Below, piece by piece: positions 1-64,000 of a stretch of DNA of 64,000 bases; within the stretch, counting starts at the first letter, position 1, and every line of letters begins with the position of its first letter. The notes under the pieces are model-generated. The model did not search any database. It had not been told where the DNA came from and saw nothing but the letters and a program-made list of their open reading frames with translations. This stretch comes from a virus: the IMG/VR virus record IMGVR_UViG_3300021375_000013, positions 35,765 through 99,764 of that record. One strand, 5' to 3'. A program made the translations under genes and the position numbers.

Positions 1-3000
1 TGTACATTCTTGGTGGTACTGAATTAAGACAGGGTGATGTTAGGGCATCTATATTCTATGATAAAGATACTACATCAAGATATCTGAATCCAAATGGTAC
101 ATCAAGAGTAAACGAAATTGAAATCACCGATACTATAAGAATGACTAATTATGGTATTGGTATTACTGGTACATATACATCGACAAGATTACAAACTATC
201 TTTAATATGGATGACCAGTATTCCATCGCACAAGATGGTAATGCTACCAATAATGCATATGGTTTATATTGGTCTCACCCGAATGCAGGTTCATTAGGTG
301 GTGCTAACAACTTAAATGACCATGGTTTATTGATTATCAATAATGGTTCATTTAGAGCGGCAATATCAAGTAGAGCAGTATTTAGTTCTGATGTTAGAGG
401 TACACAATTCTATGATTACAATAACACAGGATATTATGTAAATCCAGCTGGTCAATCTCATATGAATACTCTTACCTTAGCAGGTAATAGAATTGGATTC
501 ATCAATCCAGCATTTGATGCTGAAATTAGAGTATCTGATAGTAACCCAGATGGAACTGGTGCAGAATTTACATTCTATGGTGATACTGGAGCTAGAAATG
601 CACAACTTTCAGCTGAAGTAGGTAGTTTTAACGCAAGAGTTAGAACACCTATAATGTATGATTACAATGATAGTGGATATTATGTTGACCCTAATTCACT
701 TACTAATCTTAATAACTTAACTGTACAAGGTACATTAAACTTAAATGGTACTGTTGATTTAGGTGATGATTATGAAATAGATGTTCATAAAACAATAGCT
801 ATTAACTCAACATTAAATGCAAGTGGAACTCAAGCTCGTAGATTTGAAATTGCTAGAATTGCAATGGATTATAACGATTGGAATGGTACTGGTACATTTG
901 AAGTAGAATTACATGAACAATATTATGGTAGAGGTTCTAAAAAGACATACCAAGTATTTTGGGGATATAACAACGCTTACCAAGTAAGATTAGTTGATGC
1001 TAATATTTATGGTAACAATCATTTTAGAGTAACGATTGGTTCCCCAGTAACAATTAGTGGTGATATTAGATATGTACCTGTTTATGTAGATGTAAGATAC
1101 TATACTCAGGTAAAAGCAAGAGTTAGAACTACTAGGTCTGTAACTTATACTGATAATACACCTGCTAGAAGTTGGGCATATATAAATAAATCACCAGGTG
1201 CATCTAACATAGGAGATTTTAGTGCTGATAATATTATTTATAAAACTGAATCAAATATTGCAGCAGATATTTTCTATGATGCAAACAATACTGGTTACTA
1301 TGGTAACTTCGCCTCTACATCTTATATGAATGATGTAAGAGCTAACATTTTCTACGAAAGAGAAAACACCGCATACTACTTTGGTAGTTCACAGGGTGAT
1401 GCAAGAATGCGTAACGTTAGATTTAATGAAGTTAGAATTGAAAACGGCGTTACAATTCAATCTGTAAATGGTAATGGTAGAATTTATCTTGGTGGTAACT
1501 TCCACATAGATGCTCAAAATGGTAATGATTTATACCTCAACTATTATTCTGGTCGAAGAACAAGAACTTACTATTCATCAAATAGAGAAGCTTGGAGGTC
1601 TGATACTGACGGTATTGTTTATGCATTCAACCAACATCGTTCACCAATCTATTACGATTATAATAATACAGGTTATTACTCTGACCCTTCAGGCGCTTCT
1701 AATTTCAATACATCTATAAGAGCAACTGAGATTTACGCAAGAAACTGGTTCAGAAACGATAATAGTGGTGAAGGTTTATACAACCAAGCAACTGGAATGC
1801 ATTGGTATTCTGATTCATCATCTCGTTGGAGATTATATTCTGGTAGTTCATCAACTGCACAAATTTTATTCACAACATCTGGTAACTCAGCTAGAGGATA
1901 TGTTTACGCAACTAACTCAAATGAAATCGGTTTCTTAGATGCTGGTGGAAGTTGGGCAATGAGACATCAAAATGATAATGGTACTTATTTCTATACTGAT
2001 AATAGTACATTAGAATTCAGAGTAGGTAGAGATACCGTAACTGGTAACTATGGTACTGTTCAAACTTCATCTACTAGAGGTGGTTGGGGTGGATACTCAA
2101 TCAATGGTGGTTGGGTGTTTATGCATGACCACTCAAACGCAGCTGGTATCTTTAACGATTACGAAAATGAGTGGGCTATCTATATGTTGAGAAACTCATA
2201 TGTTGAGTTGATGTACAATGGTACTTGGGAATTGGCAACTCGGAGTGGATATGGTTTAGCTAGAGGTTCAATGAGAGCACCTCTATTCTATGATTCTAAT
2301 GATACTGGATATTATATAGACCCTAATTCAACATCGAATACTGCACTTCGTATGAGAGGTGGAGCATTATTTGGACCAAACCAAAGTTGGGGTGAATACC
2401 TTGCAGTTGGTGGTAATGGTAGATGGACTAGTTCTTACGCAAGTGTTGCTTCAACAAATGGTAACTTACACTTAGATGCAAGAAGTGGAAGAAGTATGTA
2501 CCTAAACTGGTATACTGGTGGTACTGTTTATGTAAATGGTGCAATGCAAGCAAACATTTACTACGATAGAGATAGTACTTCTTATTATGGTAACTTTGCT
2601 TCTACATCTTATATGAATGATGTAAGAGCTAATATTTTCTATGATAGAAATAATACCGCATATTACTTTGGTAGTGGTTCTGGTGATTCTAGATTCAATA
2701 GAGTAACTGGTAATTACTTCATCAATGATGGTTCAGTATCATCAGATGATAGATTTGGTATATTCTGGTCATCTGATAGAAGTGAAGCATACGCAATCTT
2801 TAGAGAATCAGGTGGATGGTCTTATAGATATCCTGATTTAAGAATCGCATTCCATACGGGTATTAAGTTTGGAGCAAACTCATCTTACAATGGTATGCGT
2901 TTCTACAACGATTACAATATGGCAACGCAGGTGATGTCTGTTAACAACGCTACTGACCCATTGGGTGGAAACAATGTGTATGTTAACTACAACCTACAAG

Positions 3001-4283
3001 CTGGAGATTCGTTAAGAGCACCAATCATTTATGATTCAAATAATACTGGTTATTATTTCAATGGTGCATCTGCACACTCTACGAGATTCGAAGGTGTGAG
3101 TAATAGAACGATGGCTTATATGGGATTACCTGGTCATACGAGAAATAGTGGTGAGTATTATAGAAGTAGACCTCGTCAAACTGGTGATACTAACTATTGG
3201 ACTGGTGCTTATGGTTGGGGTAGACAGGATATGAATGTTGTTTCAACTTGGGGTTCTGGTTTCATCGATTCTTGGAGTAATCCAGGTAACCAACCTTCAG
3301 GTACATCTCACTGGGTAGGGATGCAAGCATTCCACTATCGTAGTTCAAACACAGGTGGTTATGGATGGCAAATGGTTGGTGGACCAATTACCAACTTGAG
3401 ATTCAGAAGTTCTTGGAGTGGATGGAGAAGTTGGAGAACTATTCCTGTTCTTGATGAGAATAGTAGTAATGGTGGTTCAATGTATGCTGGTAGATATTAT
3501 GATTCAAATAATACTGGTTACTACACAGACCCCGCATCTACATCTCAAATGAGTAGTATATATGTAAACAATTGGTTTAGAGCACAAGGTTCAACAGGTC
3601 TTTACTTCCAAGATAGAGGATATGGACTTCGTTCAGTTGGTGATGAAGGTGGACAATACGGAACTGTTTCTACATATGGTAGTATAAACGGATGGGAAGG
3701 ATGGTCAATGAATGGTCGTTCACTATTAATGCACAACAATAGTAGTTCAACTGGTTTATATAATGATGTAAATAATGAGTGGTTATGTGAAGCTATTCAC
3801 AACTCTCACTTCTACATTCACTATAATGGTAGTTGGAAAGCAAGAACTGAAAGTTGGGGTCTTAGAATTAACGATAACTTATACGCTGAGGGTAACGTAA
3901 TCGCTTACTACTCAGATATGAGATTAAAGGATAAAGAGGGTGATATTGAAAACGCTCTTGAAAAAGTTGGTAAACTTAATGGTTTCTATTATAGAAACAA
4001 TAAGGAAGCCAATATGATTGGATGGGGTGGAACTGAGCTACAAGTCGGTGTATCTGCACAAGATGTTAAATCAGTTCTTCCTGAAATTGTACATCCTGCT
4101 CCAAAAGCTGAGAGATTGGGATATGATTATATGACTGTTGATTACGATAGGTTAACTCCATTATTAGTTAACGCAATCAATGAACAAAATGATATAGTTA
4201 AATCACAAAAAGAAGAAATTGAATATTTAAAGTCAGAACTCTCTGAATTAAAAGAGATGATGAAAGAATTATTAAACAAATAA
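1..4283 (+). CDS. Tail fibre with C-terminal S74-type intramolecular chaperone (5' end outside window)
   Basis: The reading frame is open from base 3, so the ATG at 141 is internal and the gene begins before the window. The protein is built from about eleven copies of a short module of the form FYDxNNTGYYxDP, joined by beta-rich Gly/Ser/Asn segments. Two long blocks are internally duplicated (about 1290-1390 with 2575-2680, and 2080-2270 with 3690-3870). The last ~130 residues begin with SDMRLK, the Ser...Lys signature of S74 intramolecular chaperones that trimerise a fibre and then cut themselves off, and end in a coiled coil rich in Glu, Lys and Leu. I infer a trimeric receptor-binding fibre at the tail tip. 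Which fibre (long, short or side) cannot be told from sequence. Confidence 0.85.
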   Translation, partial: YILGGTELRQGDVRASIFYDKDTTSRYLNPNGTSRVNEIEITDTIRMTNYGIGITGTYTSTRLQTIFNMDDQYSIAQDGNATNNAYGLYWSHPNAGSLGGANNLNDHGLLIINNGSFRAAISSRAVFSSDVRGTQFYDYNNTGYYVNPAGQSHMNTLTLAGNRIGFINPAFDAEIRVSDSNPDGTGAEFTFYGDTGARNAQLSAEVGSFNARVRTPIMYDYNDSGYYVDPNSLTNLNNLTVQGTLNLNGTVDLGDDYEIDVHKTIAINSTLNASGTQARRFEIARIAMDYNDWNGTGTFEVELHEQYYGRGSKKTYQVFWGYNNAYQVRLVDANIYGNNHFRVTIGSPVTISGDIRYVPVYVDVRYYTQVKARVRTTRSVTYTDNTPARSWAYINKSPGASNIGDFSADNIIYKTESNIAADIFYDANNTGYYGNFASTSYMNDVRANIFYERENTAYYFGSSQGDARMRNVRFNEVRIENGVTIQSVNGNGRIYLGGNFHIDAQNGNDLYLNYYSGRRTRTYYSSNREAWRSDTDGIVYAFNQHRSPIYYDYNNTGYYSDPSGASNFNTSIRATEIYARNWFRNDNSGEGLYNQATGMHWYSDSSSRWRLYSGSSSTAQILFTTSGNSARGYVYATNSNEIGFLDAGGSWAMRHQNDNGTYFYTDNSTLEFRVGRDTVTGNYGTVQTSSTRGGWGGYSINGGWVFMHDHSNAAGIFNDYENEWAIYMLRNSYVELMYNGTWELATRSGYGLARGSMRAPLFYDSNDTGYYIDPNSTSNTALRMRGGALFGPNQSWGEYLAVGGNGRWTSSYASVASTNGNLHLDARSGRSMYLNWYTGGTVYVNGAMQANIYYDRDSTSYYGNFASTSYMNDVRANIFYDRNNTAYYFGSGSGDSRFNRVTGNYFINDGSVSSDDRFGIFWSSDRSEAYAIFRESGGWSYRYPDLRIAFHTGIKFGANSSYNGMRFYNDYNMATQVMSVNNATDPLGGNNVYVNYNLQAGDSLRAPIIYDSNNTGYYFNGASAHSTRFEGVSNRTMAYMGLPGHTRNSGEYYRSRPRQTGDTNYWTGAYGWGRQDMNVVSTWGSGFIDSWSNPGNQPSGTSHWVGMQAFHYRSSNTGGYGWQMVGGPITNLRFRSSWSGWRSWRTIPVLDENSSNGGSMYAGRYYDSNNTGYYTDPASTSQMSSIYVNNWFRAQGSTGLYFQDRGYGLRSVGDEGGQYGTVSTYGSINGWEGWSMNGRSLLMHNNSSSTGLYNDVNNEWLCEAIHNSHFYIHYNGSWKARTESWGLRINDNLYAEGNVIAYYSDMRLKDKEGDIENALEKVGKLNGFYYRNNKEANMIGWGGTELQVGVSAQDVKSVLPEIVHPAPKAERLGYDYMTVDYDRLTPLLVNAINEQNDIVKSQKEEIEYLKSELSELKEMMKELLNK

Positions 4284-4287
4284 TAAA

Positions 4288-4530
4288 ATGGCATTAGAAA
4301 AATTAGTAGTTTTAAACAAATTAGAAATAAACGTACAAAATCCTTCAATGGATGTTGTAAAGAGAGTTTCTTTTATGGAAGATGGTGTTGAAATTAGTAG
4401 AAGGCACGAAGATGTTCACTACGATAGTTTCAATGAAGCACATTTAATAGCTAGTGAATCTGCATTCGTAATAGAAGCTTGGAATCATGTATCATCAAGT
4501 TGGGTAGAAACTTCTGGAAGTATATCTTAA
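4288..4530 (+). CDS. Small hypothetical protein downstream of tail fibre
   Basis: This 80-residue protein starts 4 nt after the fibre stop, so it is almost certainly co-transcribed and translated with it. I recognise no domain. It is acidic, has no signal peptide or membrane segment, and contains short alternating hydrophobic stretches that suggest a beta structure. The position suggests a fibre accessory or minor virion protein, but this is inference from neighbourhood only. Confidence 0.65.
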   Translation: MALEKLVVLNKLEINVQNPSMDVVKRVSFMEDGVEISRRHEDVHYDSFNEAHLIASESAFVIEAWNHVSSSWVETSGSIS

Positions 4531-4554
4531 TATTTGTGTTTAATTAAAATTGGT

Positions 4555-4565
4555 TATATTTATAG
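4555..4565 (+). promoter_or_regulatory. Candidate late-type promoter element TATATTTATAG
   Basis: TATATTTATAG lies 60 nt before the ATG at 4626. The 17-mer ATATTTATAGGTGATTG (4556-4572) is repeated exactly at 19856-19872, also just upstream of a late-region gene. It is the reverse complement of the T4 late core TATAAATA, so assignment as a promoter is inference from repeated placement. Confidence 0.5.
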
Positions 4566-4593
4566 GTGATTGTTTTCCGTTTGGGGAACAACC

Positions 4594-4612
4594 TATATAC
4601 TTATATATATAA
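4594..4612 (+). promoter_or_regulatory. Recurring leader motif ATATACTTATATATA
   Basis: The motif TATATACTTATATATA occurs here, at 8015-8030 and at 46526-46541, each time in a short intergenic space 14-25 nt before a start codon. It could be a second late element, an operator or an mRNA leader element. Confidence 0.4.
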
Positions 4613-4625
4613 AAAGGAAAATAAA

Positions 4626-5018
4626 ATGGCAGTAACTTATTCTTGGGGTGTAACCCAAATGACTAAAAAAACGATAGGTGATCTTGAAAACGTAATTTTA
4701 CACGTTAGATGGACATGTATTGGTACTGAAGGAGCTACCGGAACTGAAGGTAGATTCGTAGGAGCTACTCCACTAGATTTTGATTCAGGTTCATCTGATG
4801 AATTTGTAGCATTTGGAGAACTAACTGAAGAGTTAGTAGCTGGATGGGTATCATCATCAGTAACAAGTCCATCAACTGGATATTGGGACCACATCTCAGA
4901 ACAAATTCAAAAGAAGATTGATGAGGTTGATGATGCTAGTGAAGAAATCGGTATGGAGGACTTACCTTGGTCAACAGGTTCAGTAACTCCAACACCAGTT
5001 AGTGGTTCTGGAGATTAA
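4626..5018 (+). CDS. Probable minor virion protein, small acidic beta-rich
   Basis: The chosen start is the ATG at 4626, which gives a 130-residue protein and is preceded by an AAGGA Shine-Dalgarno-like element 8 nt upstream. An in-frame GTG at 4566 would place the promoter-like elements inside the gene and is rejected. The N-terminal half alternates hydrophobic and polar residues (a beta domain) and the tail is rich in Ser, Thr, Gly and Pro. It resembles small conserved structural proteins seen next to tail genes of marine T4-like phages, but I cannot name a family with certainty. It sits between the fibre and sheath genes. Confidence 0.7.
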   Translation: MAVTYSWGVTQMTKKTIGDLENVILHVRWTCIGTEGATGTEGRFVGATPLDFDSGSSDEFVAFGELTEELVAGWVSSSVTSPSTGYWDHISEQIQKKIDEVDDASEEIGMEDLPWSTGSVTPTPVSGSGD

Positions 5019-5039
5019 TTAATGGTTTCAACGTTTTAG

Positions 5040-5054
5040 TTATATTTATATTTG
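5040..5054 (+). promoter_or_regulatory. Candidate promoter region before tail sheath
   Basis: TTATATTTATA at 5040-5050 overlaps TATATTTG at 5047-5054. The second has no TTTG partner 20 nt upstream, unlike the ten well-formed host-type promoters elsewhere in the window, so the late-type reading is preferred. Confidence 0.45.
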
Positions 5055-5091
5055 TAATAACTAAATTGTTTATTTAATAAACGGAGATAAT

Positions 5092-7392
5092 ATGGCAGAA
5101 AGAATTGTATCACCTGGAGTATTTACGAGAGAAAATGACCTTTCGTTCTTAGCACAAGGGGTAGGAGAAATTGGAGCAGCGTTCATCGGACCTTTCAAAC
5201 AAGGACCAGCGTTTGTTCCCACAATAGTTCGAACTCAAAGTGAGTTTGAAGATAAATTTGGTACACCTGATGGTACTTACTATACAGAATATGCAGTGCA
5301 GAACTATTTAAGGGAAGCAGGAAGTGCAACTATTGTTAGAGTAGCAGGTGTAGGTGGTTATAACCAAGCAGACCCAATTGGTATCGCAACATCTGGTTCA
5401 GCTGGAATAAAAATAATTGCAACACTTCACTCAACACATAATGGTGATGAATCTGTTGGATTTCCTTCTACTACAATAACAGATGTAGCAGGAACATCTG
5501 GTTCTTTTGTTATTACTGGTAGTGGTATTACTGGATTTACATCTTCTTTAAATGAAAAAGATAATTATGATGTAAGTGATGTATTTGGTTCTAATGCAAG
5601 AGGTTCGAAAAATGCATATGTTTATTCTTACTTTAAGAATGCATATAGTGGTTTAGAATCATCAGAAGGTCTAGTACAGGAGGTTACATTACCAACTCAA
5701 GACTTTGCTTATGATGCTCAAACTGCATCAACGCCATTCGTAAAATCACAACTAATCTCCGGTGAAAGATACGACCTATTTAAGTTCCATACTTTAGGAC
5801 ATGGTAATGGTGAAAATAAAAGATTTAAAATCTCTATATCAAATGTAAAAGCAGCAGGTGAAGATGGTGGAACTGATTATTCAGTATTTACTGTAACTGT
5901 TCGTTCTTACTCTGATACTGATAAGAGAAAAGTAGTATTAGAAACATTTAGTAATGTAAACTTAGACCCATCATCTCCAAACTATATTGCGAGAGTAATT
6001 GGTGATAGATACAATACAATTGATTCAAATGGTAAAATTACTGAATGGGGTGATTGGATGAACAATTCATCTTACATCAGAGTACAAGTTGGTGAGCAGG
6101 GTTCTTATCCTGTATCAGCCGCACCATTTGGACATGGAGCATATACTAACCCAATTAAAGCAACTATTGAAACTCAGATTCCTGAAGCTATATTCCAAAC
6201 TGGTTCTATCGCTAACACAGCTGGTAACCCACAATTTTATGCTGGATTTGATTTTGAATCAGTTGGTATAAAAGAAGATAACGCTAATTACCTAAATCCT
6301 ATTCCTGATGGAGCTGGAGCTGGTTCAAATGTAGCATTTGGATTTGATGGTAACGTAAGTGGAGTTGGATTATCATTAGAAATGACTGGTTCAGCAACAG
6401 CTGATATGATTAAGAGACAATTCTCATTAGGATTCCAAGGAGGATTTGATGGAATGAGCCCGAATAGAGAAATCGCTTTAGGTTCTACAATCTCAGCTGG
6501 AAATTCGCAAGGATTTGATTTAACTGATTCTACTGCTAGTGGTTCAGTTGCATACTCAAAAGCTGTGAACGCAATTTCAAACGCTGATGAATATGATATT
6601 AATATGGTAGTAACTCCAGGTATTGTAAGAAGATTACACACAGCAGTTGTTACTGATGTGATTGATATGGTAGAAGCTAGACAAGATGCATTCTACATTA
6701 CTGACTTAAGTTCAGTAAACGATACAATCGCACAAGTAACTACTGAAGCTAATAAAATCGATTCGAACTATGTAGGTTCTTATTATCCTTGGGTTAAGAC
6801 AGTAGATACAAATACTAACAAACTAATCTCAGTACCACCTTCAGTACTATTACCTGCTGTGTACGCAGCGAATGACGCTATTGCAGCTGAATGGTTCGCA
6901 CCTGCTGGTTTAAATAGAGGAGGTATTATTGGAGCAGTTTCAGTATTGAATAGATTAACACACTCTGAAAGAGATACTTTATATGAAAACAAAGTAAACC
7001 CAATCGCAACTTTCCCTGGACAAGGTATTGTGGCATTCGGACAGAAAACGTTGCAAGATAAAGCATCAGCATTAGATAGAATCAATGTAAGAAGATTGTT
7101 AATCAACGTTAAGAAATTTGTAGCATCTACATCTCGATTCTTAGTATTCGAACAAAATACGGCATCGACTAGAGGTAGATTCATCAACACTGTACAACCT
7201 TACTTAGAAGGTATCCAACAAAGACAAGGATTGTACGCATTTAAAGTAGTTATGGATGAGACTAACAACACACCTGATGTTGTTGATAGAAACATATTGG
7301 CTGGACAGATATTCCTACAACCTGCTAAGACCGCTGAATTCATTGTAATTGATTTCAACATCTTACCAACTGGAGCATCGTTCTCAGCATAA
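5092..7392 (+). CDS. 18: Tail sheath protein (T4 gp18-like)
   Basis: The protein has 766 residues. The N-terminus (SPGVFTRENDLSFLAQGVGE) and the following GAAFIGPFKQGPAFVPT segment are typical of myovirus sheath proteins. The conserved C-terminal part (roughly residues 590-766) carries the SVNDTI, WVKTVD, PAGLNRGGI, NPIATFPGQGIVAFGQKTL and NVRRLL segments that form the handshake domain linking neighbouring subunits. The sheath contracts around the tube to drive injection. Length is slightly above T4 gp18 (659), with the extra in a variable Gly/Ser-rich middle. A clear ribosome site (CGGAG, 6 nt from ATG) precedes it, and the tube gene follows as in T4. Confidence 0.95.
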   Translation: MAERIVSPGVFTRENDLSFLAQGVGEIGAAFIGPFKQGPAFVPTIVRTQSEFEDKFGTPDGTYYTEYAVQNYLREAGSATIVRVAGVGGYNQADPIGIATSGSAGIKIIATLHSTHNGDESVGFPSTTITDVAGTSGSFVITGSGITGFTSSLNEKDNYDVSDVFGSNARGSKNAYVYSYFKNAYSGLESSEGLVQEVTLPTQDFAYDAQTASTPFVKSQLISGERYDLFKFHTLGHGNGENKRFKISISNVKAAGEDGGTDYSVFTVTVRSYSDTDKRKVVLETFSNVNLDPSSPNYIARVIGDRYNTIDSNGKITEWGDWMNNSSYIRVQVGEQGSYPVSAAPFGHGAYTNPIKATIETQIPEAIFQTGSIANTAGNPQFYAGFDFESVGIKEDNANYLNPIPDGAGAGSNVAFGFDGNVSGVGLSLEMTGSATADMIKRQFSLGFQGGFDGMSPNREIALGSTISAGNSQGFDLTDSTASGSVAYSKAVNAISNADEYDINMVVTPGIVRRLHTAVVTDVIDMVEARQDAFYITDLSSVNDTIAQVTTEANKIDSNYVGSYYPWVKTVDTNTNKLISVPPSVLLPAVYAANDAIAAEWFAPAGLNRGGIIGAVSVLNRLTHSERDTLYENKVNPIATFPGQGIVAFGQKTLQDKASALDRINVRRLLINVKKFVASTSRFLVFEQNTASTRGRFINTVQPYLEGIQQRQGLYAFKVVMDETNNTPDVVDRNILAGQIFLQPAKTAEFIVIDFNILPTGASFSA

Positions 7393-7411
7393 TATAAAAA
7401 TTTGAACAACT

Positions 7412-7423
7412 AATATTTATTAG
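7412..7423 (+). promoter_or_regulatory. Candidate late-type promoter element before tail tube
   Basis: AATATTTATTAG lies about 20 nt before the tube gene, in the short space after the sheath stop, and is a one-base variant of the AATATTTATAG element. A GAGGAAAA ribosome-site-like stretch follows. Confidence 0.4.
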
Positions 7424-7444
7424 TATAAAGAGGAAAATAAAAAA

Positions 7445-7933
7445 ATGGCAGAAGTATTAGAATTTAACGAAATGATGTTCACCAACTTCGAACCGAAGAT
7501 GAAGAACAGGTATATCATGGAGATTGATGGAATTCAATCTTATTTGATAAAAGCCGCAGCTAGACCATCTATCAATTTCGAAACTGTGAAGTTAGACCAC
7601 ATTAACACTTATAGAAAACTACAAGGTAAAGGAGAGTGGCAAGATATCTCTATTACATTGTATGACCCAATCGTTCCAAGTGGAGCACAACAAGTGATGG
7701 AATGGGTAAGGTTAGGATATGAATCTTTAACTGGTAGAAAAGGATACGCAGATTTCTACAAAAAAGATATCGATTTCTATATGTTAGGACCTGTTGGTGA
7801 TAAAATCGAACAATGGAAGTTAAAAGGGGCATTCATTCAGGCAGCTAACTTTAATGATTTATCTTTTGAATCAAATGACCCAGCTGATATCGAACTAACT
7901 CTTTCATACGATTACGCTATTTTAGAATTTTAA
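7445..7933 (+). CDS. 19: Tail tube protein (T4 gp19-like)
   Basis: This 162-residue protein matches the size and pattern of T4 gp19: NEMMFTNFEPKMKNRYIMEI near the N-terminus, the segment ARPSINFETVKLDHINTYRK, and a C-terminal IELTLSYDYAILEF. Such proteins form stacked hexameric rings that make the inner tail tube. It directly follows the sheath gene, the standard T4 order, and is closed by a strong terminator at 7966-7992. AGAGG lies about 10 nt before the ATG. Confidence 0.95.
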   Translation: MAEVLEFNEMMFTNFEPKMKNRYIMEIDGIQSYLIKAAARPSINFETVKLDHINTYRKLQGKGEWQDISITLYDPIVPSGAQQVMEWVRLGYESLTGRKGYADFYKKDIDFYMLGPVGDKIEQWKLKGAFIQAANFNDLSFESNDPADIELTLSYDYAILEF

Positions 7934-7965
7934 GATATTATCCACTACTATCTATATATTTGAAG

Positions 7966-7992
7966 AAGGTTCTCTTAGTGAGAACCTTTTTT
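7966..7992 (+). terminator. Rho-independent terminator after tail tube gene
   Basis: A perfect 9-bp stem AAGGTTCTC / GAGAACCTT (7966-7974 and 7980-7988) with a 5-nt loop runs into a T tract ending at 7992. It separates the sheath-tube unit from the tail chaperone gene. Confidence 0.9.
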
Positions 7993-8014
7993 CGTTTTAC
8001 AACTTTTTAGTTTT

Positions 8015-8030
8015 GATATACTTATATATA
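8015..8030 (+). promoter_or_regulatory. Recurring leader motif GATATACTTATATATA
   Basis: Second copy of the ATATACTTATATATA motif, placed between the terminator at 7966 and the chaperone gene at 8051. Since a terminator lies just upstream, this interval must contain a promoter if the next gene is to be expressed, which favours a promoter function for the motif. Confidence 0.5.
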
Positions 8031-8050
8031 CAAACAAATAAAGGTTAATT

Positions 8051-8824
8051 ATGAGCGAAAATAAATTTGATTTCCCAACTGAGGTAGTGGATTTACCATC
8101 AAAGGGATTACTTTATCCAGAAGGACACCCTTTAAGAAAGGGAAATATTGAGATTAAATATATGACAGCAAGAGAAGAAGATATTCTTGCATCTCAATCT
8201 CTAATCAAAAAAGGTGTAGTATTAGATAAGTTATTTGAATCAGTAGTTGTAGAACCAGGTGTAGATATTAATGATATCTTCATTGGTGATAAGAACGCAA
8301 TTCTGTTAGCAACTAGAGTAATGGGATATGGTTCAGAATATAAAGTAGAAATAACTGACCCATCTACATTAGAAGAGCAAGAGGTAAGTATTGATTTATC
8401 TAAGGTAAAAACAAAAGATTTTAATGAATCATTATTAAATGGTGAAAATCTTTATAAATTTAAATTACCAAAAAGTGGGACAGAGTTGGAATTCAAACTT
8501 CTAACACATGGTGATGAAACCGAAATCACAAAAGAAAACCAAGCATTAGCTAGATTGTATAAAGGAAAAGGAGATACTACATTTGATGTAACAACTCGTT
8601 TGAAATATATGATTCAATCGGTAGATGGTAATGAAGATAGGGGATTTATTACTAAGTGGGTATCAAACTCATTCTTGGCATTGGATACTAAAGCATTCAG
8701 AAAATATGTAAGAGAAATCAGTCCAGATATGGATTTAACATTCAACTTTGTATCAGAGTTGACGGGTGAGGAGGAGGCGCTCGATATCCCCTTTGGGGCC
8801 GGGTTTTTTTACCCTTCCGAGTGA
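8051..8824 (+). CDS. Tail assembly (tape-measure) chaperone, short form; gp26-like baseplate-hub protein
   Basis: The 257-residue product carries FPTEVVDLPSKGLLYPEGHP and IEIKYMTAREEDIL, hallmarks of the gp26-type baseplate hub/tail-assembly protein of T4-like marine phages. It is encoded immediately before the tape measure region, where dsDNA phages usually encode a chaperone in two forms by programmed frameshifting. Here the gene ends in a very GC-rich stretch with the run GGGTTTTTTTACCC, and a second frame continues the protein (see 8766-9017). An AAAGG ribosome-site-like element precedes the start. The role as tape-measure chaperone is inferred from order and architecture. Confidence 0.7.
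   Translation: MSENKFDFPTEVVDLPSKGLLYPEGHPLRKGNIEIKYMTAREEDILASQSLIKKGVVLDKLFESVVVEPGVDINDIFIGDKNAILLATRVMGYGSEYKVEITDPSTLEEQEVSIDLSKVKTKDFNESLLNGENLYKFKLPKSGTELEFKLLTHGDETEITKENQALARLYKGKGDTTFDVTTRLKYMIQSVDGNEDRGFITKWVSNSFLALDTKAFRKYVREISPDMDLTFNFVSELTGEEEALDIPFGAGFFYPSE
8788..8814 (+). promoter_or_regulatory. Putative programmed frameshift site in tail chaperone gene
   Basis: A CCCC-TTT-GGGG hairpin (8788-8798) is followed by GGG, seven T (8804-8810) and ACCC. The zero-frame codons are GGG TTT TTT TAC. The downstream chaperone extension is in the +1 (equivalently -2) frame, and a tRNA-Phe on TTT can re-pair perfectly after either move. A purine tract GAGGAGGAGG lies at 8768-8777. Transcript slippage on T7 is an alternative. 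Confidence 0.65.
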
Positions 8825-9017
8825 TTACTCGATTCAATTACATAATCAAATTTGGGAACTGGTTAACTTTGGTAATGGATTTACTTGGAGAGATGTTTAC
8901 TTCATGCCAATACAATGGAGAAAGTTTTACTTCAAAAAGTTATTAGACCTCAAAAAGAAAGAAGCAGACGAATACAAAAAAGCAGAACGTAAATCAAAAG
9001 TAAGGGTTAGGAAATAA
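8811..9017 (+). CDS. Frameshift extension of tail chaperone (gp51-like C-terminal part)
   Basis: The frame from 8811 encodes about 68 residues with no good own start codon: a GTG at 8766 would begin with an implausible Met-Arg-rich leader. The content fits a tail-chaperone extension, with FTWRDVYFMPIQWRKFYFKK followed by a Lys/Glu-rich helix. Joined to the upstream frame at the T7 run it would give a protein of about 321 residues. Such long forms bind the tape measure in other phages, the short form being made in excess. The stop lies in the loop of the terminator at 8996-9033. I see the frame and the slippery run; the frameshift itself is inference. Confidence 0.65.
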   Translation, partial: TLPSDYSIQLHNQIWELVNFGNGFTWRDVYFMPIQWRKFYFKKLLDLKKKEADEYKKAERKSKVRVRK

Positions 9018-9033
9018 TCCTTACTTTTTTTTT
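8996..9033 (+). terminator. Terminator overlapping the end of the chaperone extension
   Basis: A perfect 10-bp stem AAAAGTAAGG / CCTTACTTTT (8996-9005 and 9019-9028) is followed by further T residues to 9033. The left arm is coding and the stop codon sits in the loop. Confidence 0.85.
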
Positions 9034-9037
9034 ATCC

Positions 9038-9048
9038 AATATTTATAG
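9038..9048 (+). promoter_or_regulatory. Candidate late-type promoter element AATATTTATAG
   Basis: An exact AATATTTATAG lies immediately after the terminator and 27 nt before the next start codon, identical to the elements at 17627 and 19855. The position between a terminator and a gene supports a promoter role. Confidence 0.55.
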
Positions 9049-9075
9049 TAGTATAAAACTATAAAGAAACTAATC

Positions 9076-9279
9076 ATGTCAAAAAAAGAAATAAATGAAC
9101 TAAATATGGTTTCTCGATTCATAGGAGATTTTTTCGATGGATTGCAAAAAGGTACTGCTAATAGAATAATTAAAAAAGCATCTGATAGAGGTTTACCCAA
9201 ATCTTTCACAGATAAAATGGAAAAAATTAGAAAAGAAAAAGCAGAACTAGATGACCTTATAAAGAAATATTCAAAATAA
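9076..9279 (+). CDS. Small helical hypothetical protein
   Basis: A 67-residue Lys/Glu-rich protein, predicted mostly helical, with an N-terminal amphipathic part and a C-terminal coiled-coil-like stretch. No family is recognised. It is the first gene after a terminator and late-type promoter and lies 8 nt before the tape measure gene, so it may act in tail assembly, but that is context only. Confidence 0.65.
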   Translation: MSKKEINELNMVSRFIGDFFDGLQKGTANRIIKKASDRGLPKSFTDKMEKIRKEKAELDDLIKKYSK

Positions 9280-9287
9280 ACTCCTAA

Positions 9288-11534
9288 ATGGCACAAAGTA
9301 GAGCTGATTTATTAAAAGAAATAAAATCTCTTCAATCTGAAATAAATAAGATTGAAGCTGCTGGTAGTGCCATTACTCAAGAGCAAATAAAACAAAGAAA
9401 AGACTTAAAAAAAGAAATAATATCTACTGCTAAAGAGCTTAAAAAAGTAAATGATACAAGACAACAATATTTTGCTGATGAAGAAGCTTCAATAAAATCA
9501 ATATCCAGTATTTATTCTGATTTTAAAACTAAACAAACTAATAATTTAAATTTAATAGCTAGTGGTCAAGACAAAAATGTAAAAAAATCTTTAGAAATTC
9601 TTAGTATAAATCGTGATATAGCAAATTTAAGTTCAGATGATGAACAACAACGATTACTATTAGTGGGTAAAAGAGATGATATAATGAATTCTCTTGATAA
9701 ACGAAGTAAAAGTTTAATAGCTAGTTTAAAAGAAGAAAATGCAATAGCAAATAGTTTATCAAACCTGTCTGAAGAAGAAGAAGCATCTCTTGAAAGACAA
9801 AAAGCAGCACAAGAAGCATTAAAATCTTCAATGCAAGCTATAACAGAAACTGCTGAAACATTTGTTACTAATCTAAAAAGTGCAGAAGGTATAACTGGAT
9901 TACTACTAATAGGTGGTGGAAAGTTTTTTGGTAAACTATCCGAAGTAAATAAAGAATTAGGGCAAGTTGGTGAAGGTTTAAGTGGGGCAGCTGGTAGTGC
10001 AACTGTATTAAGTTTTGCATTTGGTGATTCTGCAGAAACTCTAAAATCATTATCTGCCGAAATGGGTGGATTAGAAGATGCTACATTTGGAGCACAACTT
10101 CAAACTAACTTAATGGCTAATAATTTAGGTATTAGTGGTACTGAAGCAGCAACATTAAGTGGTTCTTTAGCTAGGTTAAATGGTGGTTCATTAGAAACTG
10201 CTGGTAATCTCGCAGCAGGTACTAGAGAATTCGCTAAAATGAATAACATACCAGTTTCTCAATTAATGGGTGATGTAGCTGGTTCAGCTGAAGAATTTGC
10301 TCTATTTGGTAAAGATGGTGGTAAAAATATATTAGAAGCAGCTGGTTATGCTGCTAAACTTGGTACTAATATGAGTACCATTAGTGGTATTGCTGATAAT
10401 CTCTTAGATTTTGAAAACTCTATAAACAAAGAATTGGAGTTAGGTGCAATGCTCGGTAAAAATATCAATTTAGATAGAGCTAGGTCATTAGCTATGCAAG
10501 GGGATTTAACAGGTGCTACTGAAGAAACATTAAGAGCTTTAGGTGGAGTTGAATCTTTCAATAAAATGGATTACTTCCAAAAGAAAGCAACAGCTGATTT
10601 ATTAGGAGTATCGGTTGCAGAACTTGGAAAGATGGCAGCAAACCAAGAAAAAGCACAAAATATATCTAAGTTAATGAGTGGGGATTTCTCTAACATAGGA
10701 GAATCTCTAAAAGCAGTAGTTTCTCAAGCAGGCCCAAAACTTTTAGATTGGGGTGGTAAGTTTTTAACACTATCTGCCCAAGCTGGTCAATCTTGGAGTG
10801 GTATAACCACTGTAGTGGGTGGGATTAGTAAGAAATTCAAAGGACTTGGTGGAGCCGCAGCTGGAGGAGGACCTTTAACTAAAGCTGGTAAACCTGATAT
10901 GAGATTCGGCGCTAATAAAGGTGGTGGATTAGCAAAAGCCTCTAAAGGTGGTGGAATTGGTGGAATGATGAAAGGTATGGGAGCTGGACTCAAAGGATTG
11001 GCAAAAGGTATTGGAGCATTTGCTTCCCCACAAGCCATAGTAGGATTAGTTGCAGTAACTGGAGCAATTATTGGTATTGGATTCGCACTTAAAGTAGCAG
11101 CACCTGGTATTAAAGCATTTGGTGAAGCTATTGGTAACATTGTAGTATCAGTAGGTACAGCCGTTGCAAAAGTATTTGGTGGATTGGGAGATTTCTTTGG
11201 AAAGATAGCACAAGTAGCAACCCCAGAACTAGCATTATCCGTATTAGGATTAGCTGGTGGATTTGCTGCACTAACCGCATCTTTAGTAGGATTCTCAGTT
11301 GCTGGTATAGCAGCAATTCCAGCAATGATGGCTGTTTCAGCATTTGGAGCCGCAAGTTCCTTATTAGGTTTAGGTGGTGATGCTGGTGGAGGAGCTGAAG
11401 AAACCCCAGCTTGGGTAGAAGAATTAAAAACAACATTTAGAGAAACAAAGGATGTTTATATAGATGGCGGAAAAGTTACATCAGCGATAGCAAGTAGAGT
11501 AAATAAGATAGGAAGTAATTCATACTCAATATAA
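9288..11534 (+). CDS. Tail tape measure protein
   Basis: The 748-residue protein has an N-terminal coiled coil (about residues 1-180, Lys/Glu/Gln/Leu-rich), a Gly/Ala-rich middle, and strongly hydrophobic Gly/Ala/Val segments around 580-700 that resemble membrane-active helices, ending in a short charged C-terminus (DVYIDGGKVTSAIASRVNK). This order is typical of tape measure proteins, which set tail length and may enter the host membrane on injection. It follows the chaperone gene, as expected. No lytic or peptidase motif is seen. Its length implies a tail of the order of 110 nm if 1.5 angstrom per residue holds. Confidence 0.78.
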   Translation: MAQSRADLLKEIKSLQSEINKIEAAGSAITQEQIKQRKDLKKEIISTAKELKKVNDTRQQYFADEEASIKSISSIYSDFKTKQTNNLNLIASGQDKNVKKSLEILSINRDIANLSSDDEQQRLLLVGKRDDIMNSLDKRSKSLIASLKEENAIANSLSNLSEEEEASLERQKAAQEALKSSMQAITETAETFVTNLKSAEGITGLLLIGGGKFFGKLSEVNKELGQVGEGLSGAAGSATVLSFAFGDSAETLKSLSAEMGGLEDATFGAQLQTNLMANNLGISGTEAATLSGSLARLNGGSLETAGNLAAGTREFAKMNNIPVSQLMGDVAGSAEEFALFGKDGGKNILEAAGYAAKLGTNMSTISGIADNLLDFENSINKELELGAMLGKNINLDRARSLAMQGDLTGATEETLRALGGVESFNKMDYFQKKATADLLGVSVAELGKMAANQEKAQNISKLMSGDFSNIGESLKAVVSQAGPKLLDWGGKFLTLSAQAGQSWSGITTVVGGISKKFKGLGGAAAGGGPLTKAGKPDMRFGANKGGGLAKASKGGGIGGMMKGMGAGLKGLAKGIGAFASPQAIVGLVAVTGAIIGIGFALKVAAPGIKAFGEAIGNIVVSVGTAVAKVFGGLGDFFGKIAQVATPELALSVLGLAGGFAALTASLVGFSVAGIAAIPAMMAVSAFGAASSLLGLGGDAGGGAEETPAWVEELKTTFRETKDVYIDGGKVTSAIASRVNKIGSNSYSI

Positions 11535-11540
11535 TATATT

Positions 11541-13352
11541 ATGCCAACATTAGAAGAATTATTTAAAAGTAAACAACTCCCTTCACAAGGTGGTAAAACC
11601 GCTGAAGAAGCATACGCTATACGAAACTCAAAGGATATTCGTATTTCAGCAGCTGACCCATTTGTGAATACAGTTGGTATGTCTTTAGCTAGATTAGCTA
11701 GAAAAAATTTAGGAGCTAAAGGAAGTGAAACTCTTTTAGAAGAAGAAGTAACAGGAGCTAGATTAATAAGAACGGCATCAATGCCATTTATATATGGTAG
11801 TGAATTACCAAGATTAACACTTAGAACTACTACACTTTTGGATACAATGAGAGCAGCAACTGGTGGTGATGATGGTGGTGGTGGTCCATTGGGTAATCTT
11901 ATCAAAAAAGGTAGAGATGCAGTACTTAATAGTAAATTCTTAGGAATTCCACAAACAATAATACCAACCAAAGTAGCAACTAATAAACTGATTAAAGAAA
12001 TGTTAGCTGGTACTAGTGATAGTGCAGATAGTGGTCAAATTCAAAAAAATTATCTACAAACTTTAAAATCTGTAAAAGAAGCTGGTGAAGGTAAACCATT
12101 AGGACAGTTCTTAAAAGGTTTAGGTGGTGGTAATATAAAAGATATCGGTAAACAGGCATTAGGTAGTGCACTAAAATTAGGAAAGGATAAATTAAGAGGA
12201 GCATTATTTGGCGGAGCTCCTACAACTGGATTCAATGGGGCATCATTAGCGGGTTTAAAAAATACAACAACAAATTATGGTAGTATTTCTGTTCCTGGTG
12301 AAATCAATAGAACAGCTGATAATAATGGTGTAATAGATGTTGGAGGTTTAATGTATTCTAAGACATTTGATTTAAAATTACCACCAGCAGTAGAATTCCC
12401 AATGTGGGGTGTTACTTTAGATGGAGTTAACTCAAAGGGTACAGATACAAGAGTTGGTTTAGATAAAAATAAACAAATTGACCCTACATTAACTGATAAA
12501 CTAGATTTTGTTGATATATCAGATGAAGGTGGTTTGGGTGGAAGATATTCAAAAGCTCTAACTGATTTAGATATTCCAAATAAAATATTATTTAGTTCAA
12601 ATCCTGATAGAAAGGGTAAATCATTTGCAAGTAAGATTAAATCACCAATATCAAAAAATGATTTTGTAGAAAAGAAAAGAGGGATGAATCAGATATCTGA
12701 TATTATAAATAGTACCAATATCTTTGAAGGTGAAACTCTTACATTAGGTGATGGAGTAACAACCTTAGATGATAAAGATTTTGTACCATTGAAGTTTACT
12801 TCAGTACATAGGAATAAAACTGTACAATTTAGAGCAACATTAAGTGGGTTAAGTGAAACACTTTCTCCATCTTGGGATTCTCATAAGTTTATTGGTTCAC
12901 CATTCAGTAATTACACATATAGTGGAATAGAAAGAAGTGTAACTTTTAATTTTAAAGTTTATTCATTAAATGCAGAAGAACACAAAATTGGATGGGATAA
13001 AATTAATTTTTTAAATTCATTAGTATTCCCACAAGGGTATTATGATTCATCTGCAGTAGTTCCACCATTTATTAGATTAACAATTGGTGATTTATATAAA
13101 GGTAAATTATCATTTATAGAATCTTTATCACATACATGGGATGATAATACTCCTTGGAATGTAACTAATAAAGAAAGAAAAGTATTATCAAACGAAGCAG
13201 GAGTTATAACAGGTACTTCTGAAAAGGATATAGATATGAAAGGATATCGATTACCAATGATTACTGATGTATCAATGACTGTTAAATTTTTAATAGGTAG
13301 AAATAATACATCAGGTAGAAAATTCTATTCATTTGAACCTCAAAGTAAATAA
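11541..13352 (+). CDS. Baseplate / tail-tube cap protein (gp48/gp54-like C-terminus)
   Basis: The 603-residue protein has a low-complexity Gly/Lys/Thr-rich N-terminal half and a conserved C-terminal part (about 430-600) with VQFRATLSGLSETLSPSWDS, a YTYSGIERSVTFNFKV segment, RLTIGDLYKGKLSFIESL and HTWDDNTPW. These resemble the tube-initiator baseplate proteins gp48/gp54 of T4-like phages, which connect the baseplate hub to the first tube ring and have a fold related to the tube protein. It is roughly twice as long as gp48 or gp54, so one protein may do the work of both. It lies between the tape measure and LysM genes, consistent with baseplate assembly. Confidence 0.6.
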   Translation: MPTLEELFKSKQLPSQGGKTAEEAYAIRNSKDIRISAADPFVNTVGMSLARLARKNLGAKGSETLLEEEVTGARLIRTASMPFIYGSELPRLTLRTTTLLDTMRAATGGDDGGGGPLGNLIKKGRDAVLNSKFLGIPQTIIPTKVATNKLIKEMLAGTSDSADSGQIQKNYLQTLKSVKEAGEGKPLGQFLKGLGGGNIKDIGKQALGSALKLGKDKLRGALFGGAPTTGFNGASLAGLKNTTTNYGSISVPGEINRTADNNGVIDVGGLMYSKTFDLKLPPAVEFPMWGVTLDGVNSKGTDTRVGLDKNKQIDPTLTDKLDFVDISDEGGLGGRYSKALTDLDIPNKILFSSNPDRKGKSFASKIKSPISKNDFVEKKRGMNQISDIINSTNIFEGETLTLGDGVTTLDDKDFVPLKFTSVHRNKTVQFRATLSGLSETLSPSWDSHKFIGSPFSNYTYSGIERSVTFNFKVYSLNAEEHKIGWDKINFLNSLVFPQGYYDSSAVVPPFIRLTIGDLYKGKLSFIESLSHTWDDNTPWNVTNKERKVLSNEAGVITGTSEKDIDMKGYRLPMITDVSMTVKFLIGRNNTSGRKFYSFEPQSK

Positions 13353-13355
13353 TAG

Positions 13356-13646
13356 ATGGCAAGTAGATACGAAAATAACGAAAGTAAAAAATTAAATGAT
13401 GGTAGGACTGTATATCGTTCTAAGATATATCCTAAAATACCATTAAGAGATGATGATGTTTATGTAGCATCTGAAACTGGTGATAGATTAGATACCTTAG
13501 CATATCAGTACTATGAAGATTCATCACTTTGGTGGATTATAGCAGCTGCAAATAATATACATAATGCTCCATTTGGTTTGAAAGATGGTACAATTTTAAG
13601 AATACCACAAAACTATATTGAAATATTAGTAAACTTTAGTGAATAA
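13356..13646 (+). CDS. 53: LysM-domain baseplate wedge protein (gp53-like)
   Basis: This 96-residue protein is nearly all one LysM-like domain: VASETGDRLDTLAYQYYEDS, then SLWWIIAAANNIHNAPFGLKDGT and a final RIPQNY. In T4, gp53 carries such a domain and helps lock wedges around the hub; the small LysM protein X of other contractile phages fills the same place. It begins 3 nt after the preceding stop and is followed after 5 nt by the hub gene, so all three are one translational unit. There is no signal peptide, so a peptidoglycan-anchoring secreted protein is unlikely. Confidence 0.75.
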   Translation: MASRYENNESKKLNDGRTVYRSKIYPKIPLRDDDVYVASETGDRLDTLAYQYYEDSSLWWIIAAANNIHNAPFGLKDGTILRIPQNYIEILVNFSE

Positions 13647-13651
13647 CAGTT

Positions 13652-15958
13652 ATGGGAACATTTCCAAAATTTTCAAATATTGCGGGATATGCTACAAAAA
13701 CCTTAGAAAGTAGAAAACGTAGTGTATATAACGTATCTAAGTTAAATGCTTGGGTAAGAGTAACATCTGCCGTTTCTGGTAATAAGGGGGATGGATTAAC
13801 AATAGTATCTAATCCAAATTTTAAATTATTTGGAGCTGCTGGTGTTTCTTCTATTTATGGAATTAATAAACAAAGTGGTACTATTGGTGAAACTTGGGGA
13901 GGTTCCCCAATAAATCCATCGGAGGGGCAAGGTTATAAACCTTCTCCAATTATTGAATCTATTGAAATAGATGAGGGAGCTGGTAATTTAAGTAGAAAAG
14001 CTAATTTTACAATTAAATGTTTTTCTAAAGACCAAATGGAATTAATAACTGAATATTTCCAAGAACCAGGATTTACTGTATTTTTAGAATGGGGATGGAA
14101 TACTCCAGAATCTATGAAAGGTTTGGTAAAAAAATTAAATGCAACTGAAATAGCTAATTTTCAAAATTTTAAAAATCTTACAAGTAGAAGAGAAGCATCT
14201 AAAGGACAATATGATAACTATTTAGGATTTATAACTGGTGGTGGAATAGCAACCGAAGGTGAAAATTGGACTGTTGAAGTAAAATGTACAGGTTTTACGG
14301 AATTACCAGCTTATTTGGTAAATGGTGATAACGCTGGTGATGATTCTGATAAAAGTGCTAAAAAAGAACCTGATTATAAAAATTTAAGTGATGAAACTGA
14401 TTTAAATGTAAAACGATGGATGTTTGCGTTCAATGCACTACCATCTAATAGAAAAACTGCAGAAATTAAAGCATTGGGTTCTAAAAATGATGATTCCCTT
14501 AGAAAGATACCAATGGCACAGGCAGTTAATTATGTAAACTTTGATGAAACTATTGCTGATGCATTAAACAACAAAGCAGATGGAACGGCTATTGGTAGGC
14601 TCTTTGGTTGGGGTGGTGCAAAGGAAAAAGGTAATGATGGAAAAGAACGTATAGATATACCAGGAGGTACTAAGATAGTTGGTGGTGAAAAGTTTATAAG
14701 ATTTGGTACTCTTATGAAGATAATGAACCAAATGATTATAAAGGGTTTAAAAATTGGTAAGAAAGTGGTTTCTATGGAAATTCATTCAGAGCATACCATA
14801 TGTTCAGCGTATCCAAATATATTTAGTACTGATAAAAGTAAGTTGTTAATACCAAATGTAAACACACCAAAATTTAGTTTTCTTGATGCTAAAAACAATG
14901 AACAAGCATTAGAAGTTATACCATCTGATTTTGAAGATTGTTCAATAGAATATGGTGGTGTAAAAATACAATTTCCTTTTGAAAATCCTATTATTGGTGG
15001 TTCTGTTCAAGTTGGTGGTAATTTTTATGATTTACAATATAAAGATGGAACCACACCATCTAGTGAATGTATAGATAAAGATAAAGGAGAATGGGGATTT
15101 TTAGATGACTTGTATGTAAACTTCGATTTCGCATCGGGTATTATGGGAACAAGTAACTTTACAGTAAAGGATGCTTTATATCAAATCTTAAATGGAATGT
15201 CATCAGCTGTGAATGATTTATGGAATTTTCAGATAATGGAAACAACTTTGGAAAATGATAGAGGAAACCTAAAAAAAGGAGACCAAATAATTACCATACA
15301 AGAAACTAACTTTACATATAAACCAAAAGTAAATCCATATACATTTAATCTAATAGGTAGTGATTCTATTTTTAAAGATGCATCTTTAAATTTAGATATG
15401 AGTGCTGCTAAGATGAATCAAGTTATTGGTACAAGATTAGGAAAAAAGATTAATGGTGAAACTCAACCACTTTTTGGTAGGTTAGATTCGGGTAAGATTA
15501 CCGATTTAGTTTTAAAGGAAATCGAATCTAAAAAAGAATCACCACCACCACCTAAAGGTGGAGAAGAAACCGATGAAGAACTAAAAGAAAAGAATTATGC
15601 TAATTTTTTGGGTAAGATAGGTACATATCCAAAAGTACAATTTGAAAAAAAGGATATAAAAGATAAGTTTGTTGTACAAGAAAAAACTTATGCATCTGTT
15701 TATGATGATAAACAATTACTAAAAATGGCTAAATCTGAAGCAGATAGGAAATCAAATGTATCTATTTTGTTACCAATTAATTTTACATTTACTGTATATG
15801 GTGTTAGTGGTATTAAGAGAGGAGATAGGTTTAGAGTAAAGGGTATTCCTGCAAAATACGAAACGCAAGGATTTTTCCAAGTTTTAGGTGTAAAACATAC
15901 TATTCAAGGAATGGAATGGACTACTGAAGTTGAAGGTGGATTTAGAAACAATACATAA
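13652..15958 (+). CDS. Baseplate hub protein
   Basis: The 768-residue protein contains SPIIESIEIDEGAGNLSRKA and FTVFLEWGWNTPESM near residues 110-150, and a C-terminal hub-like domain with GIKRGDRFRVKGIPAKYETQG, GVKHTIQGMEWTTEVEGGFR. These features are common in baseplate hub proteins of the gp27/VgrG/gpD type, which form the trimeric platform under the tube. A variable Pro/Lys-rich segment lies about 630-650. I see no lysozyme domain, unlike T4 gp5. The stop codon overlaps the next start (TAATG), showing translational coupling. The specific T4 equivalent is uncertain. Confidence 0.55.
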   Translation: MGTFPKFSNIAGYATKTLESRKRSVYNVSKLNAWVRVTSAVSGNKGDGLTIVSNPNFKLFGAAGVSSIYGINKQSGTIGETWGGSPINPSEGQGYKPSPIIESIEIDEGAGNLSRKANFTIKCFSKDQMELITEYFQEPGFTVFLEWGWNTPESMKGLVKKLNATEIANFQNFKNLTSRREASKGQYDNYLGFITGGGIATEGENWTVEVKCTGFTELPAYLVNGDNAGDDSDKSAKKEPDYKNLSDETDLNVKRWMFAFNALPSNRKTAEIKALGSKNDDSLRKIPMAQAVNYVNFDETIADALNNKADGTAIGRLFGWGGAKEKGNDGKERIDIPGGTKIVGGEKFIRFGTLMKIMNQMIIKGLKIGKKVVSMEIHSEHTICSAYPNIFSTDKSKLLIPNVNTPKFSFLDAKNNEQALEVIPSDFEDCSIEYGGVKIQFPFENPIIGGSVQVGGNFYDLQYKDGTTPSSECIDKDKGEWGFLDDLYVNFDFASGIMGTSNFTVKDALYQILNGMSSAVNDLWNFQIMETTLENDRGNLKKGDQIITIQETNFTYKPKVNPYTFNLIGSDSIFKDASLNLDMSAAKMNQVIGTRLGKKINGETQPLFGRLDSGKITDLVLKEIESKKESPPPPKGGEETDEELKEKNYANFLGKIGTYPKVQFEKKDIKDKFVVQEKTYASVYDDKQLLKMAKSEADRKSNVSILLPINFTFTVYGVSGIKRGDRFRVKGIPAKYETQGFFQVLGVKHTIQGMEWTTEVEGGFRNNT

Positions 15959-16308
15959 TGGATAACGATAGATATAAAGAAATAGCAAGTGCACAATCTT
16001 ATATTATTGGAGATGTAACAGCATTTGTTCCAACTATAACCGATAGACAATATCAGAGAGGATATATTGAAAGATGTTTTGTACAAAAAGCTAACGATTC
16101 CTCATCTAATATATTTGAAGTTTCAGTAAGTGAAATTAATCGATATAAAGGTAATCCTTTTTATATTCAGACAAAATTAGATTGGAGAATAACTGGAGAC
16201 CCTATTGAAGTAAAGAAATCTAACTCAATATCTCTACAATTAGCATCTGAGGATATCCCTAAGATTGCATTGTACTTACCAAACCTTTTACAATTTCATA
16301 AAAAATAA
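15958..16308 (+). CDS. Small conserved-looking virion-associated hypothetical protein
   Basis: This 116-residue protein overlaps the hub stop by one base, which couples their translation. It begins with a helical segment and continues as a beta-rich domain. No family or catalytic motif is recognised. Tight coupling to the hub gene suggests a baseplate or tail-tip component. It is the last gene before the host-type promoter at 16309. Confidence 0.6.
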   Translation: MDNDRYKEIASAQSYIIGDVTAFVPTITDRQYQRGYIERCFVQKANDSSSNIFEVSVSEINRYKGNPFYIQTKLDWRITGDPIEVKKSNSISLQLASEDIPKIALYLPNLLQFHKK

Positions 16309-16340
16309 TTTGGATATTACAAATATTTTTCTTATATTTG
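16309..16340 (+). promoter_or_regulatory. Bacteroidota-type promoter TTTG-N20-TATATTTG
   Basis: TTTG at 16309-16312 and TATATTTG at 16333-16340, exactly 20 nt apart, upstream of the polymerase-like gene. The ATG is only 4 nt after the -7 element, so the transcript may have no leader. Confidence 0.85.
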
Positions 16341-16344
16341 TTAG

Positions 16345-17628
16345 ATGATTGTAGTAGAATCTAATAAAGAGAAAGAGAATTTTATGCAAATGTGGGAAAA
16401 TAATCCCTCAATTGTAATTCCTATATGGTCTGATTTGGATAAACATCCAATGAACAACGAACTTGCTTTCTTATTCGTAAGGATGGGAAAAACTGACTTT
16501 ATTCTCATATATAATCATATTGATGGAAAATCCCATCATTTAGACCTTTCTAAATCTACACAACCAAAGTGGGTATGGAATAAGAAAGGATTATTACAAA
16601 CTGGTACAAATATACAAAATATTTTTGATATATCCAACTATTACTTCTTTGAAAAGAATCAAACTATACCCGATGAGGTACAAAATCAACCATTTATATC
16701 ACATTATACCCGAATGGGTATAAGAGATGGTTTAGGAAAGATAGCACCTTTAATGAAGTGGGGAGAGTACTTAAAATCATTTGTTGACAATATAAGTAGT
16801 ACTATTCCTCCTCCCGATTTATCTCCTAAAAGTTGGATTGATAATACAATGATTCCTCTTTTATCTCAGATTGAACGATATGGGGTTCGGGTCGAAGGGG
16901 GAAAATTTTTTGATAGATATCCACAAGCCACTAAACATTTAAACAACAATATCGTATATACCGAATATAACCCATATACGATTACATCCCGTCCTTCCAA
17001 CCGATTTGGGGGAATCAACTTCTCTGCTTTAAATAAAAAGGATGGAACTAGAGAAGTATTTATTCCCAAAGATGGGCACATATTCCTACAAATGGATTAT
17101 GATGCCTATCACCCCCGAATCATAGGTAAGTTGATTGATTACGATTTACCCGATACTTCGGTTCACCAATGGTTAGCGGACCAATATGGAGTTCCTTATG
17201 ATGAATCCAAAGGAATTACCTTCCAATTACTTTATGGTGGGATACCTGAAGAGTTTGATTCTATTCCTTATTATAAGAAGGTTAGAGAGTACATCGATGA
17301 AATGTGGAGTAAGGCATCAAAAGTGGGTTATGTATCCACAAACAATAGAAATATCCCTTTAAAATACATAGAACAATCGAATCCTCAAAAAGTATTCAAC
17401 TATTTACTACAAGCAACTGAAACTGAGTTAAATATGGATACAATGAGGAAAGTGTTGGAGTTTATTCAACAAACCGATATTGAGTTGAGTTTATACACTT
17501 ATGATTCATTCTTATTCTCTTATCCATTAGATACTCCTAAAGAACATGCTCTTAAATTAAAAGAAATTGTAGAAAGTAATGGGTTTCCTATAAAAGCTAG
17601 TTGGGGAACGGATTACTCAAAACTTTAA
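16345..17628 (+). CDS. Diverged family-A DNA polymerase homologue
   Basis: The 427-residue protein has the three polymerase motifs of family A in order. Motif A region: TSRPSNRFGGINFSALNKKD then FLQMDYDAYHPRI with Asp251. Motif B: KGITFQLLYGG with Lys289 and Tyr297-Gly298. Motif C: YDSFLFS with Asp387, where Ser replaces the usual Glu of HDE. Residues 1-150 show no clear exonuclease motif. It is shorter than pol I, and the phage also encodes a complete family-B polymerase at 39348. It could be an active repair or lesion-bypass enzyme, a primer-making enzyme or a degenerate homologue. It has its own promoter in the middle of virion genes. Confidence 0.68.
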   Translation: MIVVESNKEKENFMQMWENNPSIVIPIWSDLDKHPMNNELAFLFVRMGKTDFILIYNHIDGKSHHLDLSKSTQPKWVWNKKGLLQTGTNIQNIFDISNYYFFEKNQTIPDEVQNQPFISHYTRMGIRDGLGKIAPLMKWGEYLKSFVDNISSTIPPPDLSPKSWIDNTMIPLLSQIERYGVRVEGGKFFDRYPQATKHLNNNIVYTEYNPYTITSRPSNRFGGINFSALNKKDGTREVFIPKDGHIFLQMDYDAYHPRIIGKLIDYDLPDTSVHQWLADQYGVPYDESKGITFQLLYGGIPEEFDSIPYYKKVREYIDEMWSKASKVGYVSTNNRNIPLKYIEQSNPQKVFNYLLQATETELNMDTMRKVLEFIQQTDIELSLYTYDSFLFSYPLDTPKEHALKLKEIVESNGFPIKASWGTDYSKL

Positions 17629-17637
17629 TATTTATAG
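17627..17637 (+). promoter_or_regulatory. Candidate late-type promoter element AATATTTATAG
   Basis: An exact AATATTTATAG overlaps the stop codon of the polymerase-like gene and lies 19 nt before the next ATG; an AGGAAGAG ribosome-site-like stretch follows it. Confidence 0.55.
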
Positions 17638-17655
17638 GATATAGGAAGAGTTACT

Positions 17656-19830
17656 ATGAACAAATACGAATTTTTTACTGAATTATTATCTGAGTTATCT
17701 TATCGTTCTAATGAAGGGTATCCTATCTTAGATAATAGAGAGCACATTTCTATCTTATCTGAAATCTTAGATGAGTGGGGATATACTGAAATGAAAAACG
17801 AATTAATTGGAAATCTTTTAGAAGCAGAGGAAAAATTCTATGCTATAAGTAAAAAGAGTGGACAAGTTGTTGATTTTGATTCTGAAGAAAATAGAGATGC
17901 GGCAATAGAAGCTGGTACTCATGAAAAGAGAAAAGAAGATTCTGAAGAAGATGATTCTAAAGAAAAGAAAAAAAGTATATTTTCTAAAGATACTGGATAT
18001 TCAGCACCTGATTTAGAAAAAAATAAGCGTAATACAAAAAGTAGAGTACTTCCCAAAGAAATTGATAGTACCGAAATGGGGAAAGTTGTATCAGAAACTG
18101 GAGATACTGATGTTAAAAACACAATGCTTGATGTAGGGTATGGTGGATATGAAAAGAAAACAGGTTCAAAACCAGCTCCCGGTGGGCCTGGTTCTGCATT
18201 TAATGAAATAGTTTCTGGTGAGTTAGTTCTCATATTAGAAAAATACCCTGATATGACTGAAGATGAATTAGCAGACTATTCTCACAAAAGATTTGGAAAT
18301 ACTAAATTAGGTAAAGAACAAAAAGATACTTCTGGTCTTGTAAAAAATCCTGATATAGAAAAACGAAGAGAAGAGGCTAAAGGAACAGGAACACATACCA
18401 AACCAGAATTTCCAGAACAACATAAGCAAGTTATGAAGGAAAGAGCAGCATACTCCAAATCTAGAGTTGCGGCAGCTTCTGCTATAAAAAAACATAAAAA
18501 TACTCAAAAAAGAATTAAAAATCTTCAATCAAATAAATTATTTGGTAAAAAAGCAAAAACATATCCTTTCTATGGAGCTGGTGCTAGTATAGATGCTCAA
18601 GTTGATATGGTAAACAACGCAAAAGGAAAAGTTTACTTACCAAATGGAACTGAGGTTGATAAAAATGATTTAATTGAATTCATAAAAGCTGGTGGTGGTG
18701 GAATGAATCCATCTGATACTGCAACTTTCGTAACTGATGAAAATGGAAATTTATTAGTACAATTTCATAGTGATAAAACCACAACAAATGATATTCAAGA
18801 TAATTCTACACTAGCAAATGAAAAATCTAACTATGATTCATATATTGATAAATCTTCATTATCTGATGAATATAAGGTAGAATGTAAAAAAATAAACAAA
18901 GAATATGCTGATAGAATGAGTTCAATTGAGGAAAAGTATAATCAACAATCAGTTCCCATAGCAACTAACTTATTAAAATTAGATAAATCTAAGATAGAGA
19001 AAATCATAGATGAGGATAAGGGTACTATGGTACAAAATATGAACGATGCAATTTATGGTGAAACGGCACGTAAAGCTGGTAATTTTTCCAAAATAAATAA
19101 GAAATGGGATAAATATTTACCAGATGGTGTAAAGCCGGAGGACTTAACAAATATTCAAAAATCCGAAATGATAAATAAATTTGTTGCAGATGGTGGTAAG
19201 TTAAATGCCTCTATGGTTAAATCAATTAATAAAGTTGCATTACAATATCAAAAAGAAAATCCTGATACACTTGGATTGGATGTAAAGAAATTATTATCCG
19301 AACAAAGAACAGAAGTTGTAGAAATGCAAAGAGAACGGATTCGTACAATGAACAACTTTAAAGTTGATGTAGATGGTGAGAGTGTTGGGGCAGGTACTTT
19401 AATGGAAGCTGAAGAAAATATTAGAGGATTTCATTTAACTATGATGGATTATCCACCTAAAGCATATGTAAAAGGAGACCCATCATCAATAACTGGTGCT
19501 TCTCTTGATGTAAATATGGGTGGTGTTGAAGTAAATGGTGAAGTTCTAAGGGAATGTTTGGATGTAAAAGATACAACAGAATTTAAACAAAAATTTAAGT
19601 TAATAGAAGAAGAAGAGTTAACATATGATTCAGACGATAGAGATGAACAAGGTAATCGTACGGGTAATGTAACCGGTAAAAAGGTATTCACATATATAGT
19701 TGATACTAAAGGTGGAAGAAAAGAACTTGGCTTCAAATCTTATAGAAGTAAAGAAGGTGCTTCTGGAAAGACAAATAATACAATGACTTACTCAACTGAA
19801 ATGCAAAAGTGTTTTAAATCCAAATCTTAA
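17656..19830 (+). CDS. Large hydrophilic protein of unknown function, possibly packaged
   Basis: The 724-residue protein is very rich in Lys, Glu, Asp and Asn, has a disordered-looking region at about 80-150, and helical segments later (about 225-300 and 395-430). I recognise no catalytic motif. Its N-terminus (MNKYEFFTELLSELS) is amphipathic and contains L-S-E at residues 11-13, which fits the (L/I)-x-E cleavage pattern of the T4 prohead protease, so it may be targeted into the head and injected. It follows a late-type element and precedes lysis and virion genes, which agrees with late expression. Confidence 0.75.
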   Translation: MNKYEFFTELLSELSYRSNEGYPILDNREHISILSEILDEWGYTEMKNELIGNLLEAEEKFYAISKKSGQVVDFDSEENRDAAIEAGTHEKRKEDSEEDDSKEKKKSIFSKDTGYSAPDLEKNKRNTKSRVLPKEIDSTEMGKVVSETGDTDVKNTMLDVGYGGYEKKTGSKPAPGGPGSAFNEIVSGELVLILEKYPDMTEDELADYSHKRFGNTKLGKEQKDTSGLVKNPDIEKRREEAKGTGTHTKPEFPEQHKQVMKERAAYSKSRVAAASAIKKHKNTQKRIKNLQSNKLFGKKAKTYPFYGAGASIDAQVDMVNNAKGKVYLPNGTEVDKNDLIEFIKAGGGGMNPSDTATFVTDENGNLLVQFHSDKTTTNDIQDNSTLANEKSNYDSYIDKSSLSDEYKVECKKINKEYADRMSSIEEKYNQQSVPIATNLLKLDKSKIEKIIDEDKGTMVQNMNDAIYGETARKAGNFSKINKKWDKYLPDGVKPEDLTNIQKSEMINKFVADGGKLNASMVKSINKVALQYQKENPDTLGLDVKKLLSEQRTEVVEMQRERIRTMNNFKVDVDGESVGAGTLMEAEENIRGFHLTMMDYPPKAYVKGDPSSITGASLDVNMGGVEVNGEVLRECLDVKDTTEFKQKFKLIEEEELTYDSDDRDEQGNRTGNVTGKKVFTYIVDTKGGRKELGFKSYRSKEGASGKTNNTMTYSTEMQKCFKSKS

Positions 19831-19854
19831 ATAATCATTCTAAAAATATTATTT

Positions 19855-19872
19855 AATATTTATAGGTGATTG
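19855..19872 (+). promoter_or_regulatory. Candidate late-type promoter, second copy of a 17-nt element
   Basis: AATATTTATAG at 19855-19865; the 17-mer ATATTTATAGGTGATTG (19856-19872) is identical to 4556-4572. It lies 20 nt before the next start codon. Confidence 0.55.
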
Positions 19873-19892
19873 ATTAATACAGAAAAAAATTT

Positions 19893-20294
19893 ATGAAAAC
19901 ACAATTATTGTGTACATTTACTTCAAAGGATGGGTTACAAAAGACTCTGCAGGATATCAGAGAGACTTATGTGATAGTGTATAACTATATCTATATCTTA
20001 CAAAATAAATCAAACTTAGATGAACTTTACGTTACCTATAATATAAATACGGAGTTCAAACCACCACAACCTTTAGAAGATACAATACTAATACACAGAA
20101 AAAAAGAATCAAATACTTTATATACCATTAACGCACTAAACCAATTAGTGAGAGAAGAAAATGGTGGTGTATTAGATAAGACATTTGTAATAGACTGGCA
20201 AAAATTTAGAAATTCAATAATACTTACAAATACTGAGGGTACGAAACGTATTCAGACTCGTATCTTTGAGGTTATAGAATTTAATCAGAAATAA
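19893..20294 (+). CDS. Conserved-type hypothetical protein
   Basis: A 133-residue protein with mixed alpha/beta pattern; an N-terminal CTFTSKDGLQKTLQDIRETY helix and a C-terminal strand-rich part ending EVIEF. No catalytic motif is seen. Similar small proteins stand near the tail and lysis genes of marine T4-like phages, but I cannot give a function. It is the first gene of the endolysin operon, 12 nt before it. Confidence 0.65.
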   Translation: MKTQLLCTFTSKDGLQKTLQDIRETYVIVYNYIYILQNKSNLDELYVTYNINTEFKPPQPLEDTILIHRKKESNTLYTINALNQLVREENGGVLDKTFVIDWQKFRNSIILTNTEGTKRIQTRIFEVIEFNQK

Positions 20295-20306
20295 AAAACA
20301 CATAGT

Positions 20307-21218
20307 ATGCTATTAAAAGTAGGTTCAAGAGGAGAAGATGTAAAAGCAGTTCAACAATTCTTAGGATTGGGTGCTGATGGTATCTTTGGTAAAGGAACGG
20401 AACAAGCCGTAAAAGATTTTCAATCCTTAAATGGATTAACTGCTGATGGTTTAGTTGGAAAAGGAACTTGGGCAGCAATGGGATTAAATGATACTGATGT
20501 AACTGGACAAGAAGAATCAGATGCACCAGATATCTACTCAAAGAAAAAAGTAAACGAAGGTGGATTGGAGTATGTAGAATACTTTATGCCTGAAGATGAA
20601 TACAAACATGGGCCTGTAAAATACGAATACCTTTTCTTACACCACACCGCTGGATGGCATAATCCATACAAATGTATTGAGTATTGGGATAGAGATGGTG
20701 GAACTATTGCAACTGAATGGGTAATGGGTGGACCATCAGTAAAAGGAAACAACGAAGTATATGATGGAGAATTAGTACAATGTTTCCCACAAGGTAACTA
20801 CGCATGGCACTTAGGTAAAAATGGTTCACAACATATGCATGTACACTCAGTAGGAATTGAGATTTGTAACTTTGGATATGTGGTAAATGGAAAAACTTAT
20901 GCTGGTACTCAAGTAGCAGATTCACAAATCGTAACTCTAAAAGAAGAATTTAGAGGACACAAAACTTGGCATAGATATTCTGATAAACAAATCGAACAAT
21001 TAGAAAAGTGGATGAAGTTTATCGGTGAAAGAGATGGAATTGATATCAGAGCTGGATTACCTACTTTAATCAAAGAAAAAGGTGCAGCTGCATTTGAGTT
21101 CAACGAAGATGCTTACTATGGTAAAGTAAAAGGAACTTGGACACATACTAATACTCGTAAAGATAAATTCGATTTATTCCCTCAACAAGAGTTGATGGAT
21201 ATGTTAGTATCTCTATAA
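20307..21218 (+). CDS. Endolysin: peptidoglycan-binding domain plus N-acetylmuramoyl-L-alanine amidase
   Basis: Residues 3-60 form a PG_binding_1 domain (GSRGEDVKAVQQFLGL, GIFGKGTEQAVKDFQ). After a linker comes an Amidase_2 domain from about residue 105: LHHTAGW with His112-His113 as probable zinc-site residues, GIEICN with Glu185, and a late THTNTRKDKFDLFPQ segment giving the last His/Lys active-site region. The enzyme would cut the amide bond between muramic acid and the stem peptide at the end of infection. There is no signal peptide, so a holin is needed; a candidate two-helix protein is at 58624. The domain order (binding domain first) suits a Gram-negative host. Confidence 0.9.
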   Translation: MLLKVGSRGEDVKAVQQFLGLGADGIFGKGTEQAVKDFQSLNGLTADGLVGKGTWAAMGLNDTDVTGQEESDAPDIYSKKKVNEGGLEYVEYFMPEDEYKHGPVKYEYLFLHHTAGWHNPYKCIEYWDRDGGTIATEWVMGGPSVKGNNEVYDGELVQCFPQGNYAWHLGKNGSQHMHVHSVGIEICNFGYVVNGKTYAGTQVADSQIVTLKEEFRGHKTWHRYSDKQIEQLEKWMKFIGERDGIDIRAGLPTLIKEKGAAAFEFNEDAYYGKVKGTWTHTNTRKDKFDLFPQQELMDMLVSL

Positions 21219-21232
21219 TATAAAAGTTAGTT

Positions 21233-21781
21233 ATGACACTTACACTTTCTGGTCAAATAGCGGCAGGTAATATAAACCAAGAGTTTGGTAGAGCATATTC
21301 TACCTATATGTCTATTTGGCATGCTAGAAATGGTAGTTATGGTTCTATCAACACTCAATCAGCAAGGTATCCAACAAATGGAATCAGTAAAGCAAATAAT
21401 GGTTATGCTTATTCCGATTGGTATGGATATAGGCATAATGCAGTAAGTGCTACAATAAATCTTTTTCAAAGTGAAAGAAGTGCCGATGCAGATACTAGAG
21501 CTTGGGAATTTAGATATAATGGAACAGCTTTAGGTCAAAGTTGGCAATGGGGAACCACAAGTATACGTGGTTGGCTTCGTATTCCATATGGAAATGGCTT
21601 AGATGTTTATTTTGATAATAGTATTGGTTGGGGTTCATCTTGGACAACTGCTTTTAGAGCTATATATTCAAATCAAAGAGGATGGCTTTTAAATGTAAGA
21701 GAACCTGCAAGAAATTATAGAAATTATTCTAGATTATATGTTCAATCATCAGAAAATGTTAGTATTTATAATCAAAGTTAA
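21233..21781 (+). CDS. Fibre-like or minor virion protein
   Basis: This 182-residue protein begins MTLTLSGQIAAGNINQEFGR, a start pattern common in tail-fibre and fibre-associated proteins of marine phages, and is rich in Trp, Tyr, Ser, Asn and Gly as in beta-structured fibres. No enzyme motif is seen. It lies between the endolysin and two paralogous small genes, in a late gene block that ends with the halogenase. A receptor-contact role is inferred from composition only. Confidence 0.65.
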   Translation: MTLTLSGQIAAGNINQEFGRAYSTYMSIWHARNGSYGSINTQSARYPTNGISKANNGYAYSDWYGYRHNAVSATINLFQSERSADADTRAWEFRYNGTALGQSWQWGTTSIRGWLRIPYGNGLDVYFDNSIGWGSSWTTAFRAIYSNQRGWLLNVREPARNYRNYSRLYVQSSENVSIYNQS

Positions 21782-21792
21782 AAAAAGTTATT

Positions 21793-22041
21793 ATGGCAAA
21801 TCATTATTTTAAAGAAAGAGATTCTTATTTTAAGTTAGTAGATGAAACACATGAGGTAATTTGTGTAACTACTAACTTTACAAATAAATGCATAGCTATT
21901 AGTTTTGATAACGATGGTGGATATGAAAATATGAGAGATGCATATATAGGTGGTGATGTGGCTGGTGTTGAACTTATATCTGAAGAACTCTTTGAGGCAA
22001 AAAGAGATGAAGTAAAGGATTACATAATTGAAAATCTATAA
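21793..22041 (+). CDS. Small protein, paralogue 1 of a tandem pair
   Basis: An 82-residue acidic protein. It shares a frame of residues with the next gene: an N-terminal aromatic cluster followed by DxYFKxxD, a central YENMRDAYI, and a C-terminal LISEELFEAKRDEVKDYIIENL. The two are clearly tandem paralogues. No family is recognised. It is 2 nt upstream of its partner and forms one unit with the halogenase gene. Confidence 0.75.
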   Translation: MANHYFKERDSYFKLVDETHEVICVTTNFTNKCIAISFDNDGGYENMRDAYIGGDVAGVELISEELFEAKRDEVKDYIIENL

Positions 22042-22043
22042 AA

Positions 22044-22346
22044 ATGGGTAATTGGTTTGTAAAATCTTTTGATAACTACTTTAAATTTATAGATGATGAT
22101 TCATCTATGATAGTATTAACATCAGGTAGTATAAATGAAAGTGGTAGTGTAGATACTGTAATTTCTTACAATTTTTTATCTGAGAGTGTACCTAAATATG
22201 AAAGTATTAGAGATTCTTTTATATCATCATCATTTTTTACATCATCATATACAGGTTCATCAGAACCAGTACCACAAATTATTAGTGAATCCCTTTGGGA
22301 AGAAAAGAAAACAGAATTAAAAAGTTATATAATAAATAGTTTATAA
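22044..22346 (+). CDS. Small protein, paralogue 2 of a tandem pair
   Basis: A 100-residue paralogue of the preceding protein, with NYFKFIDD, YESIRDSFI and a C-terminal IISESLWEEKKTELKSYIINSL. It has an extra Ser/Thr/Val stretch in the middle. Its stop codon directly abuts the halogenase start (22347). The aromatic-rich N-termini (Trp, Phe, Tyr) make these proteins conceivable halogenase substrates or fibre accessories, but no evidence beyond adjacency exists. Confidence 0.75.
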   Translation: MGNWFVKSFDNYFKFIDDDSSMIVLTSGSINESGSVDTVISYNFLSESVPKYESIRDSFISSSFFTSSYTGSSEPVPQIISESLWEEKKTELKSYIINSL

Positions 22347-23879
22347 ATGAAAATAGTTATAGCGGGTGGAGGAACTGCTGGTTGGTTATCAGCATTATTC
22401 CTAGCCAAACAAAATCTACATAGAGATAAACCAGCATACGATATCACTTTAATAGAAAGTGAAGATATTCCTATAATCGGAGCTGGTGAAGGTTCAACTG
22501 GAGTACTACAAAAAGTACTTTTATCAACACTAACACAATTAGAAGGATTTGGAGAGCAAGAGTTTTTTCAACATTGTAACACTACATTTAAATTAGGAAT
22601 TGATTGTATTGATTGGAATGGAGTAGGTGATAGATTCTTTGAATCGTTATCTGGAACACAAACTTCATTGTGGCCATTGGATAGAGATTTTACTCTTTGT
22701 TCAAAATATGGAGTAGCTGCAGAATCTAGTCCTAACAAATATCTTTGGGAAAAAAATCTAACACCATTTTTAAAAGCTGAAAGTAGTGATAGTTACGAAA
22801 CTGGATATGCTTATCACTTTGATGCACATAAAGTTGGTGAGTGGTTTAAAAAGATTGCATTAGAAAACGGAATCAAACTTCAAATAGGTACAATAACTGA
22901 TACAAATCTAAATCCTAAAAATGGTGAATTACAAAAAGTAATTTTAAAAGATGGAACTGAAATAGAATCTGATTTTTGGATTGATTGTACTGGATTCAAT
23001 AGAGTATTAAGTAATGCAGTTGGAGCAGAGTGGGTTTCATATTCAGAATACTTACCAATCAATTCAGCATTAGTTTACACACATCAATATGAAGAGAATG
23101 AAGAAATACCAAATGTAACAACTGCTTGGGCAATGCCAAATGGTTGGATGTGGCAAATTCCAACTCAAGAAAGATTAGGATGTGGATATTGTTATTCTGA
23201 TAAGTTTGTATCTGAGGAACAAGCTCTGAAAGAACTACAAGAAGTTACTGGTAGAAAGATAACACCTCTTAGAACTATTAAGTTTGATAGTGGTAGGTTA
23301 AACGAAGTTTGGAAAAAGAATGTACTTTCAATAGGATTATCATCTTCCTTCTTAGAACCATTAGAAGCAACATCGATACATTCATCTATAATTCAGTTAG
23401 TACAATTAACACAACATCACTTATCACCTTACAAAGAGGATATGATGAGAGAATCAAACGTCAAAGCAAATAATGAACACTTTAATATGATGTTAGATGA
23501 ATTTAGAGGTTTGATTCAAATGCACTATATTACAAAAAGAAATGATACTCCATTTTGGAAATATGTACACAATGATTTGAAAAGAGACCCATTGGTTGAA
23601 AGTATTTTAGAAGTATGTAAATGGAGAGTTCCCAATGCTAATGATTTTCCACATTACAATGGTTCAGCTGGTTGGGGTGTGTTTAATTGGATATTAGCAG
23701 GTAATGATTTAATTAGTAAAGAGGTATTAGATAAATCCTTACATACTCATAATTTTGAAAAATCATCTGAACAAATTTATAAACATATGGTAAAACAGTA
23801 TACATTTGATAGTAAACAACACTTTCCACATACTGATTTTATCAAATGGACAAAAGATTTCGCAAAAAATCCAAAATAA
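22347..23879 (+). CDS. Flavin-dependent (tryptophan-type) halogenase
   Basis: The 510-residue protein matches the flavin-dependent halogenase family throughout. GGGTAGW (7-13) binds FAD. The catalytic Lys is Lys82 in CNTTFKLGIDCIDW. YAYHFDAHKVGEWFKK and DFWIDCTGFNRVL are family segments. WMWQIP (267-272) is the WxWxIP signature, and FLEPLEATS contains Glu340, the second catalytic residue. Such enzymes make hypohalous acid from FADH2, O2 and halide and pass it to an electron-rich aromatic group. All key residues are present, so it is probably active. A flavin reductase is not seen nearby and would come from the host. The substrate is unknown; viral halogenases are known from cyanophages. Confidence 0.93.
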   Translation: MKIVIAGGGTAGWLSALFLAKQNLHRDKPAYDITLIESEDIPIIGAGEGSTGVLQKVLLSTLTQLEGFGEQEFFQHCNTTFKLGIDCIDWNGVGDRFFESLSGTQTSLWPLDRDFTLCSKYGVAAESSPNKYLWEKNLTPFLKAESSDSYETGYAYHFDAHKVGEWFKKIALENGIKLQIGTITDTNLNPKNGELQKVILKDGTEIESDFWIDCTGFNRVLSNAVGAEWVSYSEYLPINSALVYTHQYEENEEIPNVTTAWAMPNGWMWQIPTQERLGCGYCYSDKFVSEEQALKELQEVTGRKITPLRTIKFDSGRLNEVWKKNVLSIGLSSSFLEPLEATSIHSSIIQLVQLTQHHLSPYKEDMMRESNVKANNEHFNMMLDEFRGLIQMHYITKRNDTPFWKYVHNDLKRDPLVESILEVCKWRVPNANDFPHYNGSAGWGVFNWILAGNDLISKEVLDKSLHTHNFEKSSEQIYKHMVKQYTFDSKQHFPHTDFIKWTKDFAKNPK

Positions 23880-23880
23880 A

Positions 23881-23912
23881 TTTGGTAATCTCAAAATAAT
23901 TTCTTATATTTG
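23881..23912 (+). promoter_or_regulatory. Bacteroidota-type promoter TTTG-N20-TATATTTG (upstream of gp32, distal)
   Basis: TTTG at 23881-23884 and TATATTTG at 23905-23912 with a 20-nt spacer. A 24-codon ORF starts 9 nt downstream at 23922. Confidence 0.85.
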
Positions 23913-23921
23913 TATCAACAA

Positions 23922-23996
23922 ATGAGAAAATCAGCATTTCAAAAAAAAAGTAAAAAAGATTTGGAATTGTTGAAAACTTTTCGTATATTTGTATAA
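23922..23996 (+). CDS. Possible 24-residue leader peptide upstream of gp32
   Basis: An ATG 9 nt after the distal promoter opens a 24-residue, strongly basic peptide (MRKSAFQKKSKKDLELLKTF and four more residues). Its last codons are made from the -7 element of the next promoter. It may be a leader peptide or chance; coding cannot be proved from length. Confidence 0.3.
   Translation: MRKSAFQKKSKKDLELLKTFRIFV
23960..23991 (+). promoter_or_regulatory. Bacteroidota-type promoter TTTG-N20-TATATTTG (upstream of gp32, proximal)
   Basis: TTTG at 23960-23963 and TATATTTG at 23984-23991, again exactly 20 nt apart and 79 nt downstream of the first. Tandem promoters suggest high demand for gp32. Confidence 0.85.
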
Positions 23997-24033
23997 ATAA
24001 ATGGAGATAGACCTTCTTAAAACTAGGTTTTTT

Positions 24034-24063
24034 GATATTTATATAAGGTGTAGGAAAGACACC
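24034..24063 (+). promoter_or_regulatory. gp32 leader: late-type element and small hairpin
   Basis: GATATTTATAT (24034-24044) resembles the late-type element. It is followed by a hairpin GGTGT / ACACC (24047-24051 and 24059-24063, 7-nt loop) 46 nt before the gp32 start. No T tract follows, so it is not a terminator. T4 gene 32 mRNA has a structured leader used for autoregulation; this could be a counterpart. Confidence 0.35.
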
Positions 24064-24109
24064 ATAATAAAACCATTAAAATAAATAAAACTTTAAAATT
24101 TAAACAATT

Positions 24110-24934
24110 ATGGCACTAGATTTAAGCGCAATCAGAGGTAGACTGAACAAACTACAAAACACTTCCAATAGAACATCTAATCTATGGAAACCCACACCGG
24201 GTAAACATCAAGTAAGAATCGTTCCTTACAAATTCTCTCCTGAGAATCCTTTCATTGAATTATTCTTCCATTACAACATCAACAACAAAACGTATTTGTC
24301 TCCTTCTTCTTTTGGAAGACCAGACCCTATCGTTGAGTTTGCTGAAAAGTTGAAAAGAATGGGTGATAAAGAAGATTGGAAAGCAGCTAAGAAGATGGAA
24401 CCAAAATTAAGAACTTTTGTACCTGTACTTGTAAGAGGAGAGGAATCAGAAGGAGTTAAGTTCTGGGGATTCGGAAAGACTGTTTATCAGGAAATCTTAG
24501 GTTACATCGCTGATCCTGATTATGGAGATATTACTGACCCTACCAATGGTAGAGATATTACTATCGAATATACATCAGCTGAAGATGCAGGAACTTCTTA
24601 TCCTGTAACTACTATCCGTGTTAAACCTAATGTAACTCCATTAGGAGAAGATGCAACGGCAAATCAAAACTTTATGGAAACTCAAAGTAACATTACTGAT
24701 ATCTATTCAGAATTATCTTACGATGAGTTGAAATCAGTATTAGAAGGTTGGTTGAACCCAACAGCTGAAGAAGCTGAAGAGAGTGTTTCACAACAATCTC
24801 TAGCAACTCCATCAGCACCGAAAACTGAAGCTAAAGCAGCACCAGCTGCAGCACCTTCAAACGCGGTAAGTACTGAAGAGAAAAAGAAAATGGATGATGT
24901 TGCATCAGCATTTGATGATTTATTTAACGGATAA
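24110..24934 (+). CDS. 32: Single-stranded DNA-binding protein (T4 gp32-like)
   Basis: The 274-residue protein has the gp32 order: a short basic N-terminus (about 1-25), an OB-type core with WKPTPGKHQVRIVPYKFSPE, NPFIELFFHYNI and FWGFGKTVYQEIL, and a C-terminal tail of Ala/Pro linker ending in DDVASAFDDLFNG, the acidic protein-interaction tail. It coats ssDNA during replication and recombination. No Cys is present, so the zinc site of T4 gp32 is absent. The gene leads a recombination-replication operon under tandem promoters, 10 nt before uvsX. Confidence 0.92.
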   Translation: MALDLSAIRGRLNKLQNTSNRTSNLWKPTPGKHQVRIVPYKFSPENPFIELFFHYNINNKTYLSPSSFGRPDPIVEFAEKLKRMGDKEDWKAAKKMEPKLRTFVPVLVRGEESEGVKFWGFGKTVYQEILGYIADPDYGDITDPTNGRDITIEYTSAEDAGTSYPVTTIRVKPNVTPLGEDATANQNFMETQSNITDIYSELSYDELKSVLEGWLNPTAEEAEESVSQQSLATPSAPKTEAKAAPAAAPSNAVSTEEKKKMDDVASAFDDLFNG

Positions 24935-24944
24935 TATACACTAA

Positions 24945-26063
24945 ATGGCAAAAAAAGAAATGGACTTAGCGGCGGAACTAGCTTCCGAGCTAAACAAAAC
25001 AAACAAAGACCAAAAGGTTGCCTTCTTCTTAGGAGAGAATGATGCACCCACAAATGTGGATGGATGGATATCAACTGGCTGTGCTATGTTAGATGTTGCC
25101 ATTTCGAATCGCCCTTATGGTGGACTTCCTGTTGGAAGGATTACTGAAGTAACTGGTTTAGAACAAAGTGGAAAATCATTAGTATCTGCACACCTCCTTG
25201 CTGAAACACAAAAGCAAGGCGGTGTTGCGGTTCTAATCGATACTGAAACTGCGGTAAGTAGAGAGTTCTTAGAAGCAATTGGTGTAGATGTAGCAAAACT
25301 ACTTTATGTATCAGCTGATTCGGTAGAACAAATTTTCGAATTTACTGAAACAATCATTGAAAAGGTAAGAACCACACAAAAGGATAAATTAGTTACAATT
25401 GTAGTAGATTCAGTTGCAGCAGCTTCAACTAAGAATGAGTTGGCAGCTGATTATGGCAAAGATGGATATGCTACTGATAAAGCTATTATTATCTCAAAAG
25501 CGATGAGAAAGATTACCAATCTAATTGGTAGGCAAAAAATCACCTTAGTATTCACTAATCAATTAAGACAAAAGATGAATGCTATGTTTGGTGACCCTTG
25601 GACTACTTCTGGAGGAAAAGCTCTTGCATTCCATGCATCGGTTAGACTTCGTTTGAAGAATATGGGACAAATCAAACAAAAGGTAAATGGTAAAGATAGA
25701 ACCATTGGTATGAAAGTTAGATGTCAAGTGATTAAGAATAGAATGGGACCACCTCTTAGAGCGGCTGATTTTGAAATCTTCTTCGATAGAGGAATCGATA
25801 ACTTCGGTTCTTGGATTGGAGTAATGAAAGAAAATAAGTTAGTATCACAAGGTGGAGCATGGTACACATATGTTGATACGGAAACTGGTGAGGAAATTAA
25901 ATTCCAATCCAAAGATTTCATCGATTTGATGGAAGAAAGAGAAGATGTTAAAGAACAAATCTATAAAAAGATTTGTGAAGCAACTATCTTACAATACAAA
26001 TCAGATTCTAAAGATATCGAAGCACATGAGTTAGATACTGAGGGAGCTGAGGTAGTAGATTAA
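24945..26063 (+). CDS. uvsX: UvsX RecA-like recombinase
   Basis: The 372-residue protein shows a Walker A motif GLEQSGKS (71-78), VAVLIDTETAVS, a Walker B-like TIVVDSVAAAS and FTNQLRQKM, all typical of phage UvsX/RecA recombinases. It would form filaments on ssDNA covered by gp32 and drive strand exchange for recombination-dependent replication. It lies directly downstream of gp32, its partner. The C-terminus is acidic as in T4 UvsX. Confidence 0.92.
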   Translation: MAKKEMDLAAELASELNKTNKDQKVAFFLGENDAPTNVDGWISTGCAMLDVAISNRPYGGLPVGRITEVTGLEQSGKSLVSAHLLAETQKQGGVAVLIDTETAVSREFLEAIGVDVAKLLYVSADSVEQIFEFTETIIEKVRTTQKDKLVTIVVDSVAAASTKNELAADYGKDGYATDKAIIISKAMRKITNLIGRQKITLVFTNQLRQKMNAMFGDPWTTSGGKALAFHASVRLRLKNMGQIKQKVNGKDRTIGMKVRCQVIKNRMGPPLRAADFEIFFDRGIDNFGSWIGVMKENKLVSQGGAWYTYVDTETGEEIKFQSKDFIDLMEEREDVKEQIYKKICEATILQYKSDSKDIEAHELDTEGAEVVD

Positions 26064-26078
26064 ATAAAATAATAAGTT

Positions 26079-26324
26079 ATGAGCAAATTAAAAGAAATGT
26101 TACAAGCATCTGCGAAAGCAGATAGAGCGAAAGCACTCCTTACTTTGGAGTTGTTAGAGAATAAAGCAGTAGGTATTGGAGACCACTCAACTGAGGATTT
26201 TTATAAAAACGCAGAAGAGGCACTATCCAAACTATGTGATGCAGAAGATAGATTACAAACTATCGATAATTATTTCGGTGAAGGTATTCACAACTATTTT
26301 TCTGATTCAACAACAACTACATAA
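26079..26324 (+). CDS. Small helical hypothetical protein in recombination operon
   Basis: An 81-residue protein, helical by composition (Leu/Ala/Glu/Lys-rich), followed by a Thr-rich tail; no family recognised. Its stop overlaps the next start by one base (ATAATG), so it is coupled to the nuclease gene. Position between uvsX and RNase H suggests a recombination or replication accessory role. It is not an obvious UvsY. Confidence 0.65.
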   Translation: MSKLKEMLQASAKADRAKALLTLELLENKAVGIGDHSTEDFYKNAEEALSKLCDAEDRLQTIDNYFGEGIHNYFSDSTTTT

Positions 26325-27370
26325 TGAAAGACCTCTATAAAAACATTCTAAACGAAGTTGAGCAGGAACGAGAAACTAATCACCTTCGAGAAAGAAATAG
26401 TAGAGTTCTAATTATTGATGGACTAAACACCTTTATCCGTAGCTGGACAACCAACCCTACAATGAATGAGGATGGTGACCATACGGGTGGGGTGATTGGC
26501 TCCCTCAAATCTATTGGATACCAAATTAGAGAATTTAATCCAACCCGATGTATCGTAACCTTTGATGGTAAAGATGGTTCTCAATCCAGAAAGAAAATCC
26601 ACGAAGGATATAAAGCTGGTAGAGAAAAGAACCGATTTAGAGTAAACCGTCAATATCAAGGTATGATGGATGAGGAAGAGGAAAGATTATCTATGAAACA
26701 ACAATTCGTTTGGTTAAATGATATTTTAGATTATCTACCAGTATCAACAATGATTTATGATGGTATTGAAGCAGATGATACAATAGCATATATAACTAAA
26801 CACAATGAATCAGATTTAGGTAATGAGGTTGTTATTGTTTCAACTGATAAAGATTTCCTTCAATTGGTTTCTGATAAGGTAAAGGTATTCTCACCAACTA
26901 AAAAGAAGTTATACGATAGACAGATGGTGTTTGATGAGTATGGAATTTGGCCTGAGAATCTTTTATTATATAGAACATTGGATGGTGACAAATCAGATAA
27001 CATACCAGGCATCAGAGGATGTGGTATTAAAACTCTTTTAAAGAGGTTTCCTGAACTTTCTGAAGATAGAACTATAACACATAAAGAATTCTTTGAACTG
27101 TGTGAGGAGAAGCAAGGTAAAATCAAAATGTATGATGATATCTTAAAAGCAAAAGACCAACTTCTTATGAACAAAAGATTGATGGAGTTAGACCAACCCC
27201 ACATTCCAACAAATCAGAAGTTGAAAATCTTAGATAGATTCAATCAGAATGATATTGAATTTAAGAAGTTAGATTTTCTTAGAGTAGGTCAAAAATACAA
27301 AATTCTTCAAAATTGGAGAGATATTAACGATTGGTTACATTCAACCTTTCATAATATTATTACAAAATAA
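26324..27370 (+). CDS. rnh: 5'-3' exonuclease / flap endonuclease (T4 RNase H-like)
   Basis: The 348-residue protein carries the acidic metal-binding set of the FEN family: IDGLN with Asp32, TFDGK with Asp81, IEADDT (149-152), STDKDF (173-178) and DGDKSDNIPG (220-229), the last followed by the helix-hairpin-helix region. It would remove RNA primers and 5' flaps during lagging-strand synthesis, as T4 Rnh does. It is coupled to the upstream small gene and ends just before the promoter of gp41. Confidence 0.92.
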   Translation: MKDLYKNILNEVEQERETNHLRERNSRVLIIDGLNTFIRSWTTNPTMNEDGDHTGGVIGSLKSIGYQIREFNPTRCIVTFDGKDGSQSRKKIHEGYKAGREKNRFRVNRQYQGMMDEEEERLSMKQQFVWLNDILDYLPVSTMIYDGIEADDTIAYITKHNESDLGNEVVIVSTDKDFLQLVSDKVKVFSPTKKKLYDRQMVFDEYGIWPENLLLYRTLDGDKSDNIPGIRGCGIKTLLKRFPELSEDRTITHKEFFELCEEKQGKIKMYDDILKAKDQLLMNKRLMELDQPHIPTNQKLKILDRFNQNDIEFKKLDFLRVGQKYKILQNWRDINDWLHSTFHNIITK

Positions 27371-27371
27371 A

Positions 27372-27403
27372 TTAGGTTTATTCAAATATTTTTCTTATAT
27401 TTG
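27372..27403 (+). promoter_or_regulatory. Bacteroidota-type promoter TTAG-N20-TATATTTG
   Basis: TTAG at 27372-27375 and TATATTTG at 27396-27403, spacer 20 nt, 21 nt before the helicase start. Confidence 0.82.
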
Positions 27404-27424
27404 TAAAATCAAATTAGGTTATAG

Positions 27425-28783
27425 ATGCAAAATATAGATACTCTTTCCAAATACGGACAATCATTTCAAACAAAGGTTTTATCATCTTTGATTACTGATG
27501 TTCGTTTATTGGATACTCTTAGTGAGATTATACATCCAAAGTTTTTTGAAGCTGAAGCTAATAAATGGATAGCAGAAGAGATTGTTTCTTATTACGATGA
27601 GTTTAAGAAATCTCCAACGTTAGATGTTTTCAAATCAGAGGTTTCAAAGTTAGATGATAGAGGTTTTCAGAAAAGTATAGTGGAGCAACTAAAATCAGTA
27701 TTTACCAAAGTTGGTGATTCTGATTTAGATTATGTAAAGAAAGAGTTTTCTTCTTTTTGTATCAACCAAAACCTAAAACAAGCTATTGTTAGTTCAGTTG
27801 ATTTACTAAAAGCTGGTAACTATGATAGAATCAAAGATTTAGTAGATAAAGCAATGAAGGTAGGAGTGGATTCAGATATGGGACACGATTACCTTTTAGA
27901 TTTTGAAGAAAGAACTAACGAAGTTAATAGAAGTACAGTTCCAACTGGTTGGGATTGTATTAATGAATTGATGGATGGTGGTTTGGGACCTGGCGAATTA
28001 GGAGTAGCAGTAGCACCTTCTGGTGTTGGTAAAACTTGGGTACTATGTGCATTAGGAGCAGCAGCTGTTAAGCAAGGATTAAATGTAGTACATTACTCTT
28101 TAGAATTATCAGAACATTATGTGGGACAGAGATACGATACTGTATTTACACAAATCCCATCTGCAGATGTGAAAGATAAGAAAGAAGTAGTATTAGATAA
28201 AATTGGTAGATTAAGTGGAAAACTTCTTATTAAGTATTTCCCACCAAAAGGTATATCTGCTAAAAAATTAGAATCCCATATTGAAAAGATGACAGCAGCC
28301 GGAAATAAACCTGATTTGATAATTATTGACTATGCTGATTTGTTATTATCTCACACTAATAAATCTGATTCAACTTATGGAGAGCAAGGTGGAGTTTACA
28401 TTGAGTTGAGAGGTATTAGTGGTGAATTGGGTATTCCTATTTGGACAGCATCCCAAACCAATCGTTCAGCAATTGATTCGGAAGTTATTGAGGCTGATAA
28501 GGTAGCAGATTCCTACGCTAAGGTAATGAACGCTGATTTCATTATGAGTATCAGTAGAAAGAGTAAAGATAAATTGAACAATACTGCAAGGTTCCATATT
28601 ATGAAAAACCGATTTGGACCTGATGGAATTACTTTTCCTTCTAAGATGGATACTAACACTGGATTCATTGAGGTTTACGATGGTAACTCTTCAGATGGAA
28701 TCATCACACAAAAAGAATCTGCTAATGGAGAGCAAATGGAAAAGAAATTACTTCATAAAAAATATGTAGAGAATTTTGGATAG
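27425..28783 (+). CDS. 41: Replicative DNA helicase (T4 gp41-like, DnaB family)
   Basis: The 452-residue protein has a DnaB-type N-terminal helical domain and a RecA-like C-terminal domain with Walker A APSGVGKT (197-204), HYSLELSEHYVGQRYD, Walker B LIIIDYADLL (about 300) and SQTNRSA sensor region. It would unwind the fork 5'-3' as a hexamer and act with a primase, which is not in this window. It has its own promoter and is followed by a terminator at 28923. Confidence 0.9.
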   Translation: MQNIDTLSKYGQSFQTKVLSSLITDVRLLDTLSEIIHPKFFEAEANKWIAEEIVSYYDEFKKSPTLDVFKSEVSKLDDRGFQKSIVEQLKSVFTKVGDSDLDYVKKEFSSFCINQNLKQAIVSSVDLLKAGNYDRIKDLVDKAMKVGVDSDMGHDYLLDFEERTNEVNRSTVPTGWDCINELMDGGLGPGELGVAVAPSGVGKTWVLCALGAAAVKQGLNVVHYSLELSEHYVGQRYDTVFTQIPSADVKDKKEVVLDKIGRLSGKLLIKYFPPKGISAKKLESHIEKMTAAGNKPDLIIIDYADLLLSHTNKSDSTYGEQGGVYIELRGISGELGIPIWTASQTNRSAIDSEVIEADKVADSYAKVMNADFIMSISRKSKDKLNNTARFHIMKNRFGPDGITFPSKMDTNTGFIEVYDGNSSDGIITQKESANGEQMEKKLLHKKYVENFG

Positions 28784-28982
28784 TACTATCAAAATTGGTA
28801 AACTCTATAAAAAATATTTTAACAGTCAATTGAAAAGTTGATTAAAAAATATCAAAAACAAAAAAGTACTAAAAAACGTATTGGAAATATATTTTTTTTC
28901 AATATATACAATAGTTATAAACACCGAACAACATTCGAGTGTTCGGTTTTTTAATTTAATTAATTTATAAAAAATAAAATTT
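28784..28982 (+). other. Intergenic interval between gp41 and the H1-like gene
   Basis: This 199-nt AT-rich gap contains the terminator at 28923-28952. Upstream of it, ATTG at 28880 and TATATACA at 28903 form only a weak, 19-nt-spaced promoter-like pair that would be followed by the terminator. I see no ORF or RNA gene here. The promoter for the H1-like gene is unclear. Confidence 0.5.
28923..28952 (+). terminator. Rho-independent terminator upstream of the H1-like gene
   Basis: An 8-bp stem ACCGAACA / TGTTCGGT (28923-28930 and 28940-28947) with a 9-nt loop, followed by T residues to 28952. Confidence 0.88.
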
Positions 28983-29153
28983 ATGGCAAATTCACAACAA
29001 ATTTTCGAAGAAATCACAGAACTATTTTCTCAGTTTGAAGAAAATCACAACTCATCAACTAAAGCAGGTAAATCAAGAGCTAGAAAAGCAATTGGTGAAA
29101 TCAAAAAATTAGTAACTGATTATAGAAAAGCATCTGTAGAAGAAAATAAGTAA
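28983..29153 (+). CDS. Small histone H1-like (Hc1-type) basic protein
   Basis: A 56-residue protein. The segment KAGKSRARKAIGEIKKLV, followed by TDYRK, closely follows the pattern of the short histone H1/Hc1-like proteins found in almost all Bacteroidota (KAAGTRLRKAMQDLKKL type), with an acidic N-terminal helix before it. Those proteins are thought to bind and compact DNA. The phage copy may coat phage DNA or interfere with the host nucleoid. The next gene, 5 nt downstream, encodes a SET-domain protein, a family that methylates lysines. Assignment rests on my recall of the family pattern and small size. Confidence 0.68.
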   Translation: MANSQQIFEEITELFSQFEENHNSSTKAGKSRARKAIGEIKKLVTDYRKASVEENK

Positions 29154-29158
29154 TTAGA

Positions 29159-29569
29159 ATGGAAGTTCTTGAGTATCTCAAACATCATGTAAAAACAGAC
29201 ATTGCACCATCTCCTATACATGGAATTGGTACATTTGCACTAACTGATATAAAAGTTGGTGAACCAGTTTTTATGTTATGGCCTAACGAAAGTAGAATTT
29301 ATACTATTGATAGAAATGAGTTTGAAGAACTTCCAAACTATTCAAAAAAAATGATTCTTAAATCATATCTAAACAAACCGGAATATCCTCTTATTTGGTT
29401 TAGATTATTTAAGGATTCTTACTTTAATTTAGCAAATCCGTTAGTTTATACTAACACCGCTGGTGAAGATGGTAACTTTGATTCAATGAAAAGAAAAGCT
29501 ATCAAACCAATTAAAGCAGGGGAAGAAATTTTAGGTAATTATAAATTAGAAGATACACTATTAAAATGA
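29159..29569 (+). CDS. SET-domain protein, probable lysine methyltransferase
   Basis: The 136-residue protein is a minimal SET domain: SPIHGIGTFALTDIKVGEPV at residues 18-37 is the SAM-binding N-terminal motif, and IKPIKAGEEILGNY (115-128) is the C-terminal GEE(L/I)xxxY motif with the catalytic-type Tyr128. The usual NHSxxPN motif is replaced by YTNTAGEDGN, so activity needs testing. SET proteins transfer methyl groups from SAM to lysine. It follows the H1-like gene by 5 nt and overlaps the MazG-like gene by 4 nt (ATGA), so the three are one transcription unit. Confidence 0.8.
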   Translation: MEVLEYLKHHVKTDIAPSPIHGIGTFALTDIKVGEPVFMLWPNESRIYTIDRNEFEELPNYSKKMILKSYLNKPEYPLIWFRLFKDSYFNLANPLVYTNTAGEDGNFDSMKRKAIKPIKAGEEILGNYKLEDTLLK

Positions 29570-29877
29570 CATTTGATAAATTAATTGATAACATCACCCA
29601 ATGGGCTGATGATAAAGGAATACTTGTTTCTGATAATATCCCACAACAAACTATGAAAGTTATGGAAGAGTTGGGAGAAACTGCAGGAGCAATTTTAAAA
29701 CATAAAAAGACAGATGAGGTTATCGATGGAATCGGTGATATATTTGTAACAGTTATAATTTTAAGTAAACAATTAGGGTTAGACCCAACCGAATGTTTGG
29801 AATCAGCATGGAATGAAATCAAAGATAGGAAAGGTAAAACAGTAAACGGTACATTTATAAAAGAAGAAGAACTATGA
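29566..29877 (+). CDS. MazG-like nucleoside triphosphate pyrophosphohydrolase
   Basis: The 103-residue protein has the MazG core: MKVMEELGETAGAIL (EExxE) and DEVIDGIGDIFVTVIIL (xxxDxxxD). This family hydrolyses NTPs or dNTPs to monophosphates and pyrophosphate and in phages may alter nucleotide or alarmone pools. It overlaps both neighbours by 4 nt (ATGA), linking it to the SET and nrdB genes and to nucleotide metabolism. Confidence 0.85.
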   Translation: MTFDKLIDNITQWADDKGILVSDNIPQQTMKVMEELGETAGAILKHKKTDEVIDGIGDIFVTVIILSKQLGLDPTECLESAWNEIKDRKGKTVNGTFIKEEEL

Positions 29878-31151
29878 GTAACTTTGTAGATACAGCAGCG
29901 GAAAACGTAAGATTCGTAATTAAGAGAAATGGTGAAAAAGTTTCATTTGAATTAAGTAAAATGAAAAGTGCAATTACCAAAGCTATGGAAAGCATCGATA
30001 AGGTAGATGTAGAAATGGTTGAAAAGATTGCAAGAAGTAGTGAAATAACTATTTATAGAAATCCAAATCATATCCCTCATGTAGATGAGATTCACGATAT
30101 AGTGGAAAACAAACTGATGGATAGTGGTTTGAATGATGTAGCAAAAGAATACATCATCTATCGTTCAAAAAATAAACCAAATATCTTTAAGAAAAGAGTA
30201 AATCTTAAACCTTACGAATATCCTCAGTTAGTAGAATACGTTGATGCTATTAGACACTCTTATTGGGTTCATACTGAGTTTAACTTTACATCAGATGTTC
30301 AAGACTTCAAAGTTCACTTGAACGAAAAAGAAAGAACTGCAGTACAAAGAGCTATGTTAGCAATCTCACAAATTGAAATCGCTGTTAAATCATTTTGGGG
30401 AGATATCTACAAAAAAATGCCAAAACCTGAGATTGGAGCAGTTGGTGCAACTTTCGCTGAATCGGAAGTTAGACATGCTGATGCATATTCCAACCTAATT
30501 CAAGTATTAGGATTAAACTCAGAGTTTGAAAATCTTTTACAGGTACCAGGTATTAGAAAAAGAATTAAATATTTAGATAAAACAATGAGTGCAAGTAGGT
30601 CAATTGAAAACAAAGATTACTTTGAATCAGTTGTTTTATTTTCAATGTTTATCGAAAACGTATCGTTGTTCTCACAATTTTTAGTTATTATGTCTTTCAA
30701 CAAATACAAAAATGTATTGAAAGGTACTAGTAATGCAGTTGAGGCAACATCAAAAGAAGAAAAGATTCATGCAGAATTTGGATTTGATTTAGTAAATACA
30801 ATCAAACAAGAAAATCCAACTTGGTGGACTGATGAATTAAAAGAAGATTTAGTTGATGCAACCTTAGATGCTTACGATGCAGAAGCAGATATAGTTGAGT
30901 GGATTTTTGAAGAAGGTGATTTGGATTTCCTTACCAAAGAACAAACTTTAGAATTTATTAAACATAGATTCAACGAATCATTAAACGCTATTGGTATTGA
31001 TAGTGTATTTAGTGTAGATGAAAAATCATTAGAAACTACTGAGTGGTTCGATGATGAGATTCTAACTACAAAACATACTGATTTCTTCAATAAGAGAAGT
31101 ATTAATTATAGTAAAAAACAAAAGTCAATCACAGAAGATGACTTATTTTAA
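29874..31151 (+). CDS. nrdB: Ribonucleotide reductase beta subunit with N-terminal ATP-cone
   Basis: The 425-residue protein starts with an ATP-cone (about 11-98: FVIKRNGEKVSFELSKMKSA ... VAKEYIIYR) fused to the radical-generating beta domain. FAESEVRHADAY contains the metal ligands Glu198 and His201 and the radical Tyr205 at the spacing known from class Ia NrdB. An ATP-cone on NrdB rather than NrdA is a known arrangement in flavobacteria (Leeuwenhoekiella), where it gives allosteric control through the beta subunit. The adjacent NrdA lacks a cone. This pairing supports a Bacteroidota origin of the nrd genes. Confidence 0.92.
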   Translation: MSNFVDTAAENVRFVIKRNGEKVSFELSKMKSAITKAMESIDKVDVEMVEKIARSSEITIYRNPNHIPHVDEIHDIVENKLMDSGLNDVAKEYIIYRSKNKPNIFKKRVNLKPYEYPQLVEYVDAIRHSYWVHTEFNFTSDVQDFKVHLNEKERTAVQRAMLAISQIEIAVKSFWGDIYKKMPKPEIGAVGATFAESEVRHADAYSNLIQVLGLNSEFENLLQVPGIRKRIKYLDKTMSASRSIENKDYFESVVLFSMFIENVSLFSQFLVIMSFNKYKNVLKGTSNAVEATSKEEKIHAEFGFDLVNTIKQENPTWWTDELKEDLVDATLDAYDAEADIVEWIFEEGDLDFLTKEQTLEFIKHRFNESLNAIGIDSVFSVDEKSLETTEWFDDEILTTKHTDFFNKRSINYSKKQKSITEDDLF

Positions 31152-31168
31152 AAAGTTATAGATAAATT

Positions 31169-32875
31169 ATGAACGATAGAAAACCCTTTGAGTGGATTAA
31201 TGAAGAATCCATCACCTTTCTTAGAAGAGGATATCTAAGTGAAGGAGAAGAACCCTTAGAAAGAATTAGAATCATTGCAGACCATGCTGAGAAATTATTA
31301 GGAATCGAAGGGTTTGCTGATAAGTTTTATGGATATATGAGTAAAGGATGGTATTCATTATCATCACCAGTATGGGCAAATTTTGGTAAACAAAGAGGAT
31401 TACCTGTAAGTTGTTTTGGTTCAAATATTGGAGATAATATTGAATCAATTCTTTTTACACAAGCTGAAGTTGGTGAGATGAGTAAAATGGGAGGTGGTAC
31501 TTCTGGTTACTTTGGAAACCTAAGAGGTAGAGGAGCACCAATTACTGATAATGGTCATGCACCAGGCGCTGTTCACTTTATGAACTTATTTCAAAGTGTA
31601 GTAGATAATATTTCTCAAGGTTCAACTCGAAGAGGTAGATTCTCACCTTACTTACCAATTGAACATCCAGATATTATGGAGTTCTTAGAAATTGGAACTG
31701 AAGGAGCATCGATTCAAGACTTAACACATGCAGTAACTGTTACTGACCAATTTATGGAAGAAATGATTGGTGGTGATAAAAAGAAAAGAGCTGCTTGGGC
31801 AAAAGTAATTCAAAGAAGAGGAGAAATCGGATATCCTTATATTATGTTCCACGATACTATGAACAAAAACACTGTTGATGTTTATAAAGAAAAAGGAGCA
31901 AAAATCTATAACTCAAATCTATGTTCAGAAATTGCTCTTCATAACTCAGAAGAAGAATCATTTGTATGTGTACTTTCATCTATGAACGTATTACATTATG
32001 ATGAATGGAAGGATACTGATGCAGTAGAAACTCTAACTTATTTCTTAGATGCAGTTGTAACTGAATTTTGTACTAAAATAGAAGCATATAGAGATAATGG
32101 TACTATTGAAGGTAAGAGAGCATTTATGTATATGGAAAAAGCTTACAACTTCGCTAAAAGACAAAGAGCATTAGGTTTAGGTGTTTTGGGATGGCATTCA
32201 CTTTTACAATCTAAAGGATTGGCATTCGATACTAAAGATAGTGCAAAATTAAATGTTGAAGTATTCAAACTAATCAAAGATAAATCATATAAAGCATCCG
32301 AAGAGATGGCACAAAAATATGGTGAACCTGAATACTTAGTTGGATATGGTAGAAGAAACGTTACTCTTAATGCAGTAGCACCAACCACATCTTCGGCATT
32401 TATTTTAGGACAAGTTTCACAATCAATTGAACCTATTTGGTCAAATTGTTATGTGAAGGATGTTGCCAAAATGAAGGTAACTATTATGAATCCAATCCTT
32501 AAAAAATTACTTATTGAATTAGGTAAAGATACTAAGGCAACTTGGAATAGTATTAAAAAAGCAGATGGTTCAGTACAACATTTGGAATTCTTAACTGATG
32601 AACAAAAAGATGTATTCAGAACATTTGCAGAAATCAATCAATCATCTATTATTAATCAAGCAGCAATCAGACAAGATTTCATTGACCAATCACAATCATT
32701 GAATATAATGGTTTCACCTGATATGCCAACTAAGACTATTAATAAATTATTGATTGATGCATGGAAGTTAGGAGTTAAAACTCTTTACTACCAACATTCG
32801 ATGAATTCAGCACAAGCGTTTGCTAGAAAGAAATTAAATCTTAATGATTTAGCATGTGTAGCTTGTGAAGGTTAA
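31169..32875 (+). CDS. nrdA: Ribonucleotide reductase alpha subunit, lacking ATP-cone
   Basis: The 568-residue protein has the class I catalytic set: LPVSCFGSN (first redox Cys), NSNLCSEI (thiyl-radical Cys and Glu), SFVCVLSSMNV (second redox Cys), TLYYQHSMNS (the two radical-transfer tyrosines) and a C-terminal CVACEG redox pair. It is short because the N-terminal ATP-cone is missing, matching the cone on NrdB. It reduces ribonucleotides to make dNTPs for phage replication, with electrons probably from the thioredoxin encoded next. Confidence 0.94.
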   Translation: MNDRKPFEWINEESITFLRRGYLSEGEEPLERIRIIADHAEKLLGIEGFADKFYGYMSKGWYSLSSPVWANFGKQRGLPVSCFGSNIGDNIESILFTQAEVGEMSKMGGGTSGYFGNLRGRGAPITDNGHAPGAVHFMNLFQSVVDNISQGSTRRGRFSPYLPIEHPDIMEFLEIGTEGASIQDLTHAVTVTDQFMEEMIGGDKKKRAAWAKVIQRRGEIGYPYIMFHDTMNKNTVDVYKEKGAKIYNSNLCSEIALHNSEEESFVCVLSSMNVLHYDEWKDTDAVETLTYFLDAVVTEFCTKIEAYRDNGTIEGKRAFMYMEKAYNFAKRQRALGLGVLGWHSLLQSKGLAFDTKDSAKLNVEVFKLIKDKSYKASEEMAQKYGEPEYLVGYGRRNVTLNAVAPTTSSAFILGQVSQSIEPIWSNCYVKDVAKMKVTIMNPILKKLLIELGKDTKATWNSIKKADGSVQHLEFLTDEQKDVFRTFAEINQSSIINQAAIRQDFIDQSQSLNIMVSPDMPTKTINKLLIDAWKLGVKTLYYQHSMNSAQAFARKKLNLNDLACVACEG

Positions 32876-32898
32876 ATTAAAAATTAAATTATAAAGTT

Positions 32899-33162
32899 AT
32901 GGTAGAAATCAAAAAATTCGAAGCAGATTGGTGTGGTCCTTGTAGGATGTTAAAACCAACATTTGAAAAATTAGAAGAATCATTTGGAAATTCGGTAAAA
33001 TTTTCGTATATTAACGTAGATGAAAACCAAGATGAAGCAGCTAAGTATTCAGTTCGTTCAATCCCAACAGTTATTATTGAAAAAAATGGGGAGATTACTG
33101 AAAGACTTACAGGCGCACAATCAGAGTTAGCATATAAGAATGCGTTAAACGAATCTTTATAA
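32899..33162 (+). CDS. Thioredoxin
   Basis: The 87-residue protein has the active site ADWCGPCRML (Cys12, Cys15) and the cis-Pro segment RSIPTVII, with the core thioredoxin fold but a shorter N-terminus than E. coli TrxA (109). Placed directly after nrdA, it is likely the electron donor for ribonucleotide reduction. Confidence 0.92.
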   Translation: MVEIKKFEADWCGPCRMLKPTFEKLEESFGNSVKFSYINVDENQDEAAKYSVRSIPTVIIEKNGEITERLTGAQSELAYKNALNESL

Positions 33163-33165
33163 AGA

Positions 33166-33369
33166 ATGCCAATACTAAGGGGACAGACTCATCCTTCCGC
33201 AAAATTAACGGATGAGCAAGTTTTAAATATCAGAAAACTATGGAAAATGGGACACCGAAATGTTCGAGTTATGGCTCGTAACAATAAGTGTTCTTCAGCC
33301 AACATCATTAAGATTGTTAAAAATCAAACTTGGACACACTTGAATGAATTTTGGTCTGGTAGTTTATGA
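33166..33369 (+). CDS. Small helix-turn-helix DNA-binding protein
   Basis: The 67-residue protein reads SAKLTDEQVLNIRKLWKMGH ... MARNNKCSSANIIKIVKNQTW, the pattern of the HTH modules found alone or at the end of HNH homing endonucleases (LTDEQVxxIRxLW, then a recognition helix and xxxTW). Here there is no nuclease part, so it may be a regulator or a remnant. It lies 3 nt after thioredoxin and overlaps the Mom-like gene by 4 nt, so it is part of that operon. Confidence 0.65.
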   Translation: MPILRGQTHPSAKLTDEQVLNIRKLWKMGHRNVRVMARNNKCSSANIIKIVKNQTWTHLNEFWSGSL

Positions 33370-34133
33370 AAGAAGAAAAAACATATTGTGATACTTCGAA
33401 ACTTTCCATTCGTCTTATCACAAAATCAGTAGCTAAAGATATCATTGTAAACAACCATTATAGTGGTTTGTGGACAAAGGTATCTTACGCAATTGGTTTG
33501 TTTACTTCAGATGTTGAGGAACATCCCTTCTTTGATAATATAGAAGATAAACTAATTGGAGTAGCTTGTTATGGAGACCCAATTGGTAGAAGTGCTGGGC
33601 AATCGATTTCCCCTTTATTAGAAAGAACCGAAGTTTTAGAACTAACCCGATTATTTGTATTTGATAATTATGGTTCAAATATAGAGAGTTGGTTCTTAGG
33701 TCAAACTTTTGATTGGTTAAGGGAGAATGTACCACAAATCAAAGCACTTATTTCATATTCAGACCCTAAAGAAGGTCATTGTGGTACAATTTACCAAGCA
33801 ACTAATTGGTTGTATCAAGGTAATAAATTAAGATTCAATGATAGTTGGGATTTCAGATGGGAAGAAGGTGGTGAATGGCACCACGGAAGAACTTCCTATG
33901 TAAAATTTGGAACAAATAATCCCAAAGAAATACAAAAAATGACACCATCTACATTTTGGATAAAGAAGAATCCAAGAAAACATAGATATGTGTACATTTT
34001 AACCAAAGGTGGTGAAAGAAGGAAGTTGTTAAAGAATATTAAACACCCAACTTTCCCTTATCCTAAAGAAAATGAAGAATTTGTGGAAGAAATTCATAGA
34101 ATGGACCCAATAAATTTGGAAATTACAAAATAA
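33366..34133 (+). CDS. Mom-like GNAT-fold DNA-modification protein, paralogue 1
   Basis: The 255-residue protein fits the Mom family (GNAT fold): NNHYSGLW near the N-terminus, VLELTRLFVFDNYGSNIESW, and SYSDPKEGHCGTIYQATNWL with YQG after it. In phage Mu, Mom converts adenine to N6-(methylcarbamoyl)adenine and protects phage DNA from restriction. A second copy lies at 34300. Substrate and target cannot be read from sequence. It overlaps the small HTH gene upstream by 4 nt. Confidence 0.7.
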   Translation: MKEEKTYCDTSKLSIRLITKSVAKDIIVNNHYSGLWTKVSYAIGLFTSDVEEHPFFDNIEDKLIGVACYGDPIGRSAGQSISPLLERTEVLELTRLFVFDNYGSNIESWFLGQTFDWLRENVPQIKALISYSDPKEGHCGTIYQATNWLYQGNKLRFNDSWDFRWEEGGEWHHGRTSYVKFGTNNPKEIQKMTPSTFWIKKNPRKHRYVYILTKGGERRKLLKNIKHPTFPYPKENEEFVEEIHRMDPINLEITK

Positions 34134-34146
34134 TTTATTATATTAG
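34115..34146 (+). promoter_or_regulatory. Bacteroidota-type promoter TTTG-N20-TATATTAG
   Basis: TTTG at 34115-34118, inside the end of the first Mom-like gene, and TATATTAG at 34139-34146, 20 nt apart. It is 7 nt before the small gene at 34154. Confidence 0.75.
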
Positions 34147-34153
34147 TAAAATT

Positions 34154-34312
34154 ATGACAGAAGAAAGAGAAATAGAAGAAATTCTAATGGAATCTCACTC
34201 ATTTGGGTTGAGAAACGAAGTGATGAAAACTGCTTCTGAAATTATGGGTAGTAATCCTAAGATAAGAAGAGTAGATGCGTATCACCAAGCTTTTAATGAA
34301 TGGGTAAAGTAG
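34154..34312 (+). CDS. Small acidic helical protein between the two Mom-like genes
   Basis: A 52-residue protein (starts MTEEREIEEILMESHSFGL) with its own promoter, overlapping the next start by 13 nt. The N-terminal half is an acidic amphipathic helix. No family is recognised. The overlap and dedicated promoter support it being translated and linked to the second Mom-like gene. Confidence 0.6.
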   Translation: MTEEREIEEILMESHSFGLRNEVMKTASEIMGSNPKIRRVDAYHQAFNEWVK

Positions 34313-35106
34313 AAGGAAAACATTATTGTGATGCAACTAAGGTGAGTATAGCACCTATTTCTAAATCTATCGCTAAAGATATGATTATTAAGAAACATTA
34401 TACTCATGCTTGGACTATGTGTAGATATGCTTTAGGTATTTACCATCAGATGGAAGAAAACGATATCTTTGGAAACGATAAAAAGTTAATAGGGGTAGCT
34501 GTATATGGATTTCCAGTAGGAGCAAAAGCATCCACTTCAGTTTGTGAAGGCTTAACAAAAGATAATATCTTAGAACTTACTCGTTTATATGTTGATGATG
34601 GTTATGGTTCTAATATAGAGAGTTGTTCATTAGGAAAAACGTTTCAATGGTTAAAGGATAACGATAAAAATATCAAAGTTCTTCTATCTTACGCTAATAA
34701 TGGACAAGGACACTTAGGTGGGATTTACAAAGCAACCAATTGGATTTATCAAGGTTTGAATACCGATATCGCTTTGATGCCAAATTGGGGTATCTCACTA
34801 ACCAAAGAACCTTATGATTGGTTACATAGTAGAACTGTGTTTAATAAATGGGGAAGTGGTAACTTAGAACACCTTAGAAAAGAAATTGGTAAACAAGGTT
34901 ACAAAGAATTTTGGAGAAGAGAAGAACCACCAAAACATAGATACATTCAAATACTATCTCAGAATAAAAAAGAGAAAAAGGATTTGATGAAAAGGTTGAA
35001 GCATGAAATCAAACCTTATCCAAAAGAGTTGAATGATTACAATACTGAAGTGGTACATCATACAACATATGCACCTGAAGAAAGTAACGAAATAAACTTT
35101 TGGTAA
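34300..35106 (+). CDS. Mom-like GNAT-fold DNA-modification protein, paralogue 2
   Basis: The 268-residue paralogue of 33366-34133 shares KHYTHAW, ILELTRLYVDDGYGSNIES, LLSYANNGQGHLGGIYKATN and a C-terminal PPKHRYIQIL. The Asp of the SYxDP motif of copy 1 is Asn here (SYANN), so the two copies may differ in activity or partner. The start is chosen at the ATG overlapping the small upstream gene. Two diverged copies suggest different target sequences, or an active plus a non-catalytic subunit. Confidence 0.7.
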   Translation: MGKVEGKHYCDATKVSIAPISKSIAKDMIIKKHYTHAWTMCRYALGIYHQMEENDIFGNDKKLIGVAVYGFPVGAKASTSVCEGLTKDNILELTRLYVDDGYGSNIESCSLGKTFQWLKDNDKNIKVLLSYANNGQGHLGGIYKATNWIYQGLNTDIALMPNWGISLTKEPYDWLHSRTVFNKWGSGNLEHLRKEIGKQGYKEFWRREEPPKHRYIQILSQNKKEKKDLMKRLKHEIKPYPKELNDYNTEVVHHTTYAPEESNEINFW

Positions 35107-35123
35107 AAAAAAGTGAAAAAATA

Positions 35124-35155
35124 TTTGGATAATTAAAAAATTATCATTATATTAG
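35124..35155 (+). promoter_or_regulatory. Bacteroidota-type promoter TTTG-N20-TATATTAG
   Basis: TTTG at 35124-35127 and TATATTAG at 35148-35155, spacer 20 nt. A 10-codon ORF (MFNKAEDEGI, 35161-35193) starts 5 nt downstream, before the true gene at 35229. Confidence 0.8.
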
Positions 35156-35228
35156 TATTAATGTTTAACAAAGCTGAAGATGAGGGTATTTAAATCCCCA
35201 AAATGACTCAGTATTAATTTTTAAAAAT

Positions 35229-37208
35229 ATGGAAATTTCAAATTTTAAGGTTGCTAGGTTTAAGGCAACGGCAGAAACCAAAAATGAGTTGATAGATGTT
35301 ATTAAAAAATATCAACCAAAAGTGAGTAAGTTATTGAAAGATGAACAAATCGGAAAACTCACAATTCACACATCAAGAAAAAATTTATTACAAAATTATC
35401 AACTAAATGAACATGATTCCAAAGATTTAATGGAAGAATATTCTTTGGTTGATTATGGTGGAACACAATTCAGAAATCATATAATTAATCGTTATATGAA
35501 TGAATCTGATTCTGGATTAAGAACGCAAGCTAGATTGGTAATCGAAGGTATTATGGGAGTTTGTGTTATTGATTATATTCCATTTGGTTGGTCAAATGGT
35601 GATTCTTTGGAAATTGGTTCTACTGATAAAGGTAACTTCCTTAGAGGACATACAATGATTTTCTCTAATGAAGTACAACCATCTCAATTACAAACTAAAA
35701 TACCAACTTTAAGATTTACAAAAAGTAAACTTACACAAATTATAGATTCATCAGCTGCATTGAGTACTCCTCAGTTATCGAATTTACGAAGAGAGTTTCA
35801 AAGTAAGTTGGATGATAAGTTTCAATATACTATTAGAGAAGCATTTGATACAATTGGTAGAGGCGATTTAGTAGATGATTATTTAAATTCTGAATGTACT
35901 TTAAATATTGTTATTGGTGATGATGATGTTATCATCAAAGAAATGATTGATACAAACAATATCTTTAACCTTTGGGAATCTGTTGTATATGCATATTGTT
36001 CTATTTCTAAAGATAGTAAAGAAACTGATTTGGGTAATGTGTTATCCGATATATTTTCAGAAAACAATAAATCATATACGGATTTCTTAGAGAAAAAATA
36101 TCTATCAAAAATAAAAAAGAAATTATCTTCTTGTAAAGAGTATTATCTATTACCTGTACTTTTATTAGAGGGATATAAAAACGGATTCGGAAGAATAAAT
36201 TCAGATACAAAAAATAAAATTAAATTTTTAGAATTGTGTGAAAAATATGCAGATGTTAACTCCAAAAATTGGATGCAATCACCGATAGTTGATTTTACAT
36301 CAAAGTATATTTCTAAAACTCCTTCTTTAAATTTTGATGATTCCATTAAGTTTATTGGTTTGTTGGGTGATAGAAGTATAACTAAAGAATTCGATGAGTT
36401 TACTAAAGTTGTTCAAAGTTTAGAAACAGCAATAGATAAGCACATTGATGTTGATGAGATAAACAAAGATGGTTATAAGAAAAATGATTTAAGTAAATTT
36501 AGATTTACTGGTTCTGCTGCATCTGAAGAAACTTTGTTGTATTTCTTTTCTAAGATATATTATAAGTTATCTAAGAAACAAAGTTTTCACACCAAACATA
36601 TAACCTTTATTTTGAGTAGACTGAGAAAAACATTAGAATCATCATTCGAAACGAAAAAAGATGGTAGATTATTCCTTACAGAATCATCGATAAAGGATGG
36701 TTTGAAAAAGGCAATTACAAATGCTGGTTACAAATATAGAATTGAACTTAGTGATAGTTTATTCGAATCGGCATTTAGTGATTATGATAATGAGTATGGT
36801 TCTAAGAGTAAAAATGCTGAATTTAAAAGAAAAGAAGTAGAACTTTTAACTAAATTATGGGAAGAGGCTAAAATTAAAAATACACCAATTCCATTTGTAG
36901 TTCCAACTGGTAAACTAAATGATGAGGAGTTTCTACACTTTGATGATATTAGAGATAATTCATTTTCTATGGATTGGTCTCATATTGAATCTGGTGTTGA
37001 TAAATTTGAAAATGGTTACTTATGGGGTGATATCCAAAGAGGAGTTGGAGCTAGTTCTCAGTACCTATATGATTCCAAATTAGATGCATATACTACAATG
37101 GTAGATGTTATGGAAGATTCTAAATTGAATCCTGCTGGTGTGGTACTTTGGAAAATGGTTTTAGATTATTGGAAAGCTAACTATAAAGCAGATTTAACTG
37201 ATTTTTAA
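35229..37208 (+). CDS. Large protein of unknown function
   Basis: The 659-residue protein is rich in Lys, Asp, Ser and aromatic residues, without signal peptide, membrane helices or a nucleotide-binding loop that I can see. The N-terminal ~170 residues look alpha/beta and the rest mainly helical. It has its own host-type promoter and a 73-nt leader with a mini-ORF, suggesting early or middle expression. It lies between the Mom-like genes and glycosyltransferase-like genes. An infection-takeover or modification-linked role is possible but not shown. Confidence 0.8.
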   Translation: MEISNFKVARFKATAETKNELIDVIKKYQPKVSKLLKDEQIGKLTIHTSRKNLLQNYQLNEHDSKDLMEEYSLVDYGGTQFRNHIINRYMNESDSGLRTQARLVIEGIMGVCVIDYIPFGWSNGDSLEIGSTDKGNFLRGHTMIFSNEVQPSQLQTKIPTLRFTKSKLTQIIDSSAALSTPQLSNLRREFQSKLDDKFQYTIREAFDTIGRGDLVDDYLNSECTLNIVIGDDDVIIKEMIDTNNIFNLWESVVYAYCSISKDSKETDLGNVLSDIFSENNKSYTDFLEKKYLSKIKKKLSSCKEYYLLPVLLLEGYKNGFGRINSDTKNKIKFLELCEKYADVNSKNWMQSPIVDFTSKYISKTPSLNFDDSIKFIGLLGDRSITKEFDEFTKVVQSLETAIDKHIDVDEINKDGYKKNDLSKFRFTGSAASEETLLYFFSKIYYKLSKKQSFHTKHITFILSRLRKTLESSFETKKDGRLFLTESSIKDGLKKAITNAGYKYRIELSDSLFESAFSDYDNEYGSKSKNAEFKRKEVELLTKLWEEAKIKNTPIPFVVPTGKLNDEEFLHFDDIRDNSFSMDWSHIESGVDKFENGYLWGDIQRGVGASSQYLYDSKLDAYTTMVDVMEDSKLNPAGVVLWKMVLDYWKANYKADLTDF

Positions 37209-37211
37209 TCT

Positions 37212-37541
37212 ATGTTTCATATAAAAGGAGAATTTTACAATAAGATTAGTGAGTGGGTAACATCAAACCCCACTCACTCCTTTTATTTATATTCATCTCA
37301 ACAAACTGATGCTAATTTTTATGATTTTTGTTCAGCAGTTTTGGATAATGATAAAATACCAGTAATCATTACAAATGTTGGTGGGTTTGATAATAGATAT
37401 CCTTTGAATTTGAGACAAGCTATGAATCTATCGGATGAGGTTAGGGTTTACGAATCAGCTAAAATGGGTATGGATTTGGTATTGGAAACCAAAGCTAAAT
37501 TGTTTATAAAAACTAACGGAGGTATTTTATGGATACAATAG
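37212..37541 (+). CDS. Hypothetical protein upstream of glycosyltransferase-like gene
   Basis: A 109-residue protein with aromatic-rich N-terminal half and a segment VIITNVGGFDNRYPLNLRQA. No family is recognised. It overlaps the next gene by 13 nt, suggesting that their products act together. Confidence 0.65.
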   Translation: MFHIKGEFYNKISEWVTSNPTHSFYLYSSQQTDANFYDFCSAVLDNDKIPVIITNVGGFDNRYPLNLRQAMNLSDEVRVYESAKMGMDLVLETKAKLFIKTNGGILWIQ

Positions 37542-38218
37542 TAGTTTATATAGAGAATGAAAATAAACATTTCAATTTGGTAAAATCTTTTGAAATGTTA
37601 AATATAAATCATCATAGATTGTATGAAGGTGGTGAATGGACTGGTATGTTTGAAAAGTTACAAATCTATATAGATGGACTTTCTAAATTAGATAATGAAT
37701 GGGTTATTTTATCCGATTCTCGTGATGTTTTGTTTTATAAAAATATAGATGAAATAAACGAAGTATATAAGACTTATTTTTCGGATAAAGATATAGTTAT
37801 ACAGGGAGAAGATGCAGAAGATGGTGATGTTTACTTTAGAGTAACGAATATGAAACGATATTCTTTTTCAGATACTCTTTACAAATATCCATGTAGTGGA
37901 TTGATTATGGGTAAACGAAAAGTAATTATAGATTTCTTTAAAGAAATTATAGATAAAGTTCCTTCTGAATGGGCAATAGCTGACCAACCAGCGGTTGAAT
38001 GGGGAATGGCAAATTTAGATTACAATATTTCATTGGATACCGAATGTAGATTATTTCAACAAATGGGAATGGGTGATTATAGTGGTGTAAATTTTAATCT
38101 CCATTTTAATAAGAATTTTATAAGAAATACACATACAAATACCGAACCTTGTATCTTTCATGGTGCTGGTGGTACTTTTTTAAATCAGGTTTGGAAAATA
38201 ATAAATAAAAAATATTAA
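37529..38218 (+). CDS. Glycosyltransferase-like protein (PLOD-type GT-A fold)
   Basis: The 229-residue protein has a GT-A-like layout: WVILSDSRDVLFYKN contains a DxD-type metal motif, followed by PCSGLIMGKRKVIIDFF and a late CIFHGAGG segment. This resembles the lysyl-glycosyltransferase (PLOD) group seen in large viruses. It would use an activated sugar; the acceptor is unknown. Its stop overlaps the start of the next gene by one base. Confidence 0.62.
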   Translation: MDTIVVYIENENKHFNLVKSFEMLNINHHRLYEGGEWTGMFEKLQIYIDGLSKLDNEWVILSDSRDVLFYKNIDEINEVYKTYFSDKDIVIQGEDAEDGDVYFRVTNMKRYSFSDTLYKYPCSGLIMGKRKVIIDFFKEIIDKVPSEWAIADQPAVEWGMANLDYNISLDTECRLFQQMGMGDYSGVNFNLHFNKNFIRNTHTNTEPCIFHGAGGTFLNQVWKIINKKY

Positions 38219-39348
38219 TGCGAGTACTAATAATTCCTAATTACACAAATTTCGGCCAGGTAAAGGATATCAACAGAGATTCTTTCCTTCTGGTCTTTAA
38301 ATCATTTTTAGATAATAGTAAAATCGGTAAAGAATGGGAGTGGATTCTACCTTATCCTGGCGGTGGAATGCATAATCATCCTGGTATTATAAATACCTTT
38401 GAATACCCGAATGTAACGATGTTACAAATGGACCCGTTAGACTGTTTTCCAGCAAAAATGAGAGTTGATTATCCTCACAAATTTTTTGAGAAAGTTATTG
38501 AAAAATATGAAGGAAAATTTAATCTCATCTGGAGCCATTTACCTGAGTGGACAAATTTATTTAAGATATCAAGAATCTACAATAAATTACAACCCATAAT
38601 TGGTTATTGTCATTGGAGCGAGATACCTGAAAATGGTGCTAGAACTGATAATTCATTTTGGACAAACATTAGAGGTATTTTACAAATGGAAGTTTGTGGT
38701 GTAAACTCTGAATATCAAAAAAGTGTTATTCTTAAAAACGCAGCTTTAGATTTCAAACCACATATCGTTGAGAAGTTAGATAAGATTATTCAACCTTGGT
38801 ATTTGGGATGTGATACAGCCACTCCTTCAAATGGATATGATGATAAAACAATCGTATTCAATCATAGAGAAGGTGTTTATACTGGTTCTAAGTGGTTCTT
38901 TGAAACTATGGATGAGTTGTGGAAAGAAAGACAGGATTTCAAAGTTTATACTACCTTAAAAGAAATGGGTAAACCTTATACAAAGTATATTGGAGCAGCT
39001 GATAGAAAAGTGTATCTAAATCAATTATCAAAAGCACATTTTGGTGTTGGTACTTTCCAAGGTTATTCAGCTTGGAGTATGAGTACAACTGATGGATTTT
39101 CAGTAGGTGTACCATATTTACTACCAAATGGTTTTTGTTATCCTGAAATGGTAGGTGATGATTATCCACTTCTTTATAATGGTAAGAAAGAATTTAAAGA
39201 AATGGTAATAAAGTTATTAGATGGTGATATTCCAAGACCTGATGTAACTCACCTTGCTCAATCTCTCCTATGGGAATCTCAGATTGAAAAATATTGGAAT
39301 GTGGAAGAAAATTTTATTGGTAACCTAAGAACAAAATTTAACGATTAA
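38218..39348 (+). CDS. Glycosyltransferase-like protein (GT-B fold) in replication region
   Basis: The 376-residue protein looks like a GT-B enzyme: an N-terminal Rossmann-like start MRVLIIPNYTNFGQ, a middle TIVFNHREGVYTGSKWFFE, and a C-terminal donor-side part with VGTFQGYSAWSMSTTDGFSVGVPYL in place of the usual EGFG...E motif. It overlaps the preceding gene by one base and the polymerase gene by one base, so it is coupled to replication genes. T4 glucosylates its DNA, so DNA is one possible acceptor; protein or cell-surface sugars are others. Confidence 0.55.
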   Translation: MRVLIIPNYTNFGQVKDINRDSFLLVFKSFLDNSKIGKEWEWILPYPGGGMHNHPGIINTFEYPNVTMLQMDPLDCFPAKMRVDYPHKFFEKVIEKYEGKFNLIWSHLPEWTNLFKISRIYNKLQPIIGYCHWSEIPENGARTDNSFWTNIRGILQMEVCGVNSEYQKSVILKNAALDFKPHIVEKLDKIIQPWYLGCDTATPSNGYDDKTIVFNHREGVYTGSKWFFETMDELWKERQDFKVYTTLKEMGKPYTKYIGAADRKVYLNQLSKAHFGVGTFQGYSAWSMSTTDGFSVGVPYLLPNGFCYPEMVGDDYPLLYNGKKEFKEMVIKLLDGDIPRPDVTHLAQSLLWESQIEKYWNVEENFIGNLRTKFND

Positions 39349-41870
39349 TGTACCAAAACGCTTACTACCAACGAGAAAAGAATCTCGTTCATATTTGGGA
39401 TGATAAAAAGGGATATTTCAATTTCCCATATACTCGATACGCATATGAAAAAGCTGATAGAGGTGAGTTTACAACTCTTTATGGAGATAAAGTAACCAAA
39501 ATCTATAAATTCAAAGGAGATGACCCAAATCTTTTCGAATCAGATGTACCTGAAACTACGAGAGTTTTGGTGGATACTTATACTGATTCAGATATTCCAT
39601 CGGAAGGGCATGTTATTCTTACTTACGATATTGAGTGTGAAATGGAGAGTGGTTTACCTAATCCAGAAGAAGCTACTAATGAGTTAACTTCAATTGCACT
39701 TCATGATTCTGCAACAAATCAATATTGGGCATTGGTTGTTGATAAGACGGGAGATATGGTTGAACGAAAAACCGATAAGGCAATAGTTTTACCATTTAGA
39801 ACTGAAGAAGAAATGCTACTCAAATATTTGGAATTGTATGAGATGATTAATCCAACAATTGTTACTGGTTGGAATATTGATTACTTCGATACACCAATGT
39901 TGTACAATAGAATTGTTAGGTTATTGGGTAAGAAAACTGCAAATCGTTTATCACCGATTGGTAAGTGTTTCTGGTCACCATATCGTAAAAGATATTTTAT
40001 GGCAGGTGTATCTTATTTAGATTACATACATTTGTATAGAATTTATACATATAAAATGTTAGATAACTATCGATTGGATACAGTAGCTAAATTAGAAATT
40101 GGTAGAGGTAAAATCGAATATGATGGTAATTTAGATATCCTTTTCGAAACTGATATTGAAAAATTCATTGAGTATAACTTAGTGGATGTTGAGTTGGTAG
40201 TTGAAATGGAAAATAAACTTCAATTCGTAGATTTGTGTAAAGGTATATGTCATGCAGGTCATGTAACTTATGAAGATTTTGTTTACTCTTCAAAGTATTT
40301 GGAAGGAGCTATGTTAACCTATCTGAAAAGAAAAGGTATTGTTGCACCTAACAAACCTGCTGATAGAAGAGAACGAATGGAAGCTCTTAAAGAAAATAAG
40401 CAAGAGAAGTTTATTGGAGCATATGTAAAAGCACCAATCGTTGGTAAGTATGAGTGGATTTATGATTTGGATTTAACATCTCTATATCCATCTATTATTA
40501 TGACTATCAATATTTCACCTGAAACTAAGATGGGTAAAATTAAAGATTGGAGTGCTGAGGATTATGTTAAAGATAAAAGGGATAGTTGGGTTATCAATGG
40601 TGATACCATTACGCAAGAAAACCTAAAGAAGTTCTTTGAGAGAAGTAAATTCTCAGTTGCATCAAATGGTGTTCTTTATAGAACTGATAAAGTTGGTTGT
40701 ATTCCTGATATTTTAGACTTATGGTTCAGTAAACGTGTTGAATTTAAAAACGAAATGAAAAAATATGGAAAAGCAGGAGATAAAGAAAAATACGCTTTTT
40801 ACCACAAACGTCAGTTGGTTCAGAAAATTTTACTTAACTCTTTATATGGTGTGCTTGGGCTTCCTGCCTTTAGGTTCTATGATGTTGATAATGCTACCGC
40901 TGTTACCACAACGGGACAGACAGTTATTAAATCAACTGCTGACATGGCTAACATCAAATACAATAAGGAACTTGGTAATCCTGATTTGGATTCTAATATA
41001 TACATTGATACTGATTCTGTATTTTTCTCCGCAGTTCCTTTATTGGATAAACGAATTCCAAATTGGAAAGATAGTGAGCAAGATACTATTGCTGTTTATG
41101 TAGATAATATAGCAGGTGAGATGCAGGATTATCTAAATGATTTTTACGATATTCTTGCTGAAAAGGTATTCAATGTTGATAAGGATAAACACCGATTTGA
41201 GATTAAGAAAGAATATGTTTCTAAATCAGGTATTTGGATTGCTAAGAAAAGATATGCGCAATGGATTATTTCAGATAATGGTGTACCTGTTGATAAGTTG
41301 GATGTAAAAGGATTGGATGTTGTTCGTTCTTCATATCCAGCCGCATTTAGAGAATTTATGAGTGAAGTACTTATTGAAATTCTAAGAGGTGATACTGAAG
41401 AACAACTTACTGATAAAATTTACAATTTCAAAAATGATTTGGTAAATATGGATGTAGTTAAGATTGCTAAAGCTGGAGCTGTGAAAAACTTATCAAAGTA
41501 TATGCCAAAGAAAAGAGAACAAACGGCTATGTTTCAATTCGCAAGTGGAACTCCAGCCCACGTAAAAGCATCAATAGCATATAATCAATTGTTAAAGCAC
41601 TTTAAAATTCAAAATCAATACGAACCCATAAAAGATGGAGATAAAATTAAATGGGTGTATCTAAAACAAAATCCATTTGGATTGGATGCAGTAGCTATGA
41701 ATGGTTACAATGACCCACCACAAATTATGGAGTTAATTAAAACATATATTAACTATGATAAAATCTTCGAAAGAGAACTTCTAAAAAAATTAGAAGATTT
41801 CTACGGAGCATTGGATTGGGGACAAGTTTTATCCTCAACAAAAACAGCTGAGAAATTTTTCTCATTTTAA
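39348..41870 (+). CDS. 43: Family-B DNA polymerase (T4 gp43-like)
   Basis: The 840-residue protein has 3'-5' exonuclease motifs TYDIECEME (Asp94, Glu96) and NIDYFD (176-181), and polymerase motifs DLTSLYPSII (motif A, Asp375), KILLNSLYGVLG (motif B) and YIDTDSVF (motif C, Asp554 and Asp556). It is the main replicative polymerase, acting with gp45, gp44/62, gp32 and gp41, all encoded in this window. The length is slightly below T4 gp43 (898). Confidence 0.96.
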   Translation: MYQNAYYQREKNLVHIWDDKKGYFNFPYTRYAYEKADRGEFTTLYGDKVTKIYKFKGDDPNLFESDVPETTRVLVDTYTDSDIPSEGHVILTYDIECEMESGLPNPEEATNELTSIALHDSATNQYWALVVDKTGDMVERKTDKAIVLPFRTEEEMLLKYLELYEMINPTIVTGWNIDYFDTPMLYNRIVRLLGKKTANRLSPIGKCFWSPYRKRYFMAGVSYLDYIHLYRIYTYKMLDNYRLDTVAKLEIGRGKIEYDGNLDILFETDIEKFIEYNLVDVELVVEMENKLQFVDLCKGICHAGHVTYEDFVYSSKYLEGAMLTYLKRKGIVAPNKPADRRERMEALKENKQEKFIGAYVKAPIVGKYEWIYDLDLTSLYPSIIMTINISPETKMGKIKDWSAEDYVKDKRDSWVINGDTITQENLKKFFERSKFSVASNGVLYRTDKVGCIPDILDLWFSKRVEFKNEMKKYGKAGDKEKYAFYHKRQLVQKILLNSLYGVLGLPAFRFYDVDNATAVTTTGQTVIKSTADMANIKYNKELGNPDLDSNIYIDTDSVFFSAVPLLDKRIPNWKDSEQDTIAVYVDNIAGEMQDYLNDFYDILAEKVFNVDKDKHRFEIKKEYVSKSGIWIAKKRYAQWIISDNGVPVDKLDVKGLDVVRSSYPAAFREFMSEVLIEILRGDTEEQLTDKIYNFKNDLVNMDVVKIAKAGAVKNLSKYMPKKREQTAMFQFASGTPAHVKASIAYNQLLKHFKIQNQYEPIKDGDKIKWVYLKQNPFGLDAVAMNGYNDPPQIMELIKTYINYDKIFERELLKKLEDFYGALDWGQVLSSTKTAEKFFSF

Positions 41871-41902
41871 TTTGGATAATTGAAAAATTATTCGTATATT
41901 TG
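41871..41902 (+). promoter_or_regulatory. Bacteroidota-type promoter TTTG-N20-TATATTTG
   Basis: TTTG at 41871-41874, immediately after the polymerase stop, and TATATTTG at 41895-41902, 20 nt apart, 32 nt before the clamp gene. Confidence 0.88.
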
Positions 41903-41934
41903 TAAAACAATAAAATAAATCTTAAAAGTAAATT

Positions 41935-42630
41935 ATGGAAAAAGCAAAATTTGATGGTTTCATCAATCGATACAATCTCGGTGGAGAGGTTGAATCAGTA
42001 ATGGTAAAATCTGAAGGTTCTAACCTTTCAGTTAGAATGATTTCAGATGATAAAACTCTTTTAGGAGATGTAACGGTAACAGGTGCAGATTTTCCCAATG
42101 GTGAATTTGGTATCTATACTACATCTCAATTGAAAGGGTTATTAAGTGTATTAGATAATACAATCGATGTAGAAGAAGTAACTGGTGCATTAAAGTTCTC
42201 AGATAAAGGAACTAAAATGCAGTATATGTTAGCAGCACCTTCAGTTATCCCAGCGGTACCTGATTTAAAGGCACTTCCTCCATTTAATGTAGATATTACA
42301 TTAGATAATGATTTTGTAAACAAATTCATCAAATCTAAAGGAGCATTAGCAGATGCTGATACATTTACATTCACTTGTAAAAATAACAAAGGAGAAATCA
42401 TCTTAGGATATTCTTCTATTAACTCAAATAGAATCTCTATTTCAGTTGATTGTAAGTGTGATGGTGATGTAGAACCAATCGCATTCTCTGCAAAATATCT
42501 AAAAGCTATCTTATTAGCAAACAAAGGTTCATCAACTTCATCTCTACAAATTTCTTCGCAGGGATTATCTAAAGTTGCATTTACCGAAGGAGATTATGTA
42601 TCAAATTACTATTTGGTAGAGATTAAGTAA
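41935..42630 (+). CDS. 45: Sliding clamp (T4 gp45-like)
   Basis: The 231-residue length equals the T4 clamp (228). Segments FINRYNLGGEVESVMVKSEG, LLGDVTVTG and the final EGDYVSNYYLVEIK fit the clamp fold, with a two-domain repeat and clustered acidic and hydrophobic residues. It would form a ring that holds gp43 on DNA. In T4, gp45 also activates late transcription. It begins the clamp/clamp-loader operon under a host-type promoter. Confidence 0.88.
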   Translation: MEKAKFDGFINRYNLGGEVESVMVKSEGSNLSVRMISDDKTLLGDVTVTGADFPNGEFGIYTTSQLKGLLSVLDNTIDVEEVTGALKFSDKGTKMQYMLAAPSVIPAVPDLKALPPFNVDITLDNDFVNKFIKSKGALADADTFTFTCKNNKGEIILGYSSINSNRISISVDCKCDGDVEPIAFSAKYLKAILLANKGSSTSSLQISSQGLSKVAFTEGDYVSNYYLVEIK

Positions 42631-42651
42631 TAACCATTAAATTAAGTAACT

Positions 42652-43869
42652 ATGAGTTTTTGGGATTCAGAACCAGCAAAACCAGAATTTATATTCGAAG
42701 ATGAGAAAAGAAAACTCATTGAGAATATGGACTACCTTATGACAATGAGTGTAGAAGAACAAACACTTTACAAAAAGTGGGTTGAGCTGCAAGAGGATTC
42801 TATGATTAGAGATAAATCCCAAATCGCTACTCTTTATGATACTCAATGGAAACCAACTGATATCAATAATAAAGAACTAACAATCAAAGAAATTGAAGAG
42901 TTAGAACCTTATGTTGAAATCGTAGAGGATTCATCTGAAGCTACAAAGTGGACTTATCTTAGAAAGATGATTCACACTATGAGTTGGACAGCTAATCCTG
43001 GTCGAAATGTGAAGTTATTTATCAAAGATAAGAAGAGTGGTAAACTTTTAGGTTTAGTATCTTTAGCATCAGATGTAACATCTATGAAAGTAAGAGATGA
43101 TTATATCGGATGGAATAAAGAGAACAAATTCAAAGAGGGTAAGTTGAACTACACAACTATCGCATCCACTATTGTTTGTACCCAACCTTTAGGTTACAAC
43201 TTTTTAGGTGGTAAACTCACCGCAATGATGACTACTGTTCCAGAAGTTAGAGAGTATTGGAAAAAGAAGTACGGACAAACATTGATAGGTGTAGGAACAA
43301 CTTCCCTTTATGGAATTCATTCACAATATAATGGTATTCCACATTTTAAAACGTTAGGAGAATCAGCTGGTAAGATTGCATTGAAACCTGATGATGAGTT
43401 CTATGACCCTTGGCATCAATGGATTAAGGAAAATAGAGCTGATTGGTATGAAAATGCTATTACTAATGAAAGAATCCGAAATGGTAAATCTATGGGAACT
43501 GGTAAAGGGGCTAGTGGACCTGTTAGTGGTATCAAACAAAAGATACTTTCTCAGATTTTCAAAGAATGTGGTATTAGAGCATCCGATTATCATCACGGAT
43601 TCAAGAGAGGGGTATATCTTGCTATGATGTATGAAAACGGACCTGAGTTCCTTCGTTCAGAAATTGAGGAATCAGAACTTAAAATGAAAAAGAAGTTTGT
43701 TGAGGGTGTTGATTACATTAATAATTGGTGGAAAAGACAAGCAATTAAAAGATACTCAAAGTTACATGATTCTGGTAGATTGAAACCTGAAGATTTATTC
43801 TATATCGATGGTATAGGTAAAGATTGGGAAACTTTCAAAGCAGATAGATTAAAAGAAGTAGGTAGATAA
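42652..43869 (+). CDS. DruA/DUF4338-like protein within the clamp operon
   Basis: The 405-residue protein contains NPGRNVKLFIKDKKSGKLLG, a VRDDYIGW motif (147-154), and LGYNFLGGKLTAMM followed by YWKKKYGQTLIGVGTTSLYG. This order (an RDxxIGW motif, then a (H/N)LLGG-type helix and WxxKYG) matches DUF4338, the domain of DruA, the signature protein of the Druantia anti-phage system, and of some transposon-associated proteins. The function of the domain is poorly known. It stands between the gp45 and gp44 genes, so a DNA-replication or genome-defence role is inferred. Confidence 0.65.
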   Translation: MSFWDSEPAKPEFIFEDEKRKLIENMDYLMTMSVEEQTLYKKWVELQEDSMIRDKSQIATLYDTQWKPTDINNKELTIKEIEELEPYVEIVEDSSEATKWTYLRKMIHTMSWTANPGRNVKLFIKDKKSGKLLGLVSLASDVTSMKVRDDYIGWNKENKFKEGKLNYTTIASTIVCTQPLGYNFLGGKLTAMMTTVPEVREYWKKKYGQTLIGVGTTSLYGIHSQYNGIPHFKTLGESAGKIALKPDDEFYDPWHQWIKENRADWYENAITNERIRNGKSMGTGKGASGPVSGIKQKILSQIFKECGIRASDYHHGFKRGVYLAMMYENGPEFLRSEIEESELKMKKKFVEGVDYINNWWKRQAIKRYSKLHDSGRLKPEDLFYIDGIGKDWETFKADRLKEVGR

Positions 43870-43880
43870 AAAAATATAAT

Positions 43881-44828
43881 ATGGGATTTTTTGAAGAAAC
43901 AAATAATGAACAAGTTGATAATAGTTTATGGGTAGAATCATATAGACCTGTAACATTAGAAAACTATGTAGGTAACGAACACCTTAAAGAAAAGGTAAGT
44001 GGTTATTTAGAAACTGGTGATGTACCTCACCTTCTACTTTATGGTAGAGCAGGTACTGGTAAAACAACTCTTGCTAAACTAATTGTAAAATCAATGGATT
44101 GTGATTATATGGTAATCAACGCATCTGATGAAAACAATGTAGAAACTGTAAGAAATAAAGTAAAAGGATTCGCATCATCGATGGGATTCAAAAAGTATAA
44201 AATCATTATCTTAGATGAGTTTGATTATATGTCTCAGAACGCACAAGCGATTCTTAGAAATCTTATGGAAACATTTTCACAACATTGTAGATTCATTTTG
44301 ACTTGTAACTATGTTGAGAAAGTTATTGACCCTATCCAAAGTAGATGTCAAACTTTCCAAATCATTCCTCCTACTAAAAAGGATGTAGCAGTTCAAATCT
44401 CAAAGATTCTTAAAAATGAAGAAGTAAAGTTTGAACCAAAAGATTTAGTTCCAATTATTGATGCTGGATATCCTGATATTAGAAAGATTATCAATACTTG
44501 TCAATTAAACTCAATCAAAGGTGAGTTGAAAGTAGATACTCAAAACCTTTTAGAGAATGATTACAAAATGAAAGTTTTGGATATCTTAAAATCTTCAGAT
44601 GATAAAAGAAATAAATATGTGAAAATGAGACAAGCTATTATTGATAGTAGAGTAACTGATTTCTCAGAATTATTCACATTATTGTATGAAAAAGTTGATG
44701 AATATGCTCCACAAAATACAGCGAATGTAGTTATTGCTCTTTCCGAAGGACAGAACAAACACTTCAACGCTATTGATAAGGAGATTCCAACTGCAGCAAC
44801 TTTGATTGAAATTTTAAATTTAATATAA
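43881..44828 (+). CDS. 44: Clamp loader large subunit (T4 gp44-like AAA+ ATPase)
   Basis: The 315-residue AAA+ protein has Walker A GRAGTGKT (55-62), Walker B LDEFD (111-115, with Phe where many loaders have Ala), and the SRC arginine-finger motif (154-156). With gp62 it opens and loads the gp45 ring. Gene order clamp, DruA-like, gp44, zinc protein, gp62 is nearly that of T4 with two insertions. Confidence 0.94.
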   Translation: MGFFEETNNEQVDNSLWVESYRPVTLENYVGNEHLKEKVSGYLETGDVPHLLLYGRAGTGKTTLAKLIVKSMDCDYMVINASDENNVETVRNKVKGFASSMGFKKYKIIILDEFDYMSQNAQAILRNLMETFSQHCRFILTCNYVEKVIDPIQSRCQTFQIIPPTKKDVAVQISKILKNEEVKFEPKDLVPIIDAGYPDIRKIINTCQLNSIKGELKVDTQNLLENDYKMKVLDILKSSDDKRNKYVKMRQAIIDSRVTDFSELFTLLYEKVDEYAPQNTANVVIALSEGQNKHFNAIDKEIPTAATLIEILNLI

Positions 44829-44829
44829 G

Positions 44830-45141
44830 ATGGCAAATATAATTGGTAAAGGTGGTAGTAAACCACAAAAAGCATCTGAACAAAGTACACAACAACCAAA
44901 ATTAGATTTAGGTAAATCAACTCCTATTGTATGTGCTCATTGTGGATATGATGTATTTATTGATGGTTCTAAATTCCGTAAAATCTCAAAACTAATAACT
45001 GGTACTCCGCAAGATGTAGTTGTACCAATTGAAGTAATGATGTGTGGTAATTGTGGTGAGATTTGTGAAGAGTTACTTCCAGAACAAATGAAAGTATTAG
45101 CAGAGATTGATAGAAGAAACGCTGAAGAAACAAATGGCTAA
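44830..45141 (+). CDS. Small zinc-ribbon protein
   Basis: The 103-residue protein has two CxxC pairs, CAHC and CGNC, about 35 residues apart, forming a likely zinc ribbon after a disordered Gln/Lys/Ser-rich N-terminus. It lies 1 nt after the gp44 stop and overlaps the gp62 start by 8 nt. Zinc ribbons of this size often bind DNA or replication or transcription proteins; the partner here is unknown. Confidence 0.75.
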   Translation: MANIIGKGGSKPQKASEQSTQQPKLDLGKSTPIVCAHCGYDVFIDGSKFRKISKLITGTPQDVVVPIEVMMCGNCGEICEELLPEQMKVLAEIDRRNAEETNG

Positions 45142-45583
45142 ATCACTATTCGACCATATTAAACAAATTACTAACGTTCAAGACCCAAAGTATTGGGATA
45201 AGTTAGAAGAAGCAGATAAAAAGACTTGGAGTAACTATATGGTACTTCGTTTTTTATCTATGAAATACGAATGGATTGAAACCATTGCTGCTGTACAACC
45301 TTATCTACAAGAAGTTCCTCCTAAAGCAATGTATTTAGCTCTGATTGATTTACTTCCAAAGGGTAGACACTTTATGAAGTATATGAAAGCTACGGGAGCT
45401 GATAAATACGAAGGTTGGTTAGTAGAGTTGGTAGCTAAACATTACGAAACCTCAAAGTTAGAAGCTGAGGATTACTTAAAGATTCTATATGCTAGTAGAA
45501 CTGGTAAGGAAAGAATCAAACAATTATCAGAGGATTATGGAACTGACCCGAAGATAATTAAGAAATTAAAATTAAAAATATAA
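45134..45583 (+). CDS. 62: Clamp loader small subunit (T4 gp62-like)
   Basis: Start taken at the ATG 45134, giving 149 residues beginning MAKSLFDHIKQIT. The text QDPKYWDKLEEADKKTWSNY and VLRFLSMKYEWIETI is typical of gp62 in marine T4-like phages. It is the non-ATPase part of the loader and partner of gp44. The operon ends here at the terminator at 45591. Confidence 0.85.
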   Translation: MAKSLFDHIKQITNVQDPKYWDKLEEADKKTWSNYMVLRFLSMKYEWIETIAAVQPYLQEVPPKAMYLALIDLLPKGRHFMKYMKATGADKYEGWLVELVAKHYETSKLEAEDYLKILYASRTGKERIKQLSEDYGTDPKIIKKLKLKI

Positions 45584-45590
45584 TTAAAAA

Positions 45591-45616
45591 AAGTTTGGAA
45601 ATCCCAAACTTTTTTC
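45591..45616 (+). terminator. Terminator overlapping the next promoter
   Basis: Stem AAGTTTGG / CCAAACTT (45591-45598 and 45604-45611), 5-nt loop, then a T tract. The left arm contains the TTTG of the promoter that reads the next gene. Confidence 0.85.
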
Positions 45617-45625
45617 GTATATTTG
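45594..45625 (+). promoter_or_regulatory. Bacteroidota-type promoter TTTG-N20-TATATTTG inside a terminator
   Basis: TTTG at 45594-45597 and TATATTTG at 45618-45625, 20 nt apart. The upstream element is within the terminator stem, so one 35-nt piece both ends and restarts transcription. Confidence 0.85.
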
Positions 45626-45643
45626 TATAACAAATAGAAGTTT

Positions 45644-46510
45644 ATGGCAAAAGTAAGTTTTTCACAATACCAACTATATTCATCTTGTCCTCGTGCATAT
45701 AAACTGAGGTACATAGATAAGTTGGGTGAATCATCTGCTAACATTTATACAATCTTTGGAACGGCTATCCACGAAACCATACAACATTTCCTTTCAGTTA
45801 TGTATGGAGTTTCGAAAAAACAAGCAATGGAGATTGATACTGATAAGTTGTTATTAGAGTGGATGAGAAAAGAATACATCAAAGAGAACGATAAACTAAG
45901 TGAGGGTATTGTATGTACTCAGTTAGAGTTAGAAGAGTTCTATGGTGATGGTAGAAGAATATTAGAGTGGTTTAAAAAGAAATTAGATAAGTTTTACACA
46001 AAGACTGGATTTGAATTAGTAGGAATAGAGATTCCACTAAATGCTAAAGTAAAAGAAGGTGTAAACTTTATTGGATTTGTTGATGTAGTAATGAGGGATT
46101 TATCAGATAACTCAATTATCATTATTGATTTAAAAACATCAACTAGAGGTTGGAACAAATACCAAAAATCAGATAAGTACAAAAATGCACAAATTGTATT
46201 ATATAAAAAGTACTATTCTGAGTTGTTCAATATTCCATTAGAAAAAATTAAAGTGGAGTATCAGATTATGAGAAGAAAATTATATGAAGATGCACCATTC
46301 CCAATTCCTTATATGTCGAGGCATGTACCAGCGAATGGTAAACCAACTACAAATAGAGTTTATAAAGAGTTTATGGACTTTGTAGATGAGGTATTCGATA
46401 ATAAGGGAAACTTCAATGATTTACCTTATCCAAAGGTTCCTGGCGATAGACAAAAGAATTGTAGATTTTGTGAGTTTAAGACTAGGGGAATTTGTGATGG
46501 TAAAGTTTAA
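45644..46510 (+). CDS. PD-(D/E)XK nuclease with Cas4/AddB-like cysteine set
   Basis: The 288-residue protein shows FGTAIHETIQ (His43), GFVDVVM (Asp147), IIDLKTS (Asp162, Lys164) and QIVLYKKYY (motif QxxxY), the RecB-family nuclease order. One Cys at residue 15 (SSCPRAYKLRY) and three at 273, 276 and 284 (NCRFCEF ... GICDG) reproduce the four-Cys Fe-S cluster pattern of Cas4 and AddB. It is probably a ssDNA exonuclease or end-processing nuclease used in recombination or host DNA breakdown. Confidence 0.85.
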   Translation: MAKVSFSQYQLYSSCPRAYKLRYIDKLGESSANIYTIFGTAIHETIQHFLSVMYGVSKKQAMEIDTDKLLLEWMRKEYIKENDKLSEGIVCTQLELEEFYGDGRRILEWFKKKLDKFYTKTGFELVGIEIPLNAKVKEGVNFIGFVDVVMRDLSDNSIIIIDLKTSTRGWNKYQKSDKYKNAQIVLYKKYYSELFNIPLEKIKVEYQIMRRKLYEDAPFPIPYMSRHVPANGKPTTNRVYKEFMDFVDEVFDNKGNFNDLPYPKVPGDRQKNCRFCEFKTRGICDGKV

Positions 46511-46525
46511 CGGAAAATAAATATC

Positions 46526-46549
46526 TATATACTTATATATATAAATACA
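46526..46549 (+). promoter_or_regulatory. Recurring leader motif CTATATACTTATATATA
   Basis: Third copy of the ATATACTTATATATA motif, 13-21 nt before the RHH-like gene at 46562 and downstream of the nuclease stop. Confidence 0.45.
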
Positions 46550-46561
46550 AAACTATATACT

Positions 46562-46759
46562 ATGAGTGTAGAAACTAAACTAACAACTGTAAAGATTATA
46601 AAAGGTGTTTATTCAAATTTTAAAAGAGTTTCTTTTGAATCAGATGTAACACTTCAAAAATTAGTAAACAGAACAGTTGAACGATATGTAAGCGATGATG
46701 AATTTAGAAAAGAGATGAACGAATATCTCAATTTACAAATATCAGGTTCGCAATTTTAA
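46562..46759 (+). CDS. Small ribbon-helix-helix-like protein
   Basis: The 65-residue protein starts with a short strand (TKLTTVKIIKGVYSNFKRVS) followed by two helices (VTLQKLVNRTVERYVSD and a following helix), the shape of ribbon-helix-helix repressors. It could be a transcription regulator of the island that follows. The recurring leader motif in its own upstream region could be its operator. The fold is inferred by pattern. Confidence 0.55.
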   Translation: MSVETKLTTVKIIKGVYSNFKRVSFESDVTLQKLVNRTVERYVSDDEFRKEMNEYLNLQISGSQF

Positions 46760-46781
46760 AAAAAGTTATTTTAAATAAGTT

Positions 46782-48167
46782 ATGACAAAAAAGAAAAAGA
46801 TTCTTCTCCTTTCAGATGATATGAGGATGAGTAGTGGTATAGCTACTATGAGTAAAGCATTGGTAATGGGTACTCTTAAAGAGTATGATTGGTTCCAAGT
46901 AGGTGCAGCAATTAAACATCCAGACAAAGGTAAAGTTTTAGATTTATCTGCAGATATGCAGAAAAGAACTGGTGTAGAAGATGCATCGGTTAAAATCTTA
47001 CCTTGGAATGGTTATGGAAATGCAGATTTGTTAAGACAAATTATGAATTCCGAAAAACCTGATGCTATCCTTCACTTTACTGACCCACGTTATTGGACTT
47101 GGTTATATGAGATGGAACATGAAGTAAGAGAAAATTGTCCAATTCTTTATTATACTATTTGGGATGATTTACCAGACCCACTATACAATAGAAATTACTA
47201 CGAAAGTTGTGATTGGTTGGGTGCTATTTCAAGACAAACTTATGGAATTGTAAGTAGGTTAACTTCTTTAACCGATAAACCAACTTGGAAACCTCATTCA
47301 GATTGGCAAGTATCTTATGTACCACATGGTATAAACCAAAATGATTTTAAGCCAATTGATGTACCTTCTGATTTTAGAAATAAAATATTAGCAGGTAATG
47401 ATTACGATTTTATCTTCTTTTGGTCAAATAGAAACATTAGAAGAAAACAACCATCTGATGTTATTATGGCATTTAAGGAATTTTGTGATAAAATTGGTAA
47501 AGATAAAGCATCAAAAGCTGTGTTACTAATGCACACAACACCAAAAGACCAAAATGGTACTGATTTACCAACAGTTGCTGAAACACTTGCACCTGATTGT
47601 AATGTAGTATTTTCAACTGCTAAGTTAAATACTGAACAATTGAATTACCTTTATAATATGGCTGATTGTACAGTTAATATTGCTGGTAATGAGGGGTTTG
47701 GATTAACAACTGCAGAATCGGTAATGAGTGGTACACCAATAATTGTAAATGTAACTGGTGGATTGCAAGACCAATGTGGATTTAAAGTAGATGGTAAATA
47801 TCTAACTGCTGATGATTACATTAAAATCGGTTCACTTCACAAATGGAGAGATTGGGAAGATAAAGTAACTTGGGGAGAATGGGCTACACCAATTTGGAGT
47901 AGAGCACAATCTTTGACAGGTTCAGTTCCAACTCCTTATATTTGGGATGATAAAATCGATGTAATTGAGTTATCAGAAAAAATGGAGAAAGTTTATAATA
48001 CTCCAAAAGAAGAATTAACAAAGAATGGTTTAGAAGGTAGAAGAGCATTTATTGAGGATATGGGATTATCTGCAGAAAATATGTGTCAACAACTAAAAAA
48101 TGGTGTTGAATCTACTTTAAAAAATTGGAAACCAAGAAAAAGATACGAACTATTTAAAATTGCTTAA
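46782..48167 (+). CDS. Glycosyltransferase (GT-B, family 4-like)
   Basis: The 461-residue protein begins KKILLLSDDMRMSSGIATMS and has the donor-site segment NMADCTVNIAGNEGFGLTTAES followed by GTPIIVNVTGG, the classic GT4 E-x7-E pattern. It would use a nucleotide sugar. This is the first gene of a 12-kb sugar-decoration island and has no signal or membrane segment, so it is cytoplasmic. The acceptor may be a virion protein, DNA or host glycan. Confidence 0.88.
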   Translation: MTKKKKILLLSDDMRMSSGIATMSKALVMGTLKEYDWFQVGAAIKHPDKGKVLDLSADMQKRTGVEDASVKILPWNGYGNADLLRQIMNSEKPDAILHFTDPRYWTWLYEMEHEVRENCPILYYTIWDDLPDPLYNRNYYESCDWLGAISRQTYGIVSRLTSLTDKPTWKPHSDWQVSYVPHGINQNDFKPIDVPSDFRNKILAGNDYDFIFFWSNRNIRRKQPSDVIMAFKEFCDKIGKDKASKAVLLMHTTPKDQNGTDLPTVAETLAPDCNVVFSTAKLNTEQLNYLYNMADCTVNIAGNEGFGLTTAESVMSGTPIIVNVTGGLQDQCGFKVDGKYLTADDYIKIGSLHKWRDWEDKVTWGEWATPIWSRAQSLTGSVPTPYIWDDKIDVIELSEKMEKVYNTPKEELTKNGLEGRRAFIEDMGLSAENMCQQLKNGVESTLKNWKPRKRYELFKIA

Positions 48168-48168
48168 A

Positions 48169-48489
48169 ATGATTTATACGTTAAAAACACAAGAATACTT
48201 TAAAGCATTTAGTAGTAAAGATGTTAAAAAATTATCTCAACTATATTCTCCAACTATTCGATTAGTTGATTGGGATATTAATATTACAGGAAGAGAAGAA
48301 GTTTTAAATGTAAATTCTGAATTATTCAATTTAGATTTCGAATTGACTCTACACAATGTATATCAGAGTGGAGAAAAAACTTTTAATGAAATTACAATTA
48401 CGATTGGTGATGATGTGTTAGAAATTATGGATGTAATAACGTTCAACCAATTAAACCAAATAGAAAATATTACAGCATATAAAAGATAA
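48169..48489 (+). CDS. SnoaL/NTF2-like small protein
   Basis: Start taken at the ATG 48169, 1 nt after the previous stop, giving 106 residues. TQEYFKAFSSKDVKKLSQLY, SPTIRLVDWDINITGREEV and a following series of strands resemble the SnoaL/NTF2 cone fold, used by isomerases, hydrolases and binding proteins. The many polar residues inside the pocket region suggest an enzyme, but no specific activity can be named. It is embedded in the sugar island. Confidence 0.65.
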   Translation: MIYTLKTQEYFKAFSSKDVKKLSQLYSPTIRLVDWDINITGREEVLNVNSELFNLDFELTLHNVYQSGEKTFNEITITIGDDVLEIMDVITFNQLNQIENITAYKR

Positions 48490-48495
48490 GAAGTT

Positions 48496-49797
48496 ATGAA
48501 CAAACCTTTATTAGTATATCAAGCTCCTGTATTTACTCGAAGTGGTTATGGTGACCATGCTAGAGATATTCTCAGAAGTTTATTTGAATTGGATAGGTAT
48601 GATATTAAGATTGTACCAACACGTTGGGGAAATACTCCTCAAAATCAAGCTGACCCAACAACTGAATTTGGGCAGAAAATGTTATCTAACGTTGCAACTA
48701 GAGTTGATAGAAAACCAGATATTTTTATTCAAATGTCTGTTGCTAATGAGTTTGAACCAAAGGGTAATTTTAATATTGGTATTACTGCTGGTGTAGAAAC
48801 TACTGTATTACCAAAAGAATTTTTGGATGGTGGTAATAAGATGGATTTAATTATAGTACCATCTCAGTTTACTAAATCACTATTTGATAAAACACAATTC
48901 CAAGAACAAGATAAACAAACTAAACAAATAATTAAAACTTTCAAAAGTGAAAAACCTTGTGAAGTTTTATTTGAAGGGGTTAATAAAGAGTTATATGAAA
49001 ATCCACAATTTACTGAAGTAGATGTATTAGATGGAATTGAAAGTGATTTTAATTTCTTATTTGTTGGACATTGGTTAAAAGGTGGAATCGGACAAGATAG
49101 AAAAGATGTAGGAATGGTTATTAAAACATTCTCTACTGTTTTCAAATATCTACCTAAAGATAAAAGACCAGGTCTTATACTAAAAACATCATCAGCTGGA
49201 TTTTCTGTAATGGATAGAGAAAACACAAGACAAAAAATAGAACAAGCCATAAAAGGTTTAGAAGATGTACCACCAATTTATTTATTACATGGTGATTTAA
49301 AAGAATCTGAAATGGTTGAACTTTATAATCATTCTAAAGTAAAAGCAATGATTTCATTCACAAAAGGTGAGGGGTATGGTAGACCTTTAGCAGAATTCGC
49401 TACAACTGGTAAACCAATCATTGTTTCTAAGTGGAGTGGGCATGTAGATTTTTTACCTGAAGATAATACTGTTTTCTTATCGGGTCAATTGACAGATGTG
49501 GATAAATCAGCAGCAGATAAATTCTTATTAAAAGAATCCAAATGGTTTACAGTAAATTATTCTGAAGCCGCTAATAAGATTTATAAGGTATTCAATGAAT
49601 ATGATTCTTACCTAAAAAAATCACAAGGTTTAAGAGCAAATATTTTGAGTAATTTTACAATGGAAAAAATGACTGAACAATTGGGTAAACTTATGGATAA
49701 GTATGTTGGAAATATTCCAGTTCAAAAACCATTTCAACTACCTAAATTGAAAAAACAAGAACCTAAACTTAAATTACCAAAACTAAATAAGTTATAA
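48496..49797 (+). CDS. Glycosyltransferase (GT-B, family 4-like)
   Basis: The 433-residue protein begins LVYQAPVFTRSGYGDHARDI and has FTKGEGYGRPLAEFATTGKP, the GT4 donor-binding E-G-x-G-x-P-x-x-E motif. The middle contains FVGHWLKGGIGQDRKDVGMV. The C-terminus is a Lys/Pro-rich tail (KLPKL repeats). Its stop overlaps the next start (ATAATG). It is one of several glycosyltransferases likely acting in series. Confidence 0.88.
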   Translation: MNKPLLVYQAPVFTRSGYGDHARDILRSLFELDRYDIKIVPTRWGNTPQNQADPTTEFGQKMLSNVATRVDRKPDIFIQMSVANEFEPKGNFNIGITAGVETTVLPKEFLDGGNKMDLIIVPSQFTKSLFDKTQFQEQDKQTKQIIKTFKSEKPCEVLFEGVNKELYENPQFTEVDVLDGIESDFNFLFVGHWLKGGIGQDRKDVGMVIKTFSTVFKYLPKDKRPGLILKTSSAGFSVMDRENTRQKIEQAIKGLEDVPPIYLLHGDLKESEMVELYNHSKVKAMISFTKGEGYGRPLAEFATTGKPIIVSKWSGHVDFLPEDNTVFLSGQLTDVDKSAADKFLLKESKWFTVNYSEAANKIYKVFNEYDSYLKKSQGLRANILSNFTMEKMTEQLGKLMDKYVGNIPVQKPFQLPKLKKQEPKLKLPKLNKL

Positions 49798-50261
49798 TGA
49801 ATTACGCATCACAATATAGAACATTTATTGATATAGGAAGTCGAATTACAAAAGGAAGTATTCAACCTTACGGATTATATAAACTATCTACATACAAATA
49901 TGTTGATGAAGGAAGAAAAACTTTAAGAGGAAGTGAAGAAACTTTAATATTCGTTACAGGTATTTATGAAAAAAAAGTACAAGCTCTTAAATTATCCAAT
50001 ATCCCACCAGTAAAGTTTTTAAGATGGTTTAAACAAATTGCTAACAACACATATAAAGATAGTGGATTAGACCAAATTCCATTATATTCTTTTGAAAAAC
50101 CAATGGATGTTGGTGGTAATAGAATTTATGATATATACATAAAAAGAAATAAAGAATTTGTAGCAAAAGGAGCAGCTTTTAGAACTTATAAGTTAGATGG
50201 TATCCAATATGCAACTGAAGTATTTTTAAAGAAAAACGTTTTAGAACAATATTATGGTTAA
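49797..50261 (+). CDS. Hypothetical protein within the sugar island
   Basis: A 154-residue basic protein with mixed alpha/beta pattern (YKLSTYKYVDEGRKTLRG, ETLIFVTGIYEKKVQALKL, VKFLRWFKQI). No transferase motif is seen. It overlaps both neighbours by a few bases. It could be a virion or DNA-binding protein stranded among the sugar genes; no function is assigned. Confidence 0.65.
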   Translation: MNYASQYRTFIDIGSRITKGSIQPYGLYKLSTYKYVDEGRKTLRGSEETLIFVTGIYEKKVQALKLSNIPPVKFLRWFKQIANNTYKDSGLDQIPLYSFEKPMDVGGNRIYDIYIKRNKEFVAKGAAFRTYKLDGIQYATEVFLKKNVLEQYYG

Positions 50262-50883
50262 TGTTACATATGCAATTACAGTTTGTAATGAGATAAATGA
50301 GATTACAAAATTAGTAAACTTTCTTCATCCAAGAATCCAATCAGAAGATGAGATTTTGATTCAATATGATGAAGGTGGTGTAACTGATGATGTGAGAGGA
50401 TATTTACGAATTATAAATGATTTACATGATAATGTAAATGTAATTGGATTCCCACTTAATAAAGATTTTGCATCTTATAAAAATAACTTAAAGAATCATG
50501 CAAAGGGTATCTTCATTTTCCAAATAGATGCTGATGAATTACCAAATGAATATTTGATTACAAATATGCATGATTTATTAGAAGCAAATTTGGATATTGA
50601 TTTATTTTTTGTACCAAGAGTAAACACAGTTAAAGGATTGACACCAGAACACATCCAAAAATGGAGATGGAATGTAAATGAAAAAGGATGGGTGAATTGG
50701 CCTGATGTTCAGACACGAATTTATAGAAGAACTTCTGAAATAGAATGGGAAGGTAAGGTACATGAAAGAATTAAAGGTTACAACACAATGACTTATTTAC
50801 CATTAGAGGAAGATTTTGCATTGTATCACCCAAAAGATATAGATAGACAAGAAAAACAAAATGCTTTATACGAAACAATATAA
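50254..50883 (+). CDS. Glycosyltransferase family 2-like
   Basis: The 209-residue protein begins VTYAITVCNEINEITKLVNF and has FIFQIDADELPNEYLI with the DxD metal motif, then the WPDVQTRIYRR and HERIKGY segments of family-2 transferases. It is short for the family but contains the complete core. It overlaps both neighbours by one to eight bases. Confidence 0.85.
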   Translation: MVNVTYAITVCNEINEITKLVNFLHPRIQSEDEILIQYDEGGVTDDVRGYLRIINDLHDNVNVIGFPLNKDFASYKNNLKNHAKGIFIFQIDADELPNEYLITNMHDLLEANLDIDLFFVPRVNTVKGLTPEHIQKWRWNVNEKGWVNWPDVQTRIYRRTSEIEWEGKVHERIKGYNTMTYLPLEEDFALYHPKDIDRQEKQNALYETI

Positions 50884-51461
50884 TGGGACAACACAATTTT
50901 TCCGAAGAAGTTATAGTAGAACTCTTCAAAAGAGAACCAATAGATGTTTGGATAAATTCCTTTGGAGGGTGTAGGTCAAACTATATCAGAGATTGTATCA
51001 AAGATAAGTACACCACTTACAACTTTGCTTATGAAATGAAAGCATGTCATTACATCAGACCTTTGGATGTACAAGTTGGTAGTGGTATTTTTTGTTATAC
51101 TGAAGATGTTGGTATCGCAATATCATCTCAAATTAAAAGAGGAATGTATCATAACTTTCAGAAATTAATGAGAGGTGATAATGAAGTTCCATTTAGTGTT
51201 GATATTTGGTTAGATAATATTGATAAACAAATTGATAATTGGACTAAACCATCTAACTTCCCAATTGTAATTATCAATACTGATGTTGTTGGTGATTATA
51301 AAGATAAATTTGAAGAAATTTACGAAGTAGAAATGCTGTCATTTAAAAAAAGAAGTACTTCAGAGTATATTGATGAAGTAAAACCATACTCAGATAAAAT
51401 AGAAAAAATAAATACTAAATTAAGAAACTTACCAAACTTTAGTGTAAATGAAAAAATTTAA
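50883..51461 (+). CDS. Sulfotransferase-like protein
   Basis: The 192-residue protein has an N-terminal loop INSFGGCRSNYIRD, comparable to the 5'-phosphosulfate-binding loop of sulfotransferases, and later FPIVIINTDVVGDYKDKFEE. The full family signature is not clear, so it is a probable rather than certain sulfotransferase. It overlaps the next gene, a clearer sulfotransferase, by 14 nt. Confidence 0.5.
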   Translation: MGQHNFSEEVIVELFKREPIDVWINSFGGCRSNYIRDCIKDKYTTYNFAYEMKACHYIRPLDVQVGSGIFCYTEDVGIAISSQIKRGMYHNFQKLMRGDNEVPFSVDIWLDNIDKQIDNWTKPSNFPIVIINTDVVGDYKDKFEEIYEVEMLSFKKRSTSEYIDEVKPYSDKIEKINTKLRNLPNFSVNEKI

Positions 51462-51966
51462 CAAAATATTTGTATGTGGTTTATCAAGAACTGGTAGTAA
51501 AAGTTTAGGTGATTATTTTAAGCTATTAGATTTAAAAGTTCAACATAATGGAGGACAAGTTCTTAATCCTTCATTATTTTCTGAAATTGATGTTTTATTG
51601 GATGATAAACAAACCCAATTCTTATATGAAGTTTTAAATCAGAAATTTCCAAATTCACTTTTTGTTTATACAAATAGAAATGATGAAAGTTGGGTAAATA
51701 AAATAATCGATTGGAAGTCAGATTATAGCTACATCTATCACCAATCATTTGGGATAGGTGAAGGAACAACCCCAGATACAAAAGAAATGTTAACTTCTTT
51801 TAAACAACAACATTTTATTAGATTTAAATCATTTGCAACTGAATTACCAAATGATAGAGTTTTATATTTGGATTTAGAAGATAATGAAAAGGGTGAAAAA
51901 GTTTGTGAATTTTTAAATGTAGAATATAATCCAAAATTAGAATATCCAAACATAAAATATAGATAA
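51448..51966 (+). CDS. Sulfotransferase family protein
   Basis: The 172-residue protein begins KIFVCGLSRTGSKSLGDYFK, the P-loop-like 5'-PAPS site of small sulfotransferases (Sulfotransfer_4 type), followed by a FVYTNRNDESWVNKIID segment corresponding to the 3'-phosphate site. It would transfer sulfate from PAPS onto a sugar or other hydroxyl group. Together with the preceding gene it suggests sulfated glycans, common in marine surface sugars. Confidence 0.68.
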   Translation: MKKFNKIFVCGLSRTGSKSLGDYFKLLDLKVQHNGGQVLNPSLFSEIDVLLDDKQTQFLYEVLNQKFPNSLFVYTNRNDESWVNKIIDWKSDYSYIYHQSFGIGEGTTPDTKEMLTSFKQQHFIRFKSFATELPNDRVLYLDLEDNEKGEKVCEFLNVEYNPKLEYPNIKYR

Positions 51967-52739
51967 TGGAAAATATTATATTATTTGTTAAAAGTTATAG
52001 AGGTGATTTACAAAGATGTATGGAATTAGCTAAAAGTATTGAAAAATACAATAAAGATAACATACCATTTTATATATCAGTTCCAACTGGAGATATTGAA
52101 TTATTTAAACAAAATATACCTCAATGTAAGAACATAATAGATGATAATATCATAACTCAAAATTCGGATGGTTGGATAGGTCAACAAATGGTAAAATCAT
52201 TGGTATATAAATTGAATTTGTGTAAATTCTATGTTTGTTTAGATTCAGATGTTTATTTCTTCAAAGATTTTTATATTAAGGATTTCTTATATACTAAGGA
52301 TATTCCTTATATGATAATGCATGAGAGAGATGATTTTTATGAATTCGTAGATAGATTTCCAGAATTGATGACTTATGATGTAAGAGCTGGACACGAAGGT
52401 GAATATAAATCTATTATGGCTCACTTTGGTAGAGAAGGTAAAATATACCATTATGGAATATCTCCTTATATTTGGGATACTAAAGTTTGGGAGTGGTTAG
52501 ATACTGAGTGGGGATTGGATACTTTATTTGCAAAACATGCAAATGAATTAAAGTGGTATGGTGAAGGGGCATTAGCAATGGGTACACCAATGATGCCAAC
52601 ATCACCTTTATTTAAAGAATTTCACTTTCCTGGTCAATATCAATTATATAAACAATTAGGTTGGAAAGAAGAACACTTCCATAAACAATATATGGGTATT
52701 GTAATGCAGAGTAATTGGGGAGCACCTTTAAAATATTAA
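51966..52739 (+). CDS. DUF6492-type glycosyltransferase-like protein
   Basis: The 257-residue protein has CKFYVCLDSDVYFFKDF with a D-S-D metal motif and later IYHYGISPYIWDTKVWEWL and FHFPGQYQLYKQLG. This resembles DUF6492, a GT-A-like family found in sugar clusters. One base overlaps with the preceding stop. Confidence 0.65.
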   Translation: MENIILFVKSYRGDLQRCMELAKSIEKYNKDNIPFYISVPTGDIELFKQNIPQCKNIIDDNIITQNSDGWIGQQMVKSLVYKLNLCKFYVCLDSDVYFFKDFYIKDFLYTKDIPYMIMHERDDFYEFVDRFPELMTYDVRAGHEGEYKSIMAHFGREGKIYHYGISPYIWDTKVWEWLDTEWGLDTLFAKHANELKWYGEGALAMGTPMMPTSPLFKEFHFPGQYQLYKQLGWKEEHFHKQYMGIVMQSNWGAPLKY

Positions 52740-52741
52740 GA

Positions 52742-53578
52742 ATGATAACATTTTGTATTTCAACATATAATAATTTAGAATATCTAAAGATAGCAGTAGA
52801 TAGTGTTCGTAAGAATTCTTTCTATAAAGAAGCACCATTTATCATACATGCAGAAAATTGTACTGATGGAACAAATGAGTGGTTAAAAGAAAATTCTGAA
52901 AAATATAACTTAGAATACTATTTGGATAAAAATGATAATCCAAAGGGAATCGGTGGTGGTATGAACTTTTGTGCTGATAGAGTAGAAACTGATTACATTA
53001 TGTTTTTACATTCAGATTTTTATGTAACTCCTAATTGGGATAAAGCTCTGATGGATACACACAACAAATATCCAAATGAAAAATTATGGGTAAATTCACA
53101 TAGAGTAGAACCTCAAATGTTTCCTAACTCACAAAGTAGACCAGGTACAGTTGTAGTTGCAAAAGAAACTTTTGGAGCATACCATAATGATTTTAAACCA
53201 ATGTTGTTTGATAAATACGCTGAGATATTCACTTCAGAAAATGATTTTGAGATTCCAAAAGGTGAAGGTGTAAGTGGATTGATTAAAAAAGAACATTGGG
53301 ATGCGATTGGTGGGAATGACCCACTATTTGCTCCGGCATCTTATGATGATATGGATTTATTCCTAAGAATGTTACAAAATGGATTTAGATTCATTTTACC
53401 AACAACTTCATTAGTTTGGCACTTTGGAGCTAGAGGTTCACATAGATTAGAAGAAAACGATGGTAGAACATCTGAAAGACAAATAAAAGCAGAACAATCC
53501 AATATTCAAAAATGGGTATCAAAGTGGGGTTCACCTCCAACCTTTGATGAATATGGAATGATAAATGGTGTACGATGA
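52742..53578 (+). CDS. Glycosyltransferase family 2
   Basis: Start taken at ATG 52742, giving 278 residues. MITFCISTYNNLEYLKIAVD is the family-2 N-terminus, ENCTDGTNEWL and MFLHSDFYVTPNWD give the nucleotide- and metal-binding motifs, and GNDPLFAPASYDDMDLFLRM is the acceptor-side E/D-D motif. It overlaps the following gene by 4 nt (ATGA). Confidence 0.9.
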   Translation: MITFCISTYNNLEYLKIAVDSVRKNSFYKEAPFIIHAENCTDGTNEWLKENSEKYNLEYYLDKNDNPKGIGGGMNFCADRVETDYIMFLHSDFYVTPNWDKALMDTHNKYPNEKLWVNSHRVEPQMFPNSQSRPGTVVVAKETFGAYHNDFKPMLFDKYAEIFTSENDFEIPKGEGVSGLIKKEHWDAIGGNDPLFAPASYDDMDLFLRMLQNGFRFILPTTSLVWHFGARGSHRLEENDGRTSERQIKAEQSNIQKWVSKWGSPPTFDEYGMINGVR

Positions 53579-54369
53579 AAGTATTCGAATACAACAATGG
53601 AAATGAACAATTTCCACATAGAGCAAAAAATTGGGGAGATATCGTATCCTATCCATTAGTTAAAACAATCTCACAAAGTGAAAAAGTTGAACTAACTAAC
53701 GATAGAGTAAATGGTAAACTTATTGTTGTAGGTTCAGTATTACAGCATTTAAACCCAACGGATTTAGTATGGGGTGGTGGTTGTATTGACCAAAACCATA
53801 TATCAGCCATACCTAATAAGGTATTCGCTGTGAGAGGACCTCTTACAAGACATGAGTTATTATCAAAAGGTATTGAATGTCCTCCTATATATGGAGACCC
53901 TGCTTTATTGATGCCGTACATTACGGATTATAAAAGAAAGGAACCAAACTACAAATATGGATTGATTCCACATTATGCTGATGAATATGAAATTGAGGTT
54001 AAAAATCTAAAAAATCAAGGTGTAAAGATTATTGATATTTGTGGTGGGTTAGAAAAATTTATGGAGGATATTATGGATGTTGAGTTTATTTTATCTTCAT
54101 CGTTACATGGATTAATTGCAGCTGATGCTTGGGGTATTCCAAACGCTAGAGTTATTATTAAAGGAACTCTTTATGGTGGACATTTTAAGTTTATCGATTA
54201 TTGTTTATCGGTAAATAGAAAAATTGATTATGGATATCAATTAACACCAACAACTTCATTGGAAAATTTGAGTAAAATTAAATACAATGATAAAATCCAA
54301 TTCAACGCTGAACAATTAGTTAATTCAGCACCTTGGAACGATAATGATTATAAACATTTGTTTTATTAA
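53575..54369 (+). CDS. Polysaccharide pyruvyl transferase-like protein
   Basis: The 264-residue protein matches the WcaK/CsaB group: NWGDIVSYPLVKTI, VWGGGCIDQ, VFAVRGPLTRHEL, GDPALLMP, LIPHYADEYE and SSSLHGLIAADAWGIPNARV. These enzymes add pyruvate ketals to sugars from phosphoenolpyruvate, giving acidic glycans. It ends directly before the promoter at 54357. Confidence 0.88.
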   Translation: MKVFEYNNGNEQFPHRAKNWGDIVSYPLVKTISQSEKVELTNDRVNGKLIVVGSVLQHLNPTDLVWGGGCIDQNHISAIPNKVFAVRGPLTRHELLSKGIECPPIYGDPALLMPYITDYKRKEPNYKYGLIPHYADEYEIEVKNLKNQGVKIIDICGGLEKFMEDIMDVEFILSSSLHGLIAADAWGIPNARVIIKGTLYGGHFKFIDYCLSVNRKIDYGYQLTPTTSLENLSKIKYNDKIQFNAEQLVNSAPWNDNDYKHLFY

Positions 54370-54388
54370 AAATAATTTAGTATATTTG
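54357..54388 (+). promoter_or_regulatory. Bacteroidota-type promoter TTTG-N20-TATATTTG
   Basis: TTTG at 54357-54360, inside the last codons of the pyruvyl transferase gene, and TATATTTG at 54381-54388, 20 nt apart. The ATG follows after 4 nt, so the transcript is probably leaderless. Confidence 0.85.
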
Positions 54389-54392
54389 TAAG

Positions 54393-55154
54393 ATGTATTT
54401 AGAAGTAAATCAAACAATAGAAGAAACTGTAAATCTAATCAAAGATAGAATTAGAACAAACACACCATTAGCAATTTCAAGATATGGTGATGGGGAGATT
54501 TATTTTCTAAATAGAAACTCACCACCAGAACATCAACAAAGAGGTTGTAATGATTGGGGATATAATTATCCAAATGATGTAAATAAATTTTATGATGATG
54601 CTGGTAGAATTCTGATTAATGGTATTCAGAATAGTGATGTTATTGGTATAATGGATAAAAATAATGATATATCTAAATCCATAAATTATAAAGAAGAAAA
54701 GTGGTCAATTAAAAAATCCTTATTAGAGGAAAATGATGTAGATATATCTAATCTGATAATATGTGACCATATGTTACCAAGAAACGAAAAATTTGGAAAA
54801 CCTGAAAATTTTAAAGAAATTCTTCAAGGTAAAAGTTTGAATATAATCAGTCCTAATACAGATATTCTTAAAACAAAAAATTTAAGTAAAATGTTTGATG
54901 CTGAAGTAACATATACTCATCATCCATATAATGTTAATTTAAGAAATAGGGATGAATTTATACAATCATTTGATAACATAAAATCAGATGTTGTTTTAGT
55001 TGGTTGTGGTATTCAAAAAGATTATGTATCTTATTTGAGATATAATCATAATAAAATTGCAATAGATGTTGGTGCTTTATTAGATGCTTGGTCTGGATTA
55101 TTAACAAGACCTTGGTTTGGTAAGGGTGGAAAACAAGAATACTTAGTTTTATGA
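54393..55154 (+). CDS. GT-D-like glycosyltransferase (DUF1792 type)
   Basis: The 253-residue protein has LAISRYGDGEIYFLNRNSP near its N-terminus, the RYGDGE motif of the GT-D fold (DUF1792) transferases known from streptococcal glycoprotein glycosylation, and later VVLVGCGIQKDYVSYLR and a final IDVGALLDAWSG. It is first in the second transcription unit of the sugar island. The same fold modifies serine-rich adhesins, so a protein acceptor is plausible. Confidence 0.75.
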   Translation: MYLEVNQTIEETVNLIKDRIRTNTPLAISRYGDGEIYFLNRNSPPEHQQRGCNDWGYNYPNDVNKFYDDAGRILINGIQNSDVIGIMDKNNDISKSINYKEEKWSIKKSLLEENDVDISNLIICDHMLPRNEKFGKPENFKEILQGKSLNIISPNTDILKTKNLSKMFDAEVTYTHHPYNVNLRNRDEFIQSFDNIKSDVVLVGCGIQKDYVSYLRYNHNKIAIDVGALLDAWSGLLTRPWFGKGGKQEYLVL

Positions 55155-56518
55155 AAACAAAATTAGTAATATTTGATTTAGATGGTGTTTTGGTTGAGGC
55201 TAAGAACATCCACTTTGATGCACTTAATACAGCATTAGGTGATGATTATGCAATTAGTTGGAAAGAACACTTATCAACATATGATGGATTAAAAACATTC
55301 CAAAAGTTAGATATGTTAAGTGAGCAAAAAGGATTACCAACTGAAATACATAAACAAATTTGGGAAAGTAAACAAAAGTTGACTTTACAAAAGTTAAAAG
55401 AATTGAAACCAAATCAAAATCTACAACAACTAATGAATGCATTAGTAGATGAGGGATATAAGATATCAGTATGCTCCAACTCAATTAGAAAGACAGTTCT
55501 AACTGTACTTTCAAAGTTGGGATTAATGGAGTATATGGATTACATCATATCAAACGAAGATGTACAAAACTCTAAACCTCATCCAGAGATGTATTGGAGA
55601 GCAATATCAAAGATGGGATGTTTACCTGAAGAAACTTTAATTGTAGAAGATTCACCATATGGGTTACTTGCAGCATCTCGTTCTAAAGCTCATGTGTTAA
55701 GAGTAAAAAATCCAACCGAAGTAACTTATACAAATATATTTAAAAAACTAACTGAAATAGAAATGGGAAAAACAAACGATTTACCAAAATGGGAAGATAA
55801 GAAAATGAATGTACTAATTCCAATGGCTGGAGCTGGTAGTAGATTTCAACAAGCAGGATACACTTTCCCAAAACCATTGATTGATGTAGAAGGAAAACCT
55901 ATGATTCAAGTTGTGGTAGAAAATCTGAATATAGATGCTAACTTTATCTTTGTAGTTCAGAAAGAACATAGAGAACAATATAACTTAGATACATTACTTA
56001 ATCTAATAGCACCTAACTCTAAGGTAGTTGAGGTAGATGGTTTAACTGAAGGAGCTGCTTGTACGGCACTTTTGGCAAAAGAATATATTGATAATGATAA
56101 TCCTTTATTCTTCGCTAACTCAGACCAATTTGTAGAATGGGATTCAACTGAGTTTATGTATAAGATGAATGAAACTGATGCAGATGGTGGGATTGTATCA
56201 TTTAGAGCAACACATCCAAAGTGGAGTTTCGCTAAAGTAAATGATGAAGGATTAGTAACTGAAGTTGCTGAAAAGAATCCAATATCAGATATAGCAACAG
56301 TTGGATATTACTATTGGAAGAATGGTTCTGATTTTGTAAAGTATGCAGAAGAAATGATTGAAAACGATATCAGAGTAAATGGAGAGTTTTATGTTTGTCC
56401 TGTATTTAATCAAGCAATTGAAGATAACAAAGAGATTCGTACCTTTGATATTCCTAAAATGTGGGGATTGGGTACACCTGAAGATTTAAAATACTATTTA
56501 GAAAACTATGGTAAATAA
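55151..56518 (+). CDS. Fusion of HAD phosphatase/phosphomutase and sugar nucleotidyltransferase
   Basis: The 455-residue protein has two domains. Residues 1-205 are a HAD/beta-phosphoglucomutase-like domain: IFDLDGVLVEAKNIHFDALN, SVCSNSIRKTVL, KPHPEMYW and VEDSPYGLLAA. Residues ~215-455 are a nucleotidyltransferase: LIPMAGAGSRFQQAGYTFPK (NTP site), PLIDVEGKPMI and MWGLGTPEDLKYYL. The fusion could prepare a sugar phosphate and charge it to a nucleotide sugar for the surrounding transferases. It overlaps its neighbours by 4 and 11 nt. Confidence 0.88.
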   Translation: MKTKLVIFDLDGVLVEAKNIHFDALNTALGDDYAISWKEHLSTYDGLKTFQKLDMLSEQKGLPTEIHKQIWESKQKLTLQKLKELKPNQNLQQLMNALVDEGYKISVCSNSIRKTVLTVLSKLGLMEYMDYIISNEDVQNSKPHPEMYWRAISKMGCLPEETLIVEDSPYGLLAASRSKAHVLRVKNPTEVTYTNIFKKLTEIEMGKTNDLPKWEDKKMNVLIPMAGAGSRFQQAGYTFPKPLIDVEGKPMIQVVVENLNIDANFIFVVQKEHREQYNLDTLLNLIAPNSKVVEVDGLTEGAACTALLAKEYIDNDNPLFFANSDQFVEWDSTEFMYKMNETDADGGIVSFRATHPKWSFAKVNDEGLVTEVAEKNPISDIATVGYYYWKNGSDFVKYAEEMIENDIRVNGEFYVCPVFNQAIEDNKEIRTFDIPKMWGLGTPEDLKYYLENYGK

Positions 56519-57668
56519 CGTTACATTAGTTATTCCAACATATAATAACTTAAAACATATTAAAAACGCTTATACATCGATTCGTAAATACTATCCAACG
56601 TTAGAGTTAGTATTATTGGATGATGGTTCCTCAGATGGTACATTTGAGTGGTTAGAATCTATTGAAGAAAAAGATGGGAATGTAGTTTTGTATCAAAGTG
56701 AAGAAAGAGTAGGACATACTATCTTATATGATGTGGGTATTGATATGGCTAAAAATGAAATCATTGGTATTATTCATGCTGATATGATTGTTAGTGAAAA
56801 CTACTTAGAAAATCTACTTAAACATTTGGATAAAGGTAAGGTAGTTTGTGGTACTAGAATAGAACCACCATTACATCCACCAGGTAACGAAAAGATTGTA
56901 CAAAACTTTGGAATGGATTTCGATGATTTGAATATCCCAGCATTTGAAGAGTTTGTTAAAACAGCACAATTAGAAAATAAAGATGTAACTACTAAAGGTA
57001 TGTTTGCACCTTGGATTCTATATAAAGAGGATTTCCAATCTATTGGTGGACATGACCCATTATTCGCACCATTCCCTTATGAGGACAGTGATATCTTTCA
57101 AAGATGGATATTAGCTGGATACGAATTGATTCAAAGTAGAGATTCATTTGTATATCATCTAACTTGTAGAGGACATCGGTGGAATGAACAAGTTCAGAAA
57201 GATGATGATTACTACAAAGTAGCATCCAATAAAGCAGCAAGAAACTATTTGAGAAAATGGGGAATATGGATTGAAAATGATTCTTACCAATATCCAATCA
57301 TAACACCAAAGTATGATATTGAATTCAGAATATTTAATTCAAATTCACAACTACTTAAAGTGTTAGAACCTTGGTGTGGTAGAATCTATGTTGATTTATA
57401 TAAAGATGAGGTTGAAAAATATATTAAAGAAGAACAACCAAACACACTTATAGATTTATCTACTAAAATTAATCAAACAGCTAATTCAGATATTGTAATT
57501 AGAATGGATGGTAATAAATTTACACAAGAGGATTTTAAACTGATTCAACAACTTCCAAAAATTATAAAGGATAGTGGTGAAGTTGGAAAATTTACTTTGG
57601 GTAATTTAGAAATCACAATAAATTCTTTGGAAGAATATCAGAATTCACTAATAAATGTAAATCGATGA
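56508..57668 (+). CDS. Glycosyltransferase family 2
   Basis: The 386-residue protein has the family-2 start VTLVIPTYNNLKHIKNAYTS, LLDDGSSDGTFEWL, GIIHADMIVSENYL, and GGHDPLFAPFPYEDSDIFQR. A ~110-residue C-terminal extension after residue 270 is not part of the core and may bind the acceptor. Its stop overlaps the next start by 4 nt. Confidence 0.9.
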   Translation: MVNNVTLVIPTYNNLKHIKNAYTSIRKYYPTLELVLLDDGSSDGTFEWLESIEEKDGNVVLYQSEERVGHTILYDVGIDMAKNEIIGIIHADMIVSENYLENLLKHLDKGKVVCGTRIEPPLHPPGNEKIVQNFGMDFDDLNIPAFEEFVKTAQLENKDVTTKGMFAPWILYKEDFQSIGGHDPLFAPFPYEDSDIFQRWILAGYELIQSRDSFVYHLTCRGHRWNEQVQKDDDYYKVASNKAARNYLRKWGIWIENDSYQYPIITPKYDIEFRIFNSNSQLLKVLEPWCGRIYVDLYKDEVEKYIKEEQPNTLIDLSTKINQTANSDIVIRMDGNKFTQEDFKLIQQLPKIIKDSGEVGKFTLGNLEITINSLEEYQNSLINVNR

Positions 57669-58555
57669 GTAAAACTTTAGTTGTAACCCATGTAATGCCA
57701 ATGGAATTGGAAATGTTTGAAAGATTCATTTCTTATTATAAGAATTGTTTCAAATATTTGGATAATCAAGATGATGTAACTATGTATGTTACTTTAAATC
57801 TAAATCCAAAGTTGACTGATTGGGATAAAAGTGAACTAAAACAACAATGGTTTATAAATAAGTTTACTGAAGCTATGATAGGAATACCATCACATCTTCA
57901 GATTATAGTAGATGAATCAGTATGGGGAACAACCCAACAAAAAAGAGATGTATCTTTTTTAGATTACGATTACTTTATATTCGTTGACCCAGATATTTCA
58001 GTACATGAGCAACAACTGAAGTTACAAATAATGGCAGCTGAACAAATATCATCTGAATCAGATTTCTTTGTACTTTCACCAAATATTCCAAGATGGTGGG
58101 ATAATACTTGGGATGTAGTAGTTCATCCAAATAATAGAAATGATGAATTGGGTAAGTTTAGATTAAAACAAACATTTATTGATACATTTACTCAAAATCC
58201 AAATGAAATGAGTATTAGAAGAATTGGTGAGTTTAAATTTGGATGTGGTATGCACACCCTATACTCTAAGAAGTTTTGGGAAACCTTTAGAATACCCGAA
58301 GAGTTTGGAGGATATGGTTCTGAGGATACATTTGGTATGATAGCATCAACTGAATCGGCTAAGTTTGGAATAGATGTAAGACAATATGTTTTAGATGGAT
58401 TGTACATCACCGAAGATAAAGATGAAGTACATAGAGAACCATCATATAAAGATAAAATATCAGTATTTAGAGTGAAAGAAGATGGTAAAGCAAAATCTAT
58501 GGAAATCATGCCTATGGTAATTAGTAGATTAGGAAAATCTCTCTTAAATCAATAA
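57665..58555 (+). CDS. GT-A-like glycosyltransferase
   Basis: The 296-residue protein has DYDYFIFVDPDISVHEQQLK, with a D-P-D metal-type motif, and FGGYGSEDTFGMIASTES, similar to the GxGxED motif of galactosyltransferase-like GT-A enzymes. It is the last gene of the island. Assignment to a named family is uncertain. Confidence 0.62.
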   Translation: MSKTLVVTHVMPMELEMFERFISYYKNCFKYLDNQDDVTMYVTLNLNPKLTDWDKSELKQQWFINKFTEAMIGIPSHLQIIVDESVWGTTQQKRDVSFLDYDYFIFVDPDISVHEQQLKLQIMAAEQISSESDFFVLSPNIPRWWDNTWDVVVHPNNRNDELGKFRLKQTFIDTFTQNPNEMSIRRIGEFKFGCGMHTLYSKKFWETFRIPEEFGGYGSEDTFGMIASTESAKFGIDVRQYVLDGLYITEDKDEVHREPSYKDKISVFRVKEDGKAKSMEIMPMVISRLGKSLLNQ

Positions 58556-58559
58556 CTTT

Positions 58560-58570
58560 AATATTTATAT
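58560..58570 (+). promoter_or_regulatory. Candidate late-type promoter element AATATTTATAT
   Basis: The element lies directly after the stop of the last sugar gene and 54 nt before the membrane protein gene at 58624. Confidence 0.45.
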
Positions 58571-58623
58571 CAAATAAGTTTCAATAATAAAGGTTTTATA
58601 ATTTAATCTAAAAGAAATTTATT

Positions 58624-58851
58624 ATGGCATTTAAAGATATGTTTAAAGACGAAAATGACATTAACGAAAAATCGGTTGTTGGATTCGCATCATTCGCTAT
58701 GATGTGTTTATTTGCAATAGCTGATATCGCTACTGGATTTTTTGGAAAAGATTTAGTTATTCAGGAATTCATCTATAACTCATTCGTCATCATTACACTT
58801 GGTTCGTTTGGTATAGCTGAAGCTGGTAAAATCTTTGGAAAGAAAGAATAA
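58624..58851 (+). CDS. Two-helix membrane protein, possible holin
   Basis: The 75-residue protein has two hydrophobic stretches, about 18-38 and 48-68, with charged ends (KDMFKDENDINEKS at the front, KIFGKKE at the back). Size and topology fit a class II holin or a phage inner-membrane protein. It has a late-type element upstream and a terminator downstream, so it is its own unit. The endolysin is 37 kb away, so the pairing is uncertain. Confidence 0.6.
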   Translation: MAFKDMFKDENDINEKSVVGFASFAMMCLFAIADIATGFFGKDLVIQEFIYNSFVIITLGSFGIAEAGKIFGKKE

Positions 58852-58858
58852 AACATAA

Positions 58859-58881
58859 ACCCTCTTCGGAGGGTATTGTTT
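58859..58881 (+). terminator. UUCG-tetraloop terminator
   Basis: ACCCTC-TTCG-GAGGGT (58859-58874) is a 6-bp stem with a stable TTCG tetraloop, followed by a T-rich stretch. Confidence 0.85.
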
Positions 58882-58904
58882 TCTTCCTTTAAATCAAAAT
58901 ACAT

Positions 58905-58914
58905 TATATTTATC
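58905..58914 (+). promoter_or_regulatory. Candidate late-type promoter element TATATTTATC
   Basis: It lies between the terminator at 58859 and the gene at 58937, where a promoter is expected. Confidence 0.5.
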
Positions 58915-58936
58915 TTTAGATAACAATATAACTGAT

Positions 58937-59527
58937 ATGGAAAAGTTAAAAAAGTATATCGTTGAAAACTATGAAGGCCAGTTCACTTGGAACCAATTGG
59001 TTAGTGAAGGTATTCCTAAGTTGTTTTTGAAGATTGAGGCTGTTAAAAAGGAAATTGCAAGATTAGAGGCTGAAAGAAGAGAAGCTGTAAAACCTTGGAA
59101 AACCGAAAAAGACCCAAAAAAGAAAGAAAAAATCCTAAATGTACTTAGAGATTTAACTAAGAAGATTAAAGCCAAACAAAAGAATCTAACACAAATGTTA
59201 GATATGGAGGAGAAGTATATTTCTCAGATGGCTAAAGATACTGAGTTAGATGCTAAAGCATTTGATGGTGTTTTTGAAGATACTGATTTGGGACACCAAG
59301 ATAATGAGCCAGGTATGTTAAGAGCTGATTTAAGTATCATCGAAAGATATGCTGAGGAATTAGGTGAAATGATGAAAGATTTCGATGAAATGGATACTGA
59401 AATCGATTTACCTCATTGGTGGCAAACCAAAATCATCAAAGCAAAGGATTACATAGTTGGGGCTAAGCACTATCTAAGAGCTGAGTTAGAAAAAACTGAC
59501 GGTATATTACATAATAAAGATAAATAA
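58937..59527 (+). CDS. Coiled-coil protein with HWWQxKIxKAKDYI motif, possibly virion-associated
   Basis: The 196-residue protein is mostly coiled coil (residues ~30-110, Lys/Glu/Arg-rich), then an acidic linker, and near its end DLPHWWQTKIIKAKDYIVGA plus HYLRAELEK. A motif of this type (W, K-I, A-x-D-Y-I, Y-L) recurs at the ends of many virion and prohead proteins of marine T4-like phages. I infer a structural or scaffold-related role. It is preceded by a late-type element. Confidence 0.7.
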   Translation: MEKLKKYIVENYEGQFTWNQLVSEGIPKLFLKIEAVKKEIARLEAERREAVKPWKTEKDPKKKEKILNVLRDLTKKIKAKQKNLTQMLDMEEKYISQMAKDTELDAKAFDGVFEDTDLGHQDNEPGMLRADLSIIERYAEELGEMMKDFDEMDTEIDLPHWWQTKIIKAKDYIVGAKHYLRAELEKTDGILHNKDK

Positions 59528-59529
59528 GA

Positions 59530-59844
59530 ATGCAACCAGAATCAATCTACGCAGTAATAATTACTCTTATTACAGTATTGGGCTCAGCAGGAGCTTGGAG
59601 ATACTATGAAAAGCGTGCGCAAGAAAAGAAAGAAGAAGATGATTACATCAAAGATGATTGTGCGAAGAGAATAGATAGATTAGAAGAATTATTAGAAAGA
59701 AGTTCAAGAGAAAAAGATGAACTTAGAGAGAAAATATTAGAACTTACCAAAGATGTAGCAGAGTTAACTATCAAAGTTAAATATCTTGAGATGGAGAATA
59801 AAAGATTATTAGAACTTAATAATCAGATTCTAAATAAATCGTAA
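59530..59844 (+). CDS. Membrane-anchored coiled-coil protein (spanin-like)
   Basis: The 104-residue protein has one N-terminal membrane segment (about 6-25, VIITLITVLGSAGAW) followed by a charged coiled coil running to the end. This is the layout of inner-membrane spanins, which help fuse membranes at lysis, though no outer-membrane partner is seen. It begins 2 nt after the preceding stop. A membrane-tethered structural role is the alternative. Confidence 0.6.
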   Translation: MQPESIYAVIITLITVLGSAGAWRYYEKRAQEKKEEDDYIKDDCAKRIDRLEELLERSSREKDELREKILELTKDVAELTIKVKYLEMENKRLLELNNQILNKS

Positions 59845-59849
59845 AAATA

Positions 59850-59881
59850 TTAGGATTTTTCCTAAAAATTTCGTATATTAG
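59850..59881 (+). promoter_or_regulatory. Bacteroidota-type promoter TTAG-N20-TATATTAG within a hairpin
   Basis: TTAG at 59850-59853 and TATATTAG at 59874-59881, 20 nt apart. A weak hairpin TTAGGA / TCCTAA (59850-59855, 59860-59865) overlaps the upstream element. The next ATG is 1 nt beyond the -7 element, so the start codon lies at or before the expected transcription start. Confidence 0.7.
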
Positions 59882-59882
59882 T

Positions 59883-60440
59883 ATGTTTACCAAAAAGCAA
59901 GAGGATATGATAGCAAGAAGTTTATTCACAGAATCAAAAAAACTCAGAGTATTTGATTTCGATGATACACTTGTTTTCACCAATTCTTTTATATACGTTA
60001 AATCAATAGATGGTAAGGAAAAGAAACTAACACCAGGTGAATTTGCAGTATATAAAGAGAAACCAGGTGAGGAATACGATTTCAGAGATTTCTACTCTGT
60101 ACAAGAACCCAAAGAATTAAAACGAATCACTAAAGTTCTTAGAAGAATTATTGATAAGAACAAAGGAGAAGGTGTATTCATTCTAACCGCAAGACCTCAA
60201 GCGGTAGATAAGCATGTACAAAGATATTTGAAAGATATAGGAATTAAACAAAGAATTCCAGTAATAGGTTTACAATCTAATAACCCAAAAGATAAATCAG
60301 ATTGGGTTGAAAAAAAGATTGATAACGAAGGTTATGATGATGTTTATTTCGCAGATGATTCTATTAAGAATGTTAATCAAATGAAGAAGATGTTAAGAGG
60401 TAAGGATATCAAATGGCGTGTACAACACATTAAACATTAA
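59883..60440 (+). CDS. HAD-family phosphatase
   Basis: The 185-residue protein has LRVFDFDDTLVFTNS (motif I), VFILTARPQA (motif II), KSDWVEKKI and VYFADDSIKN (motif IV), the catalytic set of HAD phosphatases related to the 3'-phosphatase part of T4 polynucleotide kinase. No kinase P-loop is present. Substrate may be a nucleotide or nucleic acid end. The N-terminus before the catalytic motif is a ~20-residue amphipathic stretch. The extreme start position relative to the promoter makes an alternative, downstream start possible. Confidence 0.8.
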   Translation: MFTKKQEDMIARSLFTESKKLRVFDFDDTLVFTNSFIYVKSIDGKEKKLTPGEFAVYKEKPGEEYDFRDFYSVQEPKELKRITKVLRRIIDKNKGEGVFILTARPQAVDKHVQRYLKDIGIKQRIPVIGLQSNNPKDKSDWVEKKIDNEGYDDVYFADDSIKNVNQMKKMLRGKDIKWRVQHIKH

Positions 60441-60445
60441 AATCT

Positions 60446-60456
60446 TATATTTATAG
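60446..60456 (+). promoter_or_regulatory. Candidate late-type promoter element TATATTTATAG
   Basis: Exact element only 3 nt before the ATG at 60460, implying a very short or absent leader if it is a promoter. Confidence 0.5.
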
Positions 60457-60459
60457 TAT

Positions 60460-60909
60460 ATGATTAAGTTAACTGATATATTGAACGAAGATTGCTGGAA
60501 AGGATACAAGCAAATTGGGGGTAAAATGAAGAACGGAAAGATGGTTCCTAATTGTGTTCCTGAATCTGTTGTTAAAGAAGAATTATCTTCCAAAGATAGA
60601 ACTTTAATATATAAGTTGACAACTATGGCGTTAAAAGCAATGCCAAAATCCAAAAAACAAAAAGAGATTATAAAGAAATTAAATTTCGTTAGAACTAAAA
60701 ATGGTATGAAACCATTATCAGAAGAAGTAATAAACGAAATAGGTATTTTCAAAATAAGTAATTATATTAATGGTATAATACCAAGCGGAATGATGAATAC
60801 TGTAAACAGACAAAATAAAGAAAAGTATCAAGCAGTAATCAGAGATTTAATGCAAACATTGAATGGATTTTGGAAAAGACATAACATACCATTTAGAGTA
60901 AGGAAGTAA
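60460..60909 (+). CDS. Hypothetical protein with capsid-targeting-like N-terminus
   Basis: The 149-residue protein starts MIKLTDILNEDCWKGYKQIG, then GKMKNGKMVPNCVPE, a segment that recurs in proteins of marine large phages. The first ten residues end in L-N-E, equal in length and end to the capsid-targeting peptide of T4 internal proteins (MKTYQEFIAE), which the prohead protease removes. The rest is helical and basic with no enzyme motif. I infer possible packaging in the head. Confidence 0.65.
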   Translation: MIKLTDILNEDCWKGYKQIGGKMKNGKMVPNCVPESVVKEELSSKDRTLIYKLTTMALKAMPKSKKQKEIIKKLNFVRTKNGMKPLSEEVINEIGIFKISNYINGIIPSGMMNTVNRQNKEKYQAVIRDLMQTLNGFWKRHNIPFRVRK

Positions 60910-60911
60910 GT

Positions 60912-61229
60912 ATGAAACTATTAGATATTATATACCAAAACGAAGATTTAAGAAAGTGGTTCGGTAAAGGAAAGACCGGTTCATCTTCTGGTGGTGGTTG
61001 GGATAGATATAGCTCTACTGGTAAAAAATTAGGAAAATGTGGTGATGGTGATGAAGGTGATGCTTATGCAGCTTGTTTATCTAAAGAGAAAGCAGCTAAG
61101 TTAGGACCTAAAGGTAGAGCATCATTTGTAAAAAGAAAAAGAGCTGACCAAAAGAAAGCTGGTGATACTAAAAAGGGTGGAAATAGAACAAAAGGTAAGA
61201 CACCTACCTTTTCAAAAACAGGTGCATAA
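60912..61229 (+). CDS. DUF5872-like basic protein
   Basis: The 105-residue protein reads KWFGKGKTGSSSGGGWDRYS, GKCGDGDEGDAYAACLSKEK, then AAKLGPKGRASFVKRKR and a long Lys/Gly-rich tail. This is the pattern of DUF5872, a short domain found in giant viruses and large phages. The strong positive charge suggests binding to DNA or RNA, possibly as a packaged protein. It starts 2 nt after the preceding stop. Confidence 0.75.
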   Translation: MKLLDIIYQNEDLRKWFGKGKTGSSSGGGWDRYSSTGKKLGKCGDGDEGDAYAACLSKEKAAKLGPKGRASFVKRKRADQKKAGDTKKGGNRTKGKTPTFSKTGA

Positions 61230-61240
61230 TAGTTACATTA

Positions 61241-61483
61241 ATGGGTAAAAAGCTAGTTACAATAAAAGTACGGAAAGGTGATATTAATCGAGCTTTAAAA
61301 AGATTCAAAAGAGCAGTAATGGATTCTGGTCATTTGTTTGAATTAAGAGAAAGACAAGAATATACCAAACCTACAACAATTAGGAGAAAACAAAAACAAA
61401 AAGCTATCAGAAATCAACAAATTGAAGATATGAAGCAAAATGAAATAGAAATTCCTAATAAAAAGAAAAAGAAAAAAAGATAA
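61241..61483 (+). CDS. rpsU: Ribosomal protein bS21 homologue
   Basis: The 80-residue protein matches bS21: VTIKVRKGDINRALKRFKRA, GHLFELRERQEYTKPTTIRR, KQKQKAIRNQ, then a short linker and an oligo-Lys tail absent from cellular bS21. In Bacteroidota, bS21 with bS18 and bS6 hides the anti-Shine-Dalgarno end of 16S rRNA. A phage copy could replace the host protein and alter start-site choice. The Tyr in QEYTKP is present. It is the last gene before the fibre gene. Confidence 0.88.
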   Translation: MGKKLVTIKVRKGDINRALKRFKRAVMDSGHLFELRERQEYTKPTTIRRKQKQKAIRNQQIEDMKQNEIEIPNKKKKKKR

Positions 61484-61484
61484 A

Positions 61485-61497
61485 CATATTTATTAGG
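61485..61497 (+). promoter_or_regulatory. Candidate late-type promoter element CATATTTATTAGG
   Basis: A variant of the late-type element, 2 nt before the ATG of the fibre gene, between the bS21 stop and that start. Confidence 0.4.
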
Positions 61498-61499
61498 GT

Positions 61500-64000
61500 A
61501 TGGCAGATAATATTAAAATATCAGAATTAGTAGAATTAACATCGGGCTCACTTAGTGATGCTACGATTTTTCCAGTTGTAGATGGTGGTAGTACTAAAAA
61601 AGCTAGTTTATCATCTTTACAGTCATACCTTACTGATGATTTAGCAACTGATGCTGAATTATCTTCACAAATTTCAAATGTTAACTCTACAATTAGTGGA
61701 TTAACAACTGATAATATTACAGAAGGTGATAATCTATACCTTACTGATAGTGGTATAGATGAAAGATTAAATACTAAAAATGTAGTAAGTTCATCTGCAC
61801 AAGTACAAGATTCATTGGGTGGTAGTAATATAGTTTCCTCATCTAACCAAATATCAGCATCAGCTGCAGCATCTGGATTCGGAGCTGGTGGAGGTGGTGG
61901 AACATCTAATTATAATGATTTAACAAACGTACCAACAGGTATAGTTTCTTCATCAGCACAAACGATAGCAAATTTAGGAAGTAGTACAATACTATCTGGT
62001 TCAATAACATCAACTGATATATCTGATTTTAGTGATGCAGTATCATCATCAGCAGCAGCTGCTGGATTTGGTGGTGAAGGTGGCGGAGGTGGTTCTTCTG
62101 ATTATGTATCGAATGTAACATTCTCAGGAACTACTTTAACATTTACAGGAGTAGGTAGTGCATTTGGTAGTGGTGTTGATTTATCTGGAGAAGGTTTAGC
62201 TTCACAATTAGATGTTGATGGTAAATTAGCAGTATCAACATATAATACGGATTCTGCATCTTTCGCATCAAGAATTGGTGGAGGTGGAGGAGGAAGTGTT
62301 CCATCTGGAACTGTTTCTTCATCAGCACAAACAATAGAACATATTAATACTATTAATGTAATATCTTCTTCAGCTCAAGTAGTAGTTCGTAGTGCTGATT
62401 TAACTAACTTCACTACTGATGATATAACTGAAGGTACTATTAACAAATATGGAACCAACGCTAATATATTATCTTATATAAACTCAATTGGAGTTGTATC
62501 TGGTTCTGGTGGTGGTGGATTTGATGTATCTGGTACTAATATTGTATCATCATCTAATCAAATTCAATTACTTGGATTTATTACTAATGGTACATTTGGA
62601 ACAGCAACAGCATCTTTACAAACTCAAATAGATAATATCGATAGTGGTATTAGTGTAAATGATGTAAACGTTTATTTAGCAAAACAAAAATATACACAAG
62701 ATATTGAAGTAACTGGTAGTATCCTACTTAACAATGGTTCATTTAGTGGTAGTGGTGCTCAATTAAGTAACATACCAGCATCAGCAGTTGTAGGACTTAG
62801 TTCTACAAATACACTAACTGATGGTTCTTCATCATTGGCAGTAGTGGAACCGCAAGGTATAACCGCTACAGTAGATTCTGGAAACTTTAGAGTAAACTTA
62901 GATAGTGGAGGTGATTTAATTGTAAGTGGTGGACACTTCTTTGCAGCTAGTGGTTCGGTATTTAGTGGTAGTGGTGCTGGATTAACTGGAATTCCAGGTT
63001 CAGCAATTGATGGTGGAGTTGATGGACAGAAAATAGCATCATCATCCTTTTCAGCATCTATTGAAGATGGAACAGGTAATTTTGTAGTAGGACCTCCTGC
63101 TATATTTGAAAGTACAATATCAGCTTCTGGTGAAATAACGGCACAATCGATTTCAGTTGGTACTTCTGGTACTCCAACAATATATTCATCCAATAACTTA
63201 AACTTATCATCATCTGGTACAGTTGTAGTTACTGATTCAGCACTTAGACTGAATCCATTAACTGATACTCAGACTGGTTCATTAACGATTCAGACTGGTG
63301 ATATGATTTTTAGTAATGATTCTAATGATTTCTATGGATATAGAGTAGTGAATGAAACTGGTAGTTGGTACTCATTAACCGAAGGTACAGTTACATCCGT
63401 AGAATGGAGTATAATAGCTGGTGTACCTGCTGGTTTAGTTTCAGCATCTTCTCAGATAACATCTTTAGGTGGTGGATTAATTTCATCATCAACACAATTA
63501 TTACCTTCTGGAGCAGCAGTTGGTACTGTTTATTTTGAAGATACTTTAGATAATATAAGTGGTTCATCTGATTTCACATATACTGCTGGAACAAAAACAT
63601 TAAATGTTAATAAGGTAGTAGCAAATGAATTAGTTTATAATACTTCTTTAACCGGAGCTGGTAACGATACTGGTTCTTATGGTAGAGTAGAAACGGATGC
63701 ATTGGAAATTAATGGAATATTAGAATTCCCAATAGCAGATGGTACAACAAATCAGGTACTAAAAACTGATGGTAATGGTAATTTAGATTTCGCAGATTTC
63801 GCAGATGTACTTGGAAATGATAATATAACAACGAATGGTACTATAACAATGGGTACAGGTTCCGTAAATACTAATTTAACTGTTGGTGGAACTTTCAATA
63901 TAGGAACTCCTGTTCATTCAACTTTCAATAATCTAACTACAACTGTTGATGCTGCAAATGTAAGTATATTATCATCTGGTTCTTTAATACTTAGTTCAAG
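61500..64000 (+). CDS. Tail/head fibre protein, N-terminal part (3' end outside window)
   Basis: The ATG at 61500 opens a frame with no stop to the window end (833 codons). The start ADNIKISELVELTSGSLSDA then IFPVVDGGSTKKASLSSLQS is the N-terminal attachment module typical of phage fibres in marine phages. It is followed by repeated VSSSAQ(V/T) and NITEGDNLYL-type modules, Gly-rich stretches, and FSGSGAQL/GIPASA repeats. Composition is Ser/Thr/Gly/Asn, as in beta-helical trimeric fibres. The C-terminal receptor part is not in the window. Confidence 0.85.
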   Translation, partial: MADNIKISELVELTSGSLSDATIFPVVDGGSTKKASLSSLQSYLTDDLATDAELSSQISNVNSTISGLTTDNITEGDNLYLTDSGIDERLNTKNVVSSSAQVQDSLGGSNIVSSSNQISASAAASGFGAGGGGGTSNYNDLTNVPTGIVSSSAQTIANLGSSTILSGSITSTDISDFSDAVSSSAAAAGFGGEGGGGGSSDYVSNVTFSGTTLTFTGVGSAFGSGVDLSGEGLASQLDVDGKLAVSTYNTDSASFASRIGGGGGGSVPSGTVSSSAQTIEHINTINVISSSAQVVVRSADLTNFTTDDITEGTINKYGTNANILSYINSIGVVSGSGGGGFDVSGTNIVSSSNQIQLLGFITNGTFGTATASLQTQIDNIDSGISVNDVNVYLAKQKYTQDIEVTGSILLNNGSFSGSGAQLSNIPASAVVGLSSTNTLTDGSSSLAVVEPQGITATVDSGNFRVNLDSGGDLIVSGGHFFAASGSVFSGSGAGLTGIPGSAIDGGVDGQKIASSSFSASIEDGTGNFVVGPPAIFESTISASGEITAQSISVGTSGTPTIYSSNNLNLSSSGTVVVTDSALRLNPLTDTQTGSLTIQTGDMIFSNDSNDFYGYRVVNETGSWYSLTEGTVTSVEWSIIAGVPAGLVSASSQITSLGGGLISSSTQLLPSGAAVGTVYFEDTLDNISGSSDFTYTAGTKTLNVNKVVANELVYNTSLTGAGNDTGSYGRVETDALEINGILEFPIADGTTNQVLKTDGNGNLDFADFADVLGNDNITTNGTITMGTGSVNTNLTVGGTFNIGTPVHSTFNNLTTTVDAANVSILSSGSLILSS

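Follow-up and report, generated by a model that had tools for sequence, protein, structure and literature searches.

The gene at 22347-23879 encodes a complete flavin-dependent halogenase and closes a compact cassette of four genes, which is inherited as a unit in one clade of environmental phages. Throughout this clade the enzyme is linked to a fast-evolving protein of 182 residues that is rich in tryptophan and tyrosine. As the best explanation we tentatively propose that the halogenase modifies Trp or Tyr residues of this partner, which is probably displayed on the virion. In the following, the window denotes the whole stretch of 64,000 nucleotides that was analyzed, part of a virus record of 99,764 bp.

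Phage halogenases as well as peptide halogenases are already known. What is new, and undescribed in the open literature searched, is a clade of phages whose halogenase is coupled to, and swapped together with, one aromatic-rich partner. Since the annotation of the cyanophage genes it has been an open matter what such enzymes do in phages, the sole proposal having been called speculative (PMC2984593), and the combination of one halogenase clade with one partner turns this into a single testable question. If the proposal is true, it would provide the first example, in the literature searched, of a virus particle being halogenated by an enzyme, halogenation would join the list of modifications known from virions, and a natural halogenase acting on the scale of a protein would be useful for protein engineering.

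Organization of the cassette

The four genes follow each other with tight spacing in the order 182-residue protein, two paralogous small proteins and halogenase. The cassette and its flanks comprise:

20307..21218, plus strand: amidase endolysin with PG_binding_1 and Amidase_2 domains (Pfam, PHROG), left flank
21233..21781, plus strand: 182-residue Trp/Tyr-rich protein (9 Trp, 16 Tyr), putative halogenation substrate as judged from composition and linkage
21793..22041, plus strand: 82-residue small protein A, paralogue of its 100-residue neighbour (alignments)
22044..22346, plus strand: 100-residue small protein B, ending directly ahead of the halogenase ATG, with a possible role as adaptor or chaperone
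22347..23879, plus strand: flavin-dependent halogenase (PF04820), 510 residues, complete open reading frame with ATG start (Pfam, PHROG and PDB matches)
23905..23914, plus strand: TATATTTGTA promoter-like element of the Bacteroidota -7 type, after the cassette and upstream of gp32
23984..23993, plus strand: second TATATTTGTA promoter-like element, upstream of gp32
24110..24934, plus strand: gp32-like single-strand DNA binding protein (Pfam, PHROG), right flank and start of the replication block

An initial annotation, made from the sequence of the window, had assigned the halogenase to a late gene block. This agrees with the upstream side, where the cassette closes a series of genes with tail, structural and lysis functions, but not with the downstream side, where a gap of 230 bp containing the two TATATTTGTA elements is followed by the replication block (gp32, UvsX, RNase H, helicase). 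No promoter-like TATATTTGTA element belongs to the cassette itself.

Catalytic landmarks of the halogenase

The Pfam family Trp_halogenase (PF04820) matches the gene product with 324.9 bits at a cut-off of 21 (E 1.1e-96), covering profile positions 1-416 of 458. Matching is likewise observed for phrog_2928 'tryptophan halogenase' (E 2.4e-106), and the best PDB match is PrnA (E 1.1e-59). Both the GxGxxG FAD motif and the WxWxIP motif are present, and the equivalence of Lys82 and Glu340 to the catalytic lysine and Glu346 of PrnA was counted on the alignment of the PDB match. The landmarks are located as follows:

22365..22385, plus strand: FAD-binding motif GGGTAGW, residues 7-13 (direct reading; conserved in the alignments of relatives)
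22590..22592, plus strand: codon of the catalytic Lys82 (aligned with the catalytic lysine of PrnA)
23145..23162, plus strand: WMWQIP motif (WxWxIP), residues 267-272 (alignment of relatives)
23364..23366, plus strand: codon of Glu340 (aligned with Glu346 of PrnA)

Among 106 clusters of viral halogenases, Lys82 is found in 104 and Glu340 in 92, with Gln instead in 12. In enzymes of this family FADH2, O2 and a halide give rise to HOX, which is relayed by the lysine, and the glutamate activates the ring. Halogenation chemistry is thus a well supported prediction for the window enzyme, and the completeness claimed in the initial annotation, with all four landmarks, is confirmed by the profile and PDB matches. 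The gene is intact and under purifying selection, with a dN/dS of 0.175 (Nei-Gojobori, median of 410 pairs of relatives) vs 0.075 for UvsX. A chance open reading frame or a decayed gene is excluded for 22347-23879.

The residues that clamp free tryptophan in PrnA are Tyr443, Tyr444, Glu450, Phe454 and Trp455. Glu450 and Phe454 lie opposite a gap in the phage profile and Tyr444 and Trp455 opposite Tyr/Trp, in a region where the alignment is weak. Since the clamp is gapped and aligned with low confidence, 'tryptophan halogenase' is best taken as the name of the family and no more. A flavin reductase had been reported as missing nearby. Consistent with this, PF01613 has no match in the 99.8-kb record, which is linear and may be incomplete; the same search was positive in 13 of 14 control genomes.

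In the halogenases of L039, L043, S-RIM44 and S-PM2 the glutamate is replaced by glutamine (FLEPLQAT), as in the 12 of 106 clusters given above. The replacement may signal a different substrate class.

The 182-residue partner and the small proteins

With 13.7% Trp plus Tyr, as compared to a median of 6.0%, the 182-residue protein is the most aromatic-rich of all proteins of the window, followed by the long tail fibre (141-4283). The proportion rises to 18-22% in more distant relatives and is highest where two halogenases are encoded, as in L035 and L036 (21%); among background genes only 0.56% reach 13% or more. Eight of the 28 invariant columns of the family are Trp or Tyr. Conserved aromatics of the protein include Tyr36, Tyr58, Trp63, Tyr66, Trp104, Trp114, Trp133 and Tyr145. 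The protein evolves fast (dN/dS 0.465), and elevated dN/dS values are found for the non-enzyme genes of the cassette in general.

An AF2 model of the protein displays a nine-strand β-sandwich formed by residues 72-181 (pLDDT about 90), preceded by residues 1-70 with a pLDDT of about 33, though their sequence is conserved. Foldseek returned weak matches only, to pilin-like Ig folds and to uncharacterised phage proteins. Searches of PHROG, Pfam and isolate phages gave no match for the protein and thus no recognised virion homologue. The term fibre-like, used in the initial annotation for neighbouring proteins, is for the 182-residue protein in line with the β-sandwich model and with the adjacent fibre gene in L035 and L036, but no PHROG or Pfam match corroborates it. 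The N-terminal motif of the protein was also considered as a phage structural motif but is given no weight, as a regular-expression search of the fetched loci gave no second instance.

The 100-residue protein is modelled by AF2 with four strands and two helices (mean pLDDT 78) and has no PDB fold match at E<=0.001. A single-sequence search with the small protein retrieved cassette members only.

Linkage and divergence of the cassette genes

The gene order of the cassette is kept in all close relatives whose contigs are long enough; in many relatives an open reading frame of 203 residues takes the place of the endolysin on the left. Overall, the succession of 182-residue protein, small protein and halogenase is found in three genomic contexts. 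In the lineage of the window it lies between the lysis gene and gp32, in L034 its flanks are unrelated to those of the window, and in L035 and L036 it is situated between a homologue of the long tail fibre and the sheath gene. In L034, L035 and L036, whose halogenases are 48% identical to that of the window, the identity is 38-39% for the 182-residue protein, and a small protein is present as well (about 30% in L035 and L036), whereas the remaining genome is different.

A halogenase-blind search of IMG/VR with the alignment of the 182-residue family alone yielded 24 contigs. The halogenase is located downstream wherever the contig continues, and two contigs end too early. In a tree with 113 tips, the halogenases accompanied by the 182-residue protein form one clade with a support of 0.97, and this clade contains no member lacking the partner.

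Pairwise protein distances among the cassette genes correlate with coefficients of 0.66-0.95, including 0.95 between the 100-residue protein and the halogenase, 0.84 between the 82- and the 182-residue proteins and 0.70 between the 182-residue protein and the halogenase. Halogenase distances correlate with those of the helicase at 0.32 and with those of UvsX at only 0.10, which in combination with the mutual correlation of the cassette genes argues for inheritance of the cassette as a unit. In genome pairs with UvsX more than 94% identical, the cassette genes average 65-84% and gp32 92.5% identity. This divergence next to conserved UvsX and gp32 indicates that recombination swaps the block in genomes that are otherwise conserved. 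Microcystis phage Mel-JY01, which is otherwise syntenic, carries two unrelated genes in the slot before gp32.

Comparison with other halogenases

PF04820 genes are common in environmental phages. A tblastn search identified 81 isolate phage records with relatives of the halogenase, mostly cyanophages and all below 60% identity, and a profile scan of IMG/VR gave at least 590 confirmed stretches that encode such relatives. The rarity implied by the title of the initial annotation is therefore not upheld; its statement that halogenases are known from cyanophages is correct and extends to HTVC008M and VirX1. For the halogenase of the cassette clade one distant bacterial homologue was detected (30%), by search patterns of limited sensitivity.

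Tandem halogenase copies are common in viral loci, arrays of two to four being frequent (L002-L196). Within five genes of the halogenase, the three largest families of 2OG-Fe(II) oxygenases occur near 70, 48 and 36 of the 106 clusters; two of these families match PF13759 and PF13640, and the third, having no Pfam match, was assigned by resemblance. A further typical neighbour is DUF6445. The record of the window itself contains none of these typical neighbours and no second halogenase. A general rule that phage halogenases adjoin aromatic-rich proteins was rejected, since a neighbour with at least 13% Trp plus Tyr is found only in the five clusters with the 182-residue protein out of 106.

In L035 (10001-12046) and L036 (6445-8490) the halogenase is fused at its C-terminus to a DUF6445 domain, which is 2OG-oxygenase-like, and a second halogenase follows directly downstream. 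In a sister lineage outside of the cassette clade, a SET-domain-like gene is positioned directly after the halogenase (L082:5953-7937, L039, L043). It is homologous to 29159-29569 of the window (37% in L039 and L043) and might hint, as a second pointer, at protein modification.

A parallel in gene arrangement is provided by pathways for ribosomal peptides. SrpI, MibH and ChlH halogenate Trp in ribosomal peptides or partly structured precursors (PMC12615548, PMC10858898); the precursor of SrpI is folded only in part, and the enzyme binds to a region of it that is disordered (PMC10858898). In these pathways the enzyme is encoded together with a dedicated ribosomal substrate bearing the target Trp, to which the constant linkage of the halogenase with a Trp/Tyr-rich candidate substrate would be comparable. 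In contrast to these pairs, the partner in the cassette is a β-sandwich protein of 182 residues with many aromatic residues instead of a short core peptide, and the neighbours are lysis, tail and replication genes instead of export or protease genes.

PrnA, PyrH and RebH share the PF04820 fold and the catalytic Lys and Glu with the window enzyme. Their substrate is free L-Trp, which they halogenate in natural-product pathways with a dedicated flavin reductase, whereas PF01613 has no match in the window record; the clamp loop of PrnA (Glu450/Phe454) is the part lying opposite the profile gap. The cyanophage and pelagiphage prnA genes (S-RIM44, S-PM2, P-SSM2, HTVC008M) belong to the same family and are carried by T4-like marine phages, but they are 32-36% identical to the window halogenase and neighboured by 2OG-Fe(II) oxygenases, terminase and tRNAs. 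VirX1 of cyanophage Syn10 (by length probably CPUG_00131; PDB 6QGM) is a flavin-dependent phage halogenase with the same catalytic motifs. As a further similarity, its gene adjoins adhesin-like, glycine-rich genes as well as another halogenase in tandem. It differs by its identity of about 30% and by the lack of the cassette of 182-residue and small proteins. In vitro, VirX1 prefers iodination and halogenates many small aromatics, its natural substrate being unknown (PMC8407142).

Proposed function

By homology to PrnA and RebH, the halogenase would form HOX from host-supplied reduced FAD, O2 and a halide, the host being the likely source of FADH2 due to the lack of a PF01613 reductase in the record. 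Lys82 would then deliver HOX to the activated aromatic ring with the help of Glu340, so that chlorine, bromine or iodine is installed on at least one conserved Trp or Tyr of the 182-residue protein, whose gene lies three positions upstream. The two paralogous small proteins may serve as adaptors or chaperones which keep the partner ready to be modified or assembled. The product would be a β-sandwich protein, probably located on the virion, whose halogenated aromatic surface could alter adhesion, stability or host evasion. The gap opposite the clamp loop, in a weakly aligned region, would fit an enzyme that does not act on free Trp. While the initial annotation left virion aromatic residues, host metabolites and indole-type signals equally open, the cassette linkage together with the Trp/Tyr-rich partner favours the 182-residue protein. 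Its identity as the substrate and its place on the virion are both put forward tentatively. Linkage is no proof of an enzyme-substrate relation, since accessory genes without any functional relation might travel together as a block, and carbohydrate-binding proteins are often rich in Trp and Tyr on other grounds. Moreover, as other phage halogenases adjoin 2OG-Fe(II) oxygenases and not aromatic-rich proteins, the explanation may be limited to the cassette clade. A wider version, in which the clade carries a self-contained cassette for halogenating Trp/Tyr of a dedicated virion protein and the second halogenase and DUF6445 fusion of relatives point to a multi-step aromatic maturation, is conceivable but doubtful.

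The enzyme might instead be an auxiliary metabolic halogenase acting on a free aromatic metabolite of the host (of indole type, a phenolic, a quinone precursor or a signal), thereby harming competitors, poisoning the host or altering signalling, with the upstream genes as passengers. Its fold is that of small-molecule halogenases, the activity of VirX1 on small aromatics would fit (PMC8407142), and protection against antibiotics has been suggested, as speculation, for cyanophage prnA (PMC2984593). We nevertheless regard this as rather unlikely, given that the divergence of the cassette follows the halogenase rather than the flanking genes, that the 182-residue family was not found without a halogenase where the contig continues (24 contigs), and that neither a pathway gene nor a flavin reductase is located nearby. 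Alternatively, the target could be a different protein, with the 182-residue and small proteins acting as targeting or receptor-binding accessories; candidates are the long tail fibre, proteins of the baseplate or proteins on the host surface. The position between fibre and sheath genes in L035 and L036 and the second rank of the fibre in Trp/Tyr richness speak for this option, but the distance of about 17 kb from the fibre gene in the window lineage and the co-divergence of the halogenase with the cassette genes make it improbable.

Loss of halogenation in favour of substrate oxidation by a PF04820 flavoprotein, as a monooxygenase or oxidase, would agree with the Glu to Gln replacement in 12 of 106 viral clusters, which indicates that the reaction may vary across the wider family. 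With Lys82, Glu340, WMWQIP and GGGTAGW all kept in the cassette clade and Lys82 nearly universal, there is little to recommend it here. Least probable is a block for superinfection exclusion or anti-defence, by which the halogenase would modify the 182-residue protein or a cell-envelope target inside the infected cell and not on the virion. Cassette-like swapping, the different genes in the syntenic slot of Mel-JY01 and the elevated dN/dS of the non-enzyme genes could be explained in this way; the placement within a structural and lysis array and the lack of a promoter-like TATATTTGTA element belonging to the cassette speak against it.

Carrier phage and putative host

Judged by its gene content, which includes sheath, tube, gp32, UvsX, helicase, PolB, clamp loader and ribonucleotide reductase of T4 type, the carrier is a T4-like tailed phage (myovirus), in agreement with the tailed phage proposed initially. 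The host is probably a member of the Bacteroidota. The TATATTTGTA element contains TAnnTTTG, the Bacteroidota -7 element, and occurs 11 times as compared to 0.98 expected, its plus-strand copies being mostly situated in short gaps preceding genes. Shine-Dalgarno cores ahead of start codons stay at background level (5 of 56); they are enriched in the pelagiphage and most cyanophage stretches compared, with P-SSM2 as an exception. The nearest isolate relatives of the sheath are those of Mel-JY01, followed by Flavobacterium phages, and Rhodothermus phages are also near. The earlier assignment to Bacteroidota is thus backed by the promoter-like elements, the missing Shine-Dalgarno enrichment and the Flavobacterium and Rhodothermus relatives, although the isolate nearest to it carries the name of a Microcystis phage.

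The T4 late promoter TATAAATA was rejected as a candidate element, as it is not enriched. Promoter-like TATATTTGT(A) elements are enriched about tenfold and could mark the transcription units in this group of phages; they are located at 23905-23993 of the window and in the gaps before 5092, 16345, 27425, 41935, 45644 and 54393.

Elsewhere in the window, tandem Mom-like DNA modification proteins (PF25680, phrog_1384) are encoded at 33366-34133 and 34300-35106. The region 46782-57668 constitutes a sugar/glycan island with glycosyltransferases, a HAD/nucleotidyltransferase fusion and DUF6492. Upstream of the window, a single open reading frame of 5407 residues (L197:127-16350, G000:127-16350) and a further very long one of at least 3479 residues (L198:3-10442) presumably encode giant tail or fibre proteins.

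Follow-up and report, generated by a model that had tools for sequence, protein, structure and literature searches.

MomA and MomB, two diverged Mom-family proteins encoded side by side behind a small HTH gene in an uncultured phage, are probably co-expressed adenine N6 enzymes with diverged target preference that protect the phage DNA, their genes forming a cassette in a fixed slot (Table 1). The window analysed here, 64,000 nucleotides long, spans bases 35765 to 99764 of a virus record of 99.8 kb that encodes exactly two Moms, MomA and MomB. In the proposed mechanism the cassette would occupy a fixed genomic slot with ribonucleotide reductase and thioredoxin on one side and DNA polymerase on the other, with MomA and MomB acting as GNAT-fold enzymes that would each put an acyl-CoA-derived group on adenine N6 in phage DNA. 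The two would differ in sequence preference (or in the DNA state on which they act), such that as a pair they would cover a larger number of restriction sites than a single enzyme could. Upstream, the small HTH protein would probably regulate the slot (or help to place the enzymes on DNA), with the 52-aa protein (s52) as an optional accessory. What we infer is the reaction that the two enzymes carry out, how target specificity is split between them, that they protect against restriction, and what the HTH protein and s52 do. All four genes named in a preliminary description of this DNA were recovered where it had placed them, the HTH gene overlapping momA by 4 bp and the 52-aa ORF overlapping momB by 13 bp.

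Table 1. Positions of the cassette genes, promoter-like elements and slot-replacing methyltransferase genes (window positions unless a contig is named)
Feature	Position	Strand	Remarks
Thioredoxin gene (Trx), 87 aa	32899..33162	+	phrog_22, E 2e-13; left border of modification slot
HTH protein, 67 aa	33166..33369	+	HNH/HTH-type profiles; constant partner of cassette
MomA, 255 aa	33366..34133	+	PF25680, 153.9 bits; D133 (= Mu D149) kept
Promoter-like element TTTG-N20-TATATTAG, Bacteroidota-type	34115..34146	+	8 nt 5' of the ATG of the 52-aa ORF
s52, 52-aa protein	34154..34312	+	clade-specific insertion in the MomA-MomB interval
MomB, 268 aa	34300..35106	+	PF25680, 155.1 bits; N133 replaces nearly invariant Asp
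Second promoter-like element TTTG-N20-TATATTAG	35124..35155	+	downstream cassette border, upstream of 659-aa ORF
TTTG-N20-TATATT(T/A)G sites	16309, 23881, 23960, 34115, 35124, 41871, 45594, 54357		
Tandem N6_N4_Mtase genes in place of the Mom pair	L282:675-3066, L303:2251-4633, L433:1876-4273, L435:5163-6234		

The membership of both proteins in the Mom family, proposed in the preliminary description, is well supported, as is their role in DNA modification. PF25680 (profile length 202, curated cutoff 27.1 bits) was matched far above chance by MomA (E 5.6e-45) and MomB (E 2.5e-45), the matches being full-length and covering profile positions 2-202 and 3-202 in the two Moms, and PHROG 1384, 'Mom-like DNA modification protein', was matched with E-values of 8.5e-50 and 4.2e-46, respectively. 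Both proteins are genuine Mom-family members. Mu Mom (PDB 8BV8) was the only solved structure matched by either protein, and profiles from the MomA clade or the MomB clade each match it at E about 1e-44, a whole-domain match from which a GNAT fold is predicted for MomA and MomB. The 8BV8 chain reads NSEARA at the point where wild-type Mu reads NSESRA, indicating that the crystallised Mu Mom is mutated at a Ser which is conserved here without exception (S108 of MomA and of MomB, Mu S124). The core residues Mu H58, Y59, R111, S124, D149, Y159, N163 and H183 are all present in MomA, and MomB keeps every one apart from D149, which is replaced by N133. Nine positions, Mu R111, S124, Y159, N163 and H183 among them, are invariant in MomA and MomB and conserved in more than 90% of other Moms.

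The genes around the cassette keep the order NrdB, MazG, NrdA, Trx, HTH, modification genes, 376-aa ORF and Pol across relatives, with Trx 5' of HTH in most compared loci, including those in which methyltransferases replace Mom. This slot (NrdA-Trx-HTH, modification enzymes, PolA) is filled by MomA with MomB, by a lone MomB or by a set of three N6/N4 DNA methyltransferases. Tandem methyltransferase genes without Mom follow Trx-HTH-s52 in four contigs (L282/L432, L433, L303/L434 and L435) with homologous NrdA-Trx-HTH flanks, the same Pol then following in three of the four. There are three methyltransferase genes where the slot is complete, the L435 contig ending inside the second, and all six that were tested (L282 and L303) gave full N6_N4_Mtase matches with E-values of 1e-43 to 1e-46. 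These N6_N4_Mtase (PF01555) slots have the same flanks and the same HTH and s52 partners as the Mom loci but differ in an unrelated enzyme fold and in methylation as against acyl-type modification. The replacement of Mom by three DNA methyltransferases points to a swappable slot for DNA modification. Of the evidence from gene context it speaks most strongly for DNA as the substrate of the Mom pair, in keeping with the profile matches and with conserved residues that are complete save one. In one relative a DruA-domain protein (L065:4270-5001; PF14236, E 3e-21) lies between the HTH gene and MomA.

The small HTH protein was only weakly recognisable from the window alone (phrog_20467 HNH/HTH, E 2e-4), but its assignment holds at the level of the family (HTH_7, 3e-5; phrog_517 'HTH DNA binding protein', 9e-6). 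Of 92 distinct homologues of the HTH protein, 87 lay directly 5' of a Mom gene, MomA in 79 cases and a lone MomB in eight. The HTH scan was made without using Mom and kept the best 80 of 379 relatives, such that the tight link to Mom applies to the closest homologues. Within this set it is the 67-aa HTH gene upstream that stays constant and not the pairing of Moms; the preliminary description was right to place paired Moms behind an HTH gene but missed this constancy. Distinct layouts were counted in loci with at least 2.8 kb 3' of the HTH gene, giving 69 A-B with a D-type MomB, 12 A-s52-B with an N-type MomB, 10 s52-A-B with D, five MomB alone with D, four MomB alone with N, two A-A'-B with D, two s52 with three methyltransferases and one with none of these genes. 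The MomB-only loci rule out the notion that the pair is obligatory.

The overlap between momA and momB appears in about 40 distinct junctions in which the momB frame opens within momA. In nearly all of these the sole in-frame momB start is a TTG lying 10-25 bases 5' of the end of momA, and the momA Ile codon that supplies it is ATT in 41 of 41 cases, compared with 41% ATT among the other Ile codons of the same genes. This codon usage indicates that the overlap is maintained, as would suit translational coupling. The 52-aa gene, for which the preliminary description had proposed a promoter of its own, interrupts the overlap in the window's clade. Sequence support for this candidate promoter comes from a TTTG-N20-TATATTAG element, one of eight TTTG-N20-TATATT(T/A)G sites in the window that share a fixed 20-nt spacer. 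A looser promoter pattern occurs 13 times on the + strand of the window against 3.5 expected from shuffles; a plain TTATATTAGTA search lacked significance, which was reached only with the -33 element and a fixed 20-nt spacing included. The -7 element of these promoter-like sites matches the -7 box of Bacteroidota sigma-A, TAnnTTTG (PMC9723704), and the recurring sites should be useful to map transcription units.

The distribution of s52 weakens the idea that it is a dedicated Mom partner, since it is absent from most Mom pairs, can sit upstream of MomA, and has relatives adjoining methyltransferase, thyA and dCMP-deaminase-like genes. The genes reading as thymidylate synthase and dCMP deaminase were seen beside s52 relatives in other phages (various contigs in the range L436-L499). 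It is possible that s52 is a small nucleotide-metabolism accessory protein.

Pairing of two Mom lineages side by side is widespread in related phage loci and absent from the cultured phage records searched. A first Mom scan of viral contigs yielded 80 loci, most of which show this gene pair in identical order, and after a second scan two Mom ORFs were present in 125 of 161 viral loci and three in six, compared with more than one Mom in two of 80 cellular loci. The public phage records with a Mom match (179 and 212) each had Mom in one place, with no second. Viral contigs are fragments with many near-duplicates, and the counts given are of distinct sequences where so stated and not of independent events. 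In a tree of 201 sequences MomA and MomB formed separate clades (FastTree local support 0.995 and 0.988), and the single Moms of further relatives (S clade) were sister to MomB (0.993). MomA and MomB are hence two old, separately conserved lineages, and the placement of the S-type single Moms beside MomB alone indicates that the A/B split is older than the present pairing. In the window's clade dN/dS was 0.04-0.08 for both MomA and MomB (Nei-Gojobori), strong purifying selection keeping both versions intact. More distant third Mom paralogues were seen in some relatives, at L060:9034-9669, L062:1637-2260, L068:1031-1651 and L055:5731-6447, a separate short Mom type (about 210 aa) recurring elsewhere in these genomes.

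MomA and MomB are 46% identical over their length and are separated by 20 fixed differences, 13 of which fall within the last ~95 residues and lie clear of the catalytic motifs, in addition to a MomB-specific insertion and C-terminal FW. Such divergence favours two specificities as the better of the two options raised in the preliminary description, the other being an active plus a variant subunit. A wider formulation can be held only tentatively, in which MomA and MomB would together, perhaps as a heteromer, hypermodify adenine with two distinct DNA specificities or two chemistries, the N133 MomB would use an altered catalytic mechanism, and a dedicated HTH protein would control a slot that exchanges entire sets of DNA-modifying enzymes. 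It is rather doubtful that the two Moms install chemically distinct groups drawn from separate acyl donors, or that each has its own kind of target molecule (DNA in different states, RNA or nucleotides). The sequence divergence, the slot beside NrdA, NrdB and Trx, and the thyA and dCMP-deaminase-like neighbours of the s52 family would be in keeping with this, but the catalytic core is common to both Moms, and the DNA methyltransferases found in the same slot argue for finished DNA as the substrate.

The difference at a key position between the motifs SYSDPKEGH of MomA and SYANNGQGH of MomB, pointed out in the preliminary description, is real, the codons reading GAC for D133 in MomA (33762-33764) and AAT for N133 in MomB (34696-34698). 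The Asp of SYxDP, D149 of Mu in the numbering of the 241-residue annotation, is found in 50 of 51 MomA, 8 of 8 single S-clade Moms and 82 of 85 other Moms, and in MomB the position is D in 42 of 56 and N in 14 of 56, including the window. This residue is presumably D139 in the 231-residue numbering of Mu Mom, an Asp which we take to be functionally important. Retention of D by 42 of 56 MomB rules out D133N as the defining mark of the B paralogue, and the low dN/dS rules out N-type MomB as a decaying gene. Every N-type MomB belongs either to an A-s52-B layout or to a locus with no other Mom, the latter including the 100-kb record G043, which may be incomplete.

One of the window's two enzymes might therefore be inactive or altered, as MomB lacks the near-invariant Asp. 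A MomB of the window lineage impaired by D133N and serving as the DNA-binding or stimulatory subunit of a MomA-MomB hetero-oligomer is nonetheless decidedly unlikely. The near invariance of D elsewhere, the presence of N in 12 of 12 distinct A-s52-B layouts and the importance that we attach to Mu D139 would suit it, but MomB retains Ser108 (Mu S124), Tyr143, Arg95 and His33/Tyr34, and in four distinct loci, the 100-kb contig included, an N-type MomB is the only Mom, which disfavours a dead subunit in need of MomA, allowing that contigs may be incomplete. The idea of an active plus a variant subunit is likewise disfavoured by the D-to-N change being confined to 14 of 56 MomB, by N-type MomB without MomA in several phages, and by purifying selection on N-type MomB that is as strong as on MomA. 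A redundant duplication in which two Mom copies just increase dosage is very unlikely. The adjacency of the paralogues, their overlapping genes and the loss of MomA in some loci would suit it, but the clades are old and separate with fixed differences and equal purifying selection, and the S-type Moms as sister to MomB alone place the A/B split before the pairing.

Two diverged Moms with different target preferences, the reading preferred here, depart in several respects from known Mom systems. The product of Mu Mom is N6-methylcarbamoyl adenine (PMC8281217, PMC7824862). The com-mom operon of Mu (PDB 8BV8; N6-methylcarbamoyl/carbamoylmethyl adenine) shares with the cassette a Mom of the same PF25680/PHROG 1384 family with conserved core residues, and a single-gene-length Mom enzyme that follows a small overlapping regulatory-type gene. 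The cassette differs from Mu in having two diverged Moms and not one, in its location in the early DNA-metabolism slot of a T4-like myovirus as opposed to the late end of a transposing phage, and in its upstream protein, which is of HTH type with one Cys and no zinc-finger Cys pairs, whereas Com is a zinc finger translational activator overlapping mom. Jumbo phages carry Mom proteins fused to REase-fold domains (PMC7824862); both occur in large tailed phages, but here the Moms are unfused tandem paralogues, with no REase-fold domain and the Mom domain alone above the Pfam cutoff in MomA and MomB. The closest Mom of a cultured phage, from Polaribacter phage P12002L (AKG94227), is 44-45% identical to MomA and MomB and likewise lies beside a DNA methylase gene, but P12002L is a different type of phage with a 48.7-kb genome, a single Mom and no adjacent HTH/s52 cassette annotated.

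The gene set of the phage (sheath, tail tube, T4-type baseplate, UvsX, DnaB and Pol) places it among T4-like myoviruses. With promoters of Bacteroidota type and a Polaribacter phage as the nearest isolate relative for Mom, the host phylum of this group of uncultured phages is probably Bacteroidota. The window also contains a tryptophan halogenase-like gene (22347-23879; phrog_2928, E 2e-106) and a small protein with a marginal SET-domain match (29159-29569; PF00856, E 1e-4) that is conserved 5' of MazG-NrdB in close relatives. Two more genes occupy the interval from the Mom pair to the DNA polymerase, a PLOD-type glycosyltransferase gene (37529-38218; PF25342, E 4e-11) and the conserved 376-aa ORF (38218-39348), glycosyltransferase-like in appearance with no Pfam match; the substrate of their products could be DNA or something else.

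To our knowledge, phage Mu has supplied essentially the only Mom enzyme whose chemistry has been studied. The paired diverged Moms, the natural D/N variants and the MomB-only phages offer a series for probing the role of the Asp and target specificity, and the same series lets one ask if a single phage writes two adenine marks. The fixed slot in which methyltransferases stand in for Mom is a place to seek new phage DNA modifications.
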